Assembly: GCA_963812945.1 (NCBI GenBank) | Contig: CAWEXD010000008.1 | Span: 1,612,001-1,676,000 of the forward strand | Length of the DNA: 64,000 nucleotides | DNA from: DASRDR01 sp963812945 [NCBI: uncultured Candidatus Rokubacteria bacterium] | Lineage (GTDB): Bacteria; Methylomirabilota; Methylomirabilia; Rokubacteriales | Direction: 5' to 3' | Part shown: positions 1-64,000 of the stretch, one piece after another | Numbering within the stretch: the stretch's first letter is position 1 | Layout of the letters: every line of letters begins with the position of its first letter | The notes under the pieces: model-generated | Databases searched by the model: none | Told to the model about the DNA's origin: nothing | What the model saw: only the letters and a program-made list of their open reading frames with translations | Translations under genes and position numbers: made by a program

Positions 1-478
1 CGACACCGAAGGTGTCCTCACCGAGGGCCGCCACCGTGAGGCTCACACCGTCGATGGTGACCGATCCCTTGGAAATCAGCAACGGGCGAAGCGGCGCCGG
101 CACCGCCACGTCGAGTCGCGCGCCGTCGCCCTCCGGTCCGATGGCGGTCACCTCGCCCACGCCGTCGACGTGCCCCAGGACGAGATGCCCGCCGAGCCGC
201 CCGTCGAAGCGGAGCGGCCGCTCCAGGTTCACCGGGTCGCCGGCCGCGAGCCCGCCGAGCGTCGTCACGCGGAGCGTCTCCTCCGCGAGGTCGAAGCCGA
301 GCCGGCCGGGCGTCACGTCCACCACCGTGAGGCACACCCCGCTGACCGCGACGCTCTCGCCCAGCGGGAGCCGCCAGCCCGGCTCGTCCGGCACGGACAC
401 GGTCAGGCGCCGGCCGCCCCGCGCGCCCGGGTCCACTCTTCCCACGTGACCGAGTGCCTCGACGATCCCCGTGAACAT
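1..478 (-). CDS. ribE: Riboflavin synthase, alpha chain (partial, C-terminus off the window)
   Basis: Riboflavin synthase converts two molecules of 6,7-dimethyl-8-ribityllumazine into riboflavin and a pyrimidine that is recycled. The reading frame starts with ATG at 478 and gives the family N-terminus MFTGIVEALG. It continues through the first lumazine-binding barrel into the second (GGHLVLGHVDGVGEV, then GSVTIDGVSLTVAALGEDTF) and runs off the left edge after about 159 codons. The family is about 200-215 residues, so roughly 50 residues are missing. The start lies 3 nt after the ribD stop, so the two are one operon and probably translationally coupled. The frame is visible only by reading the minus strand directly. 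Confidence 0.93.
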   Translation of the reverse strand, partial: MFTGIVEALGHVGRVDPGARGGRRLTVSVPDEPGWRLPLGESVAVSGVCLTVVDVTPGRLGFDLAEETLRVTTLGGLAAGDPVNLERPLRFDGRLGGHLVLGHVDGVGEVTAIGPEGDGARLDVAVPAPLRPLLISKGSVTIDGVSLTVAALGEDTFGV

Positions 479-481
479 GGC

Positions 482-1609
482 TCAGCGCAGGACGTCGGCC
501 TCGATCAGGAGATCGTCGCCGAGCTGTCGCGTCCGGACGTCGACCAGGCCAAGAGACTCCTTCAGCGCCCGTCCGCGACCGCCGACCGGCCCCGGCGCGT
601 CCCGCCCGCCGACGAGCCGGGGCGCCAGGAAGAAGGCGACGCGATCGACGAGCGACGCCTCGGCCAGGGCCCCCCCGAGCTCGCCGCCCCCCTCCACGAG
701 CACCGCGATCACGTCGAGCGCTCGCAGCGCCGCGAGGAGCGCCCGGAGGTCCACGCGTCCGCCGTCCCCGGGCAGCTCGAGGACGCGGACCCCGAGGGCG
801 CGCAGGGCGGCGGCCGGGCCGGCCGGGGCCGGCGCGACGCACGCCAGCACCACGCGGCTCGGATCGCCCGCGCGAATGATCCGCGCCTCGGGGGGCGTGC
901 GGAGCCGGCTGTCGGCCACGACGCGGAACGGCTCCTTGGGCGGAAGCCCGGCGTGACGCACCGTGAGGCGGGGATCGTCCGCCAGCACGGTGCCGATCCC
1001 CACGAGGACGGCGTCGGCCGCGAAGCGGAGCCGGTGGGCCTCGAGCCGCGCGGCCTCGCCCGTGATCCACCGGGACTCCCCGTCCGCCGCGGCGATCTTG
1101 CCGTCGAGCGTCATGGCCGCCTTGAGCGTGACGTGCGGGCGGCCCTCCGTCACCGCGCAGAGGAACGCGCGGTTGAGAGCCCGGGCCTCGGCCTCCCGGA
1201 CGCCTGTCGTCACCGCCACGCCCGCGGCCCGGAGCCGGGCCAGCCCGCGGCCCGCGACTTCCCGGTACGGGTCCTCGCACGCCGCGACCACGCGCGCGAC
1301 CCCCGCCCGGACGAGCGCATCCGCGCACGGCGGCGTGCGGCCGACGTGAGCGCACGGCTCGAGGGTCACGTAGCAGGTGGCGCCCCTGGCGGACGCGCCG
1401 GCCGCGTCGAGCGCGATCGCCTCGGCGTGAGGTCCCCCGGCCCGGAGGTGGGCGCCCTCGCCCACGACGCGCTCGTCCTTGACCAGCACGGCCCCGACCA
1501 TCGGGTTCGGCGAGGTCCGGCCGATCCCCCGCTCGGCGAGCCGGAGGGCCCGGCCCATCCAGAGCGTGTCGCGCCCGTCCGCCGCGAGCGGGGGCGCTCC
1601 CCACCGCAC
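482..1609 (-). CDS. ribD: Bifunctional riboflavin biosynthesis deaminase/reductase RibD
   Basis: RibD deaminates the 2,5-diamino-6-ribosylamino-pyrimidinone phosphate and then reduces its ribosyl side chain, the second and third steps of riboflavin synthesis. The N-terminal cytidine-deaminase-like domain (residues about 14-155) shows the zinc ligands His61 in HAEA and Cys86 and Cys95 in PCAHVGRTPPC. The C-terminal half is the DHFR-like reductase (VTLKAAMTLDGKIA, then LVEGGGELGGAL). The 375 residues match the family. The start is GTG, 1 nt after the ftsY stop (TGA-C-GTG), and ribE follows immediately. Coupling of ribD and ribE to ftsY is a chromosomal arrangement seen in several phyla. Confidence 0.96.
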   Translation of the reverse strand: MRWGAPPLAADGRDTLWMGRALRLAERGIGRTSPNPMVGAVLVKDERVVGEGAHLRAGGPHAEAIALDAAGASARGATCYVTLEPCAHVGRTPPCADALVRAGVARVVAACEDPYREVAGRGLARLRAAGVAVTTGVREAEARALNRAFLCAVTEGRPHVTLKAAMTLDGKIAAADGESRWITGEAARLEAHRLRFAADAVLVGIGTVLADDPRLTVRHAGLPPKEPFRVVADSRLRTPPEARIIRAGDPSRVVLACVAPAPAGPAAALRALGVRVLELPGDGGRVDLRALLAALRALDVIAVLVEGGGELGGALAEASLVDRVAFFLAPRLVGGRDAPGPVGGRGRALKESLGLVDVRTRQLGDDLLIEADVLR

Positions 1610-1610
1610 G

Positions 1611-2528
1611 TCAGGCTCCGACCAGCGCGTCGACGTACGCGTCGGGATCGAACGCCGCCAGGTCCTCGGGCTTCTCGCCCGTCGCCACGAGCTTGATCGG
1701 GAGCCCGAGCTCCCGGTAGATCCGGATGACGACGCCGCCCTTGGCGGTGCCGTCGAGCTTGGTCAGCACGAGGCCGGTGAGCCCGAGCCCCTCGTGGAAG
1801 ACCCGGGCCTGCGCGATGCCGTTCTGGCCCGTGGTCGCGTCGAGGACGAGCAGGACCTCGTGGGGCGCCCCGGGGGCCTGCCGCCCGATGACGCGCTTGA
1901 CCTTGGCCAGCTCCGCCATCAGGTTCGACTTGGTGTGAAGCCGCCCGGCCGTGTCGATGATCAGGATCTCCGAGCCGCGGGCCTGCGCGGCCTTCACCGC
2001 GTCGAAGGCCACCGCCGACGTGTCCGCGCCGGGCCCCTGGCTCACGACCGGCACGCCGATCCGCTCGCCCCAGCGCTCGAGCTGCTCGATCGCCGCGGCG
2101 CGGAACGTGTCCCCCGCCCCCAGGAGGACCGAGTGACCCTCCTGCTGGAGCCGCCAGGCGAGCTTCCCGCACGTGGTCGTCTTCCCCGAGCCGTTCACGC
2201 CCACGACCAGCACGATCGCGGGCCGCGCGTCGAGCTCGAGCGGCGCGCCGGCACCGGCCAGGGTCTCGCGAAGGTGGGTCGCCAGCGCCCGCCGCGCGTC
2301 ACCGTCGGTGAGACGTCCGCGCCGCGACTCGTCCCGCACCCGCTCGATGAACCCCTCCGCGGTGTCCAGCCCGAGGTCCGCCTGGATCAGGAGCGCCTCG
2401 AGCTCCTCCACCGTCGCCGCGCCCAGCTCCTCGCCCTGGAAGATGCGCGCGAAGCCCTCCTCGAACGCGCTCCGGGTCTTGCCCAGCCCTTCCTTGAGCC
2501 GCTCGCTCAGGGCCGAAAGGAACTTCAC
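1611..2528 (-). CDS. ftsY: Signal recognition particle receptor FtsY
   Basis: FtsY is the membrane-associated GTPase that receives SRP-ribosome complexes for co-translational insertion. The protein is 305 residues: a helical N domain (about 1-95) then the G domain with G1 GVNGSGKTTTCGKL (from about residue 110), DTFRAAAIEQL, DTAGRLHTKSNL and TKLDGTAKGG. It lacks the long acidic A domain of the E. coli protein, as is common outside enterobacteria. An open frame extends far upstream, but the start is set at GTG 2528 because this overlaps the stop of the upstream RodZ-like gene in a GTGA junction and gives the usual N-terminus (M)KFLSALSERLKEGL. Confidence 0.96.
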   Translation of the reverse strand: MKFLSALSERLKEGLGKTRSAFEEGFARIFQGEELGAATVEELEALLIQADLGLDTAEGFIERVRDESRRGRLTDGDARRALATHLRETLAGAGAPLELDARPAIVLVVGVNGSGKTTTCGKLAWRLQQEGHSVLLGAGDTFRAAAIEQLERWGERIGVPVVSQGPGADTSAVAFDAVKAAQARGSEILIIDTAGRLHTKSNLMAELAKVKRVIGRQAPGAPHEVLLVLDATTGQNGIAQARVFHEGLGLTGLVLTKLDGTAKGGVVIRIYRELGLPIKLVATGEKPEDLAAFDPDAYVDALVGA

Positions 2529-3355
2529 GGTCGAGGCTCGCTCGGGATCGTCGCGTGGACGACCTGGCCGCGCTCGCCGAGCGCGGCCAGCGGGCGGCCG
2601 TCCAGCTCGAGCAGGATCCCGCCCGCGTTGCCGGTGGTGACCCGGAAGCTCTTGACGCTGCGCCACTCGCGCACCGATCCCGGCAGGAGCGTCTCCTCGG
2701 CCGTCGAGCCGCCGTCCGGCGTGACACGCACCCACGTCGTCTCGACCGCGCGAATCAGGAGGACGCGCTCGGCCGGGGCCGGCGGCGATCCGCCGGCGGG
2801 AGCGGCCGCCGGGCTCGGCGAGGCCGGAGGCGGCGTCGTCGCGGCCGGAGTCGGGGGCGCGGCCGGCGGAGTCGAGGTCGTCGCCGTGACTCGCGGCGCC
2901 GAGGGATCCGGAGGGCCCGGCGCCCTCTGCTCCGCCGGGACCGTCGCCCCCCGGCTCGCGACCGCGTCCGGCTGCCGCCGCCCGAGCGACAGAATCGCCA
3001 CCGCTCCGAGCACCGCCACGACCAACGAGCCCACCACGACGCGCCGCCAGCGGCGCCCGCCGGGCACGGCCCGGTGGGCCGCCGGCGCGGGCCGGACGGT
3101 CAGCGGCGGATCGGGAACCGCCTGCGCGTCGTAGAGGCGGAGCGCCCGCGCCCGGTCGGCGCCGACTTGCTCGCAGTAGGCGCGGATGAAGCCACGGACG
3201 TAGACCGGGGCCGGCAGCTCCGCGTGCTGGTCCGCTTCGAGGGCCTCGACGAACCGGGGCACGACCCGGCTCCCGGTCGAGACGGCCCCCACCGAGAGAC
3301 CCGAGCGCTGGCGGCACTGCTGTAGGTACCGGCCGACGGTGAGCTCGGTGCTCAT
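2525..3355 (-). CDS. RodZ-like membrane protein with N-terminal HTH and C-terminal DUF4115 domain
   Basis: The protein (276 residues) has an N-terminal Cro/C1-type helix-turn-helix of the RodZ/HTH_25 kind (about residues 5-75, TVGRYLQQCRQRSGLSVGAV, then VYVRGFIRAYCEQVG). A single transmembrane helix follows at about 105-125 (VVVGSLVVAVLGAVAIL). A Pro/Ala/Thr-rich linker then leads to a C-terminal DUF4115-like beta domain (from about 195, LLIRAVETTWVRV). RodZ links the cytoskeleton to cell shape; function here is inferred from architecture. It is the first gene of the ftsY-ribD-ribE operon, with a 4-nt overlap to ftsY. A possible extended -10 (TGCTAGACT) sits 18 nt before the ATG and there is no obvious Shine-Dalgarno sequence. 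Confidence 0.85.
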   Translation of the reverse strand: MSTELTVGRYLQQCRQRSGLSVGAVSTGSRVVPRFVEALEADQHAELPAPVYVRGFIRAYCEQVGADRARALRLYDAQAVPDPPLTVRPAPAAHRAVPGGRRWRRVVVGSLVVAVLGAVAILSLGRRQPDAVASRGATVPAEQRAPGPPDPSAPRVTATTSTPPAAPPTPAATTPPPASPSPAAAPAGGSPPAPAERVLLIRAVETTWVRVTPDGGSTAEETLLPGSVREWRSVKSFRVTTGNAGGILLELDGRPLAALGERGQVVHATIPSEPRP

Positions 3356-3362
3356 GAGTGTG

Positions 3363-3383
3363 TTTCGGCTGATAGTCTAGCAC
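3363..3383 (-). promoter_or_regulatory. Candidate extended -10 promoter of the rodZ-like/ftsY/rib operon
   Basis: The minus strand reads CCGTGTGCTAGACTATCA, an extended -10 (TG-C-TAGACT) about 18 nt before the ATG at 3355. The same CGTGTG(G/C)TAG(G/A)CT core precedes glyS and the sensor-kinase uORF in this window. No convincing -35 is seen. Confidence 0.4.
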
Positions 3384-3471
3384 ACGGGTCGATGCCGAAC
3401 GCACGATGGCTACAGGGAAAACTGACGGATCGGCAGCCGGCCCCCCTCACAGGCGGGACTCGAGCGGAACG

Positions 3472-3792
3472 CTAGCTGGACGAGCCTCCCTGCATGACGG
3501 TGGGACCCGTGGGGACGGAGTGCGGCCCGGCCGGCTCGACCGTGACCGCGAAGCGCTCCGGATGCTGACGCTCCACCCGGACCGTCAGGGCCGCGTGGCC
3601 GATGGCGTCCACCTGGAACACGCCGGCCGGAGCCCACGCCGACTCCCCGACGACCCAGAGCTGGTACTGCTGCCCGGCCGGCAGCATCGGCAGATGATGG
3701 ACGACCATGAAGCCCTCGCGTTTCGACGGGCTCCACGCGACCCAGCCCTCGGCGCGCGCGGCCTCGCCCAGGCCCCGGAGCGTCGTGGGGGA
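3472..3792 (-). pseudogene. C-terminal remnant of an anti-sigma-K factor (RskA domain)
   Basis: The minus-strand frame ends at 3472 and carries about 85 residues typical of the extracytoplasmic RskA domain: WVAWSPSKREGFMVVHHLPM, then LPAGQQYQLWVVGESAWAPA and FAVTVEPAGP near the end. The zinc-binding N-terminal anti-sigma domain and the transmembrane helix of a complete RskA (about 240 residues) are absent. Upstream of about 3792 the similarity stops and the sequence becomes the tail of an unrelated gene on the other strand. No ECF sigma gene is nearby. I read it as a truncated, non-functional relic; an ATG at 3915 gives an open frame, but its first part is an antisense shadow. Confidence 0.7.
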
Positions 3793-4060
3793 CGTCCTCG
3801 CCATCCAGATTCCGCCCAACGGCGGCGTGCTCAACACGGCGGGCCGGCTCGGCCTCGACGCCGACGACCTCGCCGCATTCGACATCGGCTTCGACAACGA
3901 GGCCCTGGCCGCCATCCTACGAGTCGGGAGCGAGTCCTCCCGGCTCTACTTCATCGACCTGGCGTCCGGTGACGCCACGGACCTCGGCCAGATCGGCAAG
4001 GGCGAGCAGATCGTGGGTCTAGCGATCCAGGCCGGGCCTGTCTGCACCCCGTCCAAGTAG
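3793..4060 (+). pseudogene. C-terminal remnant of a DUF4394-domain protein
   Basis: The plus-strand frame ending at the TAG at 4058-4060 reads GDVLAIQIPPNGGVLNTAGR, then LGLDADDLAAFDIGFDNEAL, and closes with a repeat-like YFIDLASGDATDLGQIGKGE. This is the pattern of the last beta-propeller-like repeats of DUF4394 proteins, which are secreted and several hundred residues long. Only about 90 residues remain. Its 5' side abuts the RskA remnant head to head at about 3792. DUF4394 genes and ECF sigma/RskA pairs are often neighbours, so both may derive from one lost locus through inversion or deletion. Function of intact DUF4394 proteins is unknown. Confidence 0.65.
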
Positions 4061-4127
4061 GAAACGCCTCCGGACCCAACACAGGGGCGGACCACCGCAA
4101 GACGCCTGGCTGCCGGCAAGCCGGAAG

Positions 4128-4200
4128 CCGTCAGCCCAGGTTGACGGAGACGATCCGCGAGAGGCCGGGCTCCTCCATGGTGACGTCGTAGAGCACGTCG
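4128..4200 (-). repeat. Displaced copy of the smc 3' end (73 bp, direct repeat of 6017-6089)
   Basis: Positions 4128-4200 match 6017-6089 with three mismatches by hand count and no gaps. The copy still encodes the last residues of SMC (DVLYDVTMEEPGLSRIVSVN, then LG and TGA at 4133-4131), with Asp in place of the usual Gly of LYGVTMEEPG. The two copies bracket 1.8 kb holding a membrane-protein gene. The arrangement resembles attachment-site duplication after integration into a gene's 3' end. Confidence 0.9.
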
Positions 4201-4253
4201 CCGGCACGGCGCCGGGGGCACGGATCGGCGCTGCCGGCGCCGGCGAGCTGCTC

Positions 4254-5678
4254 CTACGGAGCGCCGATGTGGCGGTAGGTGTGTGCGACGACGCCGCCGG
4301 TCAGGACGAGCACGTTGAGGGCGACGAGGTAGGCATAGACGAGGCCGACCAGCACCCAGTCGGGCACGCGCACTCCCACGGCCCGAATCGCCTGCCACGG
4401 AGCAGCAAGCCCGATCGCGGCGAGGAGCGACAGGAACGGCAGCTGGTTCCAGAAGTAGCGCACCTGGAGCCAGCGATAGCGGTAGCCGGGGCCGACGTAG
4501 GTCGCGAGGAAGAGCGCACACCCGGCGGCGAGCAGCAGGAAGGCGACCGGCCGCACGGCGCGCCAGGGGCTCCGGACGAACAGGGAGAGCACGAGGCCGG
4601 CGGCCACTACGCGCACCGGCCACCACGTGAGCCCGGGGTACCCGAAGTCGCGGAAGTTTATGACGCCGTACGCGACCATCAGGCCGTTGGCCACCATCTC
4701 GGCGAAGTCGCCCGTGTAGTACTGCAGCAGGCCGGCCGACGGCGGGTTTTGCCCACTCGCGATGAGACGCGCGAGGTTCTGCTCCAGCACGGTGACAGCG
4801 AACGGGTCGCCCCACTCGGCGAGATTCCGAGCCACTACGGCCGCTGGCAGCAGGAGCGACACCACGGCCGCGGCGAGCCAGGCGCGAGCGCGGGGCGAGG
4901 CCAGCGCGCAGACGACAAGGTCGCGGCGCACGCCGGCAGCGAAGGCGACGAGGCCGAAGAGGTAGATACCCGAAAGCTTGGTCGAGGCGGCCAGGGCGGC
5001 CAGGACGGCGGCCCGGGCGAGCAGGACGGGCTCGGCCGTCCGCGCCGAGACGAGCACGAGGTACGTCGAACCCACCACGAGCAGGTTCACGAGGGCGTCG
5101 TTGTTCAGCATAGTCGAGATCGCGACGTGGCTCGGCAACAGCGCCGCCGCCGTCCCCCCCACCGCCGGGATCAGGCCGCTGGCGGGCGCTGCCTCGCGGA
5201 GGATGGCGAACGTCAGGAGGATGGTGCCAACCGTGAACGCGGTGGAGAGCAGTCGCAGGAGGTGGTACGACCACTCCGTGCAGGTCCAGGCGCCCAGACG
5301 CTCCGTGCCCGCGTGCCGCCGGAAGTTGTAGTCGGACGAGCGCAAGAACCCGGGGTTCCGCGCCGCCGGCGGCAGCCGCGCGGGGTCGAGCCGGCAGCCC
5401 GTCGCTACGCGGATCACCCCCTTCCACGCCGCCTGCGCCAGGTAGTAGAGCGGGGCCTGGTGGCCCTGCCACAGCCGGTCTTCCGCAGCGGGCAGCCGCC
5501 GCTCCTCCGCCACCACGAGCACGTACTGGAAGTGAGCGAACTCGTCCGGGGACTCGCCGATCGGCGTGAGCGCGTTGTAGGCGAGGGCCAACGTGACGTA
5601 GGTGAGGCAGACGAGCGCGACGAGGCGGCGGCCTCCCCATGGCACCGGCCCTCTGTCCCGACCGTCGCGTTCGAGCAT
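4254..5678 (-). CDS. Polytopic membrane protein, GT39/DUF2142-like putative glycosyltransferase
   Basis: The product is about 474 residues with roughly 10 hydrophobic segments. After the first membrane helix comes a loop with NALTPIGESPDEFAHFQY, the acidic DE-x-H motif typical of lipid-linked-sugar glycosyltransferases of the GT39/DUF2142 type (GT-C fold). A long external loop (about 65-125) and further helices follow. It would transfer a sugar from a polyprenyl-phosphate donor on the outer face of the membrane; the substrate cannot be told. ATG at 5678 shares its A with the stop of the upstream frame (TGATG), so I prefer it to GTG 5681. It lies between the two smc 3'-end copies and may have arrived horizontally. 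Confidence 0.75.
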   Translation of the reverse strand: MLERDGRDRGPVPWGGRRLVALVCLTYVTLALAYNALTPIGESPDEFAHFQYVLVVAEERRLPAAEDRLWQGHQAPLYYLAQAAWKGVIRVATGCRLDPARLPPAARNPGFLRSSDYNFRRHAGTERLGAWTCTEWSYHLLRLLSTAFTVGTILLTFAILREAAPASGLIPAVGGTAAALLPSHVAISTMLNNDALVNLLVVGSTYLVLVSARTAEPVLLARAAVLAALAASTKLSGIYLFGLVAFAAGVRRDLVVCALASPRARAWLAAAVVSLLLPAAVVARNLAEWGDPFAVTVLEQNLARLIASGQNPPSAGLLQYYTGDFAEMVANGLMVAYGVINFRDFGYPGLTWWPVRVVAAGLVLSLFVRSPWRAVRPVAFLLLAAGCALFLATYVGPGYRYRWLQVRYFWNQLPFLSLLAAIGLAAPWQAIRAVGVRVPDWVLVGLVYAYLVALNVLVLTGGVVAHTYRHIGAP

Positions 5679-5962
5679 CACGCCGACAGGATCCGGTCGG
5701 GCGCGATCTCGGCGAGCAGCGGGATCATCGTGTACTTGCCGATGTCGACGGTGTGATGGATGGCGTGCGACCGAGGCCCGATGGCGTGACGCTGGCGCAA
5801 CCCGCTCAGGATGGTCATCACGCCACCGGCAGCACGCCTGATCCAGCCGAGCAGCCGGTGGCCTACGGAACCGGCATCCGCCATCACAGTACGCTGTTTC
5901 CCGCGCGGCCAGTTACGCCATCGTCGAGAGATGACCGCCTCGGCGCCTACGCATTCGCGCAA
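5678..5962 (-). pseudogene. Short frame coupled to the membrane protein; probable 3' tail of a lost gene
   Basis: The frame ends in TGA (5680-5678), overlapping the ATG of the GT39/DUF2142-like gene, the junction expected for a genuine upstream cistron. The predicted C-terminus (AIGPRSHAIHHTVDIGKYTM, then IPLLAEIAPDRILSA) looks protein-like, while the first 20-30 codons do not. No family is recognised. It is most simply the last 50-70 codons of a larger gene cut at the boundary with smc. A complete small gene starting at an internal ATG is the alternative. Confidence 0.35.
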
Positions 5963-6019
5963 CGGCTACGCGGCTGCGGCGCGCTGCGCCAGCGCGCCGA
6001 CGGGGAGCCCGCGGCACCG

Positions 6020-9000
6020 TCAGCCGAGGTTGACGGAGACGATCCGCGAGAGCCCGGGCTCCTCCATGGTGACGCCGTAGAGCACGTCGGCCGCCTCCAT
6101 GGTCTTCCGGTTGTGGGTGATCACCACGAACTGCGTCTGGCCCGCCAGCTCCCGGAGGACCCGCGTGAACCGATGGATGTTCGCGTCGTCGAGCGGCGCG
6201 TCCACCTCGTCGAGGAGACAGAAGGGGCTCGGCCGGAAGTAGAAGATCGCGAAGAGGAGGGCCAGCCCCGTCAGGGCCTTCTCGCCCCCCGAGAGGAGCG
6301 AGATCGCCTGGAGGCGCTTTCCGCGCGGCTGGGCGACCATCTCGATGCCCGTGTCGAGCGGGTCGCCTCCCTCGGGCGCCTCGACCAGACGCAGCTCCGC
6401 GCGCCCGCCTTCGAAGAGGCGCGTGAAGAGGTCCTGGAAGTTCCGGTTGATGGCCTCGAACGCCGCCAGGAACCGCTCCTGCGCGGTCCGCGTCATGCCG
6501 CGGAGGGCCTTGTCCAGGTCGCGAATCGACGCCGACAGGTCGTCGTGCTGGGCCTGGAGGAAGCCGAGCCGCTCGTCCAGCTCGCGGTACTCGTCGTCCG
6601 CGATGAGGTTGACCGGCTCGAGCGCGCTGATCCGATGCCCGACGACGTCGAGGCGGGCGCGCGCCTCTTCGAGATCGCGCGCCGGGTCGTGCGCCTCGCG
6701 GAGGGCTTGCGCGTCCACCTCGAAGCGGCGCCGCGCGTCGGCCTCGAGATCCTGGCGCCGGACGCGCATCTCCGCCAGCCGGATGGTGTGCTCCTGGACG
6801 ACGCGCGTCGCCCGGTGGAGCTCGGCCTCGGCGCCGCGAAGATCGTCGCCCGCCCGGGTCACCGCGTCCATCCGCTCGCGCAGGGCCTCGGTCGCGAGCC
6901 GGGCCGCGCTCTCCGCCTGGTCCCGCTCGCCGCGCACGACCTCCGCCCGCGCGTCGAGGCGCTCCCGCTCGCCCCGGCCTTCCTCGAGCCGGGCCCGGAG
7001 CGCGACCAGCCGCTCCTCGCCCGAGCCGATGCGCTCCTGGGCCTCCCCGTCGTCGACCTGGTTCCGCGCGAGGTCGGACTCGATCGAGTCCATGCGCCCC
7101 GCCAGGGCCGCCAGGTCGACCTGCGCGTCCAGGAACGCCTGGGCGCGCTGCGCCTCCGCGTCGGAGTCGGCCTCGATCCGGCCGAGGAGCGCGGTGATCG
7201 CCGACGCCACGCGCGCCCCGGCCGCCTCGACCTCGCCGAGCGCCGCCCGGTGAGTCCGGGCCTCGGCCTCGACCGCCTCGGCCTCCCCGCGGAGCTGGGC
7301 GAGCTCGGCCCGGCACGCCTCCCAGTGCAGACCCACCCGCTCGGCCTCGCGGACGATCTGCTCGAGGTCCTTCGACGCGGTCAGCCGATCGGCCTCGGCG
7401 CTCTCCCGCGCGGTGGCACGGGCGCGCTGGCTCTCGTCGAGCGACAGCACGCGCGCCTCCGCCTGGCGCACGCGCTCCTGGGTCTCCCCGAGCTCGCGCT
7501 CCAGGCGCCCGAGCTCCTGGCCGAGGTCGCGGATCGCCCGCTTCCGGGCGAGGAGCGACGCGTCGCCGCTCGACGCCGCACGCCCGCCGCCGAGCGCGCC
7601 CGGCGGGCCGAGCAGCTCGCCCCCCACCGTGACGAAGCTCGCGCCGTGGCCGTTCTGCGCGTACAGGCGCTCCGCCGCGCCGAGGTCCCGGACCACGACG
7701 ACGGACCCGAGCAGGTTGGCGACCAGCCCGGGATGGCCCGACGCGACGAGGGCGTTCGCCAGCCCGACGACTCCGGGGTCCCGGCCGACGTGCGCCTCGG
7801 GGCCCCCGTTGAGCCAGTCGAGCGGGAGGAACGTGGCCTGGCCGCCCCCGGATCGGCCGAGGTAGCCGAGCGCCGTCTTCGCGGTCTCGAACGTCTCCAT
7901 GACCACCCATTGGAGGCGCTCGCCCAAAGCCGCCTCGACGGCGCGCTCGAGCTCCCGGGGCACCTCCAGGAGATCCGCCACGGTGCCCACGACACCCCGG
8001 AGACGCGCCTCCCCCGCCGCCTGGAACACGGCCTGGACGCCTTGGCCGTAGCCGGCGCGCTGCGCCTCCAGCTCCTCGAGGGCGGCCAGGCTCGACCGTC
8101 GCGCGGCGATGGTCACGCGGCACGCCTCGGCGGCCTCCCCCGCCTGGATGCGCTCGGCCGCCGCCGCCCCGGCGTCCGTGGCCAGGTCCCGGAGCTCCAC
8201 CTCGAGCGTGGCGACGCGCGCGGCCGCCGCCCCCACGCGCGTGCTGGCGACGCCGCGCGCCGCCTCGATCCGCTCGCGCTCGGCGTCCGCCTCCGCCCGC
8301 TCCGCGCGGAGCCGGTCGAGCCGGCGACCGAGCTGCTCGCGGCGCTCGTCGAGCCCCCCGAGGATCTGCCCGAGCTCGGTTCGGCGCCCCGCGACGGCGA
8401 TCTGCTCCCCGCGCTGCGCCTCGGCCGCCTCGCGGCCCTGCCGAAGCCGCCCCCGGAGCTCCTCGATCGCCGCCTCCTCGGTCGCGGCCCGGGCCTGGAG
8501 CGCCGCGAACTCGGCTCGGATCGCCTCGAGGAGCGTGCCCTTCGCGCGGCGCTCCTCCGCGAGGGTCTTCAGCCGGAGGGACAGCGTCTCGGCCTCGTCG
8601 CGAAGCCGCGCGACCTCGGCGCCGAGGTCGCGCTCGACCAGCCGGAGCTGCTCGGCCCGGCCCACGCAGCCCTCGAGCTCCAGCTCCGCCCGCTGGAGCG
8701 CATGGCGGGACTCGGCCGCCCGCTGCTCGGTGCCCATGACGTCGGCCCGCGCCAGCTCGAGCGCTGCGCCGAGGGCCGCGACGCGCGTCTGACCCGTGTC
8801 GACCCGGCTCCGCTCGGCCGCCTCCTCGCTGCCCGAGGGCGGATTCCTCGCCGGCCAGGTCGGCGTGCTCCGCGGCCAGGAGGGCCACCTCGAGCGCCCG
8901 CCGCTCGGCCTGGAGCGCCTTGTGCTGCTGCGCCTTCTTCGCCTGCCGCTCGAGGGACGCGAGCTGCCGCTTCACCTCGTCCATGACGTCCCGGACGCGC

Positions 9001-9563
9001 AGGAGGTTCTGGCGCGTGGCGTCGAGCTTCGCGAGCGTCTCGGTCCGCTGCTGCTTGTACCGCGTGATGCCCGCGGCCTCCTCGACGAAGACGCGCCGGT
9101 CGAGCGGCTTGGCCGTGAGGATCTGCGCCAGGCGCTCCTGCTCCATGAGCGCGTAGGCCTTGGGATTGACACCCGTGCCCATGAAGAGGTCGTGGACGTC
9201 CTTGAGCCGGCAGACGTTCTTGTTGAGCACGTACTCGGACTCGCCGTCGCGGTAGAGCCGGCGCCCGACGCCGACCTCGCTCCACGGCACGGGAAGCTCC
9301 CCGTCGTTCGAGAAGGTGAGCAGGACCTCGGCGAGCCCGAGGGGCCGCCGCGAGGTCGACCCGTGGAAGATCACGTCCTCCATGCGGTGCCCGCGAAGGG
9401 CCTTGGGGCTCTGCTCGCCGAGCGCCCACCGGAGGGCGTCCGAGATGTTGGACTTCCCGCAGCCGTTCGGGCCGACGATCGCGGTGATCCCGGGCAGGAT
9501 CCGCACGTCGGTGCGGTCCGCGAAGGACTTGAAGCCGAACAAGGTGACGCTTTGCAGCCGCAT
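6020..9563 (-). CDS. smc: Chromosome segregation ATPase SMC (apparent +1 frameshift near 8826-8845)
   Basis: SMC is the structural ATPase of the condensin-like complex that compacts and segregates chromosomes. The N-terminal head has Walker A GPNGCGKSNISDAL and starts MRLQSVTLFGFKSF at ATG 9563. Long coiled coils flank a hinge (roughly 8070-7560), and the C-terminal head has LLSGGEKALTGLAL (signature), the Walker B region FCLLDEVDAPLDDAN, and ends MEEPGLSRIVSVNLG. Total length corresponds to about 1,180 residues, as in the family. The distance 9563-6020 is 3,544 nt, one more than a multiple of three: the frame changes in the first coiled coil between AEHADLAGEESAL and EEAAERSRVDTGQ. As smc is normally needed for healthy growth, a sequencing indel is likelier than a real lesion. 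Confidence 0.95.
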
Positions 9564-9605
9564 GGCGCTCAAGGACAGATAGCACGCCCCCGGGGACCGG
9601 TCCAA

Positions 9606-9645
9606 GGAAAAAATACCAGCGGTGGATGCCCCCGAGGGCGGAGGC
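9606..9645 (-). terminator. Possible weak terminator downstream of secA
   Basis: On the minus strand the secA stop is followed by a short perfect stem AGGGC-CTCC-GCCCT and, about 20 nt further, the run TATTTTTT. The T-run is unusual in this GC-rich DNA, but the stem and the run are not adjacent, so an intrinsic terminator is only possible. Confidence 0.3.
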
Positions 9646-9663
9646 CCTAGATGTGGGGCGGCG

Positions 9664-12442
<2,779 letters not shown>

Positions 12443-12451
12443 GACGGGCCT

Positions 12452-12457
12452 ATTGTA
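12452..12457 (-). promoter_or_regulatory. -10 box of secA (near-leaderless)
   Basis: The minus strand reads GAGTACAATAGGCCCGTC directly before the ATG at 12442. TACAAT ends 9 nt before the start codon, placing the transcript start within about 2-3 nt of the ATG. No Shine-Dalgarno sequence is present and no -35 is evident. Confidence 0.5.
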
Positions 12458-12505
12458 CTCCCCCGCCCGGGCCGGGGCGCCCGAGGCGCCGCGCCGGGAC
12501 GGCGG

Positions 12506-14218
12506 TCACTTCCCCCGCGCCTGGGTGATCAGCTCGAGCGCGTGGCGGAGACTCGTGTCCGTGACGGACTCGCCGCCCAGCATGCGGGCGACCTCGCGGA
12601 CCCGGTCCTGCCGGACCAGGGCAGCCACCGTGGTCGCCGTGCGGCCGTCCTCCTCGCGCTTTTCCACGCGGAAGTGCTGGTCGGCGTACGCCGCGATCTG
12701 CGGGAGGTGCGTCACGCAGAGGACCTGGCGCGTGCGGGCGACCTGGCGGAGCTTCTTGCCCACGGTGTCGGCCGTCTTCCCCCCGATCCCGACGTCCACC
12801 TCGTCGAAGACCAGCACCGGCACCGCGTCGCTCGCCGCCAGCACCACCTTGAGGGCGAGCATCGTGCGGGAGAGCTCCCCGCCCGAGGCGATGCGGGCGA
12901 ACGGCCGCGCGTCCTCCCCCGCGTTGCCCGAGAAGAGGAACTCGGCCTGGTCGACGCCCCGCGGCCCGAGCCGCCATCCCTCGGGGCCGACCCCGAGCTC
13001 GCCGTTCCCGGCCCGCTCCCGGGCCAGGCGCACCCGGAACACCGCGCTCTCGAGGTCGAGCGCTCCCAGCTCGGCCAGCACCGCCGGCTCGAGCCGGGTC
13101 GCGGCCTGCTCGCGCCGCTCGGCCAGGTCCGCGGCGCGCGTGACCAGCTCGGCGCGCAGGCGCTCGGCCCGCTCGGCGAGCTTTCCCTCGTTCTCCCCGG
13201 CGCGGGCGAGGCCCCCGAAATCCGCCTCGAGCCGCGCGCGGTGCGCCCGCACCGCGTCCACGCTCTCGCCGTACTTGCGCTTCAGCCGGCCGATCTCGTC
13301 GACCCGCCGCTCGATCGCCTCGAGCCGGGGCGGATCGAACACCACGCCGTCACGGTAGGTGCGGAGGGTCCGCGCCGTCTCGTCGAGCTGGACCAGCGCC
13401 GTGTCGAGCGCCTGGACGGCCGGCTCGACCGTGGGGTCGATCCGGGCCATCTCGCGGAGGAGGGTCGCCACGCGCCCCGCCCGCTCCACCGCCGACGCCT
13501 GGTCATCGTAGAGCTCCCGGTAGGCCGCGTTGGCGCCCTCGGCCAGGCGCTCCGCGTTCATGAGACGCCGGCGCTCGTCGCGGAGCTCCTCTTCCTCGCC
13601 GGGCCGGAGCCGCGCGGCGTCGATCTCCGCCATGGCCTCCTGGTACTCCCGCGTGCGGGCCGCGGTGTCCCGCGCCGTCGCGCGGAGAGCCTCGAGCTCG
13701 GCCGACACGCTGCGCCACTCGTCGTGGCGCTGGCGCAGCCGGTCGCGGAGGATCCCCAGGCCCGCGAAGGCGTCCAGGAGGTCGAGGTGCCGGGCCGGGC
13801 GGAGGAGCGCCTGGTGCTCGTGCTGGCCGTGGACTTCCACCAGGACCTCGCCGAGCCGCTCCAGGAGGGCGAGCGTGGCGTTGGCGTCGTTCAGGAACAC
13901 GCGCCCGCGCCCCCCGCGGACCAGCTCCCGCCGGATCACGAGCAGGCCGTCCTCGAGCGCGATGCCGTGCTCCTGCAGCAACGTGGCGACCGGGCTCTTC
14001 TTGGGCGCGTCGAACACGGCCTCGATCGTGGCGGTCTCGGCGCCGGTGCGGATCGTCTCGGCGGGCTGGGCTCGCTCGCCGAGGAGCAGGGTCAGGGCGT
14101 CGATGAGGATGGACTTCCCGGCGCCCGTCTCGCCCGTGAGCACGTTCAGGCCGGGCCCGAACGGAACGGTCAGCGACTCAATGACCGCGAGGTTCTTGAC
14201 CCTGAGCTCCCTGAGCAC
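12506..14218 (-). CDS. recN: DNA repair protein RecN
   Basis: RecN is an SMC-like ATPase that helps pair broken chromosome ends during double-strand break repair. The N-terminal head carries Walker A TGETGAGKSILIDAL, two coiled-coil arms fill the middle (residues about 150-400), and the C-terminal head has the signature IASGGELSRTMLALKVVLAA and Walker B VPVLVFDEVDVGIGG. The 570 residues match the family. The start is GTG 14218. It lies 21 nt downstream of nadK, an arrangement (tlyA-nadK-recN) widely conserved in bacteria. Confidence 0.96.
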   Translation of the reverse strand: MLRELRVKNLAVIESLTVPFGPGLNVLTGETGAGKSILIDALTLLLGERAQPAETIRTGAETATIEAVFDAPKKSPVATLLQEHGIALEDGLLVIRRELVRGGRGRVFLNDANATLALLERLGEVLVEVHGQHEHQALLRPARHLDLLDAFAGLGILRDRLRQRHDEWRSVSAELEALRATARDTAARTREYQEAMAEIDAARLRPGEEEELRDERRRLMNAERLAEGANAAYRELYDDQASAVERAGRVATLLREMARIDPTVEPAVQALDTALVQLDETARTLRTYRDGVVFDPPRLEAIERRVDEIGRLKRKYGESVDAVRAHRARLEADFGGLARAGENEGKLAERAERLRAELVTRAADLAERREQAATRLEPAVLAELGALDLESAVFRVRLARERAGNGELGVGPEGWRLGPRGVDQAEFLFSGNAGEDARPFARIASGGELSRTMLALKVVLAASDAVPVLVFDEVDVGIGGKTADTVGKKLRQVARTRQVLCVTHLPQIAAYADQHFRVEKREEDGRTATTVAALVRQDRVREVARMLGGESVTDTSLRHALELITQARGK

Positions 14219-14239
14219 CCGCGAACCCCTCCCAGTTGA

Positions 14240-15100
14240 TCAACGTTCGCCCCATTTTAGCTTCGTGCGCAGCACTTCGAAGTAAGATTTCCGCGGGTCC
14301 CGGATCAGCCGGATGCGGGCCCCGGCCCGGCGGACGTGGACCACGTCCCCGGCGGCGACCGGCGGGCCCGGCTGGCCGTCGACCGACAGAACCACGTCCG
14401 GGGCCTCGGTCAGGAGGGTGACCTCCAGCCTGACCGACGCCGGCAGGACGATCGGCCGGTTCGTCAGCGTATGCGAGCAGATGGGGGTCAGGACGACCGC
14501 GTCCATCGTCGGAAAGAGGATCGGCCCGGCCGCCGAGAGGTTGTAGGCCGTCGAGCCGGTGGGGGTGGCGATGATGAGCCCGTCGGCCCGATAGGCCGTC
14601 ATCGGCTGGCCGTCGGCGCGCACCTCGAGATCGATGAGCCGGCCGAGGGCGCCCTTGGCGACGACCACGTCGTTCAAGGCCATCTGGTCGGCCAGGGGGG
14701 CGCCCCCGCGCGTCAGCCCTGCCACCAGTACCACCCGCTCCTCGGCGGTGTACTCGCCCCGCAGAACCGCCTCGAGCGTGGGGAAGAGGGCCTCGAGCGC
14801 GGTCGCCGTGAGAAAGCCGAGGCCGCCCAGGTTCACGCCGAGGATGGGCACGTCCAGGCCGTCGACGAGACGCGCGACGGACAGGAGGGTGCCGTCGCCG
14901 CCCAGGACGACGATGAGGTCGACCTTCCCGGGGAGCTCCCGGCGCTCCGCGACCGTCACGCCCGGCAGCCGGAGGGCCCCGGCGGTCTCGCCGTCGACCA
15001 CGACCTCCCGGCCGTGGGCGGTCAGCCACTGGACCAGCCCCCGGACGACGTCGAGCGCCTCGGCCCGGTCCCGCCGCGCCACCACCCCGATCCGTCGCAT
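14240..15100 (-). CDS. nadK: NAD kinase
   Basis: NadK phosphorylates NAD to NADP using ATP or polyphosphate. The diagnostic GGDGTLLSVAR lies at about residues 60-70 and is followed by GVNLGGLGFLT. The NAD-binding region with LNDVVVAKGALGRLI and the nearby DGLIIATPTGSTAYNLSAAG are intact. The start is ATG 15100 (MRRIGVVARRDRAE), preceded by the strong Shine-Dalgarno GGGAGGGG; an in-frame GTG at 15118 would add only six residues. The 286 residues are normal. It sits between tlyA and recN. Confidence 0.96.
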   Translation of the reverse strand: MRRIGVVARRDRAEALDVVRGLVQWLTAHGREVVVDGETAGALRLPGVTVAERRELPGKVDLIVVLGGDGTLLSVARLVDGLDVPILGVNLGGLGFLTATALEALFPTLEAVLRGEYTAEERVVLVAGLTRGGAPLADQMALNDVVVAKGALGRLIDLEVRADGQPMTAYRADGLIIATPTGSTAYNLSAAGPILFPTMDAVVLTPICSHTLTNRPIVLPASVRLEVTLLTEAPDVVLSVDGQPGPPVAAGDVVHVRRAGARIRLIRDPRKSYFEVLRTKLKWGER

Positions 15101-15159
15101 CCCGCCCCTCCCGTCCACGCCTCGCTCCGCGCCTCCCGGCTACCGCCGCCAGGCTCTCG

Positions 15160-15165
15160 AGTGTA
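15160..15165 (-). promoter_or_regulatory. Candidate -10 box upstream of nadK-recN
   Basis: GATACACT occurs on the minus strand 7 nt after the tlyA stop and about 60 nt before the nadK ATG, which has its own Shine-Dalgarno sequence. This would give nadK-recN a promoter of its own within the tlyA operon. No clear -35 is seen. Confidence 0.35.
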
Positions 15166-15171
15166 TCGGTC

Positions 15172-16011
15172 TCACCCGGCCCGCGCCGGTCCATCCGGGA
15201 TGGCCCGCGCCAGGGCAACTTCGAACGCGGCCGCCTCGAGCGGCGCGCGAGGCCCGAGGTCCTGGGCCAGGAGGAGAAACACCTCGCGGTTCCCCTTCGG
15301 ACCGTGGAGCACCGACGCCGCCACGCCGCCGACGCGGAGACCGATCCCGGCAGCGGCGGCCGCGACGCTCCGGACGGCCGCCCGGCGCGCCTCCGACGCC
15401 CGGACCACTCCACCCTTGCCCACCTGACCGCGGCCCACCTCGAACTGCGGCTTCACGAGGGCCACGATCTCAACGGGGTCGGCCAGGCAGCGCGCCACCG
15501 CGGGCAGGACCTTGTCGAGCGAGATGAACGACACGTCGACGACCGCGAGGCTCGGGCGATCGGGAAACCCCTCGGGCTTCAAGTGGCGAGCGTTGACGCC
15601 CTCCCAGACCACGACACGGGGGTCGATCCGGAGGCGCGGATGGAGCTGCCCGTGCCCGACGTCCAGGGCGTGCACGCGCCGCGCGCCGCGCGACAGGAGA
15701 CAGTCGGTGAATCCGCCGGTCGACGCGCCCACGTCGAGGCACACGCGACCCTCGACGGCCACGCCGAGCGCCTCGAGCGCTCCCGCCAGCTTCTCGCCCC
15801 CCCGCCCGACGAAGGGCGCCGCCGCCACCAGAACGACCGCGACGTCGGGCGCGACCAGGCGGCCCGGCTTCGCGCTCGATCCGCCCGGCAGCCGCACCTG
15901 CCCGGCGAGGATCAGCCGCTCCGCCTCGGACCGGCTGCCCGCCATCCCGCGCGCCACGAGCAGCTCGTCCAGGCGCACGCGGCTCCCGCGAGCGGTCCCG
16001 GCGGCGCTCAT
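15172..16011 (-). CDS. tlyA: TlyA family rRNA (cytidine-2'-O)-methyltransferase
   Basis: TlyA proteins 2'-O-methylate rRNA and were once called hemolysins. An N-terminal S4 RNA-binding domain (about residues 8-70, VRLDELLVARGMAGSRSEAE) precedes an FtsJ-like Rossmann methyltransferase with CLDVGASTGGFTDCLLSRGA for SAM binding. SLAVVDVSFISLDKVLPA and ALVKPQFEVGRGQVGKGG supply the K-D-K-E-type catalytic elements. The open frame extends upstream, but ATG 16011 overlaps the stop of the mutase gene in an ATGA junction and starts just before the S4 domain. The 279 residues are typical. Confidence 0.94.
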   Translation of the reverse strand: MSAAGTARGSRVRLDELLVARGMAGSRSEAERLILAGQVRLPGGSSAKPGRLVAPDVAVVLVAAAPFVGRGGEKLAGALEALGVAVEGRVCLDVGASTGGFTDCLLSRGARRVHALDVGHGQLHPRLRIDPRVVVWEGVNARHLKPEGFPDRPSLAVVDVSFISLDKVLPAVARCLADPVEIVALVKPQFEVGRGQVGKGGVVRASEARRAAVRSVAAAAAGIGLRVGGVAASVLHGPKGNREVFLLLAQDLGPRAPLEAAAFEVALARAIPDGPARAG

Positions 16012-17429
16012 GCGAAGAAGTGCCGCGCCGCGGCGTCGCGCACCTCCGCGAGGGTTTCCGCGTCCGACGCCTCCACGTAGAGCCGCGCCACGGGCTCCGT
16101 GCCGGATGCGCGAACGAGCACCCAGGCGCCCCCGTCCAGGTGGAGCTTCAGGCCGTCGGTAGTCTGGACGCGCCGGACGGTCCACCGCCCGAGCGCTGGC
16201 GGCGGCTCGGCGATCCGCGCCGGCAGAGCGCGGCGCACCGCCTCACCGAGCGGGACGTTGACACGAACGGACAGAAGCCGTCCCACCTCCCCGTGGAGCC
16301 GCTCCAGCACGTCTCCGAGGGCCACGCCTTCCACCGCGGCGATCTCCGCCGCCAAGAGGCACGCCAGGATTCCGTCCTTCTCCGGCGGGTGACCCCGGAG
16401 GCTCATGCCGCCCGACTCCTCGCCGCCGAACATGGCCCGTCCCTGCGTGATGAGGTCGCCCACGTACTTGAAGCCGACGGGCGTCTCGTGGAGCTCGCAG
16501 CCGTGGCGGGCGGCCAGGGCGTCGAGGAGATGGGTGGTGGCCACGCTCCGCGCCACGCCGCCCCGCCAGCCCCGGTGGCCCAGGAGATGCCGCAGGACCA
16601 GCGCCAGGATCGGGTTCGGCGCCAGCACCGTGCCGTCCCGGTCCACGACGCCGAAGCGATCCGCATCCCCGTCCGTGGCGAGCCCGAGGTGGGCGCCGCG
16701 CTCCCGTACCGTCCGGATCAGCTCGCCCAGGTGCTCCTCCGCCGGCTCCGGCGGGTGGCCGCCGAAGTTGACGTCGCGGGCCCCGTGGAGGAGCGTCACC
16801 TCGCAGCCGGCCTCCTCGAGCAGGCGATCGAGGTATCCCTTCGCGGGCCCGTACATCACGTCCACCACGACGCGCAGCCGGGCCTGTCGGATCGCGGTGA
16901 GGTCGATCAGCCGCCGGCAGTGATCGAGGTAGGGCGCCGCAAAGTCCGCCGACTCGACCAGTCCCGCCGCGCGCGCCTCCGCGAGGAGCAGCCCTCCCGG
17001 GTCGTCCAGCCCGGCGACTCGCGCCTCGATCGCCCGCGTCACCTCCGGCAGCGCGGGGCCCCCCGTCGGTCCCGAGAGCTTGAAGCCGTTGTCCCAGGCC
17101 GGGTTGTGGCTGGCGGTGATCGTGATGCCGGCGGCGGCCCGGTGGTGAAGGACGGCGTGAGCCACGGTGGGGGTGGGCACGGCCGCGACCGCAAGCCGGC
17201 AGCGGACCCCTGCCTGAGCCAGCGTTCCGGCCGCGGCCGCCGCGAAGTCCTCCGACAAGAACCGCGTGTCGTACCCGACGACGGCGCCCTGCCCGGCCTC
17301 TCCGGTTTCCCGGAGGTGGTCCGCCACGGCCCGCGTGAGACGCCGCACGTTCGCGAACGTGTAGGTCTCCCCGATGCGGGCCCGCCATCCGGAGGTGCCG
17401 AACTTGATCGCGTCGAGCGGGGCGCTCAC
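16008..17429 (-). CDS. Phosphoglucomutase/phosphomannomutase family phosphohexomutase
   Basis: The enzyme interconverts hexose 1- and 6-phosphates. The four alpha-D-phosphohexomutase signatures are present in order: catalytic phosphoserine in TASHNPAWDNGFK, Mg-binding DGDADRFGVVD, the sugar-specificity loop FGGEESGGMS and the phosphate-binding RASGTEPVARLYVEA. GEESG favours glucose/mannose-type substrates, but which one cannot be decided. The start is GTG 17429, which overlaps the rhomboid gene's TGA as GTGA; the in-frame ATG further upstream lies inside the neighbour. The product is 473 residues. Confidence 0.94.
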   Translation of the reverse strand: MSAPLDAIKFGTSGWRARIGETYTFANVRRLTRAVADHLRETGEAGQGAVVGYDTRFLSEDFAAAAAGTLAQAGVRCRLAVAAVPTPTVAHAVLHHRAAAGITITASHNPAWDNGFKLSGPTGGPALPEVTRAIEARVAGLDDPGGLLLAEARAAGLVESADFAAPYLDHCRRLIDLTAIRQARLRVVVDVMYGPAKGYLDRLLEEAGCEVTLLHGARDVNFGGHPPEPAEEHLGELIRTVRERGAHLGLATDGDADRFGVVDRDGTVLAPNPILALVLRHLLGHRGWRGGVARSVATTHLLDALAARHGCELHETPVGFKYVGDLITQGRAMFGGEESGGMSLRGHPPEKDGILACLLAAEIAAVEGVALGDVLERLHGEVGRLLSVRVNVPLGEAVRRALPARIAEPPPALGRWTVRRVQTTDGLKLHLDGGAWVLVRASGTEPVARLYVEASDAETLAEVRDAAARHFFA

Positions 17430-18193
17430 CGGCGTCCTCGCTTCCGCGCGATCATGGGCCCCGGGGCCCACGGCCTCGGCCGGCGCCGGAACGAGTTGAT
17501 CAGGGCGAGTCCGGCGACGAAGCCCCCGACATGGGCGAGGAACGCGACCCCTCCCGTGTCACCGCGCGCGATCGGGAAGACGGCGAGCAGGACCTGGAGG
17601 ACGATCCAGAATCCCAGCACGACCAGCGCGGGCACGGCGATCACCCGCCAGAAGAACCCGACGGTCACGAGCGTCCAGACCCGCGCATTCGGGTAGAGCA
17701 CGAGGTACGCCCCCAGGATCCCCGAGACCGCGCCGCTAGCGCCCACCATCGGCACCGCCAGGGCCGGGTTCTGGAGATACTGCGCCACCGCGGCCGCGAG
17801 CCCGCACAGAAGGTAGAACCCGAGGAAGCGTCCGTGCCCCATGGAGTCCTCGACGTTGGCGCCGAAGATCCAGAGGTAGAGCATGTTTCCCCCGACGTGC
17901 AGGAGACTCCCGTGGATGAACATCGACGTGAGAACGGTCAGCGCCGGTGGCGGGGCGCCGGCCAGCGCCGTGTCCAGAGTCGGCGGGCAGATGTCTCCCA
18001 CCCGGCACGGGATCAGGCCGAACTCGACCACGAATTGCTCGTAGAGCGTGCCGCCCAGCGACGGGCGTCCCGCGACGGCCGGGTCGAACCAGAGGAAGAA
18101 CTGGTAGAGGTAGAGAACGACGTTGACGGCGATCAGGGCAACCACCACCCCGGGGAACGAGCGGGTCGGGACGTCGACCTTGAACGGCAGCAT
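17426..18193 (-). CDS. Rhomboid family intramembrane serine protease
   Basis: Rhomboids cleave transmembrane substrates within the bilayer. The 255-residue protein has at least six hydrophobic helices. The family marks are the HGSLLHVGGNMLYLWIFG segment, the catalytic serine in VGASGAVSGILGAY (GxSG) and a later His in FLAHVGGFVAGLALI, the Ser-His dyad. The C-terminus is short and basic (RRRPRPW, ARKRGRR). It is coupled by a 4-nt overlap to the downstream phosphohexomutase and starts 15 nt after the M16 gene. Confidence 0.94.
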   Translation of the reverse strand: MLPFKVDVPTRSFPGVVVALIAVNVVLYLYQFFLWFDPAVAGRPSLGGTLYEQFVVEFGLIPCRVGDICPPTLDTALAGAPPPALTVLTSMFIHGSLLHVGGNMLYLWIFGANVEDSMGHGRFLGFYLLCGLAAAVAQYLQNPALAVPMVGASGAVSGILGAYLVLYPNARVWTLVTVGFFWRVIAVPALVVLGFWIVLQVLLAVFPIARGDTGGVAFLAHVGGFVAGLALINSFRRRPRPWAPGPMIARKRGRR

Positions 18194-18208
18194 GGTGCCC
18201 GCCGGCCC

Positions 18209-19516
18209 TCAAGCCGGGCCGACCACGACGACCGCCGGCTCGATCAGGTGCCGGCGCGCGGCCTGCAGCACGTCGGTCGCATCGACGGCCTCCAGGAGGC
18301 TCGGATAGTGCATCACGTACTCGGCGCCGACCCCCATCACCTCGTAGAAGGCCAGGTAGAAGCTCTGGCGCCCGTTCGTCCGGCGGTCGAGCACGAACGA
18401 GCCCGAGAGGTAGGCCTTGGTCCGCCCGAGCTCGTCCTCCGGCACCGGCTCCCCGTCCAGGCGTGCCACCTCCCGGCGGAGACCCGCTTCCGCCGCCTCC
18501 ACGTTCTCGGGGGCCGTCCCGATGTGGAGCACGATGCGCCCGGCGCCCCGGCGCGTCGGGTACACCGAGCCCACGGAATACGCGAGCCCCTCCTCGTCCC
18601 GGAGGGTCCGGAAGAGTCGGCTGGACATCCCGCCGCCGAGGATCCCGTTCAGCACCTTGAGCGCGACGTGGTCCGGGGCGGCGACCGTCGGGGCGAGATA
18701 GCCGAGCATGACGTGCGCCTGCTGGGTCGGCGACGTCTCCCGCTGGCGGAGCCGGACCGGCCGATCCGGCGGTGGCGGCGCGGCGGCGAGGGGCCCGCCG
18801 GCCGCCCGCCCGTCGAAGAGCCGCGCCACCTCGGCGAGCACCTCGTCGGCGGCGAGCGCGCCGGACACGGCCAGGACGAGCCGATCGGTCGCGTATGCCT
18901 GTCCGAACCGGTCGACCAGGCCGGCGCGGACGATCCGCGCCACGGTCGCCTCCTCGCCGCTCGAGGGCAGCCCGTAGCCCCGGGGGCCGAAGAGCCCGCG
19001 GGCGAGGATGCGGCTGGCGACCTGAGCCGGCTGGTCCTCGAGCCCGCGAATCTGGGCCAGGAGCACCTGGCGCTCGCGCTCGATCTCCTCGTCCGCCAGC
19101 CGTGGCTCGGTCACCACCTCGTGCAGGAGCGCGAGCAGACGGCGCCAGTGCCGCGCGAGCCCCCAGGTCCGCACCTCGGCGTACTCCTGGTCGGCCCCGC
19201 TCTCGATGCCTCCCCCGGCGTCCTCCGCGGCGGACGCCACCTCGACGGCGCTTCGAGCCCGCGTCCCCTTGAGGAGCACGCGGCCCAGCAAGGCGGTCAC
19301 GCCGTTCTGCTCCGGCGGCTCGCTGGCCGCGCCCGCCCGTGACAGGAGCGTCATCGCGACGACGGGCACCGCCCGGTTCTCCCGCACCAGCACCGTCAGC
19401 CCGTTCGGGAGGACGAGGCGCGTGACCGGACCCAGCCCCGCGACCGTCGACCGGCTGGCGCCCGGAATGAGCCCGGGGCACGGCCCGCCGCTCGCCTGGC
19501 TCTCGGCCGGGATCAC
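18209..19516 (-). CDS. M16 family peptidase-like protein lacking the zinc motif (non-catalytic partner)
   Basis: M16B peptidases often come as pairs in which one subunit has lost zinc binding. This 435-residue protein has the M16 fold from VLPNGLTVLVRENRAVPVVA onward, but where HxxEH is expected it reads NGVTALLGRVLLKGT, so it cannot bind zinc in the usual way. The C-terminal domain keeps the Arg/Tyr pair used for substrate grasping (RRTNGRQSFYLAFYEVMG). GTG 19516 overlaps the stop of the upstream active subunit as GTGA, consistent with a heterodimer made in fixed ratio. Residues 1-30 are Ser/Gly/Pro-rich with no signal peptide. Confidence 0.92.
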   Translation of the reverse strand: MIPAESQASGGPCPGLIPGASRSTVAGLGPVTRLVLPNGLTVLVRENRAVPVVAMTLLSRAGAASEPPEQNGVTALLGRVLLKGTRARSAVEVASAAEDAGGGIESGADQEYAEVRTWGLARHWRRLLALLHEVVTEPRLADEEIERERQVLLAQIRGLEDQPAQVASRILARGLFGPRGYGLPSSGEEATVARIVRAGLVDRFGQAYATDRLVLAVSGALAADEVLAEVARLFDGRAAGGPLAAAPPPPDRPVRLRQRETSPTQQAHVMLGYLAPTVAAPDHVALKVLNGILGGGMSSRLFRTLRDEEGLAYSVGSVYPTRRGAGRIVLHIGTAPENVEAAEAGLRREVARLDGEPVPEDELGRTKAYLSGSFVLDRRTNGRQSFYLAFYEVMGVGAEYVMHYPSLLEAVDATDVLQAARRHLIEPAVVVVGPA

Positions 19517-20763
19517 TCGGCGCCTCCCTGGCCCCCGCCGAGGGCGGCGCCGGTGAAGCGGTCAGGGTGGAGGTGGCGCCGGGCGGCGTCGCGCATGGCC
19601 TCGCGCGTCACGCGCCTCACGGCCTCCACGTATCCCAGCTCGAACTCGAGGGTCCACACCGCATCCGCGGTTCCGAGCGAGTAGGCCGCTCCCTCCGCGG
19701 TCTCCCGGCCGAAGGCGTGGTCGGCCTCCACCGCCGTCATGGCTCGCGCGAACTCGTCCTCCGTGACGAGCTCGTCGCGCACACGCTCGACCTCGGCCAG
19801 GACCGCCGCCTCGATCTCGGCGTAGCGCGCCGTCGAGGTCCGGGCGCTGACCGCCAGCATCCCGCCGTCGTGCTGGAGGTAGAAGCTCGCGCCGATCCCG
19901 GAGACGAGCCCGAGCCGCTCGCGGAGCGACTGCACGAGCCGCGACGACCGGCCCTGGCCGAGCACGGTTGTCACGAGGTCGAGGGCGTAGACGTCGGCGT
20001 CCGGCGGAATCGGGCCCGCCCACGCGAGCCCGAGGTACGTCTGGTGAAGCGCTCGCCTCTCCTCGACCCGGCGCGGCGCGTCGAGCGGCGCGGGCGGACG
20101 CCGGGGGCGGGCCGGGACCGGCCGCGGAGCCCAGGCGCCGAAGGACGCGCGGACGGCGTCGAGGCATTGCGCCGCCGGAACGCTTCCGCTGACCACGACG
20201 GTGGCGTTGTTCGGCACGTAGAAGCGCCGGTAGTAGTCGACGATCGCCTCGCGCGGGACCCCCTCGATGGAGTCGGCCGTGCCGAGGACCGGCCGCCCGT
20301 ATGCATGCTCCCCGTAGTGCCGGCGGGCCAGCACCCGCCACAGCGCGGCGCTCGGCGTGTCCTCGGCGCGGCGGATCTCCTCCAGGACGACCTGGCGCTC
20401 GCGCTCGACCTCCACTGAGTCGAACAGGGCGTGCTGGGCCGCGTCGGCCAGAACGTCCAGCGCGGTGCCGAGGCGCTCCGCGGGAAGGACGACGTGGAAG
20501 TACGTCCAGTCCTGGGACGTCGCCGCGTTCATGTCGCCGCCGTGGCCGGAGATCGTCTGGTCGATCACCCCCGGCCCCCGCGAGGGTGTCCCCTTGAAGA
20601 GGAGATGCTCGATGAAGTGCGAAAGCCCCGCCTCCTCGGGCCCCTCGTCGCGGGCCCCCGTGCGCACCCAGAGCTGCACCGCGGCGACGTCCGCCGCGTC
20701 GTGCGGCTGGAGCACCGCGGTGAGGCCGTTCTCGAGACGGACGCGCTCGGGCGGGAGATTCAT
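19513..20763 (-). CDS. M16 family zinc metallopeptidase (catalytic subunit)
   Basis: The 416-residue protein shows the inverted zinc motif in LSHFIEHLLFKGT (HxxEH, near residue 50) with the downstream Glu in the VEVERERQVVLEEIRRAED region. It has the two M16 domains, the second beginning near YYRRFYVPNNATVVVSG. No signal peptide is visible, so it is probably cytoplasmic, with peptide or processing-peptidase-like substrates. It is followed by its inactive partner with a 4-nt overlap and preceded by a HIT protein. ATG 20763 has a good Shine-Dalgarno sequence (GAGGGGG). Confidence 0.95.
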   Translation of the reverse strand: MNLPPERVRLENGLTAVLQPHDAADVAAVQLWVRTGARDEGPEEAGLSHFIEHLLFKGTPSRGPGVIDQTISGHGGDMNAATSQDWTYFHVVLPAERLGTALDVLADAAQHALFDSVEVERERQVVLEEIRRAEDTPSAALWRVLARRHYGEHAYGRPVLGTADSIEGVPREAIVDYYRRFYVPNNATVVVSGSVPAAQCLDAVRASFGAWAPRPVPARPRRPPAPLDAPRRVEERRALHQTYLGLAWAGPIPPDADVYALDLVTTVLGQGRSSRLVQSLRERLGLVSGIGASFYLQHDGGMLAVSARTSTARYAEIEAAVLAEVERVRDELVTEDEFARAMTAVEADHAFGRETAEGAAYSLGTADAVWTLEFELGYVEAVRRVTREAMRDAARRHLHPDRFTGAALGGGQGGAE

Positions 20764-20782
20764 CGGGACGCCCCCTCGCGTC

Positions 20783-21133
20783 TCAACGGCGCTCGACCTT
20801 CCGCTCGTCGCGGCGCCCGGCCAGGAAGTGCAGATGGAGGTGATCGACGACCTGGCCGCCCTCCGGACCGCAGTGGACGGCGAGCCGGTAGCCGCGCTCG
20901 GCGAACCCTCGAGCCTCCCCGATGCGCTTCGCGGTGAGAACCAGGCGGCCCACGAGGCTCGCGTCCTCGGGCTCGAGCGCCATCACGGACTCGACGTGGC
21001 GCTTGGGGACGACGAGCACGTGCACGGGGGCCTTCGGATAGATGTCGTGGAAGGCCAGGATCTCGTCGTCCTCGTACTCGACGGTGGCGGGGCTCCGGCC
21101 GGCGACGATCTCACAAAACACGCAGGCGGGCAT
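20783..21133 (-). CDS. HIT family nucleotide hydrolase/transferase
   Basis: HIT proteins hydrolyse nucleoside phosphoramidates and related dinucleotides. This 116-residue protein starts CVFCEIVAGRSPATVEYEDD, with zinc-type Cys residues, and ends with the histidine triad in GGQVVDHLHLHFLAGR (HxHxH). That is the Hint/HinT pattern. The start is ATG 21133; the long open frame upstream is an antisense-like extension of the HD-GYP gene region. It lies 17 nt after the response-regulator gene. Confidence 0.95.
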   Translation of the reverse strand: MPACVFCEIVAGRSPATVEYEDDEILAFHDIYPKAPVHVLVVPKRHVESVMALEPEDASLVGRLVLTAKRIGEARGFAERGYRLAVHCGPEGGQVVDHLHLHFLAGRRDERKVERR

Positions 21134-21150
21134 GAGGCGCCGACGGACGC

Positions 21151-22140
21151 TCAGCGGTGCCCGTTCGCCGAGGCCTGCTTGAGCTCGAGGAACACGCGGA
21201 CCAGGTCCGGGTCGAACTGGCCGGTCCGGGCCCCCTCGCGGAGGCTCTCGAGCGCATCCTCCTCGCCGAAGGGGGTCTTGTAGGGGCGCTGGGTGCACAG
21301 CGCGTCGTACACGTCGACGATCGCCATGAGCCGTGCGAGGAGCGGCACCTCTTTCTCGCCGAGCCGGTCGGGGTAGCCTCGCCCGTCCCAGCGCTCGTGG
21401 TGGTGCCGGATGATGGGGCGCACCAGGCCGAGCGTCCGCATCGGCAGGACGAGCCGGTCGCCGGCGGCCGGGTGCTCTTCCATGAGCCGGCGCTCGTCGG
21501 GGCTCAGGGGGCCCGCCTTGAGGAGCACTCCGTCGGGCACCGCGATCTTCCCCAGGTCGTGCAGGAAGCCGCCCAGGCGGAGCGCCTTCAGCTCCTCCGC
21601 GCCGAGCCCGAGCCGCTCGCCGAACTCCATCGCGCACGCGGCCAGCCGCACGCAGTGCCCGGCCGTGTACGGGTCCCGCGCCTCGATCGTGAGCGCGAGG
21701 CTGGTGATCAGGCTCTCCGCCTCTTCCAGCTCCTCGAGGACCCGCTTCAGGCGGATGAGGGACCGGAGTCGCGCGCCGAGCTCGCGCGGGTGGACGGGCT
21801 TCGTGAAGTAGTCGTCCGCGCCGGCGGCGAGCCCCGCCACCCGGGAATCCAGCTCTCGTTCGGCCGTGAGGAGGACCACCGGGATGAAGTGCGTGACCGG
21901 GTCGCTCTTGAGGTGCCGGCAAAGGTCGATCCCGGTCATCCCGGGCATCCGCACGTCCAGCAGGATCAGGTCGGGGAACTCCTTGGCGATCTCGGTGAGC
22001 GCCTCGGCGGCGGATCCCACGTCGCGGACCGCGTATCCGAGGTGCGCGATGTAGTCCCGCATCGTCTCACGGACCATGAGGTCGTCGTCGACGATCAGGA
22101 CCCGCCCGAGGGCGACCGGGTTGTGCGTGGACGGTGTCAC
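21151..22140 (-). CDS. Response regulator with HD-GYP phosphodiesterase domain
   Basis: An N-terminal receiver domain (about residues 12-130: VLIVDDDLMVRETM, phospho-acceptor Asp in LILLDVRMPGMTG, Lys in YFTKPVHPRE) is joined to an HD-GYP domain (about 145-320) with FLHDLGKIAVPD, IRHHHERWDGRGYP and VDVYDALCTQRPYK. HD-GYP proteins usually hydrolyse cyclic di-GMP, so phosphorylation may control that activity. The start is GTG 22140, 7 nt after the sensor-kinase gene, so they form one unit. The partner kinase is degenerate, which questions how this receiver is phosphorylated. Confidence 0.94.
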   Translation of the reverse strand: MTPSTHNPVALGRVLIVDDDLMVRETMRDYIAHLGYAVRDVGSAAEALTEIAKEFPDLILLDVRMPGMTGIDLCRHLKSDPVTHFIPVVLLTAERELDSRVAGLAAGADDYFTKPVHPRELGARLRSLIRLKRVLEELEEAESLITSLALTIEARDPYTAGHCVRLAACAMEFGERLGLGAEELKALRLGGFLHDLGKIAVPDGVLLKAGPLSPDERRLMEEHPAAGDRLVLPMRTLGLVRPIIRHHHERWDGRGYPDRLGEKEVPLLARLMAIVDVYDALCTQRPYKTPFGEEDALESLREGARTGQFDPDLVRVFLELKQASANGHR

Positions 22141-22147
22141 GCGGGCA

Positions 22148-24652
22148 CTATCCCTGGGCCGGCAGCGCGACGGTGACCCACGTGCCGCGGTCCGGCTCGC
22201 TCTCCACGCGGATCTTCCCGCCGAGCGCGGCGACCAGCCGATCGGCCACCGTGAGAAGGAGACCCGTGCCGGGCAGCGCCCGCCCGTTCCGGGGGCTCAC
22301 CGCGCAGAACGGCTGGAGGATGCGCTTCTGCTCCTCCGGGGTGAAGCCGACGCCGTCGTCGGCCACGGTGATGACCACGTCACGGTCCTTCTGGTAGCAC
22401 GTCACGCGGATCTCGCCGACCTCGGTGTACTTCACCGCCGAGAGGATCAGGTTCCCGAGAACCTGCTCCACCCGGCGCCCATCGGTGACCACCGGCCCCA
22501 GCCCGGGCTTGATCTCGGCCTCGATCCGGTTGCCCTTGGCCGCGACGCGGGGCTGGAGCGCGCGGACCACTCGCTGGACGAGCGCCGGCAGATCCAGCGC
22601 GGCCTTGCTGATCTTTAGCCCCCCCGCGTGGAGCGCGCTCAGCGTCGTGAGCCCTTCGATCAGCTCCAGGATCTCCTGCCCGCGCTCCTGCAGGATCTCG
22701 AGCTGTCCTCGCTCGGCGTCGCCGAGCGGCTTCTGGAGCCCGTCGACCAGAAACCGGGGCAGGTCGAGGAGCGCGCTGAGCGGCGCGCGCAGCTCCTCGG
22801 TGACGGTCTTCTGCATCGCCGCGCGGAGCCGGGCCGTCTGGTCGACCGCCGGGTCGGCGCGCACGACCTCTCGCTCGACGATGACCTCCTTGACCTGCGG
22901 GACCTGGGCGGCGGCCTGGGCCGCCTGGAGCCTCATGCGCTGCTCGAGGTCCTTCGTCTGCTTCCGCGCCTCCTGCGTCTGCCGTTGGGCCTCGGCGTGG
23001 TCGACGGCGGCCTTCTGGAGCGCCTCCCCCTGCTGGGCGAGCTGCGCCTCGAGACCCTGGGTGCTGCGCTGCACCGAATCCAGCGCCTGGGCCCGGTCGA
23101 TGGCCTGGGCGGTCCGGCGGACGATTGCCTCCAGCCGGCCGACCTCGTCGGGGGGAAAGGCGTGCGGCGCGCGATAGCCGACGGCGACCACGCCGAGAAG
23201 CTCGTCGCCGACCAGAAGGGGGAACGCGGCGACGGAGCGCACCCCTCCGTCCTTCAGGTACGGCTCCTCGATCCGGTACTCGGCCTCCACGTCGGTCACC
23301 ATGAGCGGCTCCCGGGCGGACATGACCGCGCCCGCGAGCCCCTGGCCCCGACGGAGCCGCGTTCCCTCGACCTGCGTCCCGTGAAAGCCCACGGCGGCCC
23401 GGGCCGCCAGGCCAGCCTCGTCCGGGAGGACCAGCACGCCGACGTCCGCCCCGACGCCGCCGACGACTCGGCGGAGCAGACCCGGCAGGACCGCGTCGAT
23501 CGATCGGTCGCTCGCGGCGACGTGGGCCCCCGCCTCGTCGAGCCCGCTCACCACCTCGTACTCGCGAAGCTTTCCACGAAGCCAGCTCAGCATCCGGTTG
23601 AAGCTGTGCGTCAGCGCGCCCGCCTCTCCGCCGACCGTCACGCCCAGGGTCGCCGGCAGGTCACCGCCCTCGAGCCGCCCCATCGCCTGACGGAGCCGTC
23701 CGAAGCCCTCGATCTGGCGGCCGGCCATCCGGACAGCCGCAACGAGCGCCAGCGCCGTCAGGGCAAGCGCGCCGCCGCCGACCAGGAGGAGGTGGTTCCG
23801 CGTGTCGCGCATGATCTCGGCGGTCGGCATCCCGGCCACGAGGGTCCAGCCCATTGGGTGGATCCGGACCGCGGCCGCGACGCGGGAGACGCCGTCCTCG
23901 AACACGGCCTCTCCGGTACCGGCGCGCGACACGAGCTCGGGATACCCCGGGTTGTCGGCCACGCTCGACATGAGGAACAGCACCGGCTGGCGCGCGACCA
24001 CCACCCCGCGGTCCGTCAGGAGGGCCGTCACGGTCCCCGGTGTGGCCCCCTTCGCCGGGGCCAGCAGGTCCTGGACGCGCTTGAGGAGCAGGTCGAGCGC
24101 GAGAACCCCCCGGAGCTGCCCCTCGGGGGTTCGCACCGGCGCATAGAGCCCGACCACGATGTCCGGGCCGGTCCTCGACGGGACGCCCACGGACGCCTCC
24201 GTCGACGTCGCCGCGCGCTTGAACCAGTCCTGATCTCCGACCACCAGGCGTTTGCCCTCGGGCAGACCGGGCACCGACGCGGCCGCCACGCCCAGCTCGT
24301 CGAACAGGACGACCCGATCGACGTCGGGAAACGCCTGCTTCAGTCGTCGCCCCTGGGCCTCGCCCGCCCCGGTGGTCGCGCCTCCGGTCCCGAGGAGATT
24401 CGCGGCTCCCGCGAGGGCCTCGATGCGGGCCCCGAAGTGCTTCTCCACCTGCGCGCTCAGAAGGCTCGCCTGAGCGAGGGCGTCCCGCTCCGCTCGTTCA
24501 CGCTCCCGGCTGACCTGCCCCCAGGCCAGGTAGCCGATGAGGAGCAGGAACGGGACGCTGGTCGCGAGGGCGGCTCCGAGGAAGGCGCGGCGGAGTGAGC
24601 CTGTCGCTTCCCCGCCCTTGCCCTTCGTGTCCCCCACGCCGGGGCTGGCCAT
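22148..24652 (-). CDS. Cache-GAF sensor histidine-kinase-like protein lacking the phospho-accepting His
   Basis: The 834-residue protein has an N-terminal membrane helix (about 26-46), a double-Cache-type periplasmic sensor (about 60-290), a second helix (about 290-312) and a HAMP-like segment. A GAF domain (about 380-530), a Gln-rich coiled coil and a kinase core follow. In the core, the phospho-acceptor motif SHELRTP is TEELRAP, so Glu619 replaces His. The N-box Asn that binds Mg-ATP is Ser738 (NLILSAVKYT), and G2 reads PGTGLLL instead of GTGLGL. G1 ADDGVGF is kept. It is therefore probably a pseudokinase that senses a ligand and acts on the downstream HD-GYP regulator allosterically or through another kinase. 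ATG 24652 overlaps the stop of a 17-codon uORF. Confidence 0.9.
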   Translation of the reverse strand: MASPGVGDTKGKGGEATGSLRRAFLGAALATSVPFLLLIGYLAWGQVSRERERAERDALAQASLLSAQVEKHFGARIEALAGAANLLGTGGATTGAGEAQGRRLKQAFPDVDRVVLFDELGVAAASVPGLPEGKRLVVGDQDWFKRAATSTEASVGVPSRTGPDIVVGLYAPVRTPEGQLRGVLALDLLLKRVQDLLAPAKGATPGTVTALLTDRGVVVARQPVLFLMSSVADNPGYPELVSRAGTGEAVFEDGVSRVAAAVRIHPMGWTLVAGMPTAEIMRDTRNHLLLVGGGALALTALALVAAVRMAGRQIEGFGRLRQAMGRLEGGDLPATLGVTVGGEAGALTHSFNRMLSWLRGKLREYEVVSGLDEAGAHVAASDRSIDAVLPGLLRRVVGGVGADVGVLVLPDEAGLAARAAVGFHGTQVEGTRLRRGQGLAGAVMSAREPLMVTDVEAEYRIEEPYLKDGGVRSVAAFPLLVGDELLGVVAVGYRAPHAFPPDEVGRLEAIVRRTAQAIDRAQALDSVQRSTQGLEAQLAQQGEALQKAAVDHAEAQRQTQEARKQTKDLEQRMRLQAAQAAAQVPQVKEVIVEREVVRADPAVDQTARLRAAMQKTVTEELRAPLSALLDLPRFLVDGLQKPLGDAERGQLEILQERGQEILELIEGLTTLSALHAGGLKISKAALDLPALVQRVVRALQPRVAAKGNRIEAEIKPGLGPVVTDGRRVEQVLGNLILSAVKYTEVGEIRVTCYQKDRDVVITVADDGVGFTPEEQKRILQPFCAVSPRNGRALPGTGLLLTVADRLVAALGGKIRVESEPDRGTWVTVALPAQG

Positions 24653-24705
24653 CAGTCCCCGAGGCCCGCCGAGGAGACTCGTGACGCGGAACCGTGCGGA
24701 ATCAT
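24652..24705 (-). CDS. Leaderless 17-codon upstream ORF coupled to the sensor kinase
   Basis: The frame reads MIPHGSASRVSSAGLGD and ends in TGA, sharing its last base with the kinase ATG (TGATG). Its own ATG lies exactly 7 nt after a TAGGCT -10 box, so transcription should begin at or next to the start codon. The kinase ATG lacks a good Shine-Dalgarno sequence, so translation may depend on ribosomes finishing this uORF. The peptide resembles nothing I know. Chance occurrence cannot be excluded. Confidence 0.45.
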   Translation of the reverse strand: MIPHGSASRVSSAGLGD

Positions 24706-24712
24706 TGCGGAC

Positions 24713-24723
24713 AGCCTACCACA
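24713..24723 (-). promoter_or_regulatory. Extended -10 promoter of the sensor kinase/HD-GYP operon
   Basis: The minus strand reads GTGTGGTAGGCT followed by GTCCGCA and then ATG. TG-G-TAGGCT fits an extended -10. The same 12 bases precede glyS at the same distance from its ATG. No -35 is recognised. Confidence 0.5.
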
Positions 24724-24931
24724 CGCGTGCCCAGGGACAGCGGTGGTTAGACCGGGGAATCGTGTGGTCCACATGGCGACTCGCGGACCCGAAACAGGGC
24801 ACCCGCCCGGCTCCGACGGCGACGGCTGAAGCCCTTCCCAGGTCGGCAAGTCTCCGTCACGGCTCGGAAACAGGACCGTGGCACCTGGCCGCTCCCGGGC
24901 CGGGCCAGTCAGCCCCCGGGGGGTCCTGAGC

Positions 24932-25462
24932 CTAGCCGCTCGCCAGAAAGGCCGGCTCGAGGCGAACCTCCAGGAGGAACGTGATGGCTCCGCCCGGGTC
25001 GCGGTCGACGAGGCGGACCACGTCCGGCGCCTCCCAGAAGACGTAGGCGGGCCGGGGAACCTCGCGCTCGAGCGTCCCCCCGTCGCGCAGCCGGACGACC
25101 CGGAGCAGCGGCCGGGAGCCCGAAACCAGATAGGCGTAAAACCGGCCGTCCTCCCGCACGGCCGCCGGCCGAGGAACGTCGGCCGATACCTGGACGACCC
25201 GTCGCTCCGCCTGGACGAGCCAGGTCTCGTATCCGGGGTGGGCACCCGCGGGCTCGGCCCGGCTCGGATGAGGCCCCATCTCCCGCGCGGTTTCACCGGC
25301 GATCCGGAGCGGCGTGCGGACTTGATACGTGCGGACGCTGTAGCCGGCGCCAACCGGCATGTCGAACGACGCCTTCGTGTAGACCTGGCAGGACGCGACC
25401 GAGACGGCCGCCGCGAGGACGGCGGCCACGCCCACCAGCCCGAGCGTCCGGCGGCCGCTCAA
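24932..25462 (-). CDS. Putative lipoprotein of unknown function
   Basis: The 176-residue product has an N-terminal hydrophobic stretch (LGLVGVAAVLAAAVSVASC) ending in a lipobox-like VASC, so export and lipidation at Cys25 are likely. The mature part is mostly beta-type sequence without a family I recognise (YETWLVQAERRVVQVSADVP, then YAYLVSGSRPLLRVVRLRDG). The start appears to be TTG 25462, preceded by GAGGGA at a good distance. It follows the DegP-like protease by 22 nt on the same strand and may be co-transcribed with it. Confidence 0.7.
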   Translation of the reverse strand: MSGRRTLGLVGVAAVLAAAVSVASCQVYTKASFDMPVGAGYSVRTYQVRTPLRIAGETAREMGPHPSRAEPAGAHPGYETWLVQAERRVVQVSADVPRPAAVREDGRFYAYLVSGSRPLLRVVRLRDGGTLEREVPRPAYVFWEAPDVVRLVDRDPGGAITFLLEVRLEPAFLASG

Positions 25463-25484
25463 CGCGCTTCCCTCGCCGTTCGGG

Positions 25485-26186
25485 CTAGGGCGCCGGCGGG
25501 CTCGCGGGCGGGAATGGCAGCGCCACCCGCCCCTTCGCGGCGAGGAGGGGCTTCACCACGTTGATCGGGGTCGCGAAGGTGAGGGTCTGCGCGTCCCGGT
25601 GGTACGAGCGCGCCATCCCGATCACCTCGCCCTGCGCGCTGAGCACGGGTCCGCCGCTGCTCCCGCCGAAGATGGGCGCCGTGATCTGAAGGCTCTCCCG
25701 TCCACCCGGCGACCGCCGAACCGGGGCGCTGACGATCCCATCGGTCGCGGTCAGCTCAAGCCCCTGCGGGCTGCCGAGCACGAACACATGGTCTCCCCGC
25801 CGCATCACGTCCGAGTCGCCCAGGGTCACCGTCTGGAGGTCCCCGCGCGCGTCGACTCGCAGGAGCGCGACGTCGTGCGCCGGATCCGCGGCGACGATGC
25901 CGCTGACTTCGAGCGCCGCTCCGTTCGGCAGGACCACGTGCGCGCGGGTCGCGCCCGCGATCACGTGGTGGGCGGTGACGATGATGCCCTCGGCATCCAC
26001 GACGAAGCCGCTGCCCTGGGTGTTCCCGTGGCTCTTCTCCGTATGGATGGTGACGACCGCCGAGCTCGCCTGGGCGAGCATCGTGGCCACGTCCTGGGCC
26101 GCCGCGGGGCAGTCGCGGATCGCACCGAGCGTCAGGATCAGCGCGAATAGCAACGTGGCCCGGAGGCGGTGGCCCGGTCGGTTCAT
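25485..26186 (-). CDS. Exported trypsin-like serine protease (S1C/DegP-like, no PDZ)
   Basis: The 233-residue protein has a signal peptide (about residues 8-30, LRATLLFALILTLGAI) and a chymotrypsin-fold protease domain. All three catalytic residues are visible: His in IIVTAHHVIAGA, Asp in DPAHDVALLRV and Ser in FGGSSGGPVLSAQG. The chain stops after the protease domain with a Pro-rich tail, so the PDZ domains of DegP/HtrA are absent. It probably acts in the periplasm on misfolded proteins or a specific target. ATG 26186 is preceded by GGGGAG. Confidence 0.92.
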   Translation of the reverse strand: MNRPGHRLRATLLFALILTLGAIRDCPAAAQDVATMLAQASSAVVTIHTEKSHGNTQGSGFVVDAEGIIVTAHHVIAGATRAHVVLPNGAALEVSGIVAADPAHDVALLRVDARGDLQTVTLGDSDVMRRGDHVFVLGSPQGLELTATDGIVSAPVRRSPGGRESLQITAPIFGGSSGGPVLSAQGEVIGMARSYHRDAQTLTFATPINVVKPLLAAKGRVALPFPPASPPAP

Positions 26187-26677
26187 CGAGTCAGCTCCCC
26201 TTCAGTCCCGCCGATAGCGGTGGACCGTCGGTGCATCAAGCAAAGAGTATGCCCACCCGTCGCACCGGCAGAACCTGCCATCAGAGCCCCGGGAGGCGGA
26301 CGGACGCTGGCGGAGTCGAAGGCGCCTCTTTTCAATTGGTTGGGCTTCGACCGAGACCTCGATTGACGTTGGTAACTTCTGGCCGACGTCGCGGCGAGGG
26401 CCCCATCGTCGCCACCCGTCTGCCACGCGGAATCGCCGACTGTCATCCATGACGCACGGCGAACGACAACCGGGGAGCGTGCTGAAACGGAACACCGGAA
26501 AACCAGAGGAATCCGTTCCGTGCCTCGGGAGGTCTTCCACTCCGCGCGCTCGGCGTGAAGCCGGCGGCAGGCTCGGCACCGGGCTGGGCGGCGGTGGGCG
26601 TCAGGCGCCCGACTCGACTCGGCATGCGACACCGAGTCTCGCACGCGTGTCAAGGCGAAGGCGCGACCGGCCCGCGC
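26187..26677. other. 491-bp intergenic stretch without a recognisable gene
   Basis: It separates the DegP-like protease from the DUF3047 gene. Open frames on both strands are short, Arg/Ser/Pro-rich and lack protein-like segments or ribosome-binding sites. The stretch around 26325-26375 is noticeably less GC-rich than the surroundings (TTTTCAATTGGTTGGG), which could mark a promoter or old insertion, but I find no clear motif. Confidence 0.5.
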
Positions 26678-27367
26678 TCAGCCGCGGCAGGCTCGGAAGT
26701 TCGCGTAGTCTCCCTGAGCCGAGGATTGCGTGTCGTCGGCGTCCGTGAGCACGGCGATCCCCGCCGGCTTCGGCGGGTCCGCCACCTTGAACGCCTTCAT
26801 GTAGTCGTCTCGCGCGTTGACCCGCTCCTCGACCCACTGGCCCTTCTGCCTGGCGCCCGAGCGAAGCACGCGCACCTGGGTAAGCCCCGCGTTGGAGGTG
26901 AGCGGGGTGCCGACGGGGACCTTCTCGCTCCAGATGTACTTCACGGCCTTGGGCCCCCTGACCCGGGAGTGCGGGACCAGCACGTAGACCGCGAGGGCGC
27001 TGTCGTTGGTCTTGCTATTGCGCTCGTCGCTTCCCTTCGGGAACTCGACCGGACGCCAGGACCACGTGAGCCAGGGGTACGCGCTGAGGTCCCACTCGAA
27101 CTCCTTCGCGAGCTGGATGCCGAGCCCCTTGGACGCGGCGTGCAGGAAGCGCCGCCCGCTCTCCTCGTGGATCAGGTAGACTCCCCGCCCGCTGTCGTCC
27201 CGGAGCTTCCAGTCCGGAGGCTCCGCCCCCGCTGTCCCGGCCGAGAAGGTCTCGATCGTGATGCACTCGCCGGACGTCGCCGGTTGGGCGCCGGCGGAAG
27301 GGGCGAGCAGGAGGAGCGGGAGCACCACGCCAATCACGCGAGCCAGGGGCATTCGCCGCGGGTCCAT
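26678..27367 (-). CDS. Exported DUF3047 domain protein
   Basis: A signal peptide (MDPRRMPLARVIGVVLPLLL, cleaved near SAGAQ) precedes a DUF3047 domain covering almost the whole 229-residue protein. Typical elements are WKLRDDSGRGVYLIHEESGR, LTWSWRPVEFPKGSDERNSK, NDSALAVYVLVP, KAVKYIWSEKVPVGT and the end IAVLTDADDTQSSAQGDYANF. The domain is widespread in Gram-negative bacteria, has a jelly-roll-like predicted fold and has no established function. ATG 27367 follows GAGGTGAG; a GTG at 27382 in the same frame would add five residues. Confidence 0.9.
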   Translation of the reverse strand: MDPRRMPLARVIGVVLPLLLLAPSAGAQPATSGECITIETFSAGTAGAEPPDWKLRDDSGRGVYLIHEESGRRFLHAASKGLGIQLAKEFEWDLSAYPWLTWSWRPVEFPKGSDERNSKTNDSALAVYVLVPHSRVRGPKAVKYIWSEKVPVGTPLTSNAGLTQVRVLRSGARQKGQWVEERVNARDDYMKAFKVADPPKPAGIAVLTDADDTQSSAQGDYANFRACRG

Positions 27368-27482
27368 CCTCACCTCGCTCACCTCCGGGGTGACGCTCGG
27401 ACGACCTCGGAGTGGGGTCGGACCGTCCTTCCCGAACGACAGGGACGGGTCCCGGCCCTCACCCCTTCGCTGGCACCCTACC

Positions 27483-28730
27483 TCAGCTCTTCACGACGAC
27501 CAACTCCACGCGCCGATTACGGGTCCGCCCCTCTTCGGAGGCGTTCGAGGCAATCGGCCGCTCCGACCCATGGCCCTCGCTCTCGATCTGCGCTGCCGGC
27601 ACCCCGCGCGCCACGAGCGCCTGCTTCACGGCGGCGGCGCGGTCGGCCGAGAGCTTCTTGTTCGCGGCAGGATCCCCGCTGTCCTCGGTGTGGCCTCTCA
27701 CGCTCACGGTGACCTTCGGGTAGGCCTTCAGGACGGACGCGAGCATCCCCAGCTGCGCGTCCGAGGCGCGCGTCAGCGTTGCCGAGCCGGTCTCGAAATG
27801 CAAGTCGTCGATGGTGAAGCTCTTCGGCTCACCCGCGCCCGTCCCCGACAGGAAGCCGCTCAGGGAGTCGAGGAAACCGCCGGCCTGGACCTGGATCTTC
27901 GCGCCGTCCGGGAGATCGAGGGACTTCATGGCGACTCCGGGGCCCCCCGACCAGTTCTGGAACAGCACCCAGGCGAGCAGGGCCAGGGCGGCCAGCAACC
28001 CCCAGAACCAGGGGCTCCGGAACACGGGCACGGCCGTGGGGACGCGCCCGGCGGCGTCGCTGGCCGCCCCATACGCCGCCTCTCCCGCCCGCGCGACCCC
28101 GATCCCCGCGTTCCGCGCCGCATCCGTCACCCGTCCCCCCGCGCCCGCCGCCTGTCCCGCGAACCCGGGGGCCAGGCTCGACAGGAAGGCGCTGGAGCCG
28201 GTGAATCCGAGCGCCCGTATGATCCGATGGTCCAGGCCGGACGCGCTGTGCTCGCGCTGCGCGCCCAAGAGGCCCGCCAAGCCGCCGATATCGAGCTTGT
28301 TCTGCGCCAGGTACCCCTTCAGGCAAGAAAGGACGGTGGGCGCCGCCATCGCGAGCAGCGTGCTGACCGACGAGGGCTTCATTCCCGACATCGAGCTGAT
28401 GGCGCTGGTCAGCGCTCCCGTCCGGTCGCCGAAGAGGGAGCTTATCAGCGTGTTGCCCAGGGACAGGGCGGTCTTGTCACCCGAGGCCAACATGCCGCCG
28501 AGCTTGCCCACCAGGCCGGTGTCCACATGAGGTCCGGTCAGGGTCTTGAACAGCTCGGACGCGCCCGACGGCGTGGAGCCCTGCCGCATGAGACCCGCGA
28601 GGAGGGCGGGCAAGGCAGCGCCGACCGCGGCTCTCGTGGTCGTCTCGGGTTCGCCGATGTACCGGCTCGCTTCGCGGGTCAGGGTCGAGCCCAGCGAGCC
28701 CTGCATCAATTCGAACAGGTTCACAGACAT
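27483..28730 (-). CDS. DUF937 and OmpA-like peptidoglycan-binding membrane protein
   Basis: The 415-residue protein combines an N-terminal DUF937 domain (about residues 1-190, MSVNLFELMQGSLGSTLTRE), an Ala/Gly-rich region and one membrane helix (about 230-250, PWFWGLLAALALLAWVLFQ). A C-terminal OmpA/MotB domain follows (about 295-415, HFETGSATLTRASDAQ, SADRAAAVKQALVARGV, NRRVELVVVK). The OmpA part should hold peptidoglycan non-covalently; DUF937 is uncharacterised. The open frame continues upstream, but ATG 28730 has a clear Shine-Dalgarno sequence (AGAAGGA) and the true DUF937 N-terminus. Confidence 0.9.
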   Translation of the reverse strand: MSVNLFELMQGSLGSTLTREASRYIGEPETTTRAAVGAALPALLAGLMRQGSTPSGASELFKTLTGPHVDTGLVGKLGGMLASGDKTALSLGNTLISSLFGDRTGALTSAISSMSGMKPSSVSTLLAMAAPTVLSCLKGYLAQNKLDIGGLAGLLGAQREHSASGLDHRIIRALGFTGSSAFLSSLAPGFAGQAAGAGGRVTDAARNAGIGVARAGEAAYGAASDAAGRVPTAVPVFRSPWFWGLLAALALLAWVLFQNWSGGPGVAMKSLDLPDGAKIQVQAGGFLDSLSGFLSGTGAGEPKSFTIDDLHFETGSATLTRASDAQLGMLASVLKAYPKVTVSVRGHTEDSGDPAANKKLSADRAAAVKQALVARGVPAAQIESEGHGSERPIASNASEEGRTRNRRVELVVVKS

Positions 28731-29177
28731 GGTCCTTCTCCCTTCAGCATTCACGACCCCGATTCTCCGAGATCGTGGGTTGGTGGTCTCGACGGGGGAC
28801 GCTTCCGTCGGGCCACCGACCCGCTCCATTCCGCGACTCTTGCTCGGCGGGCATCCGCTATCCGCTCGTGATTCGCACGTCGCGATGCTTCTCGACCTCG
28901 CGGAGGTGAGCGCGCTTCCTGAGAGGACTGCCCGAACATCATGACCTTCCGCGGCGACCGCCTTCGCGAAGTCGCCGACGACGCTCACACTAGAGGCCCG
29001 GCGTGGCGGGGTCTATGGGACTTTGGGCTATCAGACCTTGGGCCTATGGAGAAACGCGGCTCTCGGCCGCGGCATCCGGGAATGTCTCACTCCAGGACAG
29101 TCCGCGAGCGCCACCAGGCCCTCGCAATGTAAAATTGGACCGGGTGTCGCGCGGCATCGCGTGAGACCCGGACGCGC
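28731..29177. other. 447-bp divergent intergenic region
   Basis: The DUF937-OmpA gene leaves to the left and the coiled-coil gene to the right. The frame upstream of 28730 on the minus strand is open but reads as low-complexity non-protein sequence. A TAAAAT at 29130-29135 is a fair -10 for the rightward gene. I see no RNA gene or repeat here. Confidence 0.5.
29130..29135 (+). promoter_or_regulatory. Candidate -10 box of the coiled-coil gene
   Basis: TAAAAT (five of six consensus bases) stands in a GC-rich context 42 nt before the ATG at 29178. No convincing -35 is seen. Confidence 0.35.
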
Positions 29178-30008
29178 ATGGACTCCCCACCCCGCCCCGA
29201 CGACGTCCGGACCGCCGCGGCCCTCTTTCGCGTCCCCCCTGAAGAGTTCACGGCCGCCCGTAACCGCCTGGCCGCCGAGCTCCGCCGGGCCGGGAAAGCT
29301 TCCGACGCGACGGCTCTCGCCAAGCTCCCGCGCCCGACGCCGGTGGTCTGGGCGATCAATCAGGCCGCGCATCGGGATCGCGCAGCGGTGGATCGACTCG
29401 TCGCGGCCGCGGACCAGCTCAAGCGCGCGCAGCTCGGTCGCGGAACCGCGACCGTGGCAACGTCGGCCAAGGCCTATCAGGACGCCGTCGCGGCCCTGGT
29501 CGAGCAGAGCCTCGGGTGCCTCACGGAGGCCGGGCGCGCCACGACGGCCGCCACCCGGAACCGGCTGACCGGGACGCTCATGGCCGCCGCCACCGATCCC
29601 GAGCTTCGGGACGAGCTCCGCGCGGGGCGGCTCAGCCGGGAGCAGACCGTCACGGGGTTCGACGTGTTTGGGGATGCGCATCCCCCCCTGCGGGTGGTTC
29701 AGCCGTCCGCCGCCCCTCGGCCGGGCACCCGGACGCCTTCGCCACCCCGGCCGTCCCCGGAAGAGCGAGAGGCCGCGCGGCGCCGAGCCGAAGCCCAGGT
29801 CCGCCTCGAGACGGCGCGCGCGGACCTGGCCCAGGCGGAGTCACGCGCCCGAGAGCTCGCGAAGACGGCGGCGGAGCGCGCCAAGGAGGCGGCCGACGCT
29901 CGGGAGCGTGCCGTGACGGCCGACCGCGCCGAGGCCGAGGGCCGCGCCGACGTCACGCGCGCCCGCGCGAAGGTCGCGGCGGCGGAGAAGGCGGTAAGGG
30001 ATCGCTAG
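29178..30008 (+). CDS. Conserved coiled-coil protein of unknown function next to ku
   Basis: The 276-residue protein has a helical N-terminal half with the pattern ALFRVPPEEFTAARNRLAAE, LAKLPRPTPVVWAINQAAH and RNRLTGTLMAAATDPELRDE. Uncharacterised GC-rich-bacterial proteins carry the same Phe-x-x-Ala-Arg and Pro-x-x-x-W-x-x-Asn elements. A Pro-rich hinge (about 175-195) leads to a charged Ala/Glu/Arg coiled coil (about 195-276). No enzyme motif is visible. It is followed after 122 nt by ku on the same strand, so a role in end-joining or stress repair is possible by association only. Confidence 0.75.
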   Translation: MDSPPRPDDVRTAAALFRVPPEEFTAARNRLAAELRRAGKASDATALAKLPRPTPVVWAINQAAHRDRAAVDRLVAAADQLKRAQLGRGTATVATSAKAYQDAVAALVEQSLGCLTEAGRATTAATRNRLTGTLMAAATDPELRDELRAGRLSREQTVTGFDVFGDAHPPLRVVQPSAAPRPGTRTPSPPRPSPEEREAARRRAEAQVRLETARADLAQAESRARELAKTAAERAKEAADARERAVTADRAEAEGRADVTRARAKVAAAEKAVRDR

Positions 30009-30115
30009 AGCCCCCGGAGTCTGAGGCCCTGCCCGCCGGAACGGCCCGCTGTCGAATTCGGCCCCCGCAGCGCGACTATGGGCGAGGCCGCCCAACTCCG
30101 CAGGTGACCAAGAGG

Positions 30116-30121
30116 TAGACT
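30116..30121 (+). promoter_or_regulatory. Candidate -10 box of ku
   Basis: TAGACT ends 9 nt before the ku ATG at 30131, giving a nearly leaderless transcript. GAGGA between the two is too close to act as a normal Shine-Dalgarno sequence. Confidence 0.35.
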
Positions 30122-30130
30122 GAGGACTCC

Positions 30131-30982
30131 ATGCCACCGCGCGCGCTCCTCACCGGCACGCTCACGCTCGGACTCGTCACCGTCCCGATCCGGCTGTACA
30201 CGGCCACCCGCTCGGAGGGCGTGGCGTTCCACCTCCTGCACGAGCCCTGCGGCAGTCGGGTTCAGAATCGGACCTACTGCCCCGCCTGTGCGGTGGCCGT
30301 GCCCCGCGAGGAGCTCGTGCGCGGATTCGAGGTCAACCCGGAGGAGTACGTCCGCTTCACCGACGCGGAGATCAAGGCGCTCGAGGACCAAGGCAGCGGC
30401 GTCGTCGACATCCTGGAGTTCGTGCCGCTCGACCAGGTGGATCCGGTCTACTTCGAGCGCACCTACTACCTCGGGCCCGGGAAGGGCGGCGACCAGGCCT
30501 ATCAGGTGCTCCGCCAGGCCATGGCCGAACGGGGGCGGGTGGCGCTCGCGACGTACACGATGCGCGGCAAGTCGCACCTGGTCCTCCTTCGTCCGGTCGC
30601 GGACGGCTTGCACCTCCACACGCTCTACTACGCCGACGAGGTCGCCAGCTTCGCCGAGGTGGAGCGCCCGGACGCGAGTGTCAGACCGGGGGAGCTGGAG
30701 CTCGCCGTCCGGCTGATCGAGGATCTCGCGCAGCCCGAGGCGGACTTGGCGCAGCATACGGACGAGTATCGCCAGCGTGTCCTCGCGGCCATCGAGCACA
30801 AGCGCGCGGGCGGGACGCTCGACGCCGCCGAGCTGCCGGCGCCGGCTCCGACCGAGGATCTGATGGCGACTCTGCAACGGAGCCTCGAGACGCGCCGGCC
30901 ACGTGCGAAGGCGAGCCTCGCGGCGACCGAGCCGGAGAGCCCCGCCGCCGCCACCACGTCCAAACGACGCCGGGCCTCCTGA
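30131..30982 (+). CDS. ku: Non-homologous end-joining protein Ku
   Basis: Bacterial Ku forms a ring on broken DNA ends and recruits the ligase LigD. The 283-residue protein shows the Ku core from TGTLTLGLVTVPIRLYTATR, through HEPCGSRVQNRTYCPACAVA (Cys-rich turn), EYVRFTDAEIKALEDQGSGV and ERTYYLGPGKGGDQAYQVLR, to RGKSHLVLLRPVADGLHLHT. The basic C-terminal tail (TSKRRRAS) resembles the DNA-binding extension of bacterial Ku. No ligD lies in the window. A decayed copy of the last part of this gene lies about 800 bp downstream. Confidence 0.96.
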   Translation: MPPRALLTGTLTLGLVTVPIRLYTATRSEGVAFHLLHEPCGSRVQNRTYCPACAVAVPREELVRGFEVNPEEYVRFTDAEIKALEDQGSGVVDILEFVPLDQVDPVYFERTYYLGPGKGGDQAYQVLRQAMAERGRVALATYTMRGKSHLVLLRPVADGLHLHTLYYADEVASFAEVERPDASVRPGELELAVRLIEDLAQPEADLAQHTDEYRQRVLAAIEHKRAGGTLDAAELPAPAPTEDLMATLQRSLETRRPRAKASLAATEPESPAAATTSKRRRAS

Positions 30983-31052
30983 ATCACGTCGCTCGGGCTC
31001 CAGGCCCTGGCATCCGCTCGGCGGCTGCGCCCCGCCCTGCTCTGTAACTTGG

Positions 31053-31112
31053 GTGCTCGGCCTCACGATCCCGCCATCGGTGCTGGCGCGGGCGGATGAG
31101 GTGATCCAGTAG
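31053..31112 (+). pseudogene. 3' tail of an ABC-type substrate-binding protein gene
   Basis: The frame reads VLGLTIPPSVLARADEVIQ and a TAG stop, the characteristic C-terminus of pfam04392-type ABC substrate-binding proteins. The complete gene at 58252-59229 ends AIGLTISPAVLARTDEVIE. Nothing upstream in this frame belongs to the family, so only about 19 codons survive, starting 70 bp after ku. It is too short to function. Confidence 0.75.
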
Positions 31113-31122
31113 TGGCGTAGGA

Positions 31123-31371
31123 CTAGGCAGTTCGGTGGTGCATCATCCTCCCGTCACATGCTGCTTGCGGTGACGGGCGAGACTGCGCTGCTTTCGAGTG
31201 AACCAGCAACTCGACCTCGCGTGGCCAAGCATCGGGCGGTGCCGGGTCGAAACACTGGAGCGCTCGCAGATAGCCCTCGGCCACGGCCAGCGGTTGGCGA
31301 CGGACCCATTCGCGCTCACGCCGCCACGCGACGCTCGTGAGGAAGGACTCGGTATGAGGTGCTGGCCACAT
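31123..31371 (-). CDS. Hypothetical small protein (82 residues)
   Basis: The frame starts ATG 31371 and includes a plausible helical segment (TESFLTSVAWRREREWVRRQ, then PLAVAEGYLRALQCFDPAPP). Codon use mixes third-position A/T more than neighbouring genes. I do not recognise a family. It lies in the scarred interval between ku and tRNA-Ala, so it may be a relic rather than an expressed gene. Confidence 0.3.
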   Translation of the reverse strand: MWPAPHTESFLTSVAWRREREWVRRQPLAVAEGYLRALQCFDPAPPDAWPREVELLVHSKAAQSRPSPQAACDGRMMHHRTA

Positions 31372-31619
31372 TGTCCCCGTCTCTCCTTTGGCTCGTCGAG
31401 CCTACCGAGGCCCCTGCAAGACGATGCCAGCTCTGGCGCGGCTGGGCGCGGCGTCCACTAAAGGAGCATCGGATTTGACTGAACGAGACTCTTCCACGGC
31501 GACGCGGCTTCGCCGCGGACGCGCTGAGGATTGCGGGCATGGCAGAAGTCCAGGGAGGCGGGACAAAATGTCCACAACCAGCACGCCCGACGGGAAGCCA
31601 GACACCGTGATGCCGCACC
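31372..31619. other. Unassigned spacer in the scarred interval
   Basis: No gene, RNA or repeat is recognised between the 82-residue frame and the ku tail copy. The open plus-strand frame here is continuous with the ku-like tail, but its sequence before about 31620 does not resemble Ku. Confidence 0.4.
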
Positions 31620-31834
31620 TCGGCCGGGCCGGCGGGGCGCTCGAGGCTCCCGCGCCGCCGGCGCCAGCCCCGACCGAGGATCCGACGGCGACTCTGGAGC
31701 GCAGCCTCAAGACGCGCCGGCCGCACGCGAAGGCGAGCCCCGGCGCCATCCCGTCCAATCGGCGCCGCGCCTCCTGAATTACATCGCCTCGGGCTCCAGG
31801 CCCTCGGCGTCGCGTGCGCCGGCTGCGACGAGCG
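31620..31834 (+). pseudogene. Decayed copy of the ku 3' end
   Basis: The frame RAGGALEAPAPPAPAPTEDP, TATLERSLKTRRPHAKAS, then SNRRRAS and stop (31777) parallels the Ku tail RAGGTLDAAELPAPAPTEDL, MATLQRSLETRRPRAKAS, SKRRRAS. About 30 bp are deleted in the middle. Nucleotide similarity continues roughly 40-50 bp past the stop (CTCCTGAAT, CGGGCTCCAGGCCCT), so it is a DNA-level duplication of the gene end, not merely a protein motif. The Ku core is absent. Confidence 0.8.
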
Positions 31835-31876
31835 GCGCGCTGGTTGGATCGCCTCCGAGGCCCTCAAACGCGAGCG

Positions 31877-31935
31877 GGCGCCACCACCTTGCGGTAGCGG
31901 CGCCCGAGTGCGTGATTCTGCGAATGGTGGAAGGT
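31877..31935 (+). repeat. att-like repeat: hairpin plus tRNA-Ala 3' end, copy 1
   Basis: This 59-bp stretch aligns without gaps to 33027-33085, exactly 1,150 bp away, with about 46 identical bases by hand count. Both begin GGCGCCACCACC (a hairpin arm) and contain CGAATGGTGGA, which in the second copy is the CCA-bearing 3' end of tRNA-Ala. It looks like the distal attachment site of an old integrative element. Confidence 0.65.
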
Positions 31936-31999
31936 CGCGGCAGCGGAGAAGGCGGCGAGGGAGCGGTAGCACACCCGGTCGCGTGGCGGGCGGCCGCCC

Positions 32000-32680
32000 T
32001 CAAAGCGCGGTGATCGCCTCCGTCAACTCTTGCTCGCTCGGCAGTACGCCCGCCCGGCGCTCGACGTTGATCCACCGCACGAGACCCTCTCGGTCGATCA
32101 GCAGTTGTCCGATAACCATCGCCTGCTGGCGATCCGAATCGCGCTGGTCGATCTCCGTCGCCTCGAATCCATCGAACGCGTGGATGGCCTCTCTCGCCTG
32201 CCCAGGCCGCGGAGAGATGCCGATCTCGCGTGCGATATCAGCCGCGGCGTCCTCGGCCACCTGCTCCAGCCATGGCGTGAACGGGCGCTCTCTGAAGCCG
32301 TACGCGTGGTGCGTATTCAGGTCGGGGTCAGCGGCAACCGGGAAACGCAGGGGCCGGAAGCGAAAGTACAGGCGGGCTCGCTCCGCCGGCGTGGCCACGA
32401 CGGCGAGTGTCGCGACTCCCCTGCGCGTCAGCCACTCGGCGGTGGAATTTAGCTGGATCATCTGGCGCCGGCAGAACGGGCAGTAGAGCCCGCGAAACAG
32501 GGCCAGGAAGAGCGGGCGGCGCCCACGATACTCGGCGAGTGAGATCTCGCCGTCGCGATCCGCCGCCGGCAGGGTGAACTCCGGCGCCCGGTCGCCCGGC
32601 CGCAAGTGCGGTCGGCCGTGCGGCGTTTTCAATGGCCCTTCCGGAGCGCCGGGGAACGGATGTCTCGGCAGGAGGTCCAC
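32000..32680 (-). CDS. AhpC/TSA-like peroxiredoxin family protein
   Basis: The 226-residue protein has a thioredoxin-fold redoxin domain: LRPGDRAPEFTLPAADRDGE, LAEYRGRRPLFLALFRGLYC and the following PFCRRQMIQL, where the CPFC pair takes the position of the peroxidatic Cys of AhpC/TSA proteins. The later part (FPVAADPDLNTHHAYGF) fits the same family. It should reduce peroxides or act as a disulfide oxidoreductase in the cytoplasm. GTG 32680 lies 6 nt after a TAGGAT -10 box, suggesting a leaderless transcript. It is the only intact gene between the att-like repeats and could be element cargo. Confidence 0.85.
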   Translation of the reverse strand: MDLLPRHPFPGAPEGPLKTPHGRPHLRPGDRAPEFTLPAADRDGEISLAEYRGRRPLFLALFRGLYCPFCRRQMIQLNSTAEWLTRRGVATLAVVATPAERARLYFRFRPLRFPVAADPDLNTHHAYGFRERPFTPWLEQVAEDAAADIAREIGISPRPGQAREAIHAFDGFEATEIDQRDSDRQQAMVIGQLLIDREGLVRWINVERRAGVLPSEQELTEAITAL

Positions 32681-32686
32681 TCGCCC

Positions 32687-32692
32687 ATCCTA
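32687..32692 (-). promoter_or_regulatory. -10 box of the peroxiredoxin gene (leaderless type)
   Basis: The minus strand reads GATTAGGATGGGCGAGTG: TAGGAT, six bases, then the GTG start codon. No Shine-Dalgarno sequence is available, so the transcript would begin at or next to the start codon. Confidence 0.4.
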
Positions 32693-32796
32693 ATCCAGAC
32701 CGGCTCCGCCCGCCCTCGCCAGGTGACGCCGCGAGCGCGCGGAGCCGAGGCGCGACGGCAGCGCGCGGGCGGCCGGGCCGGCGGGCGAGGGGGGCG

Positions 32797-33004
32797 GGGC
32801 CAGAAGGCCGGGCTGCCGTTTCGCCGCTACCACGCCACCCGGCATACCTACGCCACGTGGCTCCTGGCGGACGGCGCCGATCTCCGGTGGGTCCAGCAGC
32901 AGATGGGGCACGCCTCGATCGGCCAGACGGCGGACACCTACGGCCACGTCCAGCCGGACCGTCACGAGGCAGCGTCGGCCGGCCTGGACCGCTGCCTCGC
33001 GTGA
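32797..33004 (+). pseudogene. C-terminal remnant of a tyrosine recombinase (phage-type integrase)
   Basis: The frame ending at 33004 contains the catalytic end of a tyrosine integrase: FRRYHATRHTYATWLLADGA (His-x-x-Arg box), LRWVQQQMGHASIGQTADTY with the nucleophilic Tyr in DTYGH, then the end. The first catalytic Arg and the core-binding domain are gone; sequence before about 32800 is low-complexity. It points toward, and ends 70 bp from, the 3' end of tRNA-Ala, the classic place for an integrase gene next to its attachment site. Confidence 0.85.
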
Positions 33005-33026
33005 GTGAAGCCCCCACACGCCACCC

Positions 33027-33054
33027 GGCGCCACCACCGGACGGTGGTGACGCC
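33027..33054 (-). terminator. Hairpin downstream of tRNA-Ala (att-like repeat copy 2)
   Basis: GGCGCCACCACC and GGTGGTGACGCC form a 12-position stem with one mismatch and a GGAC loop, about 20 bp beyond the tRNA 3' end on the minus strand. No U-run follows, so it may be a factor-assisted terminator or a processing signal. The whole block is repeated at 31877. Confidence 0.5.
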
Positions 33055-33074
33055 GAAGTGTGTGATCTTACGAA

Positions 33075-33151
33075 TGGTGGAGGGTAAGGGATTCGAACCC
33101 TCGGCCTCTGGAGTGCGATTCCAGCGCTCTCCCGGGCTGAGCTAACCCCCC
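33075..33151 (-). tRNA. tRNA-Ala (anticodon CGC)
   Basis: Read on the minus strand, the acceptor arm GGGGGGT pairs fully with ACCCTCC, including the G3-U70 pair that identifies alanine tRNAs. The D-arm is GCTC...GAGC. The anticodon stem CTGGA/TCCAG encloses loop ATCGCAC with anticodon CGC, reading GCG. The T-arm is GAGGG-TTCGAAT-CCCTT with one G-T pair, and CCA is encoded at 33077-33075. Length is 77 nt. The 3' end is the apparent integration target of an element whose integrase remnant lies just downstream. Confidence 0.96.
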
Positions 33152-33214
33152 GCGGCCACTAACGATACACGGCGCGCTGCATTTCGTCCACTGTGTCCCG
33201 GGCCCGCAGGCGCA

Positions 33215-33482
33215 TCACGGGACGAGGTCGACCACCGGCACGCGCACCTCGATGCGGCGGCCACCGCGGTCCAGGACGAGCGCGAGCTCGTTCTGGTCCT
33301 CGACCAGCTGCCTGAGCGCCCCGGGCGCGTAGTCCTCCACCGCCTGCCCGTCGACGGCGATCAGGCGGTCGCCTCGCCGGATATCGAGCCTCGCGGCGGG
33401 AGTGCCAGGGATGACGTCCGTCACCACGGCGACGCTCTCCCGGTGTCGCGGAAGCCCGATGGCGCCGGGCCCGCGGCTCAGC
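33215..33482 (-). pseudogene. PDZ-domain C-terminal fragment
   Basis: The frame ending at 33215 encodes a PDZ domain (VAVVTDVIPGTPAARLDIRR, then GDRLIAVDGQAVEDY and IEVRVPVVDLVP), of the type that ends aspartyl-protease-like or HtrA-like proteins. No ATG, GTG or TTG start with a ribosome-binding site lies just upstream; the frame runs into the 3' end of the preceding gene, overlapping its stop. I read it as the tail of a lost gene. Translation by read-through or re-initiation is possible but unsupported. Confidence 0.6.
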
Positions 33483-35538
33483 GGATGTCCTTCCGCAGCA
33501 CGGGGTAGAGGCTCCAGAGCTCGTCCGTCCACGGGCGGAAGCCCGGCCGGAGCTCCACCTTCGTGCCGTGCTGCCAGAGCGCCGGGTATCGCCGGCGACC
33601 GTCCCGCGGCGGGATGAGGATCCACTGCGCGTGGTAGCAGAGCTGGGCGCCGTCTCCGTCCGTGGTGATCTCCACCACGGGCCGCCGCAAGACCTGGGCG
33701 CCCGCCGCCAGGACCGGATCGAAGTCGACGAAGCGGTTCGAGACGTGGACCGCGAGGATGCCCCCGGGCGCCAGGTGCCGCGTGTAGAGCTCCAGCGCTT
33801 CCTGCGTGAGGAGATGCCCGGGGACCGCGTCACCGGAGAACGCGTCGACAGCCAGGAGGTCGAACTCCTGGGGCGGCTCCCCTTCCATCCGGAGCCGCGC
33901 GTCGCCGAGGACGACCGCGACCTCGGCCCTCGACTCCTGCAGTAACGTGAACTGCGTCTCGGCCAGCCGGAGCACCTGGGGGTTGATCTCGTAGACCCGG
34001 AAGACGTCGCCCGGGCGCCCATAGGTCACCAGGGTGCCGATCCCCAGCCCCACCAGGCCGACCCGGCGCGGGCGATCGGTCGGCAGGAGGGCCAGCGCGC
34101 GCCCCACCCCGGAGTCGTCGCAGTAGTAGGTCGTCGGCACGCCTCGCCGCGACTCGTGCCGCCACTGCGTGCCGTGGATGATGCCGCCATGGATGAGCGT
34201 CCGGGCGGCGGTCTGACCCCCCGGACTCCCCTCGTCCCGCACCGCGAGCTGGCCGTAGAAGCTTCGGACGACCGTCGGGTACCCGCGAGTCGACGCCCGC
34301 AACGCTTCCACGACGTGGGTCACGTAGATGCCGAGCAGGAAGGGCAGCACGACGACGGGCGCGAGACGCCACCGCCCGAGGCGCGGCCAGAGCACCTGCA
34401 GACTCACCAGCACCCAGAGGACCGCGGTCAGGAGGAGCCCGACCGGCAGCTCGACGAGCCGGCTGAACGCGAGGGGGGCGACGACCCCGGCGAACAGCCC
34501 CCCGAGCGCCCCGCCGAGCGCGATGAGGAGATAGTACGTCGTCAGGTACGTGGCGCCCGGCCGCCGGCGGACGATCTCGCCGTGGCACACCATGCAGCAG
34601 AGGAACAGCGCGCCGACGAAGAACGCGCCGCGCCGCATGAATCCGGCCGCGTGGATCTCCTCCTTCATGAGGTGGACCATCCCGACGAGGGCGACCGGCA
34701 AGAGGCCGAGCCAGATCGGCCGCCAGTAGAGGCGCGGCCACTCGAAGCAGAGCACGAAGGTCAGAAGGTAGGCGGCGAGCGGGACGACCCAGAGGAGCGG
34801 CGCCGGCACGTGCTGGGTGATGTGGAGCGTCACCGCCACCAGGAGGAGGGACGCGCAGGCGGCCAGCACGGTCCAGAGGCTCTGGTCGATCCACGGCGGC
34901 GGGGCCGCGGCCTCCGCGCCGTCGTCCGGCGGAACCGCCGATGGCGATCCGGCCTCGGTCGCCCGGGCCACCCGGAGCGCCGCCGCCACGGAGAGCGCCG
35001 CGAAGCCGGCGTAGGCGAGCGCCCAGCCGATCGCCTGGCGGCGCCAGGGCACGTGCGGCTCGATGACCAGGGGGTAGCCGACCAGAGCCACGAGCGAGGC
35101 GAGGTTCGACAGCGCGTAGAGCCGGTACGGAGGCGCGGACCCCGGGCGCCGCGCGAGCCACGCCTGCAAGAGCGGGCTCGTGCTCGCGAGGAGAACGTAG
35201 GGGAGGCCGATGGTCAGCGCGAGGATCCCCAGCACCCCGAGCATCGGCGGGGCGTCGAGAGCGAGGGCCGGGCGGGGAGCGAGGAGCAGCGCCAGCGCGG
35301 GCAGGCTGAGGAGCAGCGCCCCGGCGTGGAGCAGGGCCTGGGCCCGCGGGCGGAGCCGCCGGTCGAGCGCGTGCGCGTAGAGGTAGCCCGCGAGCAGCGC
35401 GCCCTGGAAGAAGACGAGGCAGGTCGTCCACACCGCGGCCGTTCCGCCGAACCACGGCAGGAGTCGCTTCGCGACGATCGGCTGGATGCCGAACAGGAGA
35501 AGCGCTCCGAGACCGATCGCCGACGCCGACACCACCAT
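33478..35538 (-). CDS. Membrane-fused spermidine-synthase-like protein
   Basis: The 686-residue protein has 10 or more N-terminal transmembrane helices (about residues 1-420, starting ASAIGLGALLLFGIQPIVAK and LPWFGGTAAVWTTCLVFFQG). A C-terminal Rossmann domain follows (about 440-686) like spermidine synthase: VGLVGLGIGTLVTYGRPGDV for the nucleotide loop, FRVYEINPQVLRLAETQF, EVAVVLGDARLRMEG and FDLLAVDAFSGDAVPGHLLT. Such fusions are common but their substrate is unproven; the usual polyamine-site DD pair is not evident. It follows slipin by 68 nt. Confidence 0.88.
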   Translation of the reverse strand: MVVSASAIGLGALLLFGIQPIVAKRLLPWFGGTAAVWTTCLVFFQGALLAGYLYAHALDRRLRPRAQALLHAGALLLSLPALALLLAPRPALALDAPPMLGVLGILALTIGLPYVLLASTSPLLQAWLARRPGSAPPYRLYALSNLASLVALVGYPLVIEPHVPWRRQAIGWALAYAGFAALSVAAALRVARATEAGSPSAVPPDDGAEAAAPPPWIDQSLWTVLAACASLLLVAVTLHITQHVPAPLLWVVPLAAYLLTFVLCFEWPRLYWRPIWLGLLPVALVGMVHLMKEEIHAAGFMRRGAFFVGALFLCCMVCHGEIVRRRPGATYLTTYYLLIALGGALGGLFAGVVAPLAFSRLVELPVGLLLTAVLWVLVSLQVLWPRLGRWRLAPVVVLPFLLGIYVTHVVEALRASTRGYPTVVRSFYGQLAVRDEGSPGGQTAARTLIHGGIIHGTQWRHESRRGVPTTYYCDDSGVGRALALLPTDRPRRVGLVGLGIGTLVTYGRPGDVFRVYEINPQVLRLAETQFTLLQESRAEVAVVLGDARLRMEGEPPQEFDLLAVDAFSGDAVPGHLLTQEALELYTRHLAPGGILAVHVSNRFVDFDPVLAAGAQVLRRPVVEITTDGDGAQLCYHAQWILIPPRDGRRRYPALWQHGTKVELRPGFRPWTDELWSLYPVLRKDIR

Positions 35539-35606
35539 GCCGGCCCGCGACCGGACGGGGGCGTCGACGCCGGCCGCGTCCGGGCTCGGCGCGCCCTCGG
35601 GATCGC

Positions 35607-36386
35607 TCAGGGCTTCGCCGCGTCCGCCCCCCCGACCGCCTTGAGGAACGGCGCGAAGAGGTCGATGGGGAGGGGGAAGAACGTCGTCGTGTTCCGCTCG
35701 GAGGCCACCTCCCGCATCGTCTGGAGGAACCGGAGCTGCACGGCGATCGGCGTCTGCGCCAGGACGAGGGCCGCCTGGGCCAGCTTCTCGGCCGCCTGGA
35801 ACTCGCCCTCCGCGTTGATGACCTTCGCCCGCCGCTCGCGCTCCGCCTCGGCCTGCTTCGACATCGCGCGCTGCATGTCCTGCGGGAGGTCGACGTGCTT
35901 GACCTCGACGGCCGTCACCTTCACGCCCCAGGGGTCCGTGTGCTGGTCGATGATCTTTTGCAGCCGCTGGTTGACCTGCTCCCGCGCGGCGAGGAGGTCG
36001 TCCAGCTCGACCTGCCCGAGGACGCTCCGCAGCGTCGTTTGCGAGATCTGTGACGTCGCGTAGAGGTAGTCCTCGACCTGGACGACGGCCTGGCGCGGGT
36101 CGATCACGCGGAAGAAGATCACCGCGTTGACCTTGATCGACACGTTGTCCCGCGTGATGACGTCCTGCGGGGCCACGTCCATGGCGACCGTGCGGAGGCT
36201 CACCTTCACCATCTTGTCGACGAACGGGATCAGCAGGATCACGCCGGGGCGCTGGCCCTTGCTCGGAACGAGACGGCCCAGCCGGAACACGACCGCCCGC
36301 TCGTACTCGCGCAGGATCTTTACCGACGACGCGAGGATGAACAGCGCGAGGACCAGAGCCGGGATCACGTAGATGGCGGTTTCCAA
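35607..36386 (-). CDS. Slipin/stomatin-like SPFH protein
   Basis: The 259-residue protein has one N-terminal membrane helix ([19 protein letters not shown]) and an SPFH/band-7 domain ([20 protein letters not shown] through [20 protein letters not shown]) with a helical C-terminus. Slipins assemble in membrane microdomains and pair with NfeD proteases. The start is TTG 36386, supported by the Shine-Dalgarno GGGAGG five bases upstream; no ATG fits. It is 20 nt downstream of nfeD, the expected partner. Confidence 0.94.
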
Positions 36387-36406
36387 TGTGTCCTCCCTGG
36401 ACGGCG

Positions 36407-37723
36407 TCAGGCCAGCTGGCCGGCCGCGCGCTCCACCCGGAGCCTCAGCCCGTCGACACCGACGACGCGGACGCGCTCGCCCGCCGCGATGCCGGGCCCG
36501 GTCGCCACCGCCGACCAGAGCTCTCCGCGGACGAACACCTGCCCTTCGGGGTCGATCGAGGTCCGCGCCTCGCCGACCTCGTGCAGGAGCCCCGACGCCC
36601 CGGTCGTGGGACGCTGCATCTGGGCCTTGACGCCGGCCGACACCGCGAAGACGAAGATCCCCGCCGTCATCGCCACCACGGGAATGATGACCGTCCAGGA
36701 GACGCGCAGCGGCAGCTCCGCCGTGTTCAGGAGCATCACGGAGCCCAGCAGGATCGCGATGATGCCGCCGATCGTCAGGACGCCGTGGCTCACGACCTTG
36801 ATCTCGGCGATCAGGAGCACGATGCCGAAGATGATGAGGAGGAGCCCGGCCCAGTTGATGGGCAGGGTCTGGAAGGCGAAGAACGCCAGGATCAGACAGA
36901 TGCCGCCGATGATCCCGGGCAGGATGACCCCCGGGTTCGCGAGCTCGAAGAAGAGGCCCAGCATCCCGAGCATGAGGAGCACGTAGGCGACGTTCGGATC
37001 GGTGATGATCGCCAGGAAGCGGTCGCGCCACCCGATGTCGATGGGCCGCACCACCGCCCCCCGCGTCCGGAGGGTCACGGTCCCCGCCGCGGTCTTGACC
37101 TCGCGGCCGTCGATCTTCGCCAGGAGTTCGGGCAGGTTGTCGGCGACGAGGTCGATGATCTGGAGCTTGAGCGCCTCGCGCTCGGTCGCCGAGACGCTCG
37201 CGCGCACCGCCTTCTCGCCCCAGTCGGCGTTCCGGCCGCGCTCGCGGGCGACCGACCGGATGAACGCGGCGGCGTCGTTCTCGATCTTGCGCATCGATTC
37301 CTTGTCGACGGCTCCCCCGCCCGCCGCGACGGGATGCGCGGCGCCGATGTTCGTCGCCGGCGCCATGGCGGCCACGTGCGCGGCGAGCGTGATGAACGCG
37401 CCGGCGGAGGCCGCGCGCGCCCCGGTGGGCGACACGTAGACGACGACCGGCACCGGAGAGTTCAGCATGTCCCGGACGATGGAGCGCATCGACCGCTCGA
37501 GCCCGCCGGGCGTGTCGAGCAGGATCACCAGGGCCGTGGCGCCGTCGGCGCGGGCGCGCTCGATCGCGGTCCCGACGAGGCGGACGGTGACGGGGCTGAT
37601 CACCCCGTCGATCTGGAGGGTGGCGACCGTCTCCGCGCCCGCGGCCGTGGCCAGGCCCAGCACGAGCGCGAGTCCGGCCAGGAGGCGGCCGGCGACAGAC
37701 CTATCCCGCCCACCGCGAGCCAT
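36407..37723 (-). CDS. NfeD family membrane-bound serine protease (long form)
   Basis: Long-form NfeD proteins cleave the C-terminal region of stomatin-like partners. A signal peptide (about residues 8-30, [20 protein letters not shown]) is followed by a ClpP-like Ser-Lys protease domain: [16 protein letters not shown], then the nucleophile in [18 protein letters not shown] and the Lys in the [11 protein letters not shown] helix. Four to five membrane helices and a C-terminal OB-fold NfeD domain follow ([35 protein letters not shown]). The product is 438 residues. ATG 37723 has no Shine-Dalgarno sequence but has a TATTAT -10 about 12 nt upstream. Confidence 0.94.
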
Positions 37724-37734
37724 TGGAGTGGCTG

Positions 37735-37741
37735 CATAATA
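37735..37741. promoter_or_regulatory. Overlapping bidirectional -10 element for nfeD and tag
   Basis: The 7-bp sequence CATAATA reads as CATAAT for the rightward tag gene (8 nt before ATG 37749) and as TATTAT for the leftward nfeD gene (12 nt before ATG 37723). Neither start has a Shine-Dalgarno sequence, and only 25 bp separate the two start codons, so one near-symmetric -10 appears to serve two nearly leaderless transcripts. Confidence 0.5.
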
Positions 37742-37748
37742 GCACGCC

Positions 37749-38411
37749 ATGGCGCGCTCCCCGGCACCGGGCCCCGACGACCGTCCCCGCTGTGGCTGGG
37801 CCGGGACCGACCCGCTCTACCGCGCGTACCACGACCGGGAGTGGGGCGTTCCGCTCCACGACGACCGGCGGCTCTTCGAGCTCCTGTGCCTGGAGGGCGC
37901 CCAGGCCGGCCTCGCCTGGATCACGATCCTCCGGAAGCGCGCGGCGTACCGGCGCGCCTTCGATCGCTTCGATCCCCGCAAGGTGGCCCGCTACGACGCG
38001 GCGAGGGTCCGCGCGCTGCTCCGGGACCCGGGGATCGTCCGCAACCGGCTCAAGGTCCGGGGCGCCGTCACGAATGCCCGCGCGTACCTGGCGCTCCGGG
38101 CCGAGCACGGCCGCTTCGACCGGTTCCTCTGGAGCTTCGTCGGCGGCGAGCCGCGGCAGAACGCGTGGCGAAGCCTCAAGGAGGTCCCGGCGCTCACGCC
38201 CGAGTCGGACGCGCTCAGCAAGGCGCTCCGCCAGCGAGGCTTCACGTTCGTCGGCTCGACGATCTGCTACGCGTTCATGCAGGCCGCCGGGCTGATCAAC
38301 GACCACGTCGTCGACTGCTTCCGACACCCCGAGGTGGCCCGGCTCCCCGCGCGAGGCGGCGCGCCGGAGCCACCGGGCGGAGCGCCCCGAACCCGACGGG
38401 GAGGACCATGA
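37749..38411 (+). CDS. tag: DNA-3-methyladenine glycosylase I
   Basis: Tag removes 3-methyladenine from alkylated DNA. The 220-residue protein has the zinc-binding N-terminus DRPRCGWAG with YHDREWGVPLHDDRRLFELL, the central helix-hairpin-helix region (LKVRGAVTNARAYLALRAEH, FLWSFVGG) and the C-terminal GSTICYAFMQAAGLINDHVV with the following DCFRH, supplying the remaining Cys/His ligands. A Pro/Gly/Arg-rich tail of about 20 residues is extra. Its stop overlaps the next ATG (ATGA). Confidence 0.96.
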   Translation: MARSPAPGPDDRPRCGWAGTDPLYRAYHDREWGVPLHDDRRLFELLCLEGAQAGLAWITILRKRAAYRRAFDRFDPRKVARYDAARVRALLRDPGIVRNRLKVRGAVTNARAYLALRAEHGRFDRFLWSFVGGEPRQNAWRSLKEVPALTPESDALSKALRQRGFTFVGSTICYAFMQAAGLINDHVVDCFRHPEVARLPARGGAPEPPGGAPRTRRGGP

Positions 38412-38719
38412 GCAACGGGCGTAGCGGCATCGTCGGCGCGGCGGTGTGGAGGCTGGTGATCTCGCTCCTGCTGTTCTGGCTGCCGTTCGTGGGCCCGCTG
38501 CCCGGCGGGATCGTCGGGGGCCGGAAGGCCGGGGGCGTCGGCCGGGGCATCCTCGCGGCGCTCGTGCCCGCGTTCGTGCTCGGCGTGCTGCTCCTCGTCC
38601 TCGGCACCCTGCTGACCGGGATTCCGCTCATCGGCGCCGTCGCCGGCGCCTTCGCCCTGGTCGCGGCGCAGGTCGGCCCCATGAGCCTGGGAGCGATCCT
38701 GGGGGGACTGATGTCCTGA
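38408..38719 (+). CDS. Small membrane protein of unknown function
   Basis: The 103-residue product consists of about three hydrophobic helices (AAVWRLVISLLLFWLPFVGP, LAALVPAFVLGVLLLVLGTL, IPLIGAVAGAFALVAAQVGP) with a Gly-rich loop GGIVGGRKAGGVGRG between the first two. The GGxxGGRKAGG turn resembles small DUF5518/TIGR04086-like membrane proteins, but this is weak. It is translationally coupled to tag by a 4-nt overlap. Confidence 0.75.
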   Translation: MSNGRSGIVGAAVWRLVISLLLFWLPFVGPLPGGIVGGRKAGGVGRGILAALVPAFVLGVLLLVLGTLLTGIPLIGAVAGAFALVAAQVGPMSLGAILGGLMS

Positions 38720-38804
38720 CCCGCGCGCGCGTCAACGCCAGGTCGCCCCGAGCTCCGGCCCGCGCCGACAGCCACCGAGCCGGCGACGGGCCGGGGACTC
38801 CCCC

Positions 38805-38945
38805 TCAGTCTCCCCGGCGCTGATCCGCCAGGCCGCCGCCGACCCACGCCGTGTACACCAGCTGCCCGCGGTGGCGGATGGTCTCATCGCCCCGGAAGCG
38901 GCCGATGTCACCGCGGCGGCCGCGCTCGCCGTCCGGCGGCGCCAT
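38805..38945 (-). CDS. 46-residue hypothetical protein coupled to the alkaline phosphatase
   Basis: Immediately after the phosphatase gene, an ATG shares one base with its stop (TGATG) and opens a 46-codon frame: MAPPDGERGRRGDIGRFRGD, then ETIRHRGQLVYTAWVGGGLA and DQRRGD. The second half looks protein-like and the coupling is exact, so it may be a real small gene or the end of a lost one. No family is recognised. Confidence 0.4.
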   Translation of the reverse strand: MAPPDGERGRRGDIGRFRGDETIRHRGQLVYTAWVGGGLADQRRGD

Positions 38946-40375
38946 CACGGCCCCCCGAGCAGGCGGTGCAAGATCTTCCCGAAGTCCGTGTTGTCGAGAT
39001 AACCGTGAAATGCGGCCGCGCCCGGACCCATGGCCCCGACCAGCACGGGCTCGGTCGTGTGCCCGGAGGTCCCCCAGTAGAACCCGGTCTGGCGGGCCAC
39101 CATGCGCCCGAGGGCGTTCTGCGTCGGGTAGGTGAAGTTGCGCTCGAGCATCTGCTGCTTGAGGATCGCCTCGCGCAGGTCCGGATCGAGACGGAACCCC
39201 GGGAAGTGCTCGCGGAGCAGCGCGTCCAGGGCTTCCGGGGTCGGCGTCTTGCCCAGGCGCTCGGCCGCCCGCTCGTGGGAGATCGTGATGCCCTTGATCA
39301 GGTCCAGGTGCGCCGCCGCCGCGTAGAAGCGGTTACGGCTCGACGTGGTGCTCATGTCCTTCTGTGCGTAGGTGACGCTGAGGCCGCCGGTCTCGTGATC
39401 GCCGGTGACGAGGAGCAGCGTCTCTCCCGGGGTCCGGCGCTGAAACTCGAGCGCGTGCTGCACGGCTCGATCGAACACCCAGAGGTCCCGGATGAGCGAC
39501 GCGACGTCGTTCCTGTGGCTGGCCGTATCCGGGTTCTCGTTCTCGAGGAACAGGACGAAGCCGTTCGGGCTCCCCTGGGACAGGAGCCGGATCGCCGCCG
39601 CGGCCATGTCGGCCATGGACGGCTGTGCCTGCGGGTCGCGATCGATCTCGAAGTCCATGTCCTCGTCGTCGAACAGCCCGAGAAGTCGCGGCCCGGCGGC
39701 CGCCTGAAGCTCGGCCGGAGTGCGGGCGATCTGGTAGCCCTTCTCGCGGAACGCGGCGACCATGTCCCGGCCGTCCTTGCGCGTGCCCCCGGCGCCTTCG
39801 GGCCGGAAGTGGATGGCTCCCCCACCCAGCAGCACGTCAGGCTCCAGCGCGAGGTACTGGTCGACGATGGCCTGCACGTCTCCTCGGTTCTTCGTGTGCA
39901 CGCTGAATGCCGCGGGGCTGGCGTCGTGGACACTGGCCGTGGTCACGAGCCCGATGCGCTTCCCCCGGGCCTTCGCCGCCTCCATGACCGTTCGCAGAGA
40001 TTGCCCGTCCGGGCCGACGCCGATCGCCCCGATCGTGGTCTTGACCCCGGTCGACATGGTGGTGGCGGTCGCGGCGGAGTCGGTCGCGAACGCCTCGTGG
40101 GGATGCGTCGTCAAGAGGCCGAGCGTGCCCGTCTTCATCACGACGTCCGTCACCGCGAAGGGCTCGTTCCGGAGGTGTCGGGCGGCGTAGCGGGCGACCT
40201 CGAACTGGGTGGCCGCCGTTCCGTCCGCGAAGAGGATGATGATGTTCTTGGGCGCCGCGGCGGCGACCGACGTCGTCGGTGGATTGGTGGCCGTCGCGCA
40301 GCCGGCGACGATGAGCAGCAGCAGGGCCGGGACCAGGGCGGCGCGAAGCGGGGCACACGGGCCGTGGGGTCTCAT
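38945..40375 (-). CDS. Alkaline phosphatase (PhoA-type), exported lipoprotein-like
   Basis: The enzyme removes phosphate from monoesters in the periplasm. The 476-residue protein has a signal with a lipobox (LLLLIVAGC). Catalytic elements are IIILFADGTAATQ (metal Asp), phosphoserine in TDSAATATTMSTGVKT, LENENPDTASHRND (metal Glu/Asp/His), VTGDHETGGLS (Asp-His) and SGHTTEPVLVGAMGPGAAAF (last His). ADG in place of the usual GDG at the first metal motif is a mild deviation. ATG 40375 has GGAGG 7 nt upstream; the longer frame to 40414 lacks support. Confidence 0.93.
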   Translation of the reverse strand: MRPHGPCAPLRAALVPALLLLIVAGCATATNPPTTSVAAAAPKNIIILFADGTAATQFEVARYAARHLRNEPFAVTDVVMKTGTLGLLTTHPHEAFATDSAATATTMSTGVKTTIGAIGVGPDGQSLRTVMEAAKARGKRIGLVTTASVHDASPAAFSVHTKNRGDVQAIVDQYLALEPDVLLGGGAIHFRPEGAGGTRKDGRDMVAAFREKGYQIARTPAELQAAAGPRLLGLFDDEDMDFEIDRDPQAQPSMADMAAAAIRLLSQGSPNGFVLFLENENPDTASHRNDVASLIRDLWVFDRAVQHALEFQRRTPGETLLLVTGDHETGGLSVTYAQKDMSTTSSRNRFYAAAAHLDLIKGITISHERAAERLGKTPTPEALDALLREHFPGFRLDPDLREAILKQQMLERNFTYPTQNALGRMVARQTGFYWGTSGHTTEPVLVGAMGPGAAAFHGYLDNTDFGKILHRLLGGP

Positions 40376-40475
40376 CGATTGCCCTCCTGCCCGGCTATGG
40401 CGCGCGCGTGCCATCCAGGGCAGCGTTCGTCGTGACAGTCACGGAGGCAGCTTCGTCGCAGGGGGCGCCGCCGCC

Positions 40476-40898
40476 TCAGTGGCCTCGAAGGCGTGTCGGG
40501 GTCACCCGGACGGCGACGGAGTAGGCGCGGGCGAAGGACTCCGGGGTCATGCCGATCCGCCGCATTCCCTCCTTGTACTTGGTCAGGTACGCGGGAACCC
40601 GGTCCGCGGCCGGGGCCGCCCGGTCGATCCGCGCCTCGCCGGTGACGATCACGATGTCCCCGCCCCGGCCGTCACCGTCCATGTGGAGGGCCACCCGCGG
40701 CCGGGCCGCGACGTTCGTGAGCTTCGGCGTGTCGGGCCGGCTGTAGATCAGGAACGTCCCGTCGTCGTCCCAGAGCGCCCACACGGGGCTCGGCTGGGGC
40801 GTCCCGTCGGGCCCCACCGTGACGAGCCAGTAGATCAGCTCCTCGCGGAGCCGCCGCGCGGCCCGGCCGCCGAACTCGCTGCTGGTGTCGATCTTCAT
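40476..40898 (-). CDS. Pyridoxamine-phosphate-oxidase-fold protein (F420-dependent TIGR03667-like)
   Basis: The 140-residue protein fits the split-barrel flavin/F420-binding family: RAARRLREELIYWLVTVGPD, GTPQPSPVWALWDDDGTFLI, then YSRPDTPKLTNVAARPRVAL and GGDIVIVTGEARID. The PxPVWF-like and KxxNxxxxP patterns are those of F420-dependent members such as Rv3369. The cofactor is inferred, and no F420 biosynthesis gene is in the window. ATG 40898 follows GGAGGAG. Confidence 0.85.
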   Translation of the reverse strand: MKIDTSSEFGGRAARRLREELIYWLVTVGPDGTPQPSPVWALWDDDGTFLIYSRPDTPKLTNVAARPRVALHMDGDGRGGDIVIVTGEARIDRAAPAADRVPAYLTKYKEGMRRIGMTPESFARAYSVAVRVTPTRLRGH

Positions 40899-40923
40899 GG
40901 GCGACTCTCCTCCGAGCGAAACC

Positions 40924-40947
40924 AAAGTCGGGGTCAGACCCCGCTTT
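40924..40947 (-). terminator. Palindromic terminator/REP-like element after agmatinase
   Basis: AAAGTCGGGGT and ACCCCGCTTT form a stem with one bulge around a CAG loop, 4 bp beyond the agmatinase stop on the minus strand, followed by a T-containing stretch (CTTTGGTTTC). The core GGGGTCAGACCCC is a known widespread palindrome of REP/RAYT-associated repeats, so it may be a mobile repeat used as a terminator. Confidence 0.6.
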
Positions 40948-40950
40948 GAC

Positions 40951-41892
40951 TCAGCGGTTGAGGGCGACCAGGGACAGGAACTCGAAGAGCAGGTTGGCCG
41001 CGAGGAGCGCGGTGATCTGCCCGGGGCCGTCGTACTGGGGGGCGACCTCGACCAGGTCGAACCCGACGAAGTCGAGGCCGCGGAGCCCGCGGACGAGCGC
41101 GAGCGCCTCGTAGGAGGTGAGCCCGCCCACCTCCGGCGTGCCCGTGCCGGGGGCGAACGCCGGGTCGACGGCGTCGATGTCGAACGACACGTAGACCTTG
41201 GCGCCGCGGAGCTTCGCGTACTGCTCGACGACCCAGTCCACCCCCCGCTCCTTGATCGCCTCGGTGCGGACCACGGTCATCCCGTGCTCGGCCTGAAAGT
41301 CGAAGTCGTCGGCGCCGTAGAGCGGCCCCCGGATCGCGATCTGGAACGTCCGGCGCGAATCGATGAGCCCCTCCTCGACCGCGCGCCGGAACATCGTCCC
41401 GTGGAAGTACTTCGAGCCGAAGTACTGGTCCCAGGTGTCCGGGTGCGAGTCGAAGTGGACGAGCGCCACCGGCCCGTGCCGGCGGTGGAGCGCGCGGAGG
41501 ATCGGGAGCGCGATCGAGTGGTCGCCGCCCACCGACACCGGGATGCAGCCGGCGGCGAGGATCGCCCCGATCTCCTGCTCGACGATCTGGTTCGTGCGCT
41601 CGATCGACACCGGCGAGATGTCGATGTCGCCGTAGTCCGCGATCCGGAGCGCCTCGAACGGCGAGACCCGGAGGACCGGGTTCCACGGGCGGATCATCGC
41701 CGACTGCGACCGGATCTCGCGCGGGCCGAACCGGGCCCCCGCCCGGTAGGACGTCCCGCCGTCGTAGGGGATGCCGAGGAGCGCCACGTCGAGCTCGGCG
41801 GCCGATCGATGGTGAGGCAGCCGCATGAAGGTCGCGATCTGCGAGAAGCGCGGCGACTTGAACGAGTCGATCGGCTTGAAGGGATGGCTCAT
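40951..41892 (-). CDS. speB: Agmatinase/ureohydrolase family protein
   Basis: The family hydrolyses agmatine to putrescine and urea at a binuclear Mn site. The metal-binding motifs are visible: SVGGDHSIALPILRAL, ALVHFDSHPDTWDQYFGSKY, then VYVSFDIDAVDPAFAPGTGT. Length is 313 residues. Agmatinase is favoured over arginase by overall pattern, but guanidinobutyrase or another guanidine-carrying substrate cannot be excluded. ATG 41892 has AAAGGAG 7 nt upstream; a longer frame upstream belongs to the glyS shadow. Confidence 0.88.
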   Translation of the reverse strand: MSHPFKPIDSFKSPRFSQIATFMRLPHHRSAAELDVALLGIPYDGGTSYRAGARFGPREIRSQSAMIRPWNPVLRVSPFEALRIADYGDIDISPVSIERTNQIVEQEIGAILAAGCIPVSVGGDHSIALPILRALHRRHGPVALVHFDSHPDTWDQYFGSKYFHGTMFRRAVEEGLIDSRRTFQIAIRGPLYGADDFDFQAEHGMTVVRTEAIKERGVDWVVEQYAKLRGAKVYVSFDIDAVDPAFAPGTGTPEVGGLTSYEALALVRGLRGLDFVGFDLVEVAPQYDGPGQITALLAANLLFEFLSLVALNR

Positions 41893-41951
41893 GCGGGCTC
41901 CTTTGAAGGTCAGGGGTCGGCGGAGCGATCCGTCACAGCCGGGCGTCCGGC

Positions 41952-43445
41952 CTAGCCGCCGGCGGCCGCCTGGGCGGGATACCGCGCGGCGACGCCCGCC
42001 CACGGCGTCCCGCCGAGGAGCTCGGCGAACACGCGGTCGAGCTCGGGGACGGGGACGCGCACCTGCCCCATCGAGTCCCGGTCGCGGATGGTCACGCGGC
42101 CGTCGCCGGCCTCGCCCTTGGCGGGATCGCCGACCGTCTGCACGTCGACCGTCACGCAGTACGGCGTGCCGACCTCGTCCTGGCGGCGATAGAGCCGGCC
42201 GATCGCGGCGGTGTCGTCGTAGACGGTCACCCAGCCGCGAGCGGCCAGGTGGTCCCGGATCTCCCAGCAGCGCCCGACGATCTCGTCCCGCTTCTTCAGG
42301 AGGGGCAGCACCGCGATCTTCACCGGCGCGACCTCGGGATGGAACCGCAGCACGACGCGCTTCTCGCCGCGCACGTCCTCGACGTGGTACGCGTCCGTGA
42401 GGATCGCGAGCACGGTGCGGTCGACGCCGGCCGCCGGCTCGATCACGTACGGCACGACGTGCTGCTTGCGCTCGTCGTCGAAGTAGCTGAGCGTCCGCCC
42501 GCTGACCTCGGCGTGACGCTTGAGGTCGAAGTCGGTCCGGTTCGCGATGCCCTCGAGCTCGCTCCAGCCGATGGCGAACTGGTACTCGATGTCCACGGTG
42601 CGCTTGGCGTAGTGGGCCAGCTCCTCCTTGGCGTGCTCGCGCACCCGGAGGTTCTCCTCGCGGATGCCGTAGCGGCGGTACCAGGCGAGCCGCTCCTCGA
42701 TCCAGACGTCGTGCCACCACTCGTCGGCGGGCCGGCCCTCGACGGTGTCGAGCGGGTTCACGAAGAACTCGAGCTCCATCTGCTCGAACTCGCGCGTCCG
42801 GAAGATGAAGTTGCCGGGCGTGATCTCGTTCCGGAAGCTCCGTCCGACCTGCGCGATGCCGAACGGGAGCTTCCGCCGCATCGCCTGGAGCACGTTCTCG
42901 AAGTTGACGAACATGCCCTGGGCGGTCTCCGGGCGGAGGTACGTCACCGCCGCCGCCTCCTCGACCGGCCCCAGGAACGTCTTCAGCATCATGTTGAACT
43001 GGCGGGGCTCGGTGAGCGTGCCCTTGCCGCACACCGGGCAGAGCGTCCGGTGCTTGCCGCAGTGCTTGCACGCATCGCCGGCCGGGATCTCGAACTTGTT
43101 GTCCTTCTTCGCCGGGCAGTAGTGGAGCCACGTCTGCGTGTCGACGTGGTCGGCACGGAAGCGCCGCTTGCACTCGCGGCAGTCGACCATCGGGTCCGTG
43201 AACCGGTCGAGGTGACCGCTTGCCTCCCAAACCTTCGGGTGCATCAGGACCGCCGCCTCGAGCCCCAGCACGTCGCGCCGGAGGTGCACCGTGTCGCGCC
43301 ACCAGAGGTTCCGGACGTTGCGCTTCAGCTCCACCCCGAGCGGGCCGTAGTCCCAGGCCGAGCCGAGGCCGCCGTAGATCTCGCTCGACTGGAAGACGAA
43401 GCCCCGCCGCTTGCAGAGGCTGACGAGGGTGTCCATGTCGACCAT
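41952..43445 (-). CDS. glyS: Glycyl-tRNA synthetase (single-chain class II)
   Basis: The 497-residue alpha2-type GlyRS charges tRNA-Gly. Landmarks are KRRGFVFQSSEIYGGLGSAW, YGPLGVELKRNVRNLWW, a zinc-like Cys cluster (VDCRECKRRFRAD, DACKHCGKHRTLCPVCGKG), motif 2 AQVGRSFRNEITPGNFIFRT with REFEQMELEFF, and a C-terminal anticodon-binding domain (VKIAVLPLLKKRDEIVGRCW). ATG 43445 is favoured over the ATG three codons later because a TAGGCT -10 stands exactly 7 nt upstream, making a leaderless mRNA. Confidence 0.96.
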   Translation of the reverse strand: MVDMDTLVSLCKRRGFVFQSSEIYGGLGSAWDYGPLGVELKRNVRNLWWRDTVHLRRDVLGLEAAVLMHPKVWEASGHLDRFTDPMVDCRECKRRFRADHVDTQTWLHYCPAKKDNKFEIPAGDACKHCGKHRTLCPVCGKGTLTEPRQFNMMLKTFLGPVEEAAAVTYLRPETAQGMFVNFENVLQAMRRKLPFGIAQVGRSFRNEITPGNFIFRTREFEQMELEFFVNPLDTVEGRPADEWWHDVWIEERLAWYRRYGIREENLRVREHAKEELAHYAKRTVDIEYQFAIGWSELEGIANRTDFDLKRHAEVSGRTLSYFDDERKQHVVPYVIEPAAGVDRTVLAILTDAYHVEDVRGEKRVVLRFHPEVAPVKIAVLPLLKKRDEIVGRCWEIRDHLAARGWVTVYDDTAAIGRLYRRQDEVGTPYCVTVDVQTVGDPAKGEAGDGRVTIRDRDSMGQVRVPVPELDRVFAELLGGTPWAGVAARYPAQAAAGG

Positions 43446-43452
43446 GGCAGAG

Positions 43453-43463
43453 AGCCTACCACA
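43453..43463 (-). promoter_or_regulatory. Extended -10 promoter of glyS (leaderless)
   Basis: The minus strand reads CGTGTGGTAGGCT, CTCTGCC, then ATG: the -10 is separated from the start codon by 7 nt. The 12-base core GTGTGGTAGGCT is identical to that before the sensor-kinase uORF at 24713. Confidence 0.55.
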
Positions 43464-43538
43464 CGGTCCCGCGCGGCCCGGGCGGCGCCGAGAGCGCGGG
43501 CCGGCTACTTCACGACCGCGCGGTGGACACCGGAGCCG

Positions 43539-44789
43539 TCAGTGCGTCGAGGGACGGAGCCGTCCGCTCCCGAGCAGCTCACGCGCGCGCCGGAGCGCGT
43601 CCACGAGCGCCAGGAGGTCGTCGGCGCCCGTGTGGACGAAGAAGCTCGCCCGGGCGGTCCCGGCGACCCCGAGCCGCCGCATGAGCGGCTGCGCGCAGTG
43701 GTGCCCGGCCCGCACCGCCACGCCCTCGGCGTCGAGGGCCGCCGACAGGTCGTGCGGATGAACGCCCGGGAAGTTGAAGGAGAGGACCCCCGCGCGGATG
43801 TCCGGGTCCCGCGGGCCGTAGAGCTCGAGATCCTCGACCTCGGCCAGGCGCGAGAGCGCCTCCCCGACGAGCGCCGCGTCGTGCCGGCGGACCTCCTCGC
43901 GCCCGAGGCCCTCCACGTAGTCGATCGCCGCCCCGAGGCCCACGGCGCCGGCGATGGGCGGCGTGCCCGGCTCGAACCGCCACGGCAGATCGTTCCACGT
44001 CGCGCGGTCGAGCCACACCTCGCGGATGATCTCGCTGCCGCCAAAGAACGGCTCCAGCGGCTCGAGCACCTCGCGGCGGCCGTACAGCACGCCGATTCCC
44101 GTCGGCCCCCCCATCTTGTGGCCCGAGAACGCGTAGAAGTCGGCGCCGAGCGCCGCCACGTCGACCGGGAGATGCGGCGCGGCCTGGGCGCCGTCCAAAA
44201 GGACCCGGGCGCCGGCCGCCTGCGCGCGCTCGACGATCTCGGCGACGGGATTGATCGTGCCCAGCACGTTCGAGACGTGGGCGAGCGCCACGAGCCGCGT
44301 CCGGCGGTTCAGGAGGCGGTCGAACGCCGGGAGGTCGAGCGTCCCCTCGTCGGTCACGGGCACGTGCCGGAGGCGCAGCTTTCGCTCGCGAGCAAGGAGG
44401 ATCCAGGGCACCAGGTTCGAATGGTGCTCCATCTCGGACAGGAGGATCTCGTCCCCCGCGACGAGCGCTCGGCGCGCCCAGGTGTGGACGACCAGGTTGA
44501 TCGCCTCCGTCGTTCCCTTGGTGAAGACGATCTCCTCGCGATGCCGCGCCCCGATGAACGCCCGCACCCGGTCCCGGGCGCCCTCGTAGAGCTCCGTCGC
44601 CTCCTCCCCGAGCGTGTGGATCGAGCGGTGGACGTTGGCGTTCGACCGCTCGTAGAAGAGACGCATGGCATCGAGCACGGGACGCGGCTTCTGCGCCGTC
44701 GCCGCCGAGTCGAGGTAGACGAGCCGGCGCCCTCCGATGGTGCGAGAGAGGATCGGGAAGTCCGGGCGAACCCGGTCGGGGAGGCTCAC
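43539..44789 (-). CDS. sufS: Cysteine desulfurase, SufS type
   Basis: SufS releases sulfur from cysteine as an enzyme persulfide for Fe-S or molybdenum cofactor work. The 416-residue protein shows VYLDSAATAQKPRPVLDAM, NANVHRSIHTLGEEATELYE, EMEHHSNLVPW, the PLP lysine in AFSGHKMGGPTGIGVLYG and the persulfide Cys in RAGHHCAQPLMRRLG, a short-loop group II pattern. GTG 44789 overlaps the sufU stop (GTGA), so the pair is coupled. Confidence 0.95.
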   Translation of the reverse strand: MSLPDRVRPDFPILSRTIGGRRLVYLDSAATAQKPRPVLDAMRLFYERSNANVHRSIHTLGEEATELYEGARDRVRAFIGARHREEIVFTKGTTEAINLVVHTWARRALVAGDEILLSEMEHHSNLVPWILLARERKLRLRHVPVTDEGTLDLPAFDRLLNRRTRLVALAHVSNVLGTINPVAEIVERAQAAGARVLLDGAQAAPHLPVDVAALGADFYAFSGHKMGGPTGIGVLYGRREVLEPLEPFFGGSEIIREVWLDRATWNDLPWRFEPGTPPIAGAVGLGAAIDYVEGLGREEVRRHDAALVGEALSRLAEVEDLELYGPRDPDIRAGVLSFNFPGVHPHDLSAALDAEGVAVRAGHHCAQPLMRRLGVAGTARASFFVHTGADDLLALVDALRRARELLGSGRLRPSTH

Positions 44790-45238
44790 CGGCGCTCCCC
44801 GGCCACGCCCGAGGGGCCCGGCGGGCTCGGAGCCGCGGGGCGGCCGCGGACCGACGCGATCCGTTCCGCGCCGGCGCCCAGCGCCCCGCGCAGCACGGCC
44901 AGCGGCAGGGAGACGCATCCCTGGCGGGACGCCCGGATCGGGGCGCCGAGGGCCGCCAGGAGCGCATCACGCTCGAGACCGAGCGCGCTCTCCACCGAGC
45001 GCCCTTCCACCATCTCGGCCAGGAGATCGGCGGAGGCCGTCGCGACGGCGCAGGCATCTCCCTGGAAGCGGACCGCCTCGACGTCCCGGTCGGCGCCGAG
45101 GCGCAGCTCGATCCGGAGGCGGTCGCCGCAGAGGGGGTTCACGTCCTCGTGAGACGCGTCGGCCCCGGGCAGCTCCCCGAAGTGCCGAGGGTGCCGGAAT
45201 CGCTCCAGGATCACGCCGCCGTAGAGCGGAGCCGTCAC
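44786..45238 (-). CDS. sufU: Zinc-dependent sulfurtransferase SufU
   Basis: SufU accepts the persulfide from SufS through a zinc-bound cysteine exchange. The roughly 150-residue protein has the Fe-S scaffold-like fold (YGGVILERFRHPRHFG) with ligands in NPLCGDRLRIEL (Cys, Asp), FQGDACAVATASA (Cys) and RQGCVSLPLAVLRG (third Cys). GTG 45238 has the Shine-Dalgarno GAGGG at 7 nt; GTG 45265 would add nine residues and cannot be excluded. The C-terminal 20 residues are Pro/Gly-rich. It lies directly downstream of the molybdenum-cofactor genes. Confidence 0.92.
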   Translation of the reverse strand: MTAPLYGGVILERFRHPRHFGELPGADASHEDVNPLCGDRLRIELRLGADRDVEAVRFQGDACAVATASADLLAEMVEGRSVESALGLERDALLAALGAPIRASRQGCVSLPLAVLRGALGAGAERIASVRGRPAAPSPPGPSGVAGERR

Positions 45239-45320
45239 CGACGAGCCCTCGATCCCATCAAGCACGGCGCTAGGTTAGCCATCGGTCTCTCGTGAACTGG
45301 ATGATCCTGCGTGCCTCCGG

Positions 45321-46364
45321 TCATTCCGGCAGGGTCCCCCGCTCTCGCCCCGCCCGGTACGGCGGAAACCGGAACGCCATCTCCCGCCCGAGGAGGCCCC
45401 CGTGCCCATATCCCGCGAGATCCTCCGGGTCGACGCTCTCGCCCGCGAGGAGGCGCGGGAGGAGCAGGTCGAAGAGGGTCGCCTGGGAGAACATGCCGCA
45501 CCCCGGCATGCCGATGACCGGCGCGGCGCCCACGCGCGCGACCCAGAGTAGGCTCCCCGGGTGCGCCGGCACACCGTTGCGCACCAGCCGGCCGCCGATC
45601 CGCTCGATCGCCGCGAACACGGGATCCAGGGGATCGAGCGCGTTGGCTCCGGCGACGACGAGGATGCGCGCCCCGGCGGCGATGGAGTCCTCGAGGGCCC
45701 GGCCGAGGGCCGCGGCCTCGGATTCCGCGTATTCGAGCCGCGCGAGCGGCGCCCCGAACCACTCGAGCTTCTCGCGGAGGACCGCCTCGAACCGCGCGCG
45801 TGGCCGCGCCGCGAGGCTGGCGGGCGCGATCGCGCCCACGGGCCGCCCCTCGAACGGGCGCACGCTCACGCACCCTCCGGCCGCTCCGGCGCGCTCCTCG
45901 ACCTCGCGGACCACCGCCTCGGAGATGACCAGCGGCGTCACCTTCGCGCGCGCGACCACCTCGCCGGCGTCGACCACCTGGGCGTCGTAGAGCGTGTAGA
46001 CCGACGCCCCCTCGAGACCGTTCACGGCGGCGAGGGGCGCGATCGCCACCCGCAGGATCCCCCGGTGCCGCGCGACGATCGCCCACTGGCCGCTCGCCGA
46101 GTCTCGGACGGCGACGCCCGCCCCCGCGACGGCCCGGGCCACCCGCTCCCCCGCGGGATCCTCGTGGAGATCGCCGGGCTCCATCTCGAGGAGGTGGATC
46201 TCCGTGCGCGCGCCGGCGACGAGCCGCGCGGCGCCGGCCCCGTCGAGACGCTCTCCCTTGCGCCCGAGCAACGCGCCCGACCCGTCCCGCACGTCGTGGG
46301 CCAGCACCCAGCCGGCGAGACGCTCGGCGCTCGAATCGGCCGGGACGAGCGCGTGCGCCTTCAC
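45321..46364 (-). CDS. Molybdopterin-binding domain protein (MoeA/CinA-like)
   Basis: The 347-residue protein has an N-terminal MoeA-like region (about residues 1-150, GWVLAHDVRDGSGALLGRKG and YTLYDAQVVDAGEVVARAKV). A MoCF-type molybdopterin-binding domain follows, with ARILVVAGANALDPLDPVFA and VPAHPGSLLWVARVGAAPVI, then GMPGCGMFSQATLFDLLLPR. Proteins of this kind sit next to XdhC in xanthine-dehydrogenase-family maturation loci. The exact reaction is not known. GTG 46364 overlaps the xdhC stop as GTGA. Confidence 0.85.
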   Translation of the reverse strand: MKAHALVPADSSAERLAGWVLAHDVRDGSGALLGRKGERLDGAGAARLVAGARTEIHLLEMEPGDLHEDPAGERVARAVAGAGVAVRDSASGQWAIVARHRGILRVAIAPLAAVNGLEGASVYTLYDAQVVDAGEVVARAKVTPLVISEAVVREVEERAGAAGGCVSVRPFEGRPVGAIAPASLAARPRARFEAVLREKLEWFGAPLARLEYAESEAAALGRALEDSIAAGARILVVAGANALDPLDPVFAAIERIGGRLVRNGVPAHPGSLLWVARVGAAPVIGMPGCGMFSQATLFDLLLPRLLAGESVDPEDLAGYGHGGLLGREMAFRFPPYRAGRERGTLPE

Positions 46365-47530
46365 GCGCGCGGGTCCGGCGCCACGCCGGCCTCGGCCGGC
46401 GGCGCGGCCGCGGCGTCCCGGGCCTCCGCCCGCATCGGCTTGGCGAGCACGAGGGGCCGGCCGCTGCCGCCGTAGCGGGAGGCGACGATCTCGGCCAGGA
46501 TGGCCAGCGCGATCTCGGGCGCCGTCTTCGCCCCCAGATCGAGCCCGATGGGCACCCGGATCCGCGCGAGCGACTCCTCGGACACGCCGTCCTCGCGAAG
46601 CATGCGCAGGATCGCCTCCCCGCGGCGCCGGCTTCCGAGCATCCCGATGTAGCCGGCCTCGCCGGCGAGCACGTGGCGGAGCACGGGGAGGTCGTACTTG
46701 TAGTCGTGGGCCACGAGCACGAGCGCCGTCGTGGCACGCAGCGGGATGCGCCGCACCAGCTCGGATGGAATCCCCACCAGGAGCTCGTCGACGTCGGGGA
46801 ACCGCTCGCGCGTCGCGAGCCGGGGCCGCCCGTCCACGACCACCGTGCGGTATCCGAGGGATTTCGCGAGGGTGACCAGCGGCATCGCGACGTGGCTCCC
46901 GCCCACCACCAGGAGCGTGGCGGGAGGCACGTGCACCTCGACGAAGACCTGGACCGCCGCCCCGGGACCCAGGCTCACGGTCCGGGAGACCCCGGTGGCG
47001 AGGGCCGGCTGCGCCGCTGCCGGCGCGGCCGCGTCGAGGGCGGGATCGCCCAGCGACCCCTCGCGCTGCCCGTCGTCGAGCAAGAGGAGCTTGGCGCCCC
47101 CGCCCGCCGCGTCCATTCGCGTGAGAATCGCCGCGGACCCGCCAGCGGCCACGTGCTGTCGCACCCGGTCGTAGAGCGCGAGCGTTCCCCGGGATGCCGG
47201 GCCGTCTCCGTCACCGAGGGCGACCGGCTCGACGAAGACCTCGATGGTCCCCCCGCACGTGAGGCCGATCTCCCAGGCGTCCTCGTCCCCGAGATCGAGG
47301 GAGAGCAGCTTCGGCCGGGATCCCTGGAGCACGCCCTCGGCCTCGGCCATCACCTCGGCGTCCACGCACCCCCCGATCGTCACCGAGCCGAGGATGCGAC
47401 CGTCCTCACCCACCCACATCTTCGCCCCCTCCTTGCGCGGAGTGGTGCCGTGGGTGCTGACGAGGGTGGCGAGCGCCGCCCGACCTTCGGTCCGGCGGAG
47501 GGACTCGATCTGGTCGAAGATCTCGCTCAC
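46361..47530 (-). CDS. XdhC/CoxI family molybdenum-cofactor maturation protein
   Basis: XdhC proteins bind molybdenum cofactor, shepherd its sulfuration and insert it into xanthine-dehydrogenase-family enzymes. The 389-residue protein has the N-terminal XdhC domain (LVSTHGTTPRKEGAKMWVGE, ILGSVTIGGCVDAEVMAEAE, LTCGGTIEVFVEP) and a C-terminal Rossmann domain (LLVVGGSHVAMPLVTLAKSL, ALVLVAHDYKYDLPVLRHVL, GYIGMLGSRRRGEAI). The start is GTG 47530, 7 nt after a TACAAT -10. It presumably serves the CoxSLM enzyme encoded 5 kb upstream. Confidence 0.94.
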   Translation of the reverse strand: MSEIFDQIESLRRTEGRAALATLVSTHGTTPRKEGAKMWVGEDGRILGSVTIGGCVDAEVMAEAEGVLQGSRPKLLSLDLGDEDAWEIGLTCGGTIEVFVEPVALGDGDGPASRGTLALYDRVRQHVAAGGSAAILTRMDAAGGGAKLLLLDDGQREGSLGDPALDAAAPAAAQPALATGVSRTVSLGPGAAVQVFVEVHVPPATLLVVGGSHVAMPLVTLAKSLGYRTVVVDGRPRLATRERFPDVDELLVGIPSELVRRIPLRATTALVLVAHDYKYDLPVLRHVLAGEAGYIGMLGSRRRGEAILRMLREDGVSEESLARIRVPIGLDLGAKTAPEIALAILAEIVASRYGGSGRPLVLAKPMRAEARDAAAAPPAEAGVAPDPRA

Positions 47531-47537
47531 GCCGCCT

Positions 47538-47543
47538 ATTGTA
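47538..47543 (-). promoter_or_regulatory. -10 box of xdhC (leaderless)
   Basis: The minus strand reads GCTACAATAGGCGGCGTG: TACAAT, seven bases, GTG start codon. No Shine-Dalgarno sequence fits, so transcription should begin at the start codon. Confidence 0.5.
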
Positions 47544-47642
47544 GCAGCGAGGAAGCCCCGGCTCTCGACACGGGGTTGGGCAGCCCGCGGGCTCGACTAC
47601 CGTGAAGCGGGCGTGGAGGTCGGCGTCTCCGGGCCTGTTCGC

Positions 47643-49574
47643 TTACCCGCCGACCTTCCCGCCGTCCGTGCGGTAGATCGCCACGACGCTGGGGCGCGGC
47701 GGCATGTCCGGGCGGTTGTCCGGCCAGCGGCTGCCGGGCGCGGCGTAGGTGGCCTTGTCGGTGAGGCCCGGGTGCTGGATCGCCACGAAAAACGTTCGAT
47801 TGTCGGGCGTGAACGCCGGCCCGCAGACTTCGCAGCCGGTCGGGGCTGACATGAACTGGAGCGACCGGCCCCGCAAAGGCCCTTCCGTGTCGACCATGAA
47901 GACCGCATCGTTGGGACCGAGCGTGTCGTCCATGCCGTCGGTGGCGACCCACAGCCGGCCCTGGTCGTCGAACGCGAAGTTGTCCGGCACGGCCAGCGGG
48001 CTCACGTCGGTGTGCCCCTGGTAGTAGGCGCCGTGGCTCGGATCCCTCGGATTACCGCCGAGGAGGAGGATCTCCCACCGGAAACGCGTGCCGGTGTGGT
48101 CGCCGCCGTTCTCGATGAGCTCGAGGATGTGCCCGAACCTGTTCGCGGCGCGCGGGTTGGCCTTGTTCACCTGGTCGGGCTTCCGCGCGTCGTTGCTCGT
48201 GAGGGCGCAATAGACTTTCCCCGTCCGGGGGCTCGGCTCGACGTCCTCGGGCCGGTCCATCTTCGTCGCGGCCAAGAGATCCCCCGCGCCGCGGGCGTTG
48301 ATGACGACCTCGGCCTGGGAGGTGAACCCGTTGGCCGCGGTCAGGGGTCCCTGCCCGTGGACCAAGGGCAGCCACTCGCCCGTGCCGTCGTCGTTCAGCT
48401 TGGCCACGTAGAGGGTGCCGGTGTCCAGGAGCGACGTCGCGCCGGTCGGGTTGGCCGGGTCGTACCGGCCCGTGGCGACGAACTTGTAGAGGTATTCGAA
48501 CGCCCTGTCGTCGCCCATGTACGCGACCGGCCGGCCGTCCTTCGCCAGGATCACGGTCGCGCCCTCGTGGGCGAACCGCCCGAGCGCCGTGTGCTTGATC
48601 GGGACCGAGGCGGGATCGTACGGATCGATCTCGACGATCCAGCCGAACCGGTTCGGCTCGTTCGGCTCCTTGGTGAGATCGAACCGAGGGTCGTAGAGGC
48701 CCCAGGACATGTACCGGCCTCGACCGGCGATCCCGTAGCGCTGGAGGCGCTTCGCGACCTCGGGCGCGGCAGCCTCGTCGACCTTGCCCCGGAAGTAGTT
48801 CTGGATGTTCTCCTCGCCCGTGAGAATCGTGCCCCAGGGCGTGACGCCGCCGGCGCAGTTGTTCAGGGTGCCCAGGACCCGGGTACCCCGAGGATCGGCC
48901 CCGGTGCGCATGAGGGGGTGTCCCGCCGCCGGCCCGCGGATCGCCATCGGCGTGGCGCCGGTGATCCGCCGGTTGAGCGGCGAGGTCTTCACGACGCTCC
49001 ACGCGCCGCCGTTGCCCCCATTGCCCCGCGCGATCTCGACCACCGTGAACCCGTGGGCGGCAACCTCGACGTCGCACATCTCGCGGGTCCGGTCGGCCTT
49101 GCCGTCCCAGGTGGGCCAGGTGAGCTCGGGCCGGACGTTCTCGTGGTTGACGCCCAGGAGGCCCCGGGTCGACGAGGCGCTGCCCCGCGGGAGCGGCATG
49201 AAGCCGATGAAATCGTTGTCGCTCCCGAATTGCCGCGCCTGCTTGGCCGCCGTCTGGGCCAGGGGGTCGAACTCCGGAGCCCCGGGGAACACGGGGTCCC
49301 CCCAGCGGATGAGGACGGAGTGCGTGTATCCGGGAGGGAGGATGAACTTGTCCTCGTTCGACGCGGCCACCGGAGTGAACGGCAGTGGAGCCTGGGCTTC
49401 AGCGCCCCGCACGCCAATCCGCCCCGTCGCAAGCGCGGTCAGGCTCGCGGCGCCGCCGGCGAGGAACCCTCGCCGGGACATGCGGGCCGCCAGGATCGCC
49501 TGGAACGTGGAGTTCGGGCTAGGGTTGACCTCGACGTCGTCATCCAGCAGCCGATCGTAGTCGCCTCGCTCCAT
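47643..49574 (-). CDS. PhoX family phosphatase-like protein (DUF839), Tat-exported
   Basis: The 643-residue protein has a Tat motif after a 31-residue leader (MSRRGFLAGGAASLTALATG), then a DUF839/PhoX beta-propeller: FILPPGYTHSVLIRWGDPVF, FIGFMPLPRGSASSTRGLLG, VNHENVRPELTWPTWDG, LNNCAGGVTPWGTILTGEEN and GRFAHEGATVILAKDGRPVA. PhoX enzymes are Ca/Fe-dependent alkaline phosphatases; the NNCAGG and TGEEN elements are the ligand-bearing type. It lies downstream of coxE on the same strand. With the PhoA-type gene at 39 kb this is a second phosphatase in the window. Confidence 0.92.
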   Translation of the reverse strand: MERGDYDRLLDDDVEVNPSPNSTFQAILAARMSRRGFLAGGAASLTALATGRIGVRGAEAQAPLPFTPVAASNEDKFILPPGYTHSVLIRWGDPVFPGAPEFDPLAQTAAKQARQFGSDNDFIGFMPLPRGSASSTRGLLGVNHENVRPELTWPTWDGKADRTREMCDVEVAAHGFTVVEIARGNGGNGGAWSVVKTSPLNRRITGATPMAIRGPAAGHPLMRTGADPRGTRVLGTLNNCAGGVTPWGTILTGEENIQNYFRGKVDEAAAPEVAKRLQRYGIAGRGRYMSWGLYDPRFDLTKEPNEPNRFGWIVEIDPYDPASVPIKHTALGRFAHEGATVILAKDGRPVAYMGDDRAFEYLYKFVATGRYDPANPTGATSLLDTGTLYVAKLNDDGTGEWLPLVHGQGPLTAANGFTSQAEVVINARGAGDLLAATKMDRPEDVEPSPRTGKVYCALTSNDARKPDQVNKANPRAANRFGHILELIENGGDHTGTRFRWEILLLGGNPRDPSHGAYYQGHTDVSPLAVPDNFAFDDQGRLWVATDGMDDTLGPNDAVFMVDTEGPLRGRSLQFMSAPTGCEVCGPAFTPDNRTFFVAIQHPGLTDKATYAAPGSRWPDNRPDMPPRPSVVAIYRTDGGKVGG

Positions 49575-49602
49575 CGGAAGCCTCCTAGTCGGCGCGTCCC
49601 CG

Positions 49603-50751
49603 TCAGGGTTTCAGATGCCGGGCCAGCGCCCGGAACGAGTCGAGGTTGTGCGCCGGCAGGAACGCGTCCACGTGCGGGAGCGCGGCCTGCATGCCCTGGG
49701 TGAGCGGCTGGTAGTCCGGGCTCCCCAGAAGGGGGTTCAGCCAGATGAGCTTGCCCGCCCGCCGGCGCATCGTCCTGAGCGCCTCGGCGAGGATGGCCGG
49801 CTCGCCGGTGTCCCAGCCGTCGGAGAGCACGATGACCACGGTGTCACGATCGAGCAGCTTCGGCCACCCCGCGTTGAAAGCCCGGAGGCTCTCGCCGATC
49901 TTGGTGCCGCCCGACCAGTCCCGGACGTCGCCCAGGCGTGACAGGGCACCCCGGTACGAGGCGTGGCGCAGGTCCTCGGTGACGCGGTGGAGCCGCGTCG
50001 AGAACACGAACGTCTCCATCCGCCCGAGCTGGTTCTGCATCGCATAGAGGAACTGCAGGAGCAGCCGGCTGTAGAGATCCATCGACCCCGAGACGTCGCA
50101 AAAGATCACGAGCTTCGTCTTCAGGATCTTCCGCTCGCGCCGGGCGAGGTCGATCAGCTCCCCGCGCATGAGCGACAGGCGCACCGTGCGCCGGAGGTCG
50201 ACGCGGCCGCGACGGCGCGAGGGCTTGAGGCGCCGGCTTCGCCGGGTGGCCAGGCGCCGCGCGATCTGGGAGGCCAGGCGCTCGACCTCCGAGAGATCGG
50301 CCGCCCCGAAGCTCGAGAAGTCCTTGCCCATCGTCGACTCGAGGTCCGAGACACCGGGAAGGCCGACCGGCTCCCCTTCCCCCTCGCCGACGTCGGTCCA
50401 GCCCGAGAAGTCCAGCGCGGCGTCCTTGGCCTTCGGGAAGTGGGCATTCAGCTGCGGGGCGTCCGGCGACGCCATTCCGTCGGCAGGCGGCGACACGGGC
50501 GCGACCAGTCCCCCCCAGAACGCGTCGAAGGTGGCGTCGAAGACCGGGAACTCCTCGGGGCGCGTGGCGAGAACGGTCCGCAGCGCGCGGTGGACCTCCG
50601 GGCGGTCGCCGAGATCGACGACCTCGAGCGCACGGACGGCGTCGTGGCTCTCGGACGGCGTGATGGCGAGCCCGCGGGCCCGGAGCAGCCGGCAGAACCG
50701 GACGGTCCCGGTCAGGAGATCGCGGGGGCGGGGCGCCGCCGCGACCGTCAT
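49603..50751 (-). CDS. coxE: CoxE-like VWA domain protein
   Basis: CoxE and the AAA ATPase CoxD work together in maturing the Mo site of aerobic CO-dehydrogenase-type enzymes. The 382-residue protein begins FCRLLRARGLAITPSESHDA and has an Arg-rich central segment. It carries a von Willebrand A domain with the MIDAS motif FCDVSGSMDLYSRLLLQFLY, SGGTKIGESLRAFN and VIVLSDGWDTGEP. It is 66 nt downstream of coxD on the same strand. Confidence 0.93.
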   Translation of the reverse strand: MTVAAAPRPRDLLTGTVRFCRLLRARGLAITPSESHDAVRALEVVDLGDRPEVHRALRTVLATRPEEFPVFDATFDAFWGGLVAPVSPPADGMASPDAPQLNAHFPKAKDAALDFSGWTDVGEGEGEPVGLPGVSDLESTMGKDFSSFGAADLSEVERLASQIARRLATRRSRRLKPSRRRGRVDLRRTVRLSLMRGELIDLARRERKILKTKLVIFCDVSGSMDLYSRLLLQFLYAMQNQLGRMETFVFSTRLHRVTEDLRHASYRGALSRLGDVRDWSGGTKIGESLRAFNAGWPKLLDRDTVVIVLSDGWDTGEPAILAEALRTMRRRAGKLIWLNPLLGSPDYQPLTQGMQAALPHVDAFLPAHNLDSFRALARHLKP

Positions 50752-50817
50752 CCTCGTCCCCGGTGACGCCCGGGCACGGCGAGCTGGCGCGCCGGATCGG
50801 TCACGGGCGCGCCCGGC

Positions 50818-51702
50818 TCAGCTTTCGAGCAGCTCGGACAGGCGACCCGCCGCGAGGTCGGCCTCGATCCGCTTCACGTCGTCGACCTCCTTCAGGACGC
50901 AGCCGAGCGTCTCCCGTACGACCTCGGCATCGAGGTGGTCGGCGTGGAGGGCGACCAGGGCCGCTCCCCAGTCCAGGCTCTCGGCGACGCCGGGCACCTT
51001 CTGGAGCTGCCGGCGCCGGAGGTTCAGCATGACCCGCGCGATCTGGCCGGCCAGGCGCTCGTTGATCCCGGGCACCTTGGCCCGGAGGATGCGCACTTCC
51101 TTCTCGAAGGAGGGGTAGTCGATCCAGAGGTAGAGGCAGCGCCGCCGGAGGGCATCCGAGAGGTCGCGCGAGCGGTTCGAGGTGAGCACGACGTCGGGCC
51201 GGTGCGCCGCGGTGATGGTGCCGATCTCCGGCACCGTCACCTGGAAGTCGGAGAGCACCTCCAGGAGGAAGCTCTCGAACTCGACGTCGGCCCGGTCGAT
51301 CTCGTCGATGAGGAGAACGGGCGCCCCGTCCGCCTGGGTGATGGCCTGCAAGAGCGGCCGCTTCAGGAGGAACGACTCCGAGAAGATGTCGGCCTCCTTC
51401 GCCGACACCGCCCGCCCGTCGTGCTCCTCGAGCCGGATCCGGAGAATCTGCTTCGGGTAGTTCCACTCGTAGAGCGCCGTGGAGGCGTCGAGGCCCTCGT
51501 AGCACTGGAGCCGGATCAGGTTCGTCCGGCGGACGCGGGCCAGGACCTTGGCGATCTCGGTCTTGCCGACACCGGCGTGCCCCTCGACCAGGAGAGGCTT
51601 CCCGAGCGTCGTCGCCAGGTGGACGGCCGTCGAGATGGCGGGGTCGGTGATGTAGGCGGCCCCTTCCATCAGGGTCTGGATCTCGCGGATCTCCTCGCGC
51701 AT
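50818..51702 (-). CDS. coxD: CoxD-like MoxR-family AAA ATPase
   Basis: The 294-residue AAA+ protein has Walker A LLVEGHAGVGKTEIAKVLAR, Walker B APVLLIDEIDRADVEFESFL, sensor VVLTSNRSRDLSDALRRRCL and a C-terminal lid. CoxD is a chaperone-like ATPase for the CO-dehydrogenase molybdenum centre, acting with CoxE. I chose ATG 51702 (MREEIREIQTLM) because GAGGAG stands 7 nt before it; the frame opens at ATG 51750, but that lies inside the -10 box. A GGGCC/GGCCC hairpin is possible in the 40-nt leader. Confidence 0.93.
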   Translation of the reverse strand: MREEIREIQTLMEGAAYITDPAISTAVHLATTLGKPLLVEGHAGVGKTEIAKVLARVRRTNLIRLQCYEGLDASTALYEWNYPKQILRIRLEEHDGRAVSAKEADIFSESFLLKRPLLQAITQADGAPVLLIDEIDRADVEFESFLLEVLSDFQVTVPEIGTITAAHRPDVVLTSNRSRDLSDALRRRCLYLWIDYPSFEKEVRILRAKVPGINERLAGQIARVMLNLRRRQLQKVPGVAESLDWGAALVALHADHLDAEVVRETLGCVLKEVDDVKRIEADLAAGRLSELLES

Positions 51703-51748
51703 GCGGGCTCCTCGGTCGGCGTGGTTTGGGGGGCCGTACCGGCCCACC

Positions 51749-51757
51749 ATTGTATCA
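51749..51757 (-). promoter_or_regulatory. coxD promoter: mocA stop codon doubling as extended -10
   Basis: The minus strand reads TGATACAAT, in which TGA is the mocA stop codon and also the TGn element of an extended -10 (TG-A-TACAAT). It would start a transcript about 40 nt before coxD. The same fusion occurs at 60968-60976. Confidence 0.45.
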
Positions 51758-52369
51758 GCGAGCTTCGCCGGTCAGTCCTCGGGGCTCCCCTGCCCGGCGC
51801 ACCCTCTCGTAGTCCTGGGGAGTGTCGATGTCGGTCGGCATCGGGGCGTCGACGGGCACCTCGGCGACCCGATCCGGATCGCCCGCGATCACGCCGCGCC
51901 CGCCCTGATCCCCGGTGACGGCGCGCAGCTCGTCGAGGAGCGCCGAGCCGAAGAGCACGGGGTTCCCGCGGCCGTCCCGGTAGACCGGCACGACGATGGG
52001 CCGGCCGGTCTCCCGGAACGCCGCGACCAGGCGCCGGACGACGCCGGGGTCCGGCAGGGGCTGGTCCCCGAGGGCGATCACGACGGCCTCCGTCCCGGGC
52101 CGGAGCGCGTCGAGGCCCGCGCGGAGCGAGGTGGACTGGCCCTCGGCGTAGCGGGGGTTCGCCACCGTGCGCACGGGCAACCCCGCGAGGACGGCTGACA
52201 CCGCCTCGGCGTCCCCGCCCAGAACGACCACCGTCTCGTCGAGCCCGGCGGCCAGCACCTGCTCGACCGCGAGACGGACGAGAGCGCGCCCGTCAGCCAT
52301 CGGGAGCGTGAGCTTCTGCCGCCCCATGCGGGTGGACGCCCCGGCGGCGAGGACGATCGCCGCGATCAC
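51755..52369 (-). CDS. mocA: Molybdenum cofactor cytidylyltransferase-like NTP transferase
   Basis: MocA attaches CMP to molybdopterin to make the dinucleotide cofactor used by CoxL. The 204-residue protein has the MobA/MocA nucleotide-binding start IAAIVLAAGASTRMGRQKLT with LP, then YAEGQSTSLRAGLDALRPGT, VIALGDQPLPDPGVVRRLVA and GVIAGDPDRVAEVPVDAPM with DIDTPQDYERV at the end. GTG 52369 begins exactly at the fold's first strand. It lies between coxM and coxD, beyond a strong hairpin. Confidence 0.9.
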   Translation of the reverse strand: MIAAIVLAAGASTRMGRQKLTLPMADGRALVRLAVEQVLAAGLDETVVVLGGDAEAVSAVLAGLPVRTVANPRYAEGQSTSLRAGLDALRPGTEAVVIALGDQPLPDPGVVRRLVAAFRETGRPIVVPVYRDGRGNPVLFGSALLDELRAVTGDQGGRGVIAGDPDRVAEVPVDAPMPTDIDTPQDYERVRRAGEPRGLTGEAR

Positions 52370-52392
52370 CGTGCGTGGCCGGGAAGGACGAA

Positions 52393-52429
52393 GGCCCGGG
52401 TGCGGTCCCTCGGCAGGGGCACCCGGGCC
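52393..52429 (-). terminator. Strong hairpin between coxM and mocA
   Basis: GGCCCGGGTGC and GCACCCGGGCC form a perfect 11-bp stem, with an inner CCCT/AGGG stem and a CGGC loop. No T-run follows on the minus strand, so it may be a factor-assisted terminator or a 3'-end stabiliser that sets coxSLM above the maturation genes. Confidence 0.6.
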
Positions 52430-52451
52430 CGTTCGTGCCGCGTGCCCGCGC

Positions 52452-53324
52452 CTACTTCGCGCCCTTGGCCCGCTCGACGGCGCGCTCGAGCGCCCGCCGC
52501 GTGTAGACGCGCGTGAGATGCGCCTTGTACTCGACCGAGCCCTGGAGGTCGGCATTGATGTCGATGCCGTCCGCCGCCTTCTGGGCCGCCGCGCCGAGCG
52601 TGGCCGCGTCGGCCGCCTTGCCAATCAGCGCCGCTTCCACGCCCTTGGCCCGGACCGCCTTCGACCCGACGCCCGTGATGCCCACGCGGACCGCCGTGCA
52701 CTTGCCGGTCCCGTCGAGCGTGACGGCGGCGGCCACGCCGCACACCGCGAACCGCGAGGCGGGGTGCGGGTGCTTCACGTAGGCCGCCCCGCCGTGACCG
52801 CCGATGGGGATGCGCACCTCGGTCAGCACCTCGTCCGGCCCGATCGCGGTGGTGAAGAGGTCCTTGAAGAAGTCCTCGGCCTTGATCGTCCGGGCGCCCT
52901 TCGGCCCGACCGCCTTCAGCTCGGCGCCGAGCGCCAGCACCACGGCCGGCCAGTCCGCGGCCGGGTCGGCGTGGGCCAGGCTCCCCCCGATGGTCCCGTA
53001 GTTGCGGACCTGCGGATCGCCGATCATCGCCGCCGCCTCGGCGAGCATGGCGCACTTCTGCTTGACCGCGGCGCTCGACTCCACCGCGTAGTGGGTGGTC
53101 AGGGCGCCGATCGCGAAGTGTCCGCCCTCCTCCCGGATCCCCGAGAGGCCGGTCACACGCCCGATGTCGATCAGGTGCTTGGGCTGGGCGAGCCGGAGCT
53201 TCATCATCGGGATGAGGCTGTGGCCGCCGGCCAGGAGCTTGGCGTCGTCCTTGTGACGGGTGAGCAGGCCCACGGCCTCCTCGACGCTCGCCACCCGGTG
53301 GTACTCGAAGCTCGCAGGGTACAT
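52452..53324 (-). CDS. coxM: Aerobic CO-dehydrogenase-type FAD subunit CoxM
   Basis: CoxM carries FAD and passes electrons from the Fe-S subunit to the quinone pool. The 290-residue protein starts MYPASFEYHRVASVEEAVGL and shows both FAD motifs: LLAGGHSLIPMMKLRLAQP (AGGHS) and NYGTIGGSLAHADPAADWPA (TIGGxxxxxD). The C-terminal CO_deh_flav_C domain follows (GAAYVKHPHPASRFAVCGVA). ATG 53324 has GAGGGAG upstream; coxL ends 20 nt before it. Confidence 0.95.
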   Translation of the reverse strand: MYPASFEYHRVASVEEAVGLLTRHKDDAKLLAGGHSLIPMMKLRLAQPKHLIDIGRVTGLSGIREEGGHFAIGALTTHYAVESSAAVKQKCAMLAEAAAMIGDPQVRNYGTIGGSLAHADPAADWPAVVLALGAELKAVGPKGARTIKAEDFFKDLFTTAIGPDEVLTEVRIPIGGHGGAAYVKHPHPASRFAVCGVAAAVTLDGTGKCTAVRVGITGVGSKAVRAKGVEAALIGKAADAATLGAAAQKAADGIDINADLQGSVEYKAHLTRVYTRRALERAVERAKGAK

Positions 53325-53344
53325 GACGTCGCTCCCTCGTTGGC

Positions 53345-55699
53345 TTAGTGGGTCTTGGCCTGGATAGCCGCCCAGATGCGGGCCGGCGTGAGCGGCATGT
53401 CGATGTGGCTGATCCCGAGCGGCGCCAGCGCGTCCATCACGGCGTTGGCCACCGCCGCCGTCGAGGCGATGGTGCCGGTCTCCCCCGCCCCCTTGATGCC
53501 CATGGGGTTGACGGGCGACGGCGTCTCCGTCCGGTCCGTCTCGTAGGACACGAGGTCGTCCGCCTTCGGCAAGGCGTAGTCCATCATGCTGCCGCTCTGG
53601 AGCTGGCCGTTCGTATCGTAGGCCGCGAACTCGTAGAGCGCCTGGGCGACGCCCTGGGCGATCCCCCCGTGGACCATGCCGTCGACGATCATCGGGTTGA
53701 TGACGCGTCCCACGTCGTCCACCGCCACGTAGCGGAGGAGCTTCACCTTCCCGGTCTTGGCGCTGACCTCGACGACCGCGATGTGGGTCCCGAAGGGGAA
53801 CACGAAGTTTGGCGGGTCCCAGAAGGACGTCGCCTCGAGGCCCGGTTCCAGGCCCTTCGGCAGGTTGTGCGCGAGGTACGCCATGAGCGCGACCTCGCCG
53901 AAGGTCTTGGCGCGGCCGGGCGAGCCCCGGACGCCGAACTTGCCCTCCTGGTACTCGATGTCGGCCTCGCTCGCCTCGAGGAGATGCGCGGCGATCTTCT
54001 TGCCCTTCTCCTTGATCTTCTCGACGGCGCTGTAGATCGCGGCGCCGCCCACCGCGGCCGAGCGGCTGCCGTAGCTGCCCATGCCGAAGGGCACGGAGGC
54101 GGTGTCGCCGTGGACGATCTCGACGTCCTCGAACGGCACCTGCAGCTCGTCGGCGGCCAGCTGGGCGAAGGTCGTCTCGTGCCCCTGGCCGTGGGAGTGG
54201 GACCCCGTGAAGACCGTGACCTTCCCGGTGGGGGTGACGCGCACCTGCGCGCTCTCCCAGAGACCCGCCTGCGCGCCGAGCGCGCCGGCCACCGCGGACG
54301 GCGCGGGGCCGCAGGCCTCGATGTAGGTCGCGAAGCCGACCCCGAGGTACCGGCCTTCCTTCCGCGCGGCCTCCTGGTCGGCCCGGAGCTTCCGGTAGTT
54401 GACCATCTGGAGCGCGCGATCCAGGGCCGGCTCGTAGTTGCCGCTGTCGTACTGGAAGGCGACGGGCGTCTGGTACGGGAACTCCGAGGCCGGCACCAGG
54501 TTCTTCCGCCGGAACTCCGTGACGTCCATGCCGATGGCCTTCGCCGTCAGGTCGCACATCCGCTCGAGGAGGTATGTCGCCTCCGGCCGGCCCGCGCCCC
54601 GGTAGGCGTCGACCGGCGTGGTGTTCGTCAGGGAGCCCACCACCTCGCAGTAGATCTCGGGGATCTTGTACGCCCCCGAGAGGAGCGGCCCGTAGAGGAA
54701 GGTCGGGATGAGCGGCGCGAACGTCGAGAGGTAGGCGCCCAGGTTGGCGTTGGTGTGGACGCGCAGGGCGACGATCTTGCCGTCCCGGTCGACCGCCATC
54801 TCGGCCTCGGTGATGTGGTCGCGGCCGTGAGCGTCGGTCATGAACGACTCGCGGCGCTCCGCCGTCCACTTGACCGGCCGCCCGAGCTGCTTGGACGCCC
54901 AGCACACGGCGACCTCTTCCGGGTACACGAAGATCTTCGAGCCGAACCCGCCCCCGACGTCAGGCGCGATCACGCGCATCTTGTGTTCTGGGATGCCCAG
55001 GACGAACGCCGCCATCAGCAGCCGGTGGACGTGGGGGTTCTGGGAGGTGACCCAGCACGTCAGCTCGCCGGTCGCCGGGTTGTACTGGGCCATCGAGGCC
55101 CGAGGCTCGATCGCGTTGGGGATGAGCCGGTGGTTGATGAGGCGCTGCTTCACGACCCGGGCGGCGCCCTTGATCGCGGCGGCCGTCTTGTCCTTGTCGC
55201 CGATGTTCCACTTGAAGGCCACGTTCCCGGGCGCGTTCTCGTGGATCGGCGGCGCGCCCGGCTGGACAGCCTTCTCCCCGTCCGTCACGGCGGGGAGCAC
55301 GCCGTAGTCGACGACGACCTGGTCCGCGCCATCCCGGGCGGCATAGGGCGTCTCGCCGATCACGACCGCGACCGCGTGCCCCACGTAGTTGACCTTGTCG
55401 GTGGCGATCCCCCGATACTCGGGGATCTTGAGGTCCGGAAGGAGCCAGCCGCACGGCAGAGGGCCCACCCCGCCATCCTTCAGGTCCTTGCCGGAGTACG
55501 CCGCCACGACGCCCGGCACGCGCTTGGCGCCCGCGAGGTCGACCCGCTTCACGCGCGCGTGCGCGTGCGGACTCCGCACGAACGCGGCGTACGTCTGCCC
55601 CGGCAACTTCACGTCGTCGGTGTAGACGCCCTTGCCGGTGATCATCCGGGCGTCCTCGCGCCGCTTGATGCTCGAGCCGAAGAGCTTCGCCTGTGCCAT
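53345..55699 (-). CDS. coxL: Form II aerobic CO-dehydrogenase-type molybdopterin subunit
   Basis: This is the catalytic, molybdopterin cytosine dinucleotide-binding subunit (784 residues). Landmarks are [60 protein letters not shown] and the terminal [14 protein letters not shown]. The active-site loop is AYRGAGR (residues 365-371), the form II signature; form I enzymes proven to oxidise CO have AYxCSFR with the Cys that binds Cu. The physiological substrate is therefore uncertain and could be an aldehyde, purine-like heterocycle or CO. It lies 9 nt after coxS. Confidence 0.95.
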
Positions 55700-55708
55700 C
55701 GCCGGCCC

Positions 55709-56170
55709 CTACGCCATCTGCTCGGCGGCGTACTGGATGGCCTTCACGATGTTGTGGTAGCCGGTGCACCGGCAGAGGTTGCCCTCCAGGAAGTGACGGA
55801 TCTCGGTCTCGCTCGGGCGCTTGTTGCGCTGGAGGAGCTGGTAGGCGCTCAGGATCATGCCGGGCGTGCAGAACCCGCACTGGAGCCCGTGCTTCTCCCA
55901 GAAGGCGTCCTGGATCGGGTGGAGCTTCCCGTCCTTGGCGAGCCCCTCGATCGTGAGGATGTCGGCCCCGTCCGCCTGGACGGCGAACAGGTTGCACGCC
56001 TTCGTCGAGCGGCCGTTGACCATGATCGTGCACGCGCCGCACTGGCTCGTGTCACACCCGACGTGCGTCCCCGTGAGATTCAGGACGTCGCGCAGGTAGT
56101 GGACGAGCAAGAGGCGGGGCTCCACGTCGGAGGTGTGCGCCGTCCCGTTGACCTTGAGCTGGATCTTCAC
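55709..56170 (-). CDS. coxS: Aerobic CO-dehydrogenase-type 2Fe-2S subunit CoxS
   Basis: CoxS carries two [2Fe-2S] clusters linking the Mo site to FAD. The 153-residue protein has a plant-ferredoxin cluster ([20 protein letters not shown], then Cys in TKACNLFA) and the helical cluster ([36 protein letters not shown]). The start is GTG 56170 (then [11 protein letters not shown]) after a run of seven G. It is followed by coxL. Confidence 0.96.
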
Positions 56171-56208
56171 TGCTGGACCCCCCCATTGGGTTGCGAGCGT
56201 GGAACGGC

Positions 56209-56658
56209 TCACGCGGTGGCGGACCGGTCGAGCTCCGCCTCCAGCGCCGAGAAGAACTGCGACATCAGCATGCGGCCCGCGGCCCCGACGAGGCGCTGGC
56301 CCACGGCCGCGATCAGTCCCCCGACCTGAGCTTCCGACTTGATGTCGACGCGCGTGCCCCCGTCCTCCTCCGTCAGGGTGAGGCGGCCCTCCCCCTTGAG
56401 GAAGCCGGGGCGGCCGCTGCCCTCGACCCGGAGCGTATAGCCCTCCGGGGGGGTCTTGTCGACGATCGCGAGACGGCCCTGGTACGTCCCCTTCACCGCC
56501 GCCACCCCGACCGACAGCGTGGCGTCGAACTCGTCCGGGCCGGTGGGCTCGAGACGCTCGCAGCCCGGCGTCGCGCGCGCAAGGACGCCCGGGTCCGTGA
56601 GCAGCGCCCACACGCGGTCACGCGGGGCCTTGAAGTGATGGCTTCCGTCGAGGGTCAT
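56209..56658 (-). CDS. coxG: CoxG family protein (SRPBCC fold)
   Basis: CoxG anchors aerobic CO dehydrogenase to the membrane and may bind quinone. The 149-residue protein has the helix-grip start [60 protein letters not shown] and an amphipathic C-terminal helix ([20 protein letters not shown]). It lies 38 nt before coxS and begins the structural part of the cluster. Confidence 0.94.
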
Positions 56659-56723
56659 GGCTCAGCCGGCCACGAGGCAGAGGTACCCTACCGCCGCCCC
56701 CGCGAGACTGTCAAGGTGCCGGC

Positions 56724-56978
56724 TCACCACCGCGCGACGCCGACCATCCCGAACTGGCCGAGGACCTGGACGGCGATGCCGCCGATCCAGAGGAGCCACC
56801 CGGCCATCGCCCCGAAGCGCGCGGCCGCCGGCCACCGATCGCGCGGGACCTCGATCCCGTCGCCTCGCGCCCACCAGAGGGCGACCAGCAGCAGGACGCC
56901 GCCGCCCAGGAACGTCATCGCGAGCCCCGCGTTGACCAGGGTGAAGATCGGCACCCCCATGCCCGGAACCGCCATCAT
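56724..56978 (-). CDS. Small membrane protein upstream of coxG
   Basis: The 84-residue product has two predicted transmembrane helices (IFTLVNAGLAMTFLGGGVLL and the C-terminal AGWLLWIGGIAVQVLGQFGM) joined by a charged loop (ARGDGIEVPRDRW). I do not recognise a family. ATG 56978 has GGGAGGA 7 nt upstream. The position between larC and coxG suggests co-transcription with the cox genes, possibly as part of membrane docking; that is inference. Confidence 0.65.
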   Translation of the reverse strand: MMAVPGMGVPIFTLVNAGLAMTFLGGGVLLLVALWWARGDGIEVPRDRWPAAARFGAMAGWLLWIGGIAVQVLGQFGMVGVARW

Positions 56979-57036
56979 TCCCGCGTCCTCCCGTCACCCG
57001 CCCCGGCGCGGGCTCCTCGGTTCAGTCCCCTCGGGC

Positions 57037-58224
57037 TCAATGCCCGCCCTCGAGCGCGCGGAGCGCCTCCTGCCGCACGGTCTCCAGCACCTCCCGGACC
57101 GGCCGGCCCTGCTGATCCGCGATCCGGCGCACCTCCTCGAACTCGGGCGTGACCGTCACCACGCGGCCCCCGAGCCGCGAGATCTTGAAGGTGACGGGCC
57201 CCGCCGTGGTCGGGAGCCGCACGAGCTCCCGCGGGAGTCGCCGGCGCTGGACCTCGCTCCAGCGTACCCCGATGGTCGTCGTCTCGCGGAACAGCACCTC
57301 CGCCAGGCGCTCCCCCAGCTCCGGGGGCGCGAGGGCCGTGAGCACGGTCCCGGGACGGCTCCGCTTCATCACGACCGGCGTCAGGTACACGTCCAGCGCC
57401 CCGGCCGCGAGGAGCCGCTCGATGAGCGGCTCGTAGAGCTGCGGCGACATGTCGTCGATGGTCGTCTCGACCGCGACCAGCGTCTCCACCTCGCCGGGCG
57501 AGGCGCCCGCCGCGGTGGCGTCCCCCACGAGCACGCGGAGCAGGTTCGGGACGGGGAGCTCCCGCGTCCCCGCGCCCCAGCCGATCCGCTCGAGGATCAT
57601 GGACGGCAGGCGGCCAGGGGTCCCGAGCGTCGTGAGGATCGCCGCGCCCGTCGGGGTGACCAGCTCGGCCGCGACCCCGTTGTCGTACACCGGAAATCCT
57701 CGCAGGAGCTCGGCCGTCGCGGGCGCGGGAACCGGGAGCCGGCCGTGCGCGCTCTCGACGCTCCCTCCGCCGATCGGGAGCGGCGACACGTGGACCCGCT
57801 CCACCCCGAGCCCGTCGAGCCCGGCCACCGATCCCACCACGTCGATGAGGGTGTCGAGCTCGCCCACCTCGTGGAAATGCACCGCCTCGACCGGCACCCG
57901 GTGAACGTGCGCCTCGGCCTCGGCCAGCCGCCGGAGCACGGCCTCGGCGCGGGCCTTCACGCCGGCGGGGAGGGTCGAGCGCTCGATCGGCCGCAGCATC
58001 TCGCCGAGGTCGTGGAACCGGCGCGCCGGGTCGGTCCGCACGGCGAGGTGCGTGCCGTGGAGCCCCCCGCGCTCGACCGTCTTGGCCTCGAGGCTCCACC
58101 CCTCGACCCCGAGGCTCGCCAGGGCGTCCTCGAGCGCGCCGATCTCCCAGCCGGCGTCGACCAGGGCGCCGAGGACCATGTCCCCGCTCGCGCCCGACGG
58201 GCAGTCGAAGTACGCGATCCTCAT
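57037..58224 (-). CDS. larC: Nickel-pincer cofactor biosynthesis protein LarC
   Basis: LarC is a CTP-dependent cyclometallase that inserts nickel into the pincer nucleotide cofactor of lactate racemase-type enzymes. The 395-residue protein starts IAYFDCPSGASGDMVLGALV and continues with EAVHFHEVGELDTLIDVVGS, PLPIGGGSVESAHGRLPVPA and ETTIDDMSPQLYEPLIERLL, the DUF111/LarC signatures. No larA, larB or larE is in the window, so the partner genes must be elsewhere or the protein serves another enzyme. It follows the ABC-type binding-protein gene by 27 nt. Confidence 0.93.
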   Translation of the reverse strand: MRIAYFDCPSGASGDMVLGALVDAGWEIGALEDALASLGVEGWSLEAKTVERGGLHGTHLAVRTDPARRFHDLGEMLRPIERSTLPAGVKARAEAVLRRLAEAEAHVHRVPVEAVHFHEVGELDTLIDVVGSVAGLDGLGVERVHVSPLPIGGGSVESAHGRLPVPAPATAELLRGFPVYDNGVAAELVTPTGAAILTTLGTPGRLPSMILERIGWGAGTRELPVPNLLRVLVGDATAAGASPGEVETLVAVETTIDDMSPQLYEPLIERLLAAGALDVYLTPVVMKRSRPGTVLTALAPPELGERLAEVLFRETTTIGVRWSEVQRRRLPRELVRLPTTAGPVTFKISRLGGRVVTVTPEFEEVRRIADQQGRPVREVLETVRQEALRALEGGH

Positions 58225-58251
58225 GGGGAGGGCACGGCGACGCCCAGCGAT

Positions 58252-59229
58252 CTACTCAATGACCTCATCCGTCCGAGCGAGCACCGCGGGGGAGATCGTG
58301 AGACCGATGGCCTTGGCGGTCTTCATGTTGAGGACGAAGTGGAGGCGGTCGAACTGCTCGACCGGCAGGCCTCCGGGGTCAGCGCCCAGCAGAACGCGCT
58401 GGACGTTCTTGGCCGAGAGTCGACCGACCGCGTAATAGCTCACACCGTAGCTGGCCAGCGCCCCCCCGGCCACGTTCTCCCGGTCCGCGAACATCGTCGG
58501 CAACCTCGTTACCCTTGCCGTCTCGATGATCAACGGCGCGTGACTCGTCGTCATCGCGTCCGCCATGTAGAGATACGCATCCGCCTCTCGCGGCCGGAGC
58601 GCGCGCAGCCCCATCCGCAGTTCCTCGACCGAGGCGACTGGCCGCTCGATGAGCTCCACCTTGAGCTGGCGTGCAGCGTCCCGCGCGACCTTCACGGCTT
58701 GCTGAGCGGCGAGGTTGTCGGGATTGTAGAACGTCACGACCCGGCGCAGCCTCGGGACCAGCTCCTTCAGAAGCTCGAGGCGCTTCGCCGTGATGTCTGT
58801 GCCCCAGCCGTGGATGCCCGTGAGTCGCCCACCTGGTTTCGGGAAGCTTTCGACGAGGCCCACGACCACCGGATCCGTCCCGCCGTAGAACACGATCGGG
58901 GTGCTCTTCGTCGCCCGCTTGACCGCGAGAGTGACCGAGGTGGCCAGCGCGTAGATCACGTCGACCTTCTCGGCCTCGAGACTCCTCGCCGCCGCCTCCA
59001 CCGCGGTCAGATCGCCTTTGGTATCGCGCACGTGGAGGACGAACTGTTTCCCCTCCTCGAAACCGAGCTCCTTGAGGCCATCCCGCAGCCCATCGACGGC
59101 TTGCGAGTACGAACCGCCCTGGTGAACGACGCCCACGCGATGGATTCCGGCCTTTTGCGCCTCGCCGCCACATGGCACGGCGAAGACCGCCAGCAGCAAG
59201 AGGGCCGAGGAAATGGACCGTCGCGCCAT
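58252..59229 (-). CDS. ABC-type substrate-binding protein (pfam04392 family)
   Basis: The 325-residue exported protein has a signal peptide (ISSALLLLAVFAVPCGGEAQ) and the two-lobe binding fold of pfam04392: HRVGVVHQGGSYSQAVDGLR, DVIYALATSVTLAVKRATKS, PIVFYGGTDPVVVGLVESFP and AKAIGLTISPAVLARTDEVI at the end. No permease or ATPase gene is adjacent, so it is an orphan binding protein. It starts 2 nt after the ThDP-enzyme gene, suggesting a shared ligand or pathway. The same C-terminal motif survives as a fragment at 31053. Confidence 0.93.
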   Translation of the reverse strand: MARRSISSALLLLAVFAVPCGGEAQKAGIHRVGVVHQGGSYSQAVDGLRDGLKELGFEEGKQFVLHVRDTKGDLTAVEAAARSLEAEKVDVIYALATSVTLAVKRATKSTPIVFYGGTDPVVVGLVESFPKPGGRLTGIHGWGTDITAKRLELLKELVPRLRRVVTFYNPDNLAAQQAVKVARDAARQLKVELIERPVASVEELRMGLRALRPREADAYLYMADAMTTSHAPLIIETARVTRLPTMFADRENVAGGALASYGVSYYAVGRLSAKNVQRVLLGADPGGLPVEQFDRLHFVLNMKTAKAIGLTISPAVLARTDEVIE

Positions 59230-59231
59230 CG

Positions 59232-60908
59232 TCACGCGGGCTTGAAGGTCCGGTCGAGCTCGACGTCGAGGAGCGTCGGGCCCGGCGTCGCCAGGGCGCG
59301 GCCGAGTGCCGGCCCCACCTCGGTCACCTTCTCGATCCGCTCGCCCCGCACGCCGAGCGACTCGGCCAGGCGCACGAAGTCCACCCGCGGGTCGTCGAGG
59401 TCCATGGCGACGTAGCGGTCCGCCTGCGCCGCGAGTCCCTTCATGGCATGGGTCCGCTGCTTGAGGATGCGGTAGGAGCTGTTGTTCAGGATCACGAACG
59501 TGACGCCCACGCGGTAGCGGGCCGCCGTCCACAGCGCCTGGCAGGTGTACATGGCGCTCCCGTCGCCGATCAGGCCCACCACGGGCCTTCCGGGAAGGGC
59601 GAGCTGCACGCCGATCGCCGCGGGCAGCCCCCAGCCGATGCCGCCGCCCCGGAGCCCGTAGAAGCTTCGCGCGTCGTCGCTCCGGAGAAGGTTCCGGAGC
59701 CCGGCGCCGGAGGAGATCGACTCGTCGACGACGACCGCCTCCGGGGGCAGTGCGTCGGCCACGGCCGACATGAGGGCGAGCGGGGTGATGGGCGCCCGCT
59801 GCGCCTCGGTGCGGGCCCGGGCCCGGAGCTCCTCCGTGTGTTGCGTCTTGGCCGCGCGCGTCGCCGCGAGCCGCTCTCGCGCCGCGCGGCGTCGGGCGGG
59901 CGTCAGGCGTGTCTCGAGCTCGGCGAGGAGGTCCGGGAGCGTCGCCTTCGGGTCTCCCAGGATGGCCACGCCGGTCGCGTAGTTCTTTCCAAGCTCCCAC
60001 GGATCGGTGTCGAGGTGGATGACCTCGAGCCCCGGTGGCATGGGGTCCACGTCGGAGGGAAGCGAGAGCGTGATCAGGTCCCCGCCGACCGAGAACAGGA
60101 CGTCGACCTCCGAGAGGACCTGGCGGACCGCCGGCGCCAGCCGGACGAACGCGCCACGGAAGAGCGGGTGTGACGCCGGAAACGAGGCCGTGTTCGCGAC
60201 GCCCTCCGCGTAGACCGGAGCTCCGAGGGCCTCCGCCACCGCCACCAGCTCGGCATGGGCGTCGCTCTGGGCGACCGCGTCCCCGGCCAGGATCAGTGGG
60301 CGCTCGGCCCGCGCCAGGATCTCCGCGGCGGCCTCCACCGCCGCGCGGTCTCCGCGGACCCGCGGGGCCACACGCGTGGGCGCCCCGAGCTCGACCACAC
60401 CCTCGGCCTGGAGCACGTCCACGGGCAGCGAGAGAAAGACCGGGCCGGTCGGGGGCGCGAGCGCGGTCTTCGCCGCGCGGTGGACGAGCCTCGGCAGGTC
60501 GTCGAGCCGCCGCACCTCGGCAGACCACTTCACGAACGGGCGGGCGATGGGCGGCAAGTCCGCCCAGAGGATCGGCTCGGTGACGTTGAAGCTCTGGTCG
60601 TGCTGCCCCGCCGTCACGAGCAGCGGCGCGCCCGCCTTCTGGGCGTCGTACAGCATCCCCATGGCGTTCCCGAGGCCGGGGGCCACGTGGACGTTGGCGA
60701 CCCCGAGCTTCCCGGAGGCCTGCGCGTAGCCGTCGGCCATCGCCACGACGGCCGCCTCCTGGAGCCCGAGCACGTAGCGGAGCGCCGACTCCTCGGCGAA
60801 GGCGTCCATGAGCGGCAGCTCGGTCGTCCCCGGATTGCCGAAGAGGTACTCGACGCCCTCCTGCTTCAGGAGCTCCAGGAACGCGCGCTTCCCCGACATG
60901 AAGGGCAT
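59232..60908 (-). CDS. Thiamine-diphosphate-dependent enzyme, benzoylformate decarboxylase/acetolactate synthase-like
   Basis: The 558-residue protein has the three ThDP-enzyme domains. The N-terminal part has VEYLFGNPGTTELPLMDAF, the catalytic Glu region LGLQEAAVVAMADGYAQASG and the His of VNVHVAPGLGNAMGMLYDAQ, as in benzoylformate decarboxylase. The C-terminal ThDP motif is GLIGDGSAMYTCQALWTAAR with NNSSYR. The decarboxylase's second active-site His (in RYHQYDPG) is not conserved (LFRGAFVRLAP), and its Ser26 position is Thr. So a decarboxylase or ligase on another 2-oxo acid is as likely. ATG 60908 has GGAGGA upstream. Confidence 0.9.
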   Translation of the reverse strand: MPFMSGKRAFLELLKQEGVEYLFGNPGTTELPLMDAFAEESALRYVLGLQEAAVVAMADGYAQASGKLGVANVHVAPGLGNAMGMLYDAQKAGAPLLVTAGQHDQSFNVTEPILWADLPPIARPFVKWSAEVRRLDDLPRLVHRAAKTALAPPTGPVFLSLPVDVLQAEGVVELGAPTRVAPRVRGDRAAVEAAAEILARAERPLILAGDAVAQSDAHAELVAVAEALGAPVYAEGVANTASFPASHPLFRGAFVRLAPAVRQVLSEVDVLFSVGGDLITLSLPSDVDPMPPGLEVIHLDTDPWELGKNYATGVAILGDPKATLPDLLAELETRLTPARRRAARERLAATRAAKTQHTEELRARARTEAQRAPITPLALMSAVADALPPEAVVVDESISSGAGLRNLLRSDDARSFYGLRGGGIGWGLPAAIGVQLALPGRPVVGLIGDGSAMYTCQALWTAARYRVGVTFVILNNSSYRILKQRTHAMKGLAAQADRYVAMDLDDPRVDFVRLAESLGVRGERIEKVTEVGPALGRALATPGPTLLDVELDRTFKPA

Positions 60909-60967
60909 GGGGAGTCCTCCGGTCGACCCAATCGTGAGCGGTGGCGCCGCCGCCGCGGCACGCGCGT

Positions 60968-60976
60968 AGTGTATCA
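60968..60976 (-). promoter_or_regulatory. Promoter of the ThDP enzyme/ABC-SBP/larC unit: stop codon fused to -10
   Basis: The minus strand reads TGATACACT: the TGA is the stop codon of the upstream TPR gene and also the TGn of an extended -10 (TG-A-TACACT). It lies about 60 nt before the ATG at 60908, which has its own Shine-Dalgarno sequence. Confidence 0.45.
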
Positions 60977-62722
60977 GGAACCGTCGGCGCCGGGCGCGCC
61001 CGGCGGAGGGACGGCGACCTCGTCCGCGGGCTGGCTGGACCTGAGCAGGGCCGCCCGCTGAAGGTGCCGTGCCCCCTCGACCTTCCGGCCTTGGCGCCAG
61101 AGCGCGGTCCCGAGACTCTCGTGCGCCCGCGCCGACTCGGGCGCGAGCTCGACCGCGCGCTCGAGCTGTCCGACGGCATCGTCGAGCTGGCCCAGATGGA
61201 AGAGCACCGTGCCCAGATCGATCCGCGCGGCGGCGCTCCCGGGCGCGAGCTCCACGGCCCGTCCGAGTGCCTCGAGCGCCTCGGGGAGCTTGCCCTGGGC
61301 CGCGAGCGTCCGTCCCAGGTTCTGGAAGGCGCCCGCGGAGGTCGGCCACGCTGCCGTGACCGCCCGGAGATGTCCCTCGGCACGCGGGAGGTCGCCACGC
61401 GCGACCAGCAAGAGCGCGAGGTTGTTCCGGGCGACGGTCGACCCCGGGTACACCTCGAGCGCGCGAGTCCAGAGCGTGACCCCGTTCTGCCACACCTGGA
61501 CCTGATGCCAGGTCAGCACGCTCCACCCGCCGAGCACAGCCACGATCAGGGCCGCCACCGCGAGCGCGCGACCGCGCGAGACGCCCCCGCTCCGCCAGGC
61601 GCGCCAGCCGATCGCGGCGGCGCCTCCCGCCACGATCGCCCACCCGATGCACGCGACGTACGTGTACCCGTCGGAAGCGCCCCGGATGCGGCCGAACGGC
61701 ACGAGCCCCGAGGTGGGCGCCAGAACGATCAGATACACCACCCACGCGGTCAGGGCCCCCGCCCAGCCGCGGCGCGCCGCCGCCACCACGATCGCCGTGA
61801 CCGCGACGAGGGCTGCCGCCCCGAGGGCGAGCACCCCCCACATGGGGTCCTCCCGCGAGGGCATCCGGTAGAGCGGGCTCAGCGGGGAGATGCCCACCCC
61901 GTGCCAGAGGTACGACGCCGCCGTGTGGACGGCCCAGGCGACTCCGATCAGGGGGTCCCAGGTCGCGCGGAGGAAGTCCCCCGGCCCGTCGCCTCGCGCG
62001 AGAACCCCCATCAGCACGCCGAGCGCCCCGATCAGCGCGTGGACCCCCTTCTCCATCCACACGACGCGGGCGGCCGGCCCAAGCCACCCCCGTACTCCCC
62101 CGCTCAATCGGCGGAGGGGGTAGACGTCGAGCGCCACGAGCACGCAGGGCAGGACGACGGCCGGCGCGCGGGAGAGGAGCGACGCCGCGAAGAGCGCGGC
62201 GGAGCCGAGCAGCCACCGCGCGGGCACGCGACCCGTCTCCCGCCCCCGGTCCCACCCCGCCACGTAGCAGAGCACCGAGAGCACGAAGAGGAGCCCGCCG
62301 AGGACGACATCGCGGGCGCCGAGCCACGCGACCGGCTCCGCGCGCAACGGATGGAGCGCGAAGGCGAGCACCGCCACCGCTGCGCCGACCTCGAGGGCCG
62401 GCCCGTCCGACTCCGGCCGACCGGGCCCGAGCGCGTGAGCGAGCAGGCGGCGTGCCAGCGCGTACACGGCGAGCGCCGTCGCGACGTGCAGCAGAAGGCT
62501 CGTCAGGTGGTATCCCGGCGCCTCGAGGTCCCAGAGTGCGCGGTCGAGCGCGTACGTCATCCACGGCACCGGCATGAGGGGCATTGCCGTGTCGTCCCAG
62601 TTCACGAAGCCGTTCACGACCACTGGGAGGAAGGTGACGAAGGTCGCGGCGGCCACCAGCGCCGGGAGAAGGGCCGGCACGAGACCCCGACGGTGCGCGC
62701 GCGGAAGACGGCCGGCCATCAT
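60974..62722 (-). CDS. TPR membrane protein, TMTC-like putative O-mannosyltransferase (internal deletion)
   Basis: The 582-residue protein has about 10 transmembrane helices (residues 15-390) and four or five C-terminal tetratricopeptide repeats (about 400-560, AFQNLGRTLAAQGKLPEALE, ARIDLGTVLFHLGQLDDAVG). The conserved motif NGFVNWDD in the first loop is that of bacterial TMTC-like GT-C proteins, which probably mannosylate exported proteins. Relatives have about 27-30 residues between NWDD and the W-x-T-x-x-L-D segment; here NWDDTAMPLMPVPWMTYALD joins them directly, so the first external loop is largely missing. It is the tandem paralog of the next gene upstream, 12 nt away. Confidence 0.85.
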   Translation of the reverse strand: MMAGRLPRAHRRGLVPALLPALVAAATFVTFLPVVVNGFVNWDDTAMPLMPVPWMTYALDRALWDLEAPGYHLTSLLLHVATALAVYALARRLLAHALGPGRPESDGPALEVGAAVAVLAFALHPLRAEPVAWLGARDVVLGGLLFVLSVLCYVAGWDRGRETGRVPARWLLGSAALFAASLLSRAPAVVLPCVLVALDVYPLRRLSGGVRGWLGPAARVVWMEKGVHALIGALGVLMGVLARGDGPGDFLRATWDPLIGVAWAVHTAASYLWHGVGISPLSPLYRMPSREDPMWGVLALGAAALVAVTAIVVAAARRGWAGALTAWVVYLIVLAPTSGLVPFGRIRGASDGYTYVACIGWAIVAGGAAAIGWRAWRSGGVSRGRALAVAALIVAVLGGWSVLTWHQVQVWQNGVTLWTRALEVYPGSTVARNNLALLLVARGDLPRAEGHLRAVTAAWPTSAGAFQNLGRTLAAQGKLPEALEALGRAVELAPGSAAARIDLGTVLFHLGQLDDAVGQLERAVELAPESARAHESLGTALWRQGRKVEGARHLQRAALLRSSQPADEVAVPPPGAPGADGS

Positions 62723-62734
62723 CGGCAGCTGATC

Positions 62735-64000
62735 TCAGGGCCGAGGCGCGGCCGGCGCGGCGGGCGGGCCGCCGGTCGCGGGCAGCGCCGCGCCATCGGC
62801 AGGCGGCCACGGCTGGCCCCGGAGCTCCGCCGCCCGGCGCAGATGCACCTCCGCGTCTGCCGGGCGTCCCTCGGCCGTGAGCGCCCGGCCGAGGTAGTCG
62901 TGAGCCCGGGCCATGTCGGGGGCGAGCCGAACCGCGCGCTCGAGAGTCTCCACCGCCCGGCCCGTGGCGCCGCTCTCGTAGAGCACTGAGCCGAGATCGG
63001 TCTGTCCCTCCGGCCAGCCCGGGGCGACCTGGACCGCGCGGCGCAGGACGGCCGCCGACTCCTCGAAGCGTCCCTGGGCCGCGAGGATCCGGCCGAGATT
63101 CTGGAGTACCCCGCGGGTCGGCCAGAGGTCCCCCGCGCGGCGGGCGTGAGCCTCGGCCCGCTTGAACTCCCCCGCGTGAGCGAGGACCCAGCCGAGATTG
63201 TTGTGGGCCACGGGCGAGTCGGGAACGACGCCGAGCGCCCATCCCCAGAGCGTCACGCCGTTCCGCCAGATCTTCGACTGGTTCCAGCTCAGCACGCTCC
63301 AGCCGAGCAGGAGCGCGATCGTCGCGGTGACGATGGCGCCCGCCCGGACCCGGTCGAGCCGCCCGCGCTGGACTGCCCGCCAGCCCAGCACCGCGGCGCC
63401 GCCGGCGACCACCGCCCATCCGATGCACGCCACGTAGGTGTACCGATCCCCCACGCCACGCAACCGGCCGAACGGGAGGATCCCGGAGAGCGGCGCCAGG
63501 ACCACGCCGTACACCACCCACGCCGTGAGCGCTCCCGGCCACCGACGCCGGAGCGCGACCAGAGTCACCGTGATGCCGGCAACCACGCCGACGCTCAGGA
63601 GCACCGTCCCCAGCATCGGGGCCCCGCGCTCCGGCATGGGGTAGAGGGGGCTCAGCCCGACCGGGACGAGCGTCTTCCACACGTAAAACGCGGCGCTGTA
63701 GACGCTCCAGGCCAGGGCGATCGGGGTGTCGTAGTCGAGCTGCCAGAACTCGACCGCGTCGTCGCCGCGCGCGAGGAGCCCCATGGGCACCGCCAGGAGC
63801 GTGAGCGCCCCGAAGGGAAGCTTCTCGGCCCACACGCGCCACACCGCGGGGCCACGCCACCGACCGGGAGCGCCGCCGAGCCGCCGGAGCGGATAGACGT
63901 CCAGCGCCACCAGCACCGCGGGCAGCACGAGCCCCGTCGCCCGCGTCAGGAGCGACGCCGCGAACAGGAGCAGGGCGCCGACCAACCACGTCCCGGACAC
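62735..64000 (-). CDS. TPR membrane protein, TMTC-like (partial, N-terminus off the window)
   Basis: The 421 residues in the window cover the later transmembrane helices (WLVGALLLFAASLLTRATGL, LPAVLVALDVYPLRRLG, RYTYVACIGWAVVAGGAAVL) and four or five TPR units (SPVAHNNLGWVLAHAGEFKR, GVLQNLGRILAAQGRFEESA, ARAHDYLGRALTAEGRPADA), ending in a Pro/Ala-rich tail. It closely parallels the neighbouring downstream gene (YPLRRL, GLSPLYPMP, ILPFGRLRG), so the two arose by tandem duplication. The N-terminal NWDD loop lies beyond the window, so its integrity cannot be judged. Confidence 0.88.
   Translation of the reverse strand: MSGTWLVGALLLFAASLLTRATGLVLPAVLVALDVYPLRRLGGAPGRWRGPAVWRVWAEKLPFGALTLLAVPMGLLARGDDAVEFWQLDYDTPIALAWSVYSAAFYVWKTLVPVGLSPLYPMPERGAPMLGTVLLSVGVVAGITVTLVALRRRWPGALTAWVVYGVVLAPLSGILPFGRLRGVGDRYTYVACIGWAVVAGGAAVLGWRAVQRGRLDRVRAGAIVTATIALLLGWSVLSWNQSKIWRNGVTLWGWALGVVPDSPVAHNNLGWVLAHAGEFKRAEAHARRAGDLWPTRGVLQNLGRILAAQGRFEESAAVLRRAVQVAPGWPEGQTDLGSVLYESGATGRAVETLERAVRLAPDMARAHDYLGRALTAEGRPADAEVHLRRAAELRGQPWPPADGAALPATGGPPAAPAAPRP

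Follow-up and report, generated by a model that had tools for sequence, protein, structure and literature searches.

A predicted pseudo-histidine kinase encoded directly before a REC-HD-GYP protein, with a possible role through protein contact

What might a membrane-bound sensor kinase do when the residues for its chemistry are gone, while its gene still adjoins that of a response regulator with an intact phospho-acceptor site? The question is raised by a gene of 834 codons on the minus strand (22148..24652) of the window, the whole 64-kb stretch of DNA analysed here; its identity, coordinates and strand agree with those of an earlier note on this DNA. Hydropathy reveals two hydrophobic stretches, putative transmembrane segments at about residues 22-45 (24518..24589) and 286-311 (23720..23797), on either side of a Cache-type sensor domain (dCache_1, residues 54-272, 23837..24493). 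These are followed by HAMP (residues 309-355, 23588..23728; Pfam, 35.7 bits), by GAF (GAF_2, residues 383-519, 23096..23506; 65.3 bits), by a long helix or coiled coil (residues 521-610, 22823..23092) that an AlphaFold2 model places with low confidence at about 586-598, by a degenerate HisKA (DHp) domain (about residues 611-680, 22613..22822) indicated by Pfam and by a helical hairpin in the model, and by HATPase_c (residues 724-833, 22154..22483; 81.8 bits, also present in the model). The input modules had been described as intact, which is slightly strong for Cache, at 38.5 bits against a cut-off of 45. HisKA scores 10.1 bits in the full-length protein (16.8 bits when the C-terminal piece is scored alone), compared with 67.5-80.9 bits in eight of the genome homologues considered below; against a Pfam cut-off of 26.9, this implies erosion of the whole HisKA profile and not of the histidine alone.

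Codon reading and alignment with homologues place Glu619 (GAG, 22796..22798) at the position of the phospho-acceptor His, Ser738 (TCG, 22439..22441) at that of the Mg-ATP Asn of the N-box, and Leu799 (CTT, 22256..22258) where G2 would have its third Gly, the box reading GTGLLL; all three are on the minus strand, and all three had been claimed in the earlier note. A fourth loss, absent from that note, is Ala623 (GCG, 22784..22786, minus strand) at the phosphatase Thr/Asn position four residues beyond the His (His+4). An active HisKA protein is expected to carry the H-box His, the N-box Asn, the third G2 Gly and Thr or Asn at His+4, and this sensor carries none of them, while retaining E620 (GAG), the acidic residue beside the His position, and a G1 box reading DDGVG. 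According to the parts of PMC3510030 available to us, phosphatase activity of HisKA proteins requires Thr or Asn at His+4, and a Thr-to-Ala change there abolishes it in HK853 of T. maritima and HK4262 of M. xanthus. Given these residue roles, Ala623 together with the losses at kinase positions predicts a sensor inactive both as kinase and as phosphatase, so that the original pseudokinase reading is well supported, and is strengthened by the additional loss of the phosphatase Thr. The protein is here called a pseudo-histidine kinase in the sense of a histidine kinase fold without the residues for histidine kinase functions, an assignment read from residues alone, whereas PMC12632262, in the portion consulted, frames such proteins by the functions they have lost.

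How unusual these losses are can be judged from 59 homologues, none of them an orthologue, comprising 17 kinase loci from genomes (read out of 38 genome matches listed) and 42 kinases from viral contigs (out of 53 viral loci, 11 with short matches having been dropped). The 17 genome loci are 25-36% identical to the pseudokinase over the kinase core, too distant to be orthologues, and His, Thr(+4), Asn and the third G2 Gly are kept in every one, with G2 of L005 reading GTGIGL. The viral loci were picked by a GTGLGL pattern and are therefore uninformative on G2; His is found in 41 of the 42 and Asn in all 42. Over the full set the Asn is invariant (59/59) and the His present in 58, the one remaining kinase (L044, viral) being beyond judging because its match stops short of the H-box. 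Glu occupies the His position in 0/59 homologues, and the idea that Glu619 might mimic a charged state is accordingly unsupported: mimicry of phospho-His by Glu is not, to our knowledge, established, and our literature search found no support for such a role. HisKA domains lacking the His amount to 0.9% (722 of 76,471) in the part of PMC12632262 that we consulted, where pseudo-histidine kinases are treated as a recognised kind; they are uncommon but already known.

The divergence extends beyond the catalytic residues. Alignment columns with 85% identity or more across the 59 homologues number 27 in the ATPase domain, where some are conserved partly through the G2-based choice of viral loci, and 15 in DHp; the pseudokinase matches 20 and 4 of them, respectively. 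Its overall loss of 18 of 42 conserved columns is the largest share of all, the next being that of L068 (14 of 41). Two readings of the DHp erosion present themselves: the transmitter may have been re-tuned for another role, or the phosphotransfer helices may no longer be constrained.

Searches for closer relatives were negative within their respective scopes. The scan of genome contigs returned no close relative of the pseudokinase, just the distant kinase L001; viral contigs, searched with the full protein as query, yielded no relative; and of 2715 plasmid records matched, none covered 80% of the query. The phylum of L001 was searched in overlapping draws of 149 and 392 genomes, with six and two candidates, respectively, scored per genome, so that better matches were possibly missed. 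The glycyl-tRNA synthetase (GlyRS) of the window was matched in 60 of the 149 genomes, at no more than 58% identity when the full length is compared and no more than 63% over partial stretches. These identities suggest that the phylum of L001 is probably not that of the window's source.

An AlphaFold2 model of residues 521-834, built on an alignment of 38 of the 42 viral-contig relatives (mean pLDDT 87.4, pTM 0.69), comprises a long helix, a helical hairpin and an alpha/beta ATPase domain. In structural comparison by VIA-align, DivL comes first (4q20; Z 25.1, rmsd 4.5, 224 residues aligned) in what amounts to a tie with HK853 (Z 24.6, rmsd 4.5, 215 aligned), while Foldseek ranks the active HK853 first and DivL 24th. 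The fold, then, does not single out DivL. The histidine kinase fold is predicted to be retained, although sharing a fold tells nothing of function.

The partner gene lies 7 nt past the stop codon of the kinase gene, on the same strand (21151..22140, minus; 329 aa, GTG start). By Pfam and residue reading it encodes a REC domain (21766..22101) with D18-D20, D62, T92 and K114, and an HD-GYP domain (21202..21687) with HDLGK and HHHERWDGRGYP, and thus unites HD...GYP motifs with a REC phospho-acceptor site. The earlier description of this gene as 7 nt away, with an intact phospho-acceptor Asp, is confirmed. Retention of the REC phosphorylation residues implies a phosphodonor somewhere. A gene of the HIT family (20783..21133, minus strand) begins 17 nt past the HD-GYP stop, and, judged by spacing alone, the pseudokinase, REC-HD-GYP and HIT genes may form one transcript. 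When both the pseudokinase and the REC-HD-GYP protein were compared with the 64 kb by tblastn, a plain search and not a profile search, nothing else fell below E 0.1.

Other genes of the window may be recorded here. Beyond the pseudokinase, tightly packed minus-strand genes, perhaps one transcript, occupy 17426-22150; they include, after HD-GYP and HIT, two M16-like peptidases (19513-20763, minus, by sequence reading; and 18209-19516, minus, YfmF-like, under cut-off) and a probable rhomboid protein (17426-18193, minus, by sequence reading). A bacterial Ku protein is encoded at 30131-30982 (PF02735, 157.4 bits). The interval 43539-58224 holds genes for a SufS-type cysteine desulfurase, an XdhC-like factor, a PhoX phosphatase, a MadC-like VWA protein, a MadB-like ATPase, a MobA-like transferase, a large subunit resembling that of CO dehydrogenase and a protein for nickel insertion; the scores of several lie under the family cut-off.

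Is a dead kinase, then, a usual companion of such regulators? Of 73 REC-HD-GYP relatives from 296 genomes with a match, the best two (L078, 43% identity, and L079, 44%) stand out by score; in the phylum of these two, GlyRS is at most 58% identical to that of the window over its full length (149 genomes). The surroundings of one of these best relatives (L108) contain no kinase detectable by core profile, and in those of the other (L109) a His-bearing kinase lies downstream of the REC-HD-GYP gene, with two genes between. Neither locus holds an orthologous pair, or a relative of the pseudokinase beside L078 or L079. Across 32 loci around REC-HD-GYP genes (L078-L109, of which L109 overlaps L079), the core profile detected 20 kinase-like frames. 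Ten of these show an H-box by a pattern that leaves the His position free, and all ten have His; alignment or inspection by eye added three further kinases with His (both of L095 and the second of L098); in the other seven frames the profile matches stop short of the H-box. With His thus present in 13 of 13 readable kinases, this pairing does not as a rule involve a dead kinase, in the single phylum sampled at any rate.

We favour, tentatively and with a probability of roughly 45%, the view that the protein works as a pseudo-histidine kinase through contact with another protein, most probably the adjoining REC-HD-GYP protein. It would not autophosphorylate, with His and the N-box Asn gone and G2 altered, nor, with Ala at His+4, would it remove phosphate from a regulator in the way of HisKA proteins. 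A signal at Cache or GAF would instead shift the coiled coil and the arrangement of DHp and ATPase domains, and the altered arrangement would change a protein contact in place of a flow of phosphate. The likeliest client would be the phosphodiesterase encoded immediately downstream: by binding or releasing its receiver domain the sensor may tune the breakdown of c-di-GMP, the receiver being phosphorylated by another kinase or by a small phosphodonor. Control of HD-GYP by binding, or the scaffolding of another kinase, both proposed in the earlier note, are plausible on the strength of the close gene spacing and of the precedents DivL-DivK, RetS-GacS and ChrS-HrrS. With so few conserved DHp columns kept, the docking face has possibly not survived, and the erosion of this domain counts against simple, unchanged docking on a regulator. 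Also adverse to this view are the single sequence in which the dead state is seen, the low Foldseek rank of DivL, the intact REC site with its implied phosphodonor, and the His of every readable kinase near other REC-HD-GYP genes.

Several other explanations must be set against this view. That the dead residues are an artefact of sequencing or assembly is given some substance by the window itself, whose sequence appears not to be free of error: in smc (6020-9563, minus strand) the N-terminus, with a start near 9563, is in a different frame from the remainder, and secA (9647-12442, minus strand) leaves its frame near residue 722, a SecA-like C-terminus continuing in another. Two neighbouring essential genes broken in this way suggest indel errors of assembly and not biology. 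In the pseudokinase gene, however, the minimum paths are two base changes for His to Glu, three for AAC to TCG (Asn to Ser738) and two for GGN to CTT (Leu799), for which sequencing slips or base-call errors are no sensible cause. With at least seven changes at three catalytic sites and another at a fourth (Thr to Ala623, possible by a single base change), all in frame and with recognisable flanks, an artefact is extremely improbable. Decay of a real gene deserves more weight. On that account the transmitter would be non-functional under relaxed constraint, HD-GYP would be run by some other kinase and the sensor would be useless, as the loss of 11 of the 15 conserved DHp columns and the depressed HisKA score could indicate. 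Yet the 834 codons are open, free of stops and frameshifts, codon-position bias is strong and uniform along the gene (GC3 is 0.93-0.94 in both the DHp and ATPase domains), and the ATPase domain still matches its profile well; the intact frame and the strong bias favour, short of proof, a protein still under selection. The three changes that separate the TCG of Ser738 from AAC argue likewise for an old divergence with the frame preserved. We consider decay unlikely, though a serious contender.

It might also be asked whether the protein is an enzyme still, by an unusual route, using ATP without the N-box Asn or phosphorylating another acceptor such as His675, the sole His of its DHp-ATPase region. 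The intact G1 box and E620 could accommodate this; but His675 lies in the model on the second helix of the hairpin, off the acceptor helix, at a position where 86% of homologues have Glu, and the invariance of the N-box Asn among the homologues makes ATP use without it hard to credit, so that we regard continued enzymatic activity as very unlikely. A different, active histidine kinase, joined with the pseudokinase as a heterodimer or influenced allosterically, would be a partner of another sort, with HD-GYP affected only indirectly. Precedent exists in a solved structure of the kinase region of RetS in complex with the DHp domain of GacS (7n0e, from its entry as far as consulted) and in a frameshifted ChrS that acts via HrrS, heterodimers being seen by two-hybrid assay (PMC9491836, in the sections available); the retained fold predicted here would suit such a role, and the intact REC domain needs a phosphodonor. 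Set against this are the 7-nt spacing, by which the HD-GYP protein is the more likely first partner, and the tblastn search, which, with the window alone as its scope, revealed no second kinase. We hold a kinase partner to be possible, as a minority explanation.

Contact with the adjoining REC-HD-GYP protein thus remains our preferred reading. A more specific version, in which a conserved, phosphate-free sensor of this transmembrane type directly gates REC-HD-GYP through ligand-controlled binding of the receiver, is doubtful at present. If it is true, an extracytoplasmic signal would act on c-di-GMP with no phosphorelay step in this sensor's own path. Few of the rare histidine kinases that are dead have been assigned a task, and one encoded directly before a c-di-GMP enzyme would offer a simple test of second-messenger control by binding. 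In a literature search with subscription papers mostly outside its scope, we found no description of a pseudokinase paired with HD-GYP, the one paper matched concerning, by title and opening of the abstract, a hybrid kinase in Acidovorax. Judged likewise by titles and the beginnings of abstracts, none of the papers found on pseudo-, degenerate or His-lacking histidine kinases deals with this protein, nor do those on HD-GYP proteins with cognate kinases or on two-component systems of Rokubacteria, a lineage tentatively suggested by GC and gene content.

Among known systems, DivL of Caulobacter offers the closest likeness, a HisKA-type transmitter without the phospho-acceptor His which, in the parts of PMC4211667 consulted, lacks kinase and phosphatase activity, as is predicted for the window protein, and binds DivK~P through its regulator docking face, changes at R553, T557, Y562 and H579 disrupting that binding. 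DivL differs in having Tyr550 where the window protein has Glu619, together with Ala623, Ser738 and Leu799, and in receiving input through PAS domains instead of Cache, HAMP and GAF. Its regulator, DivK, is a single-domain protein, whereas the neighbour here, by gene adjacency, is a REC-HD-GYP enzyme. RetS-GacS and ChrS-HrrS are alike in that a transmitter core works by contact with another kinase; in both the partner kinase is known, whereas none was found in the window for this pseudokinase, and ChrS, in the text of PMC9491836 available, became a pseudokinase by frameshift in an evolved laboratory strain. Ordinary pairs of histidine kinase and REC-HD-GYP, such as those of genome G001 at L005 and L004/L095, share the gene neighbourhood, but the G001 kinases have retained His, Thr(+4) and Asn, and the window pseudokinase has not.
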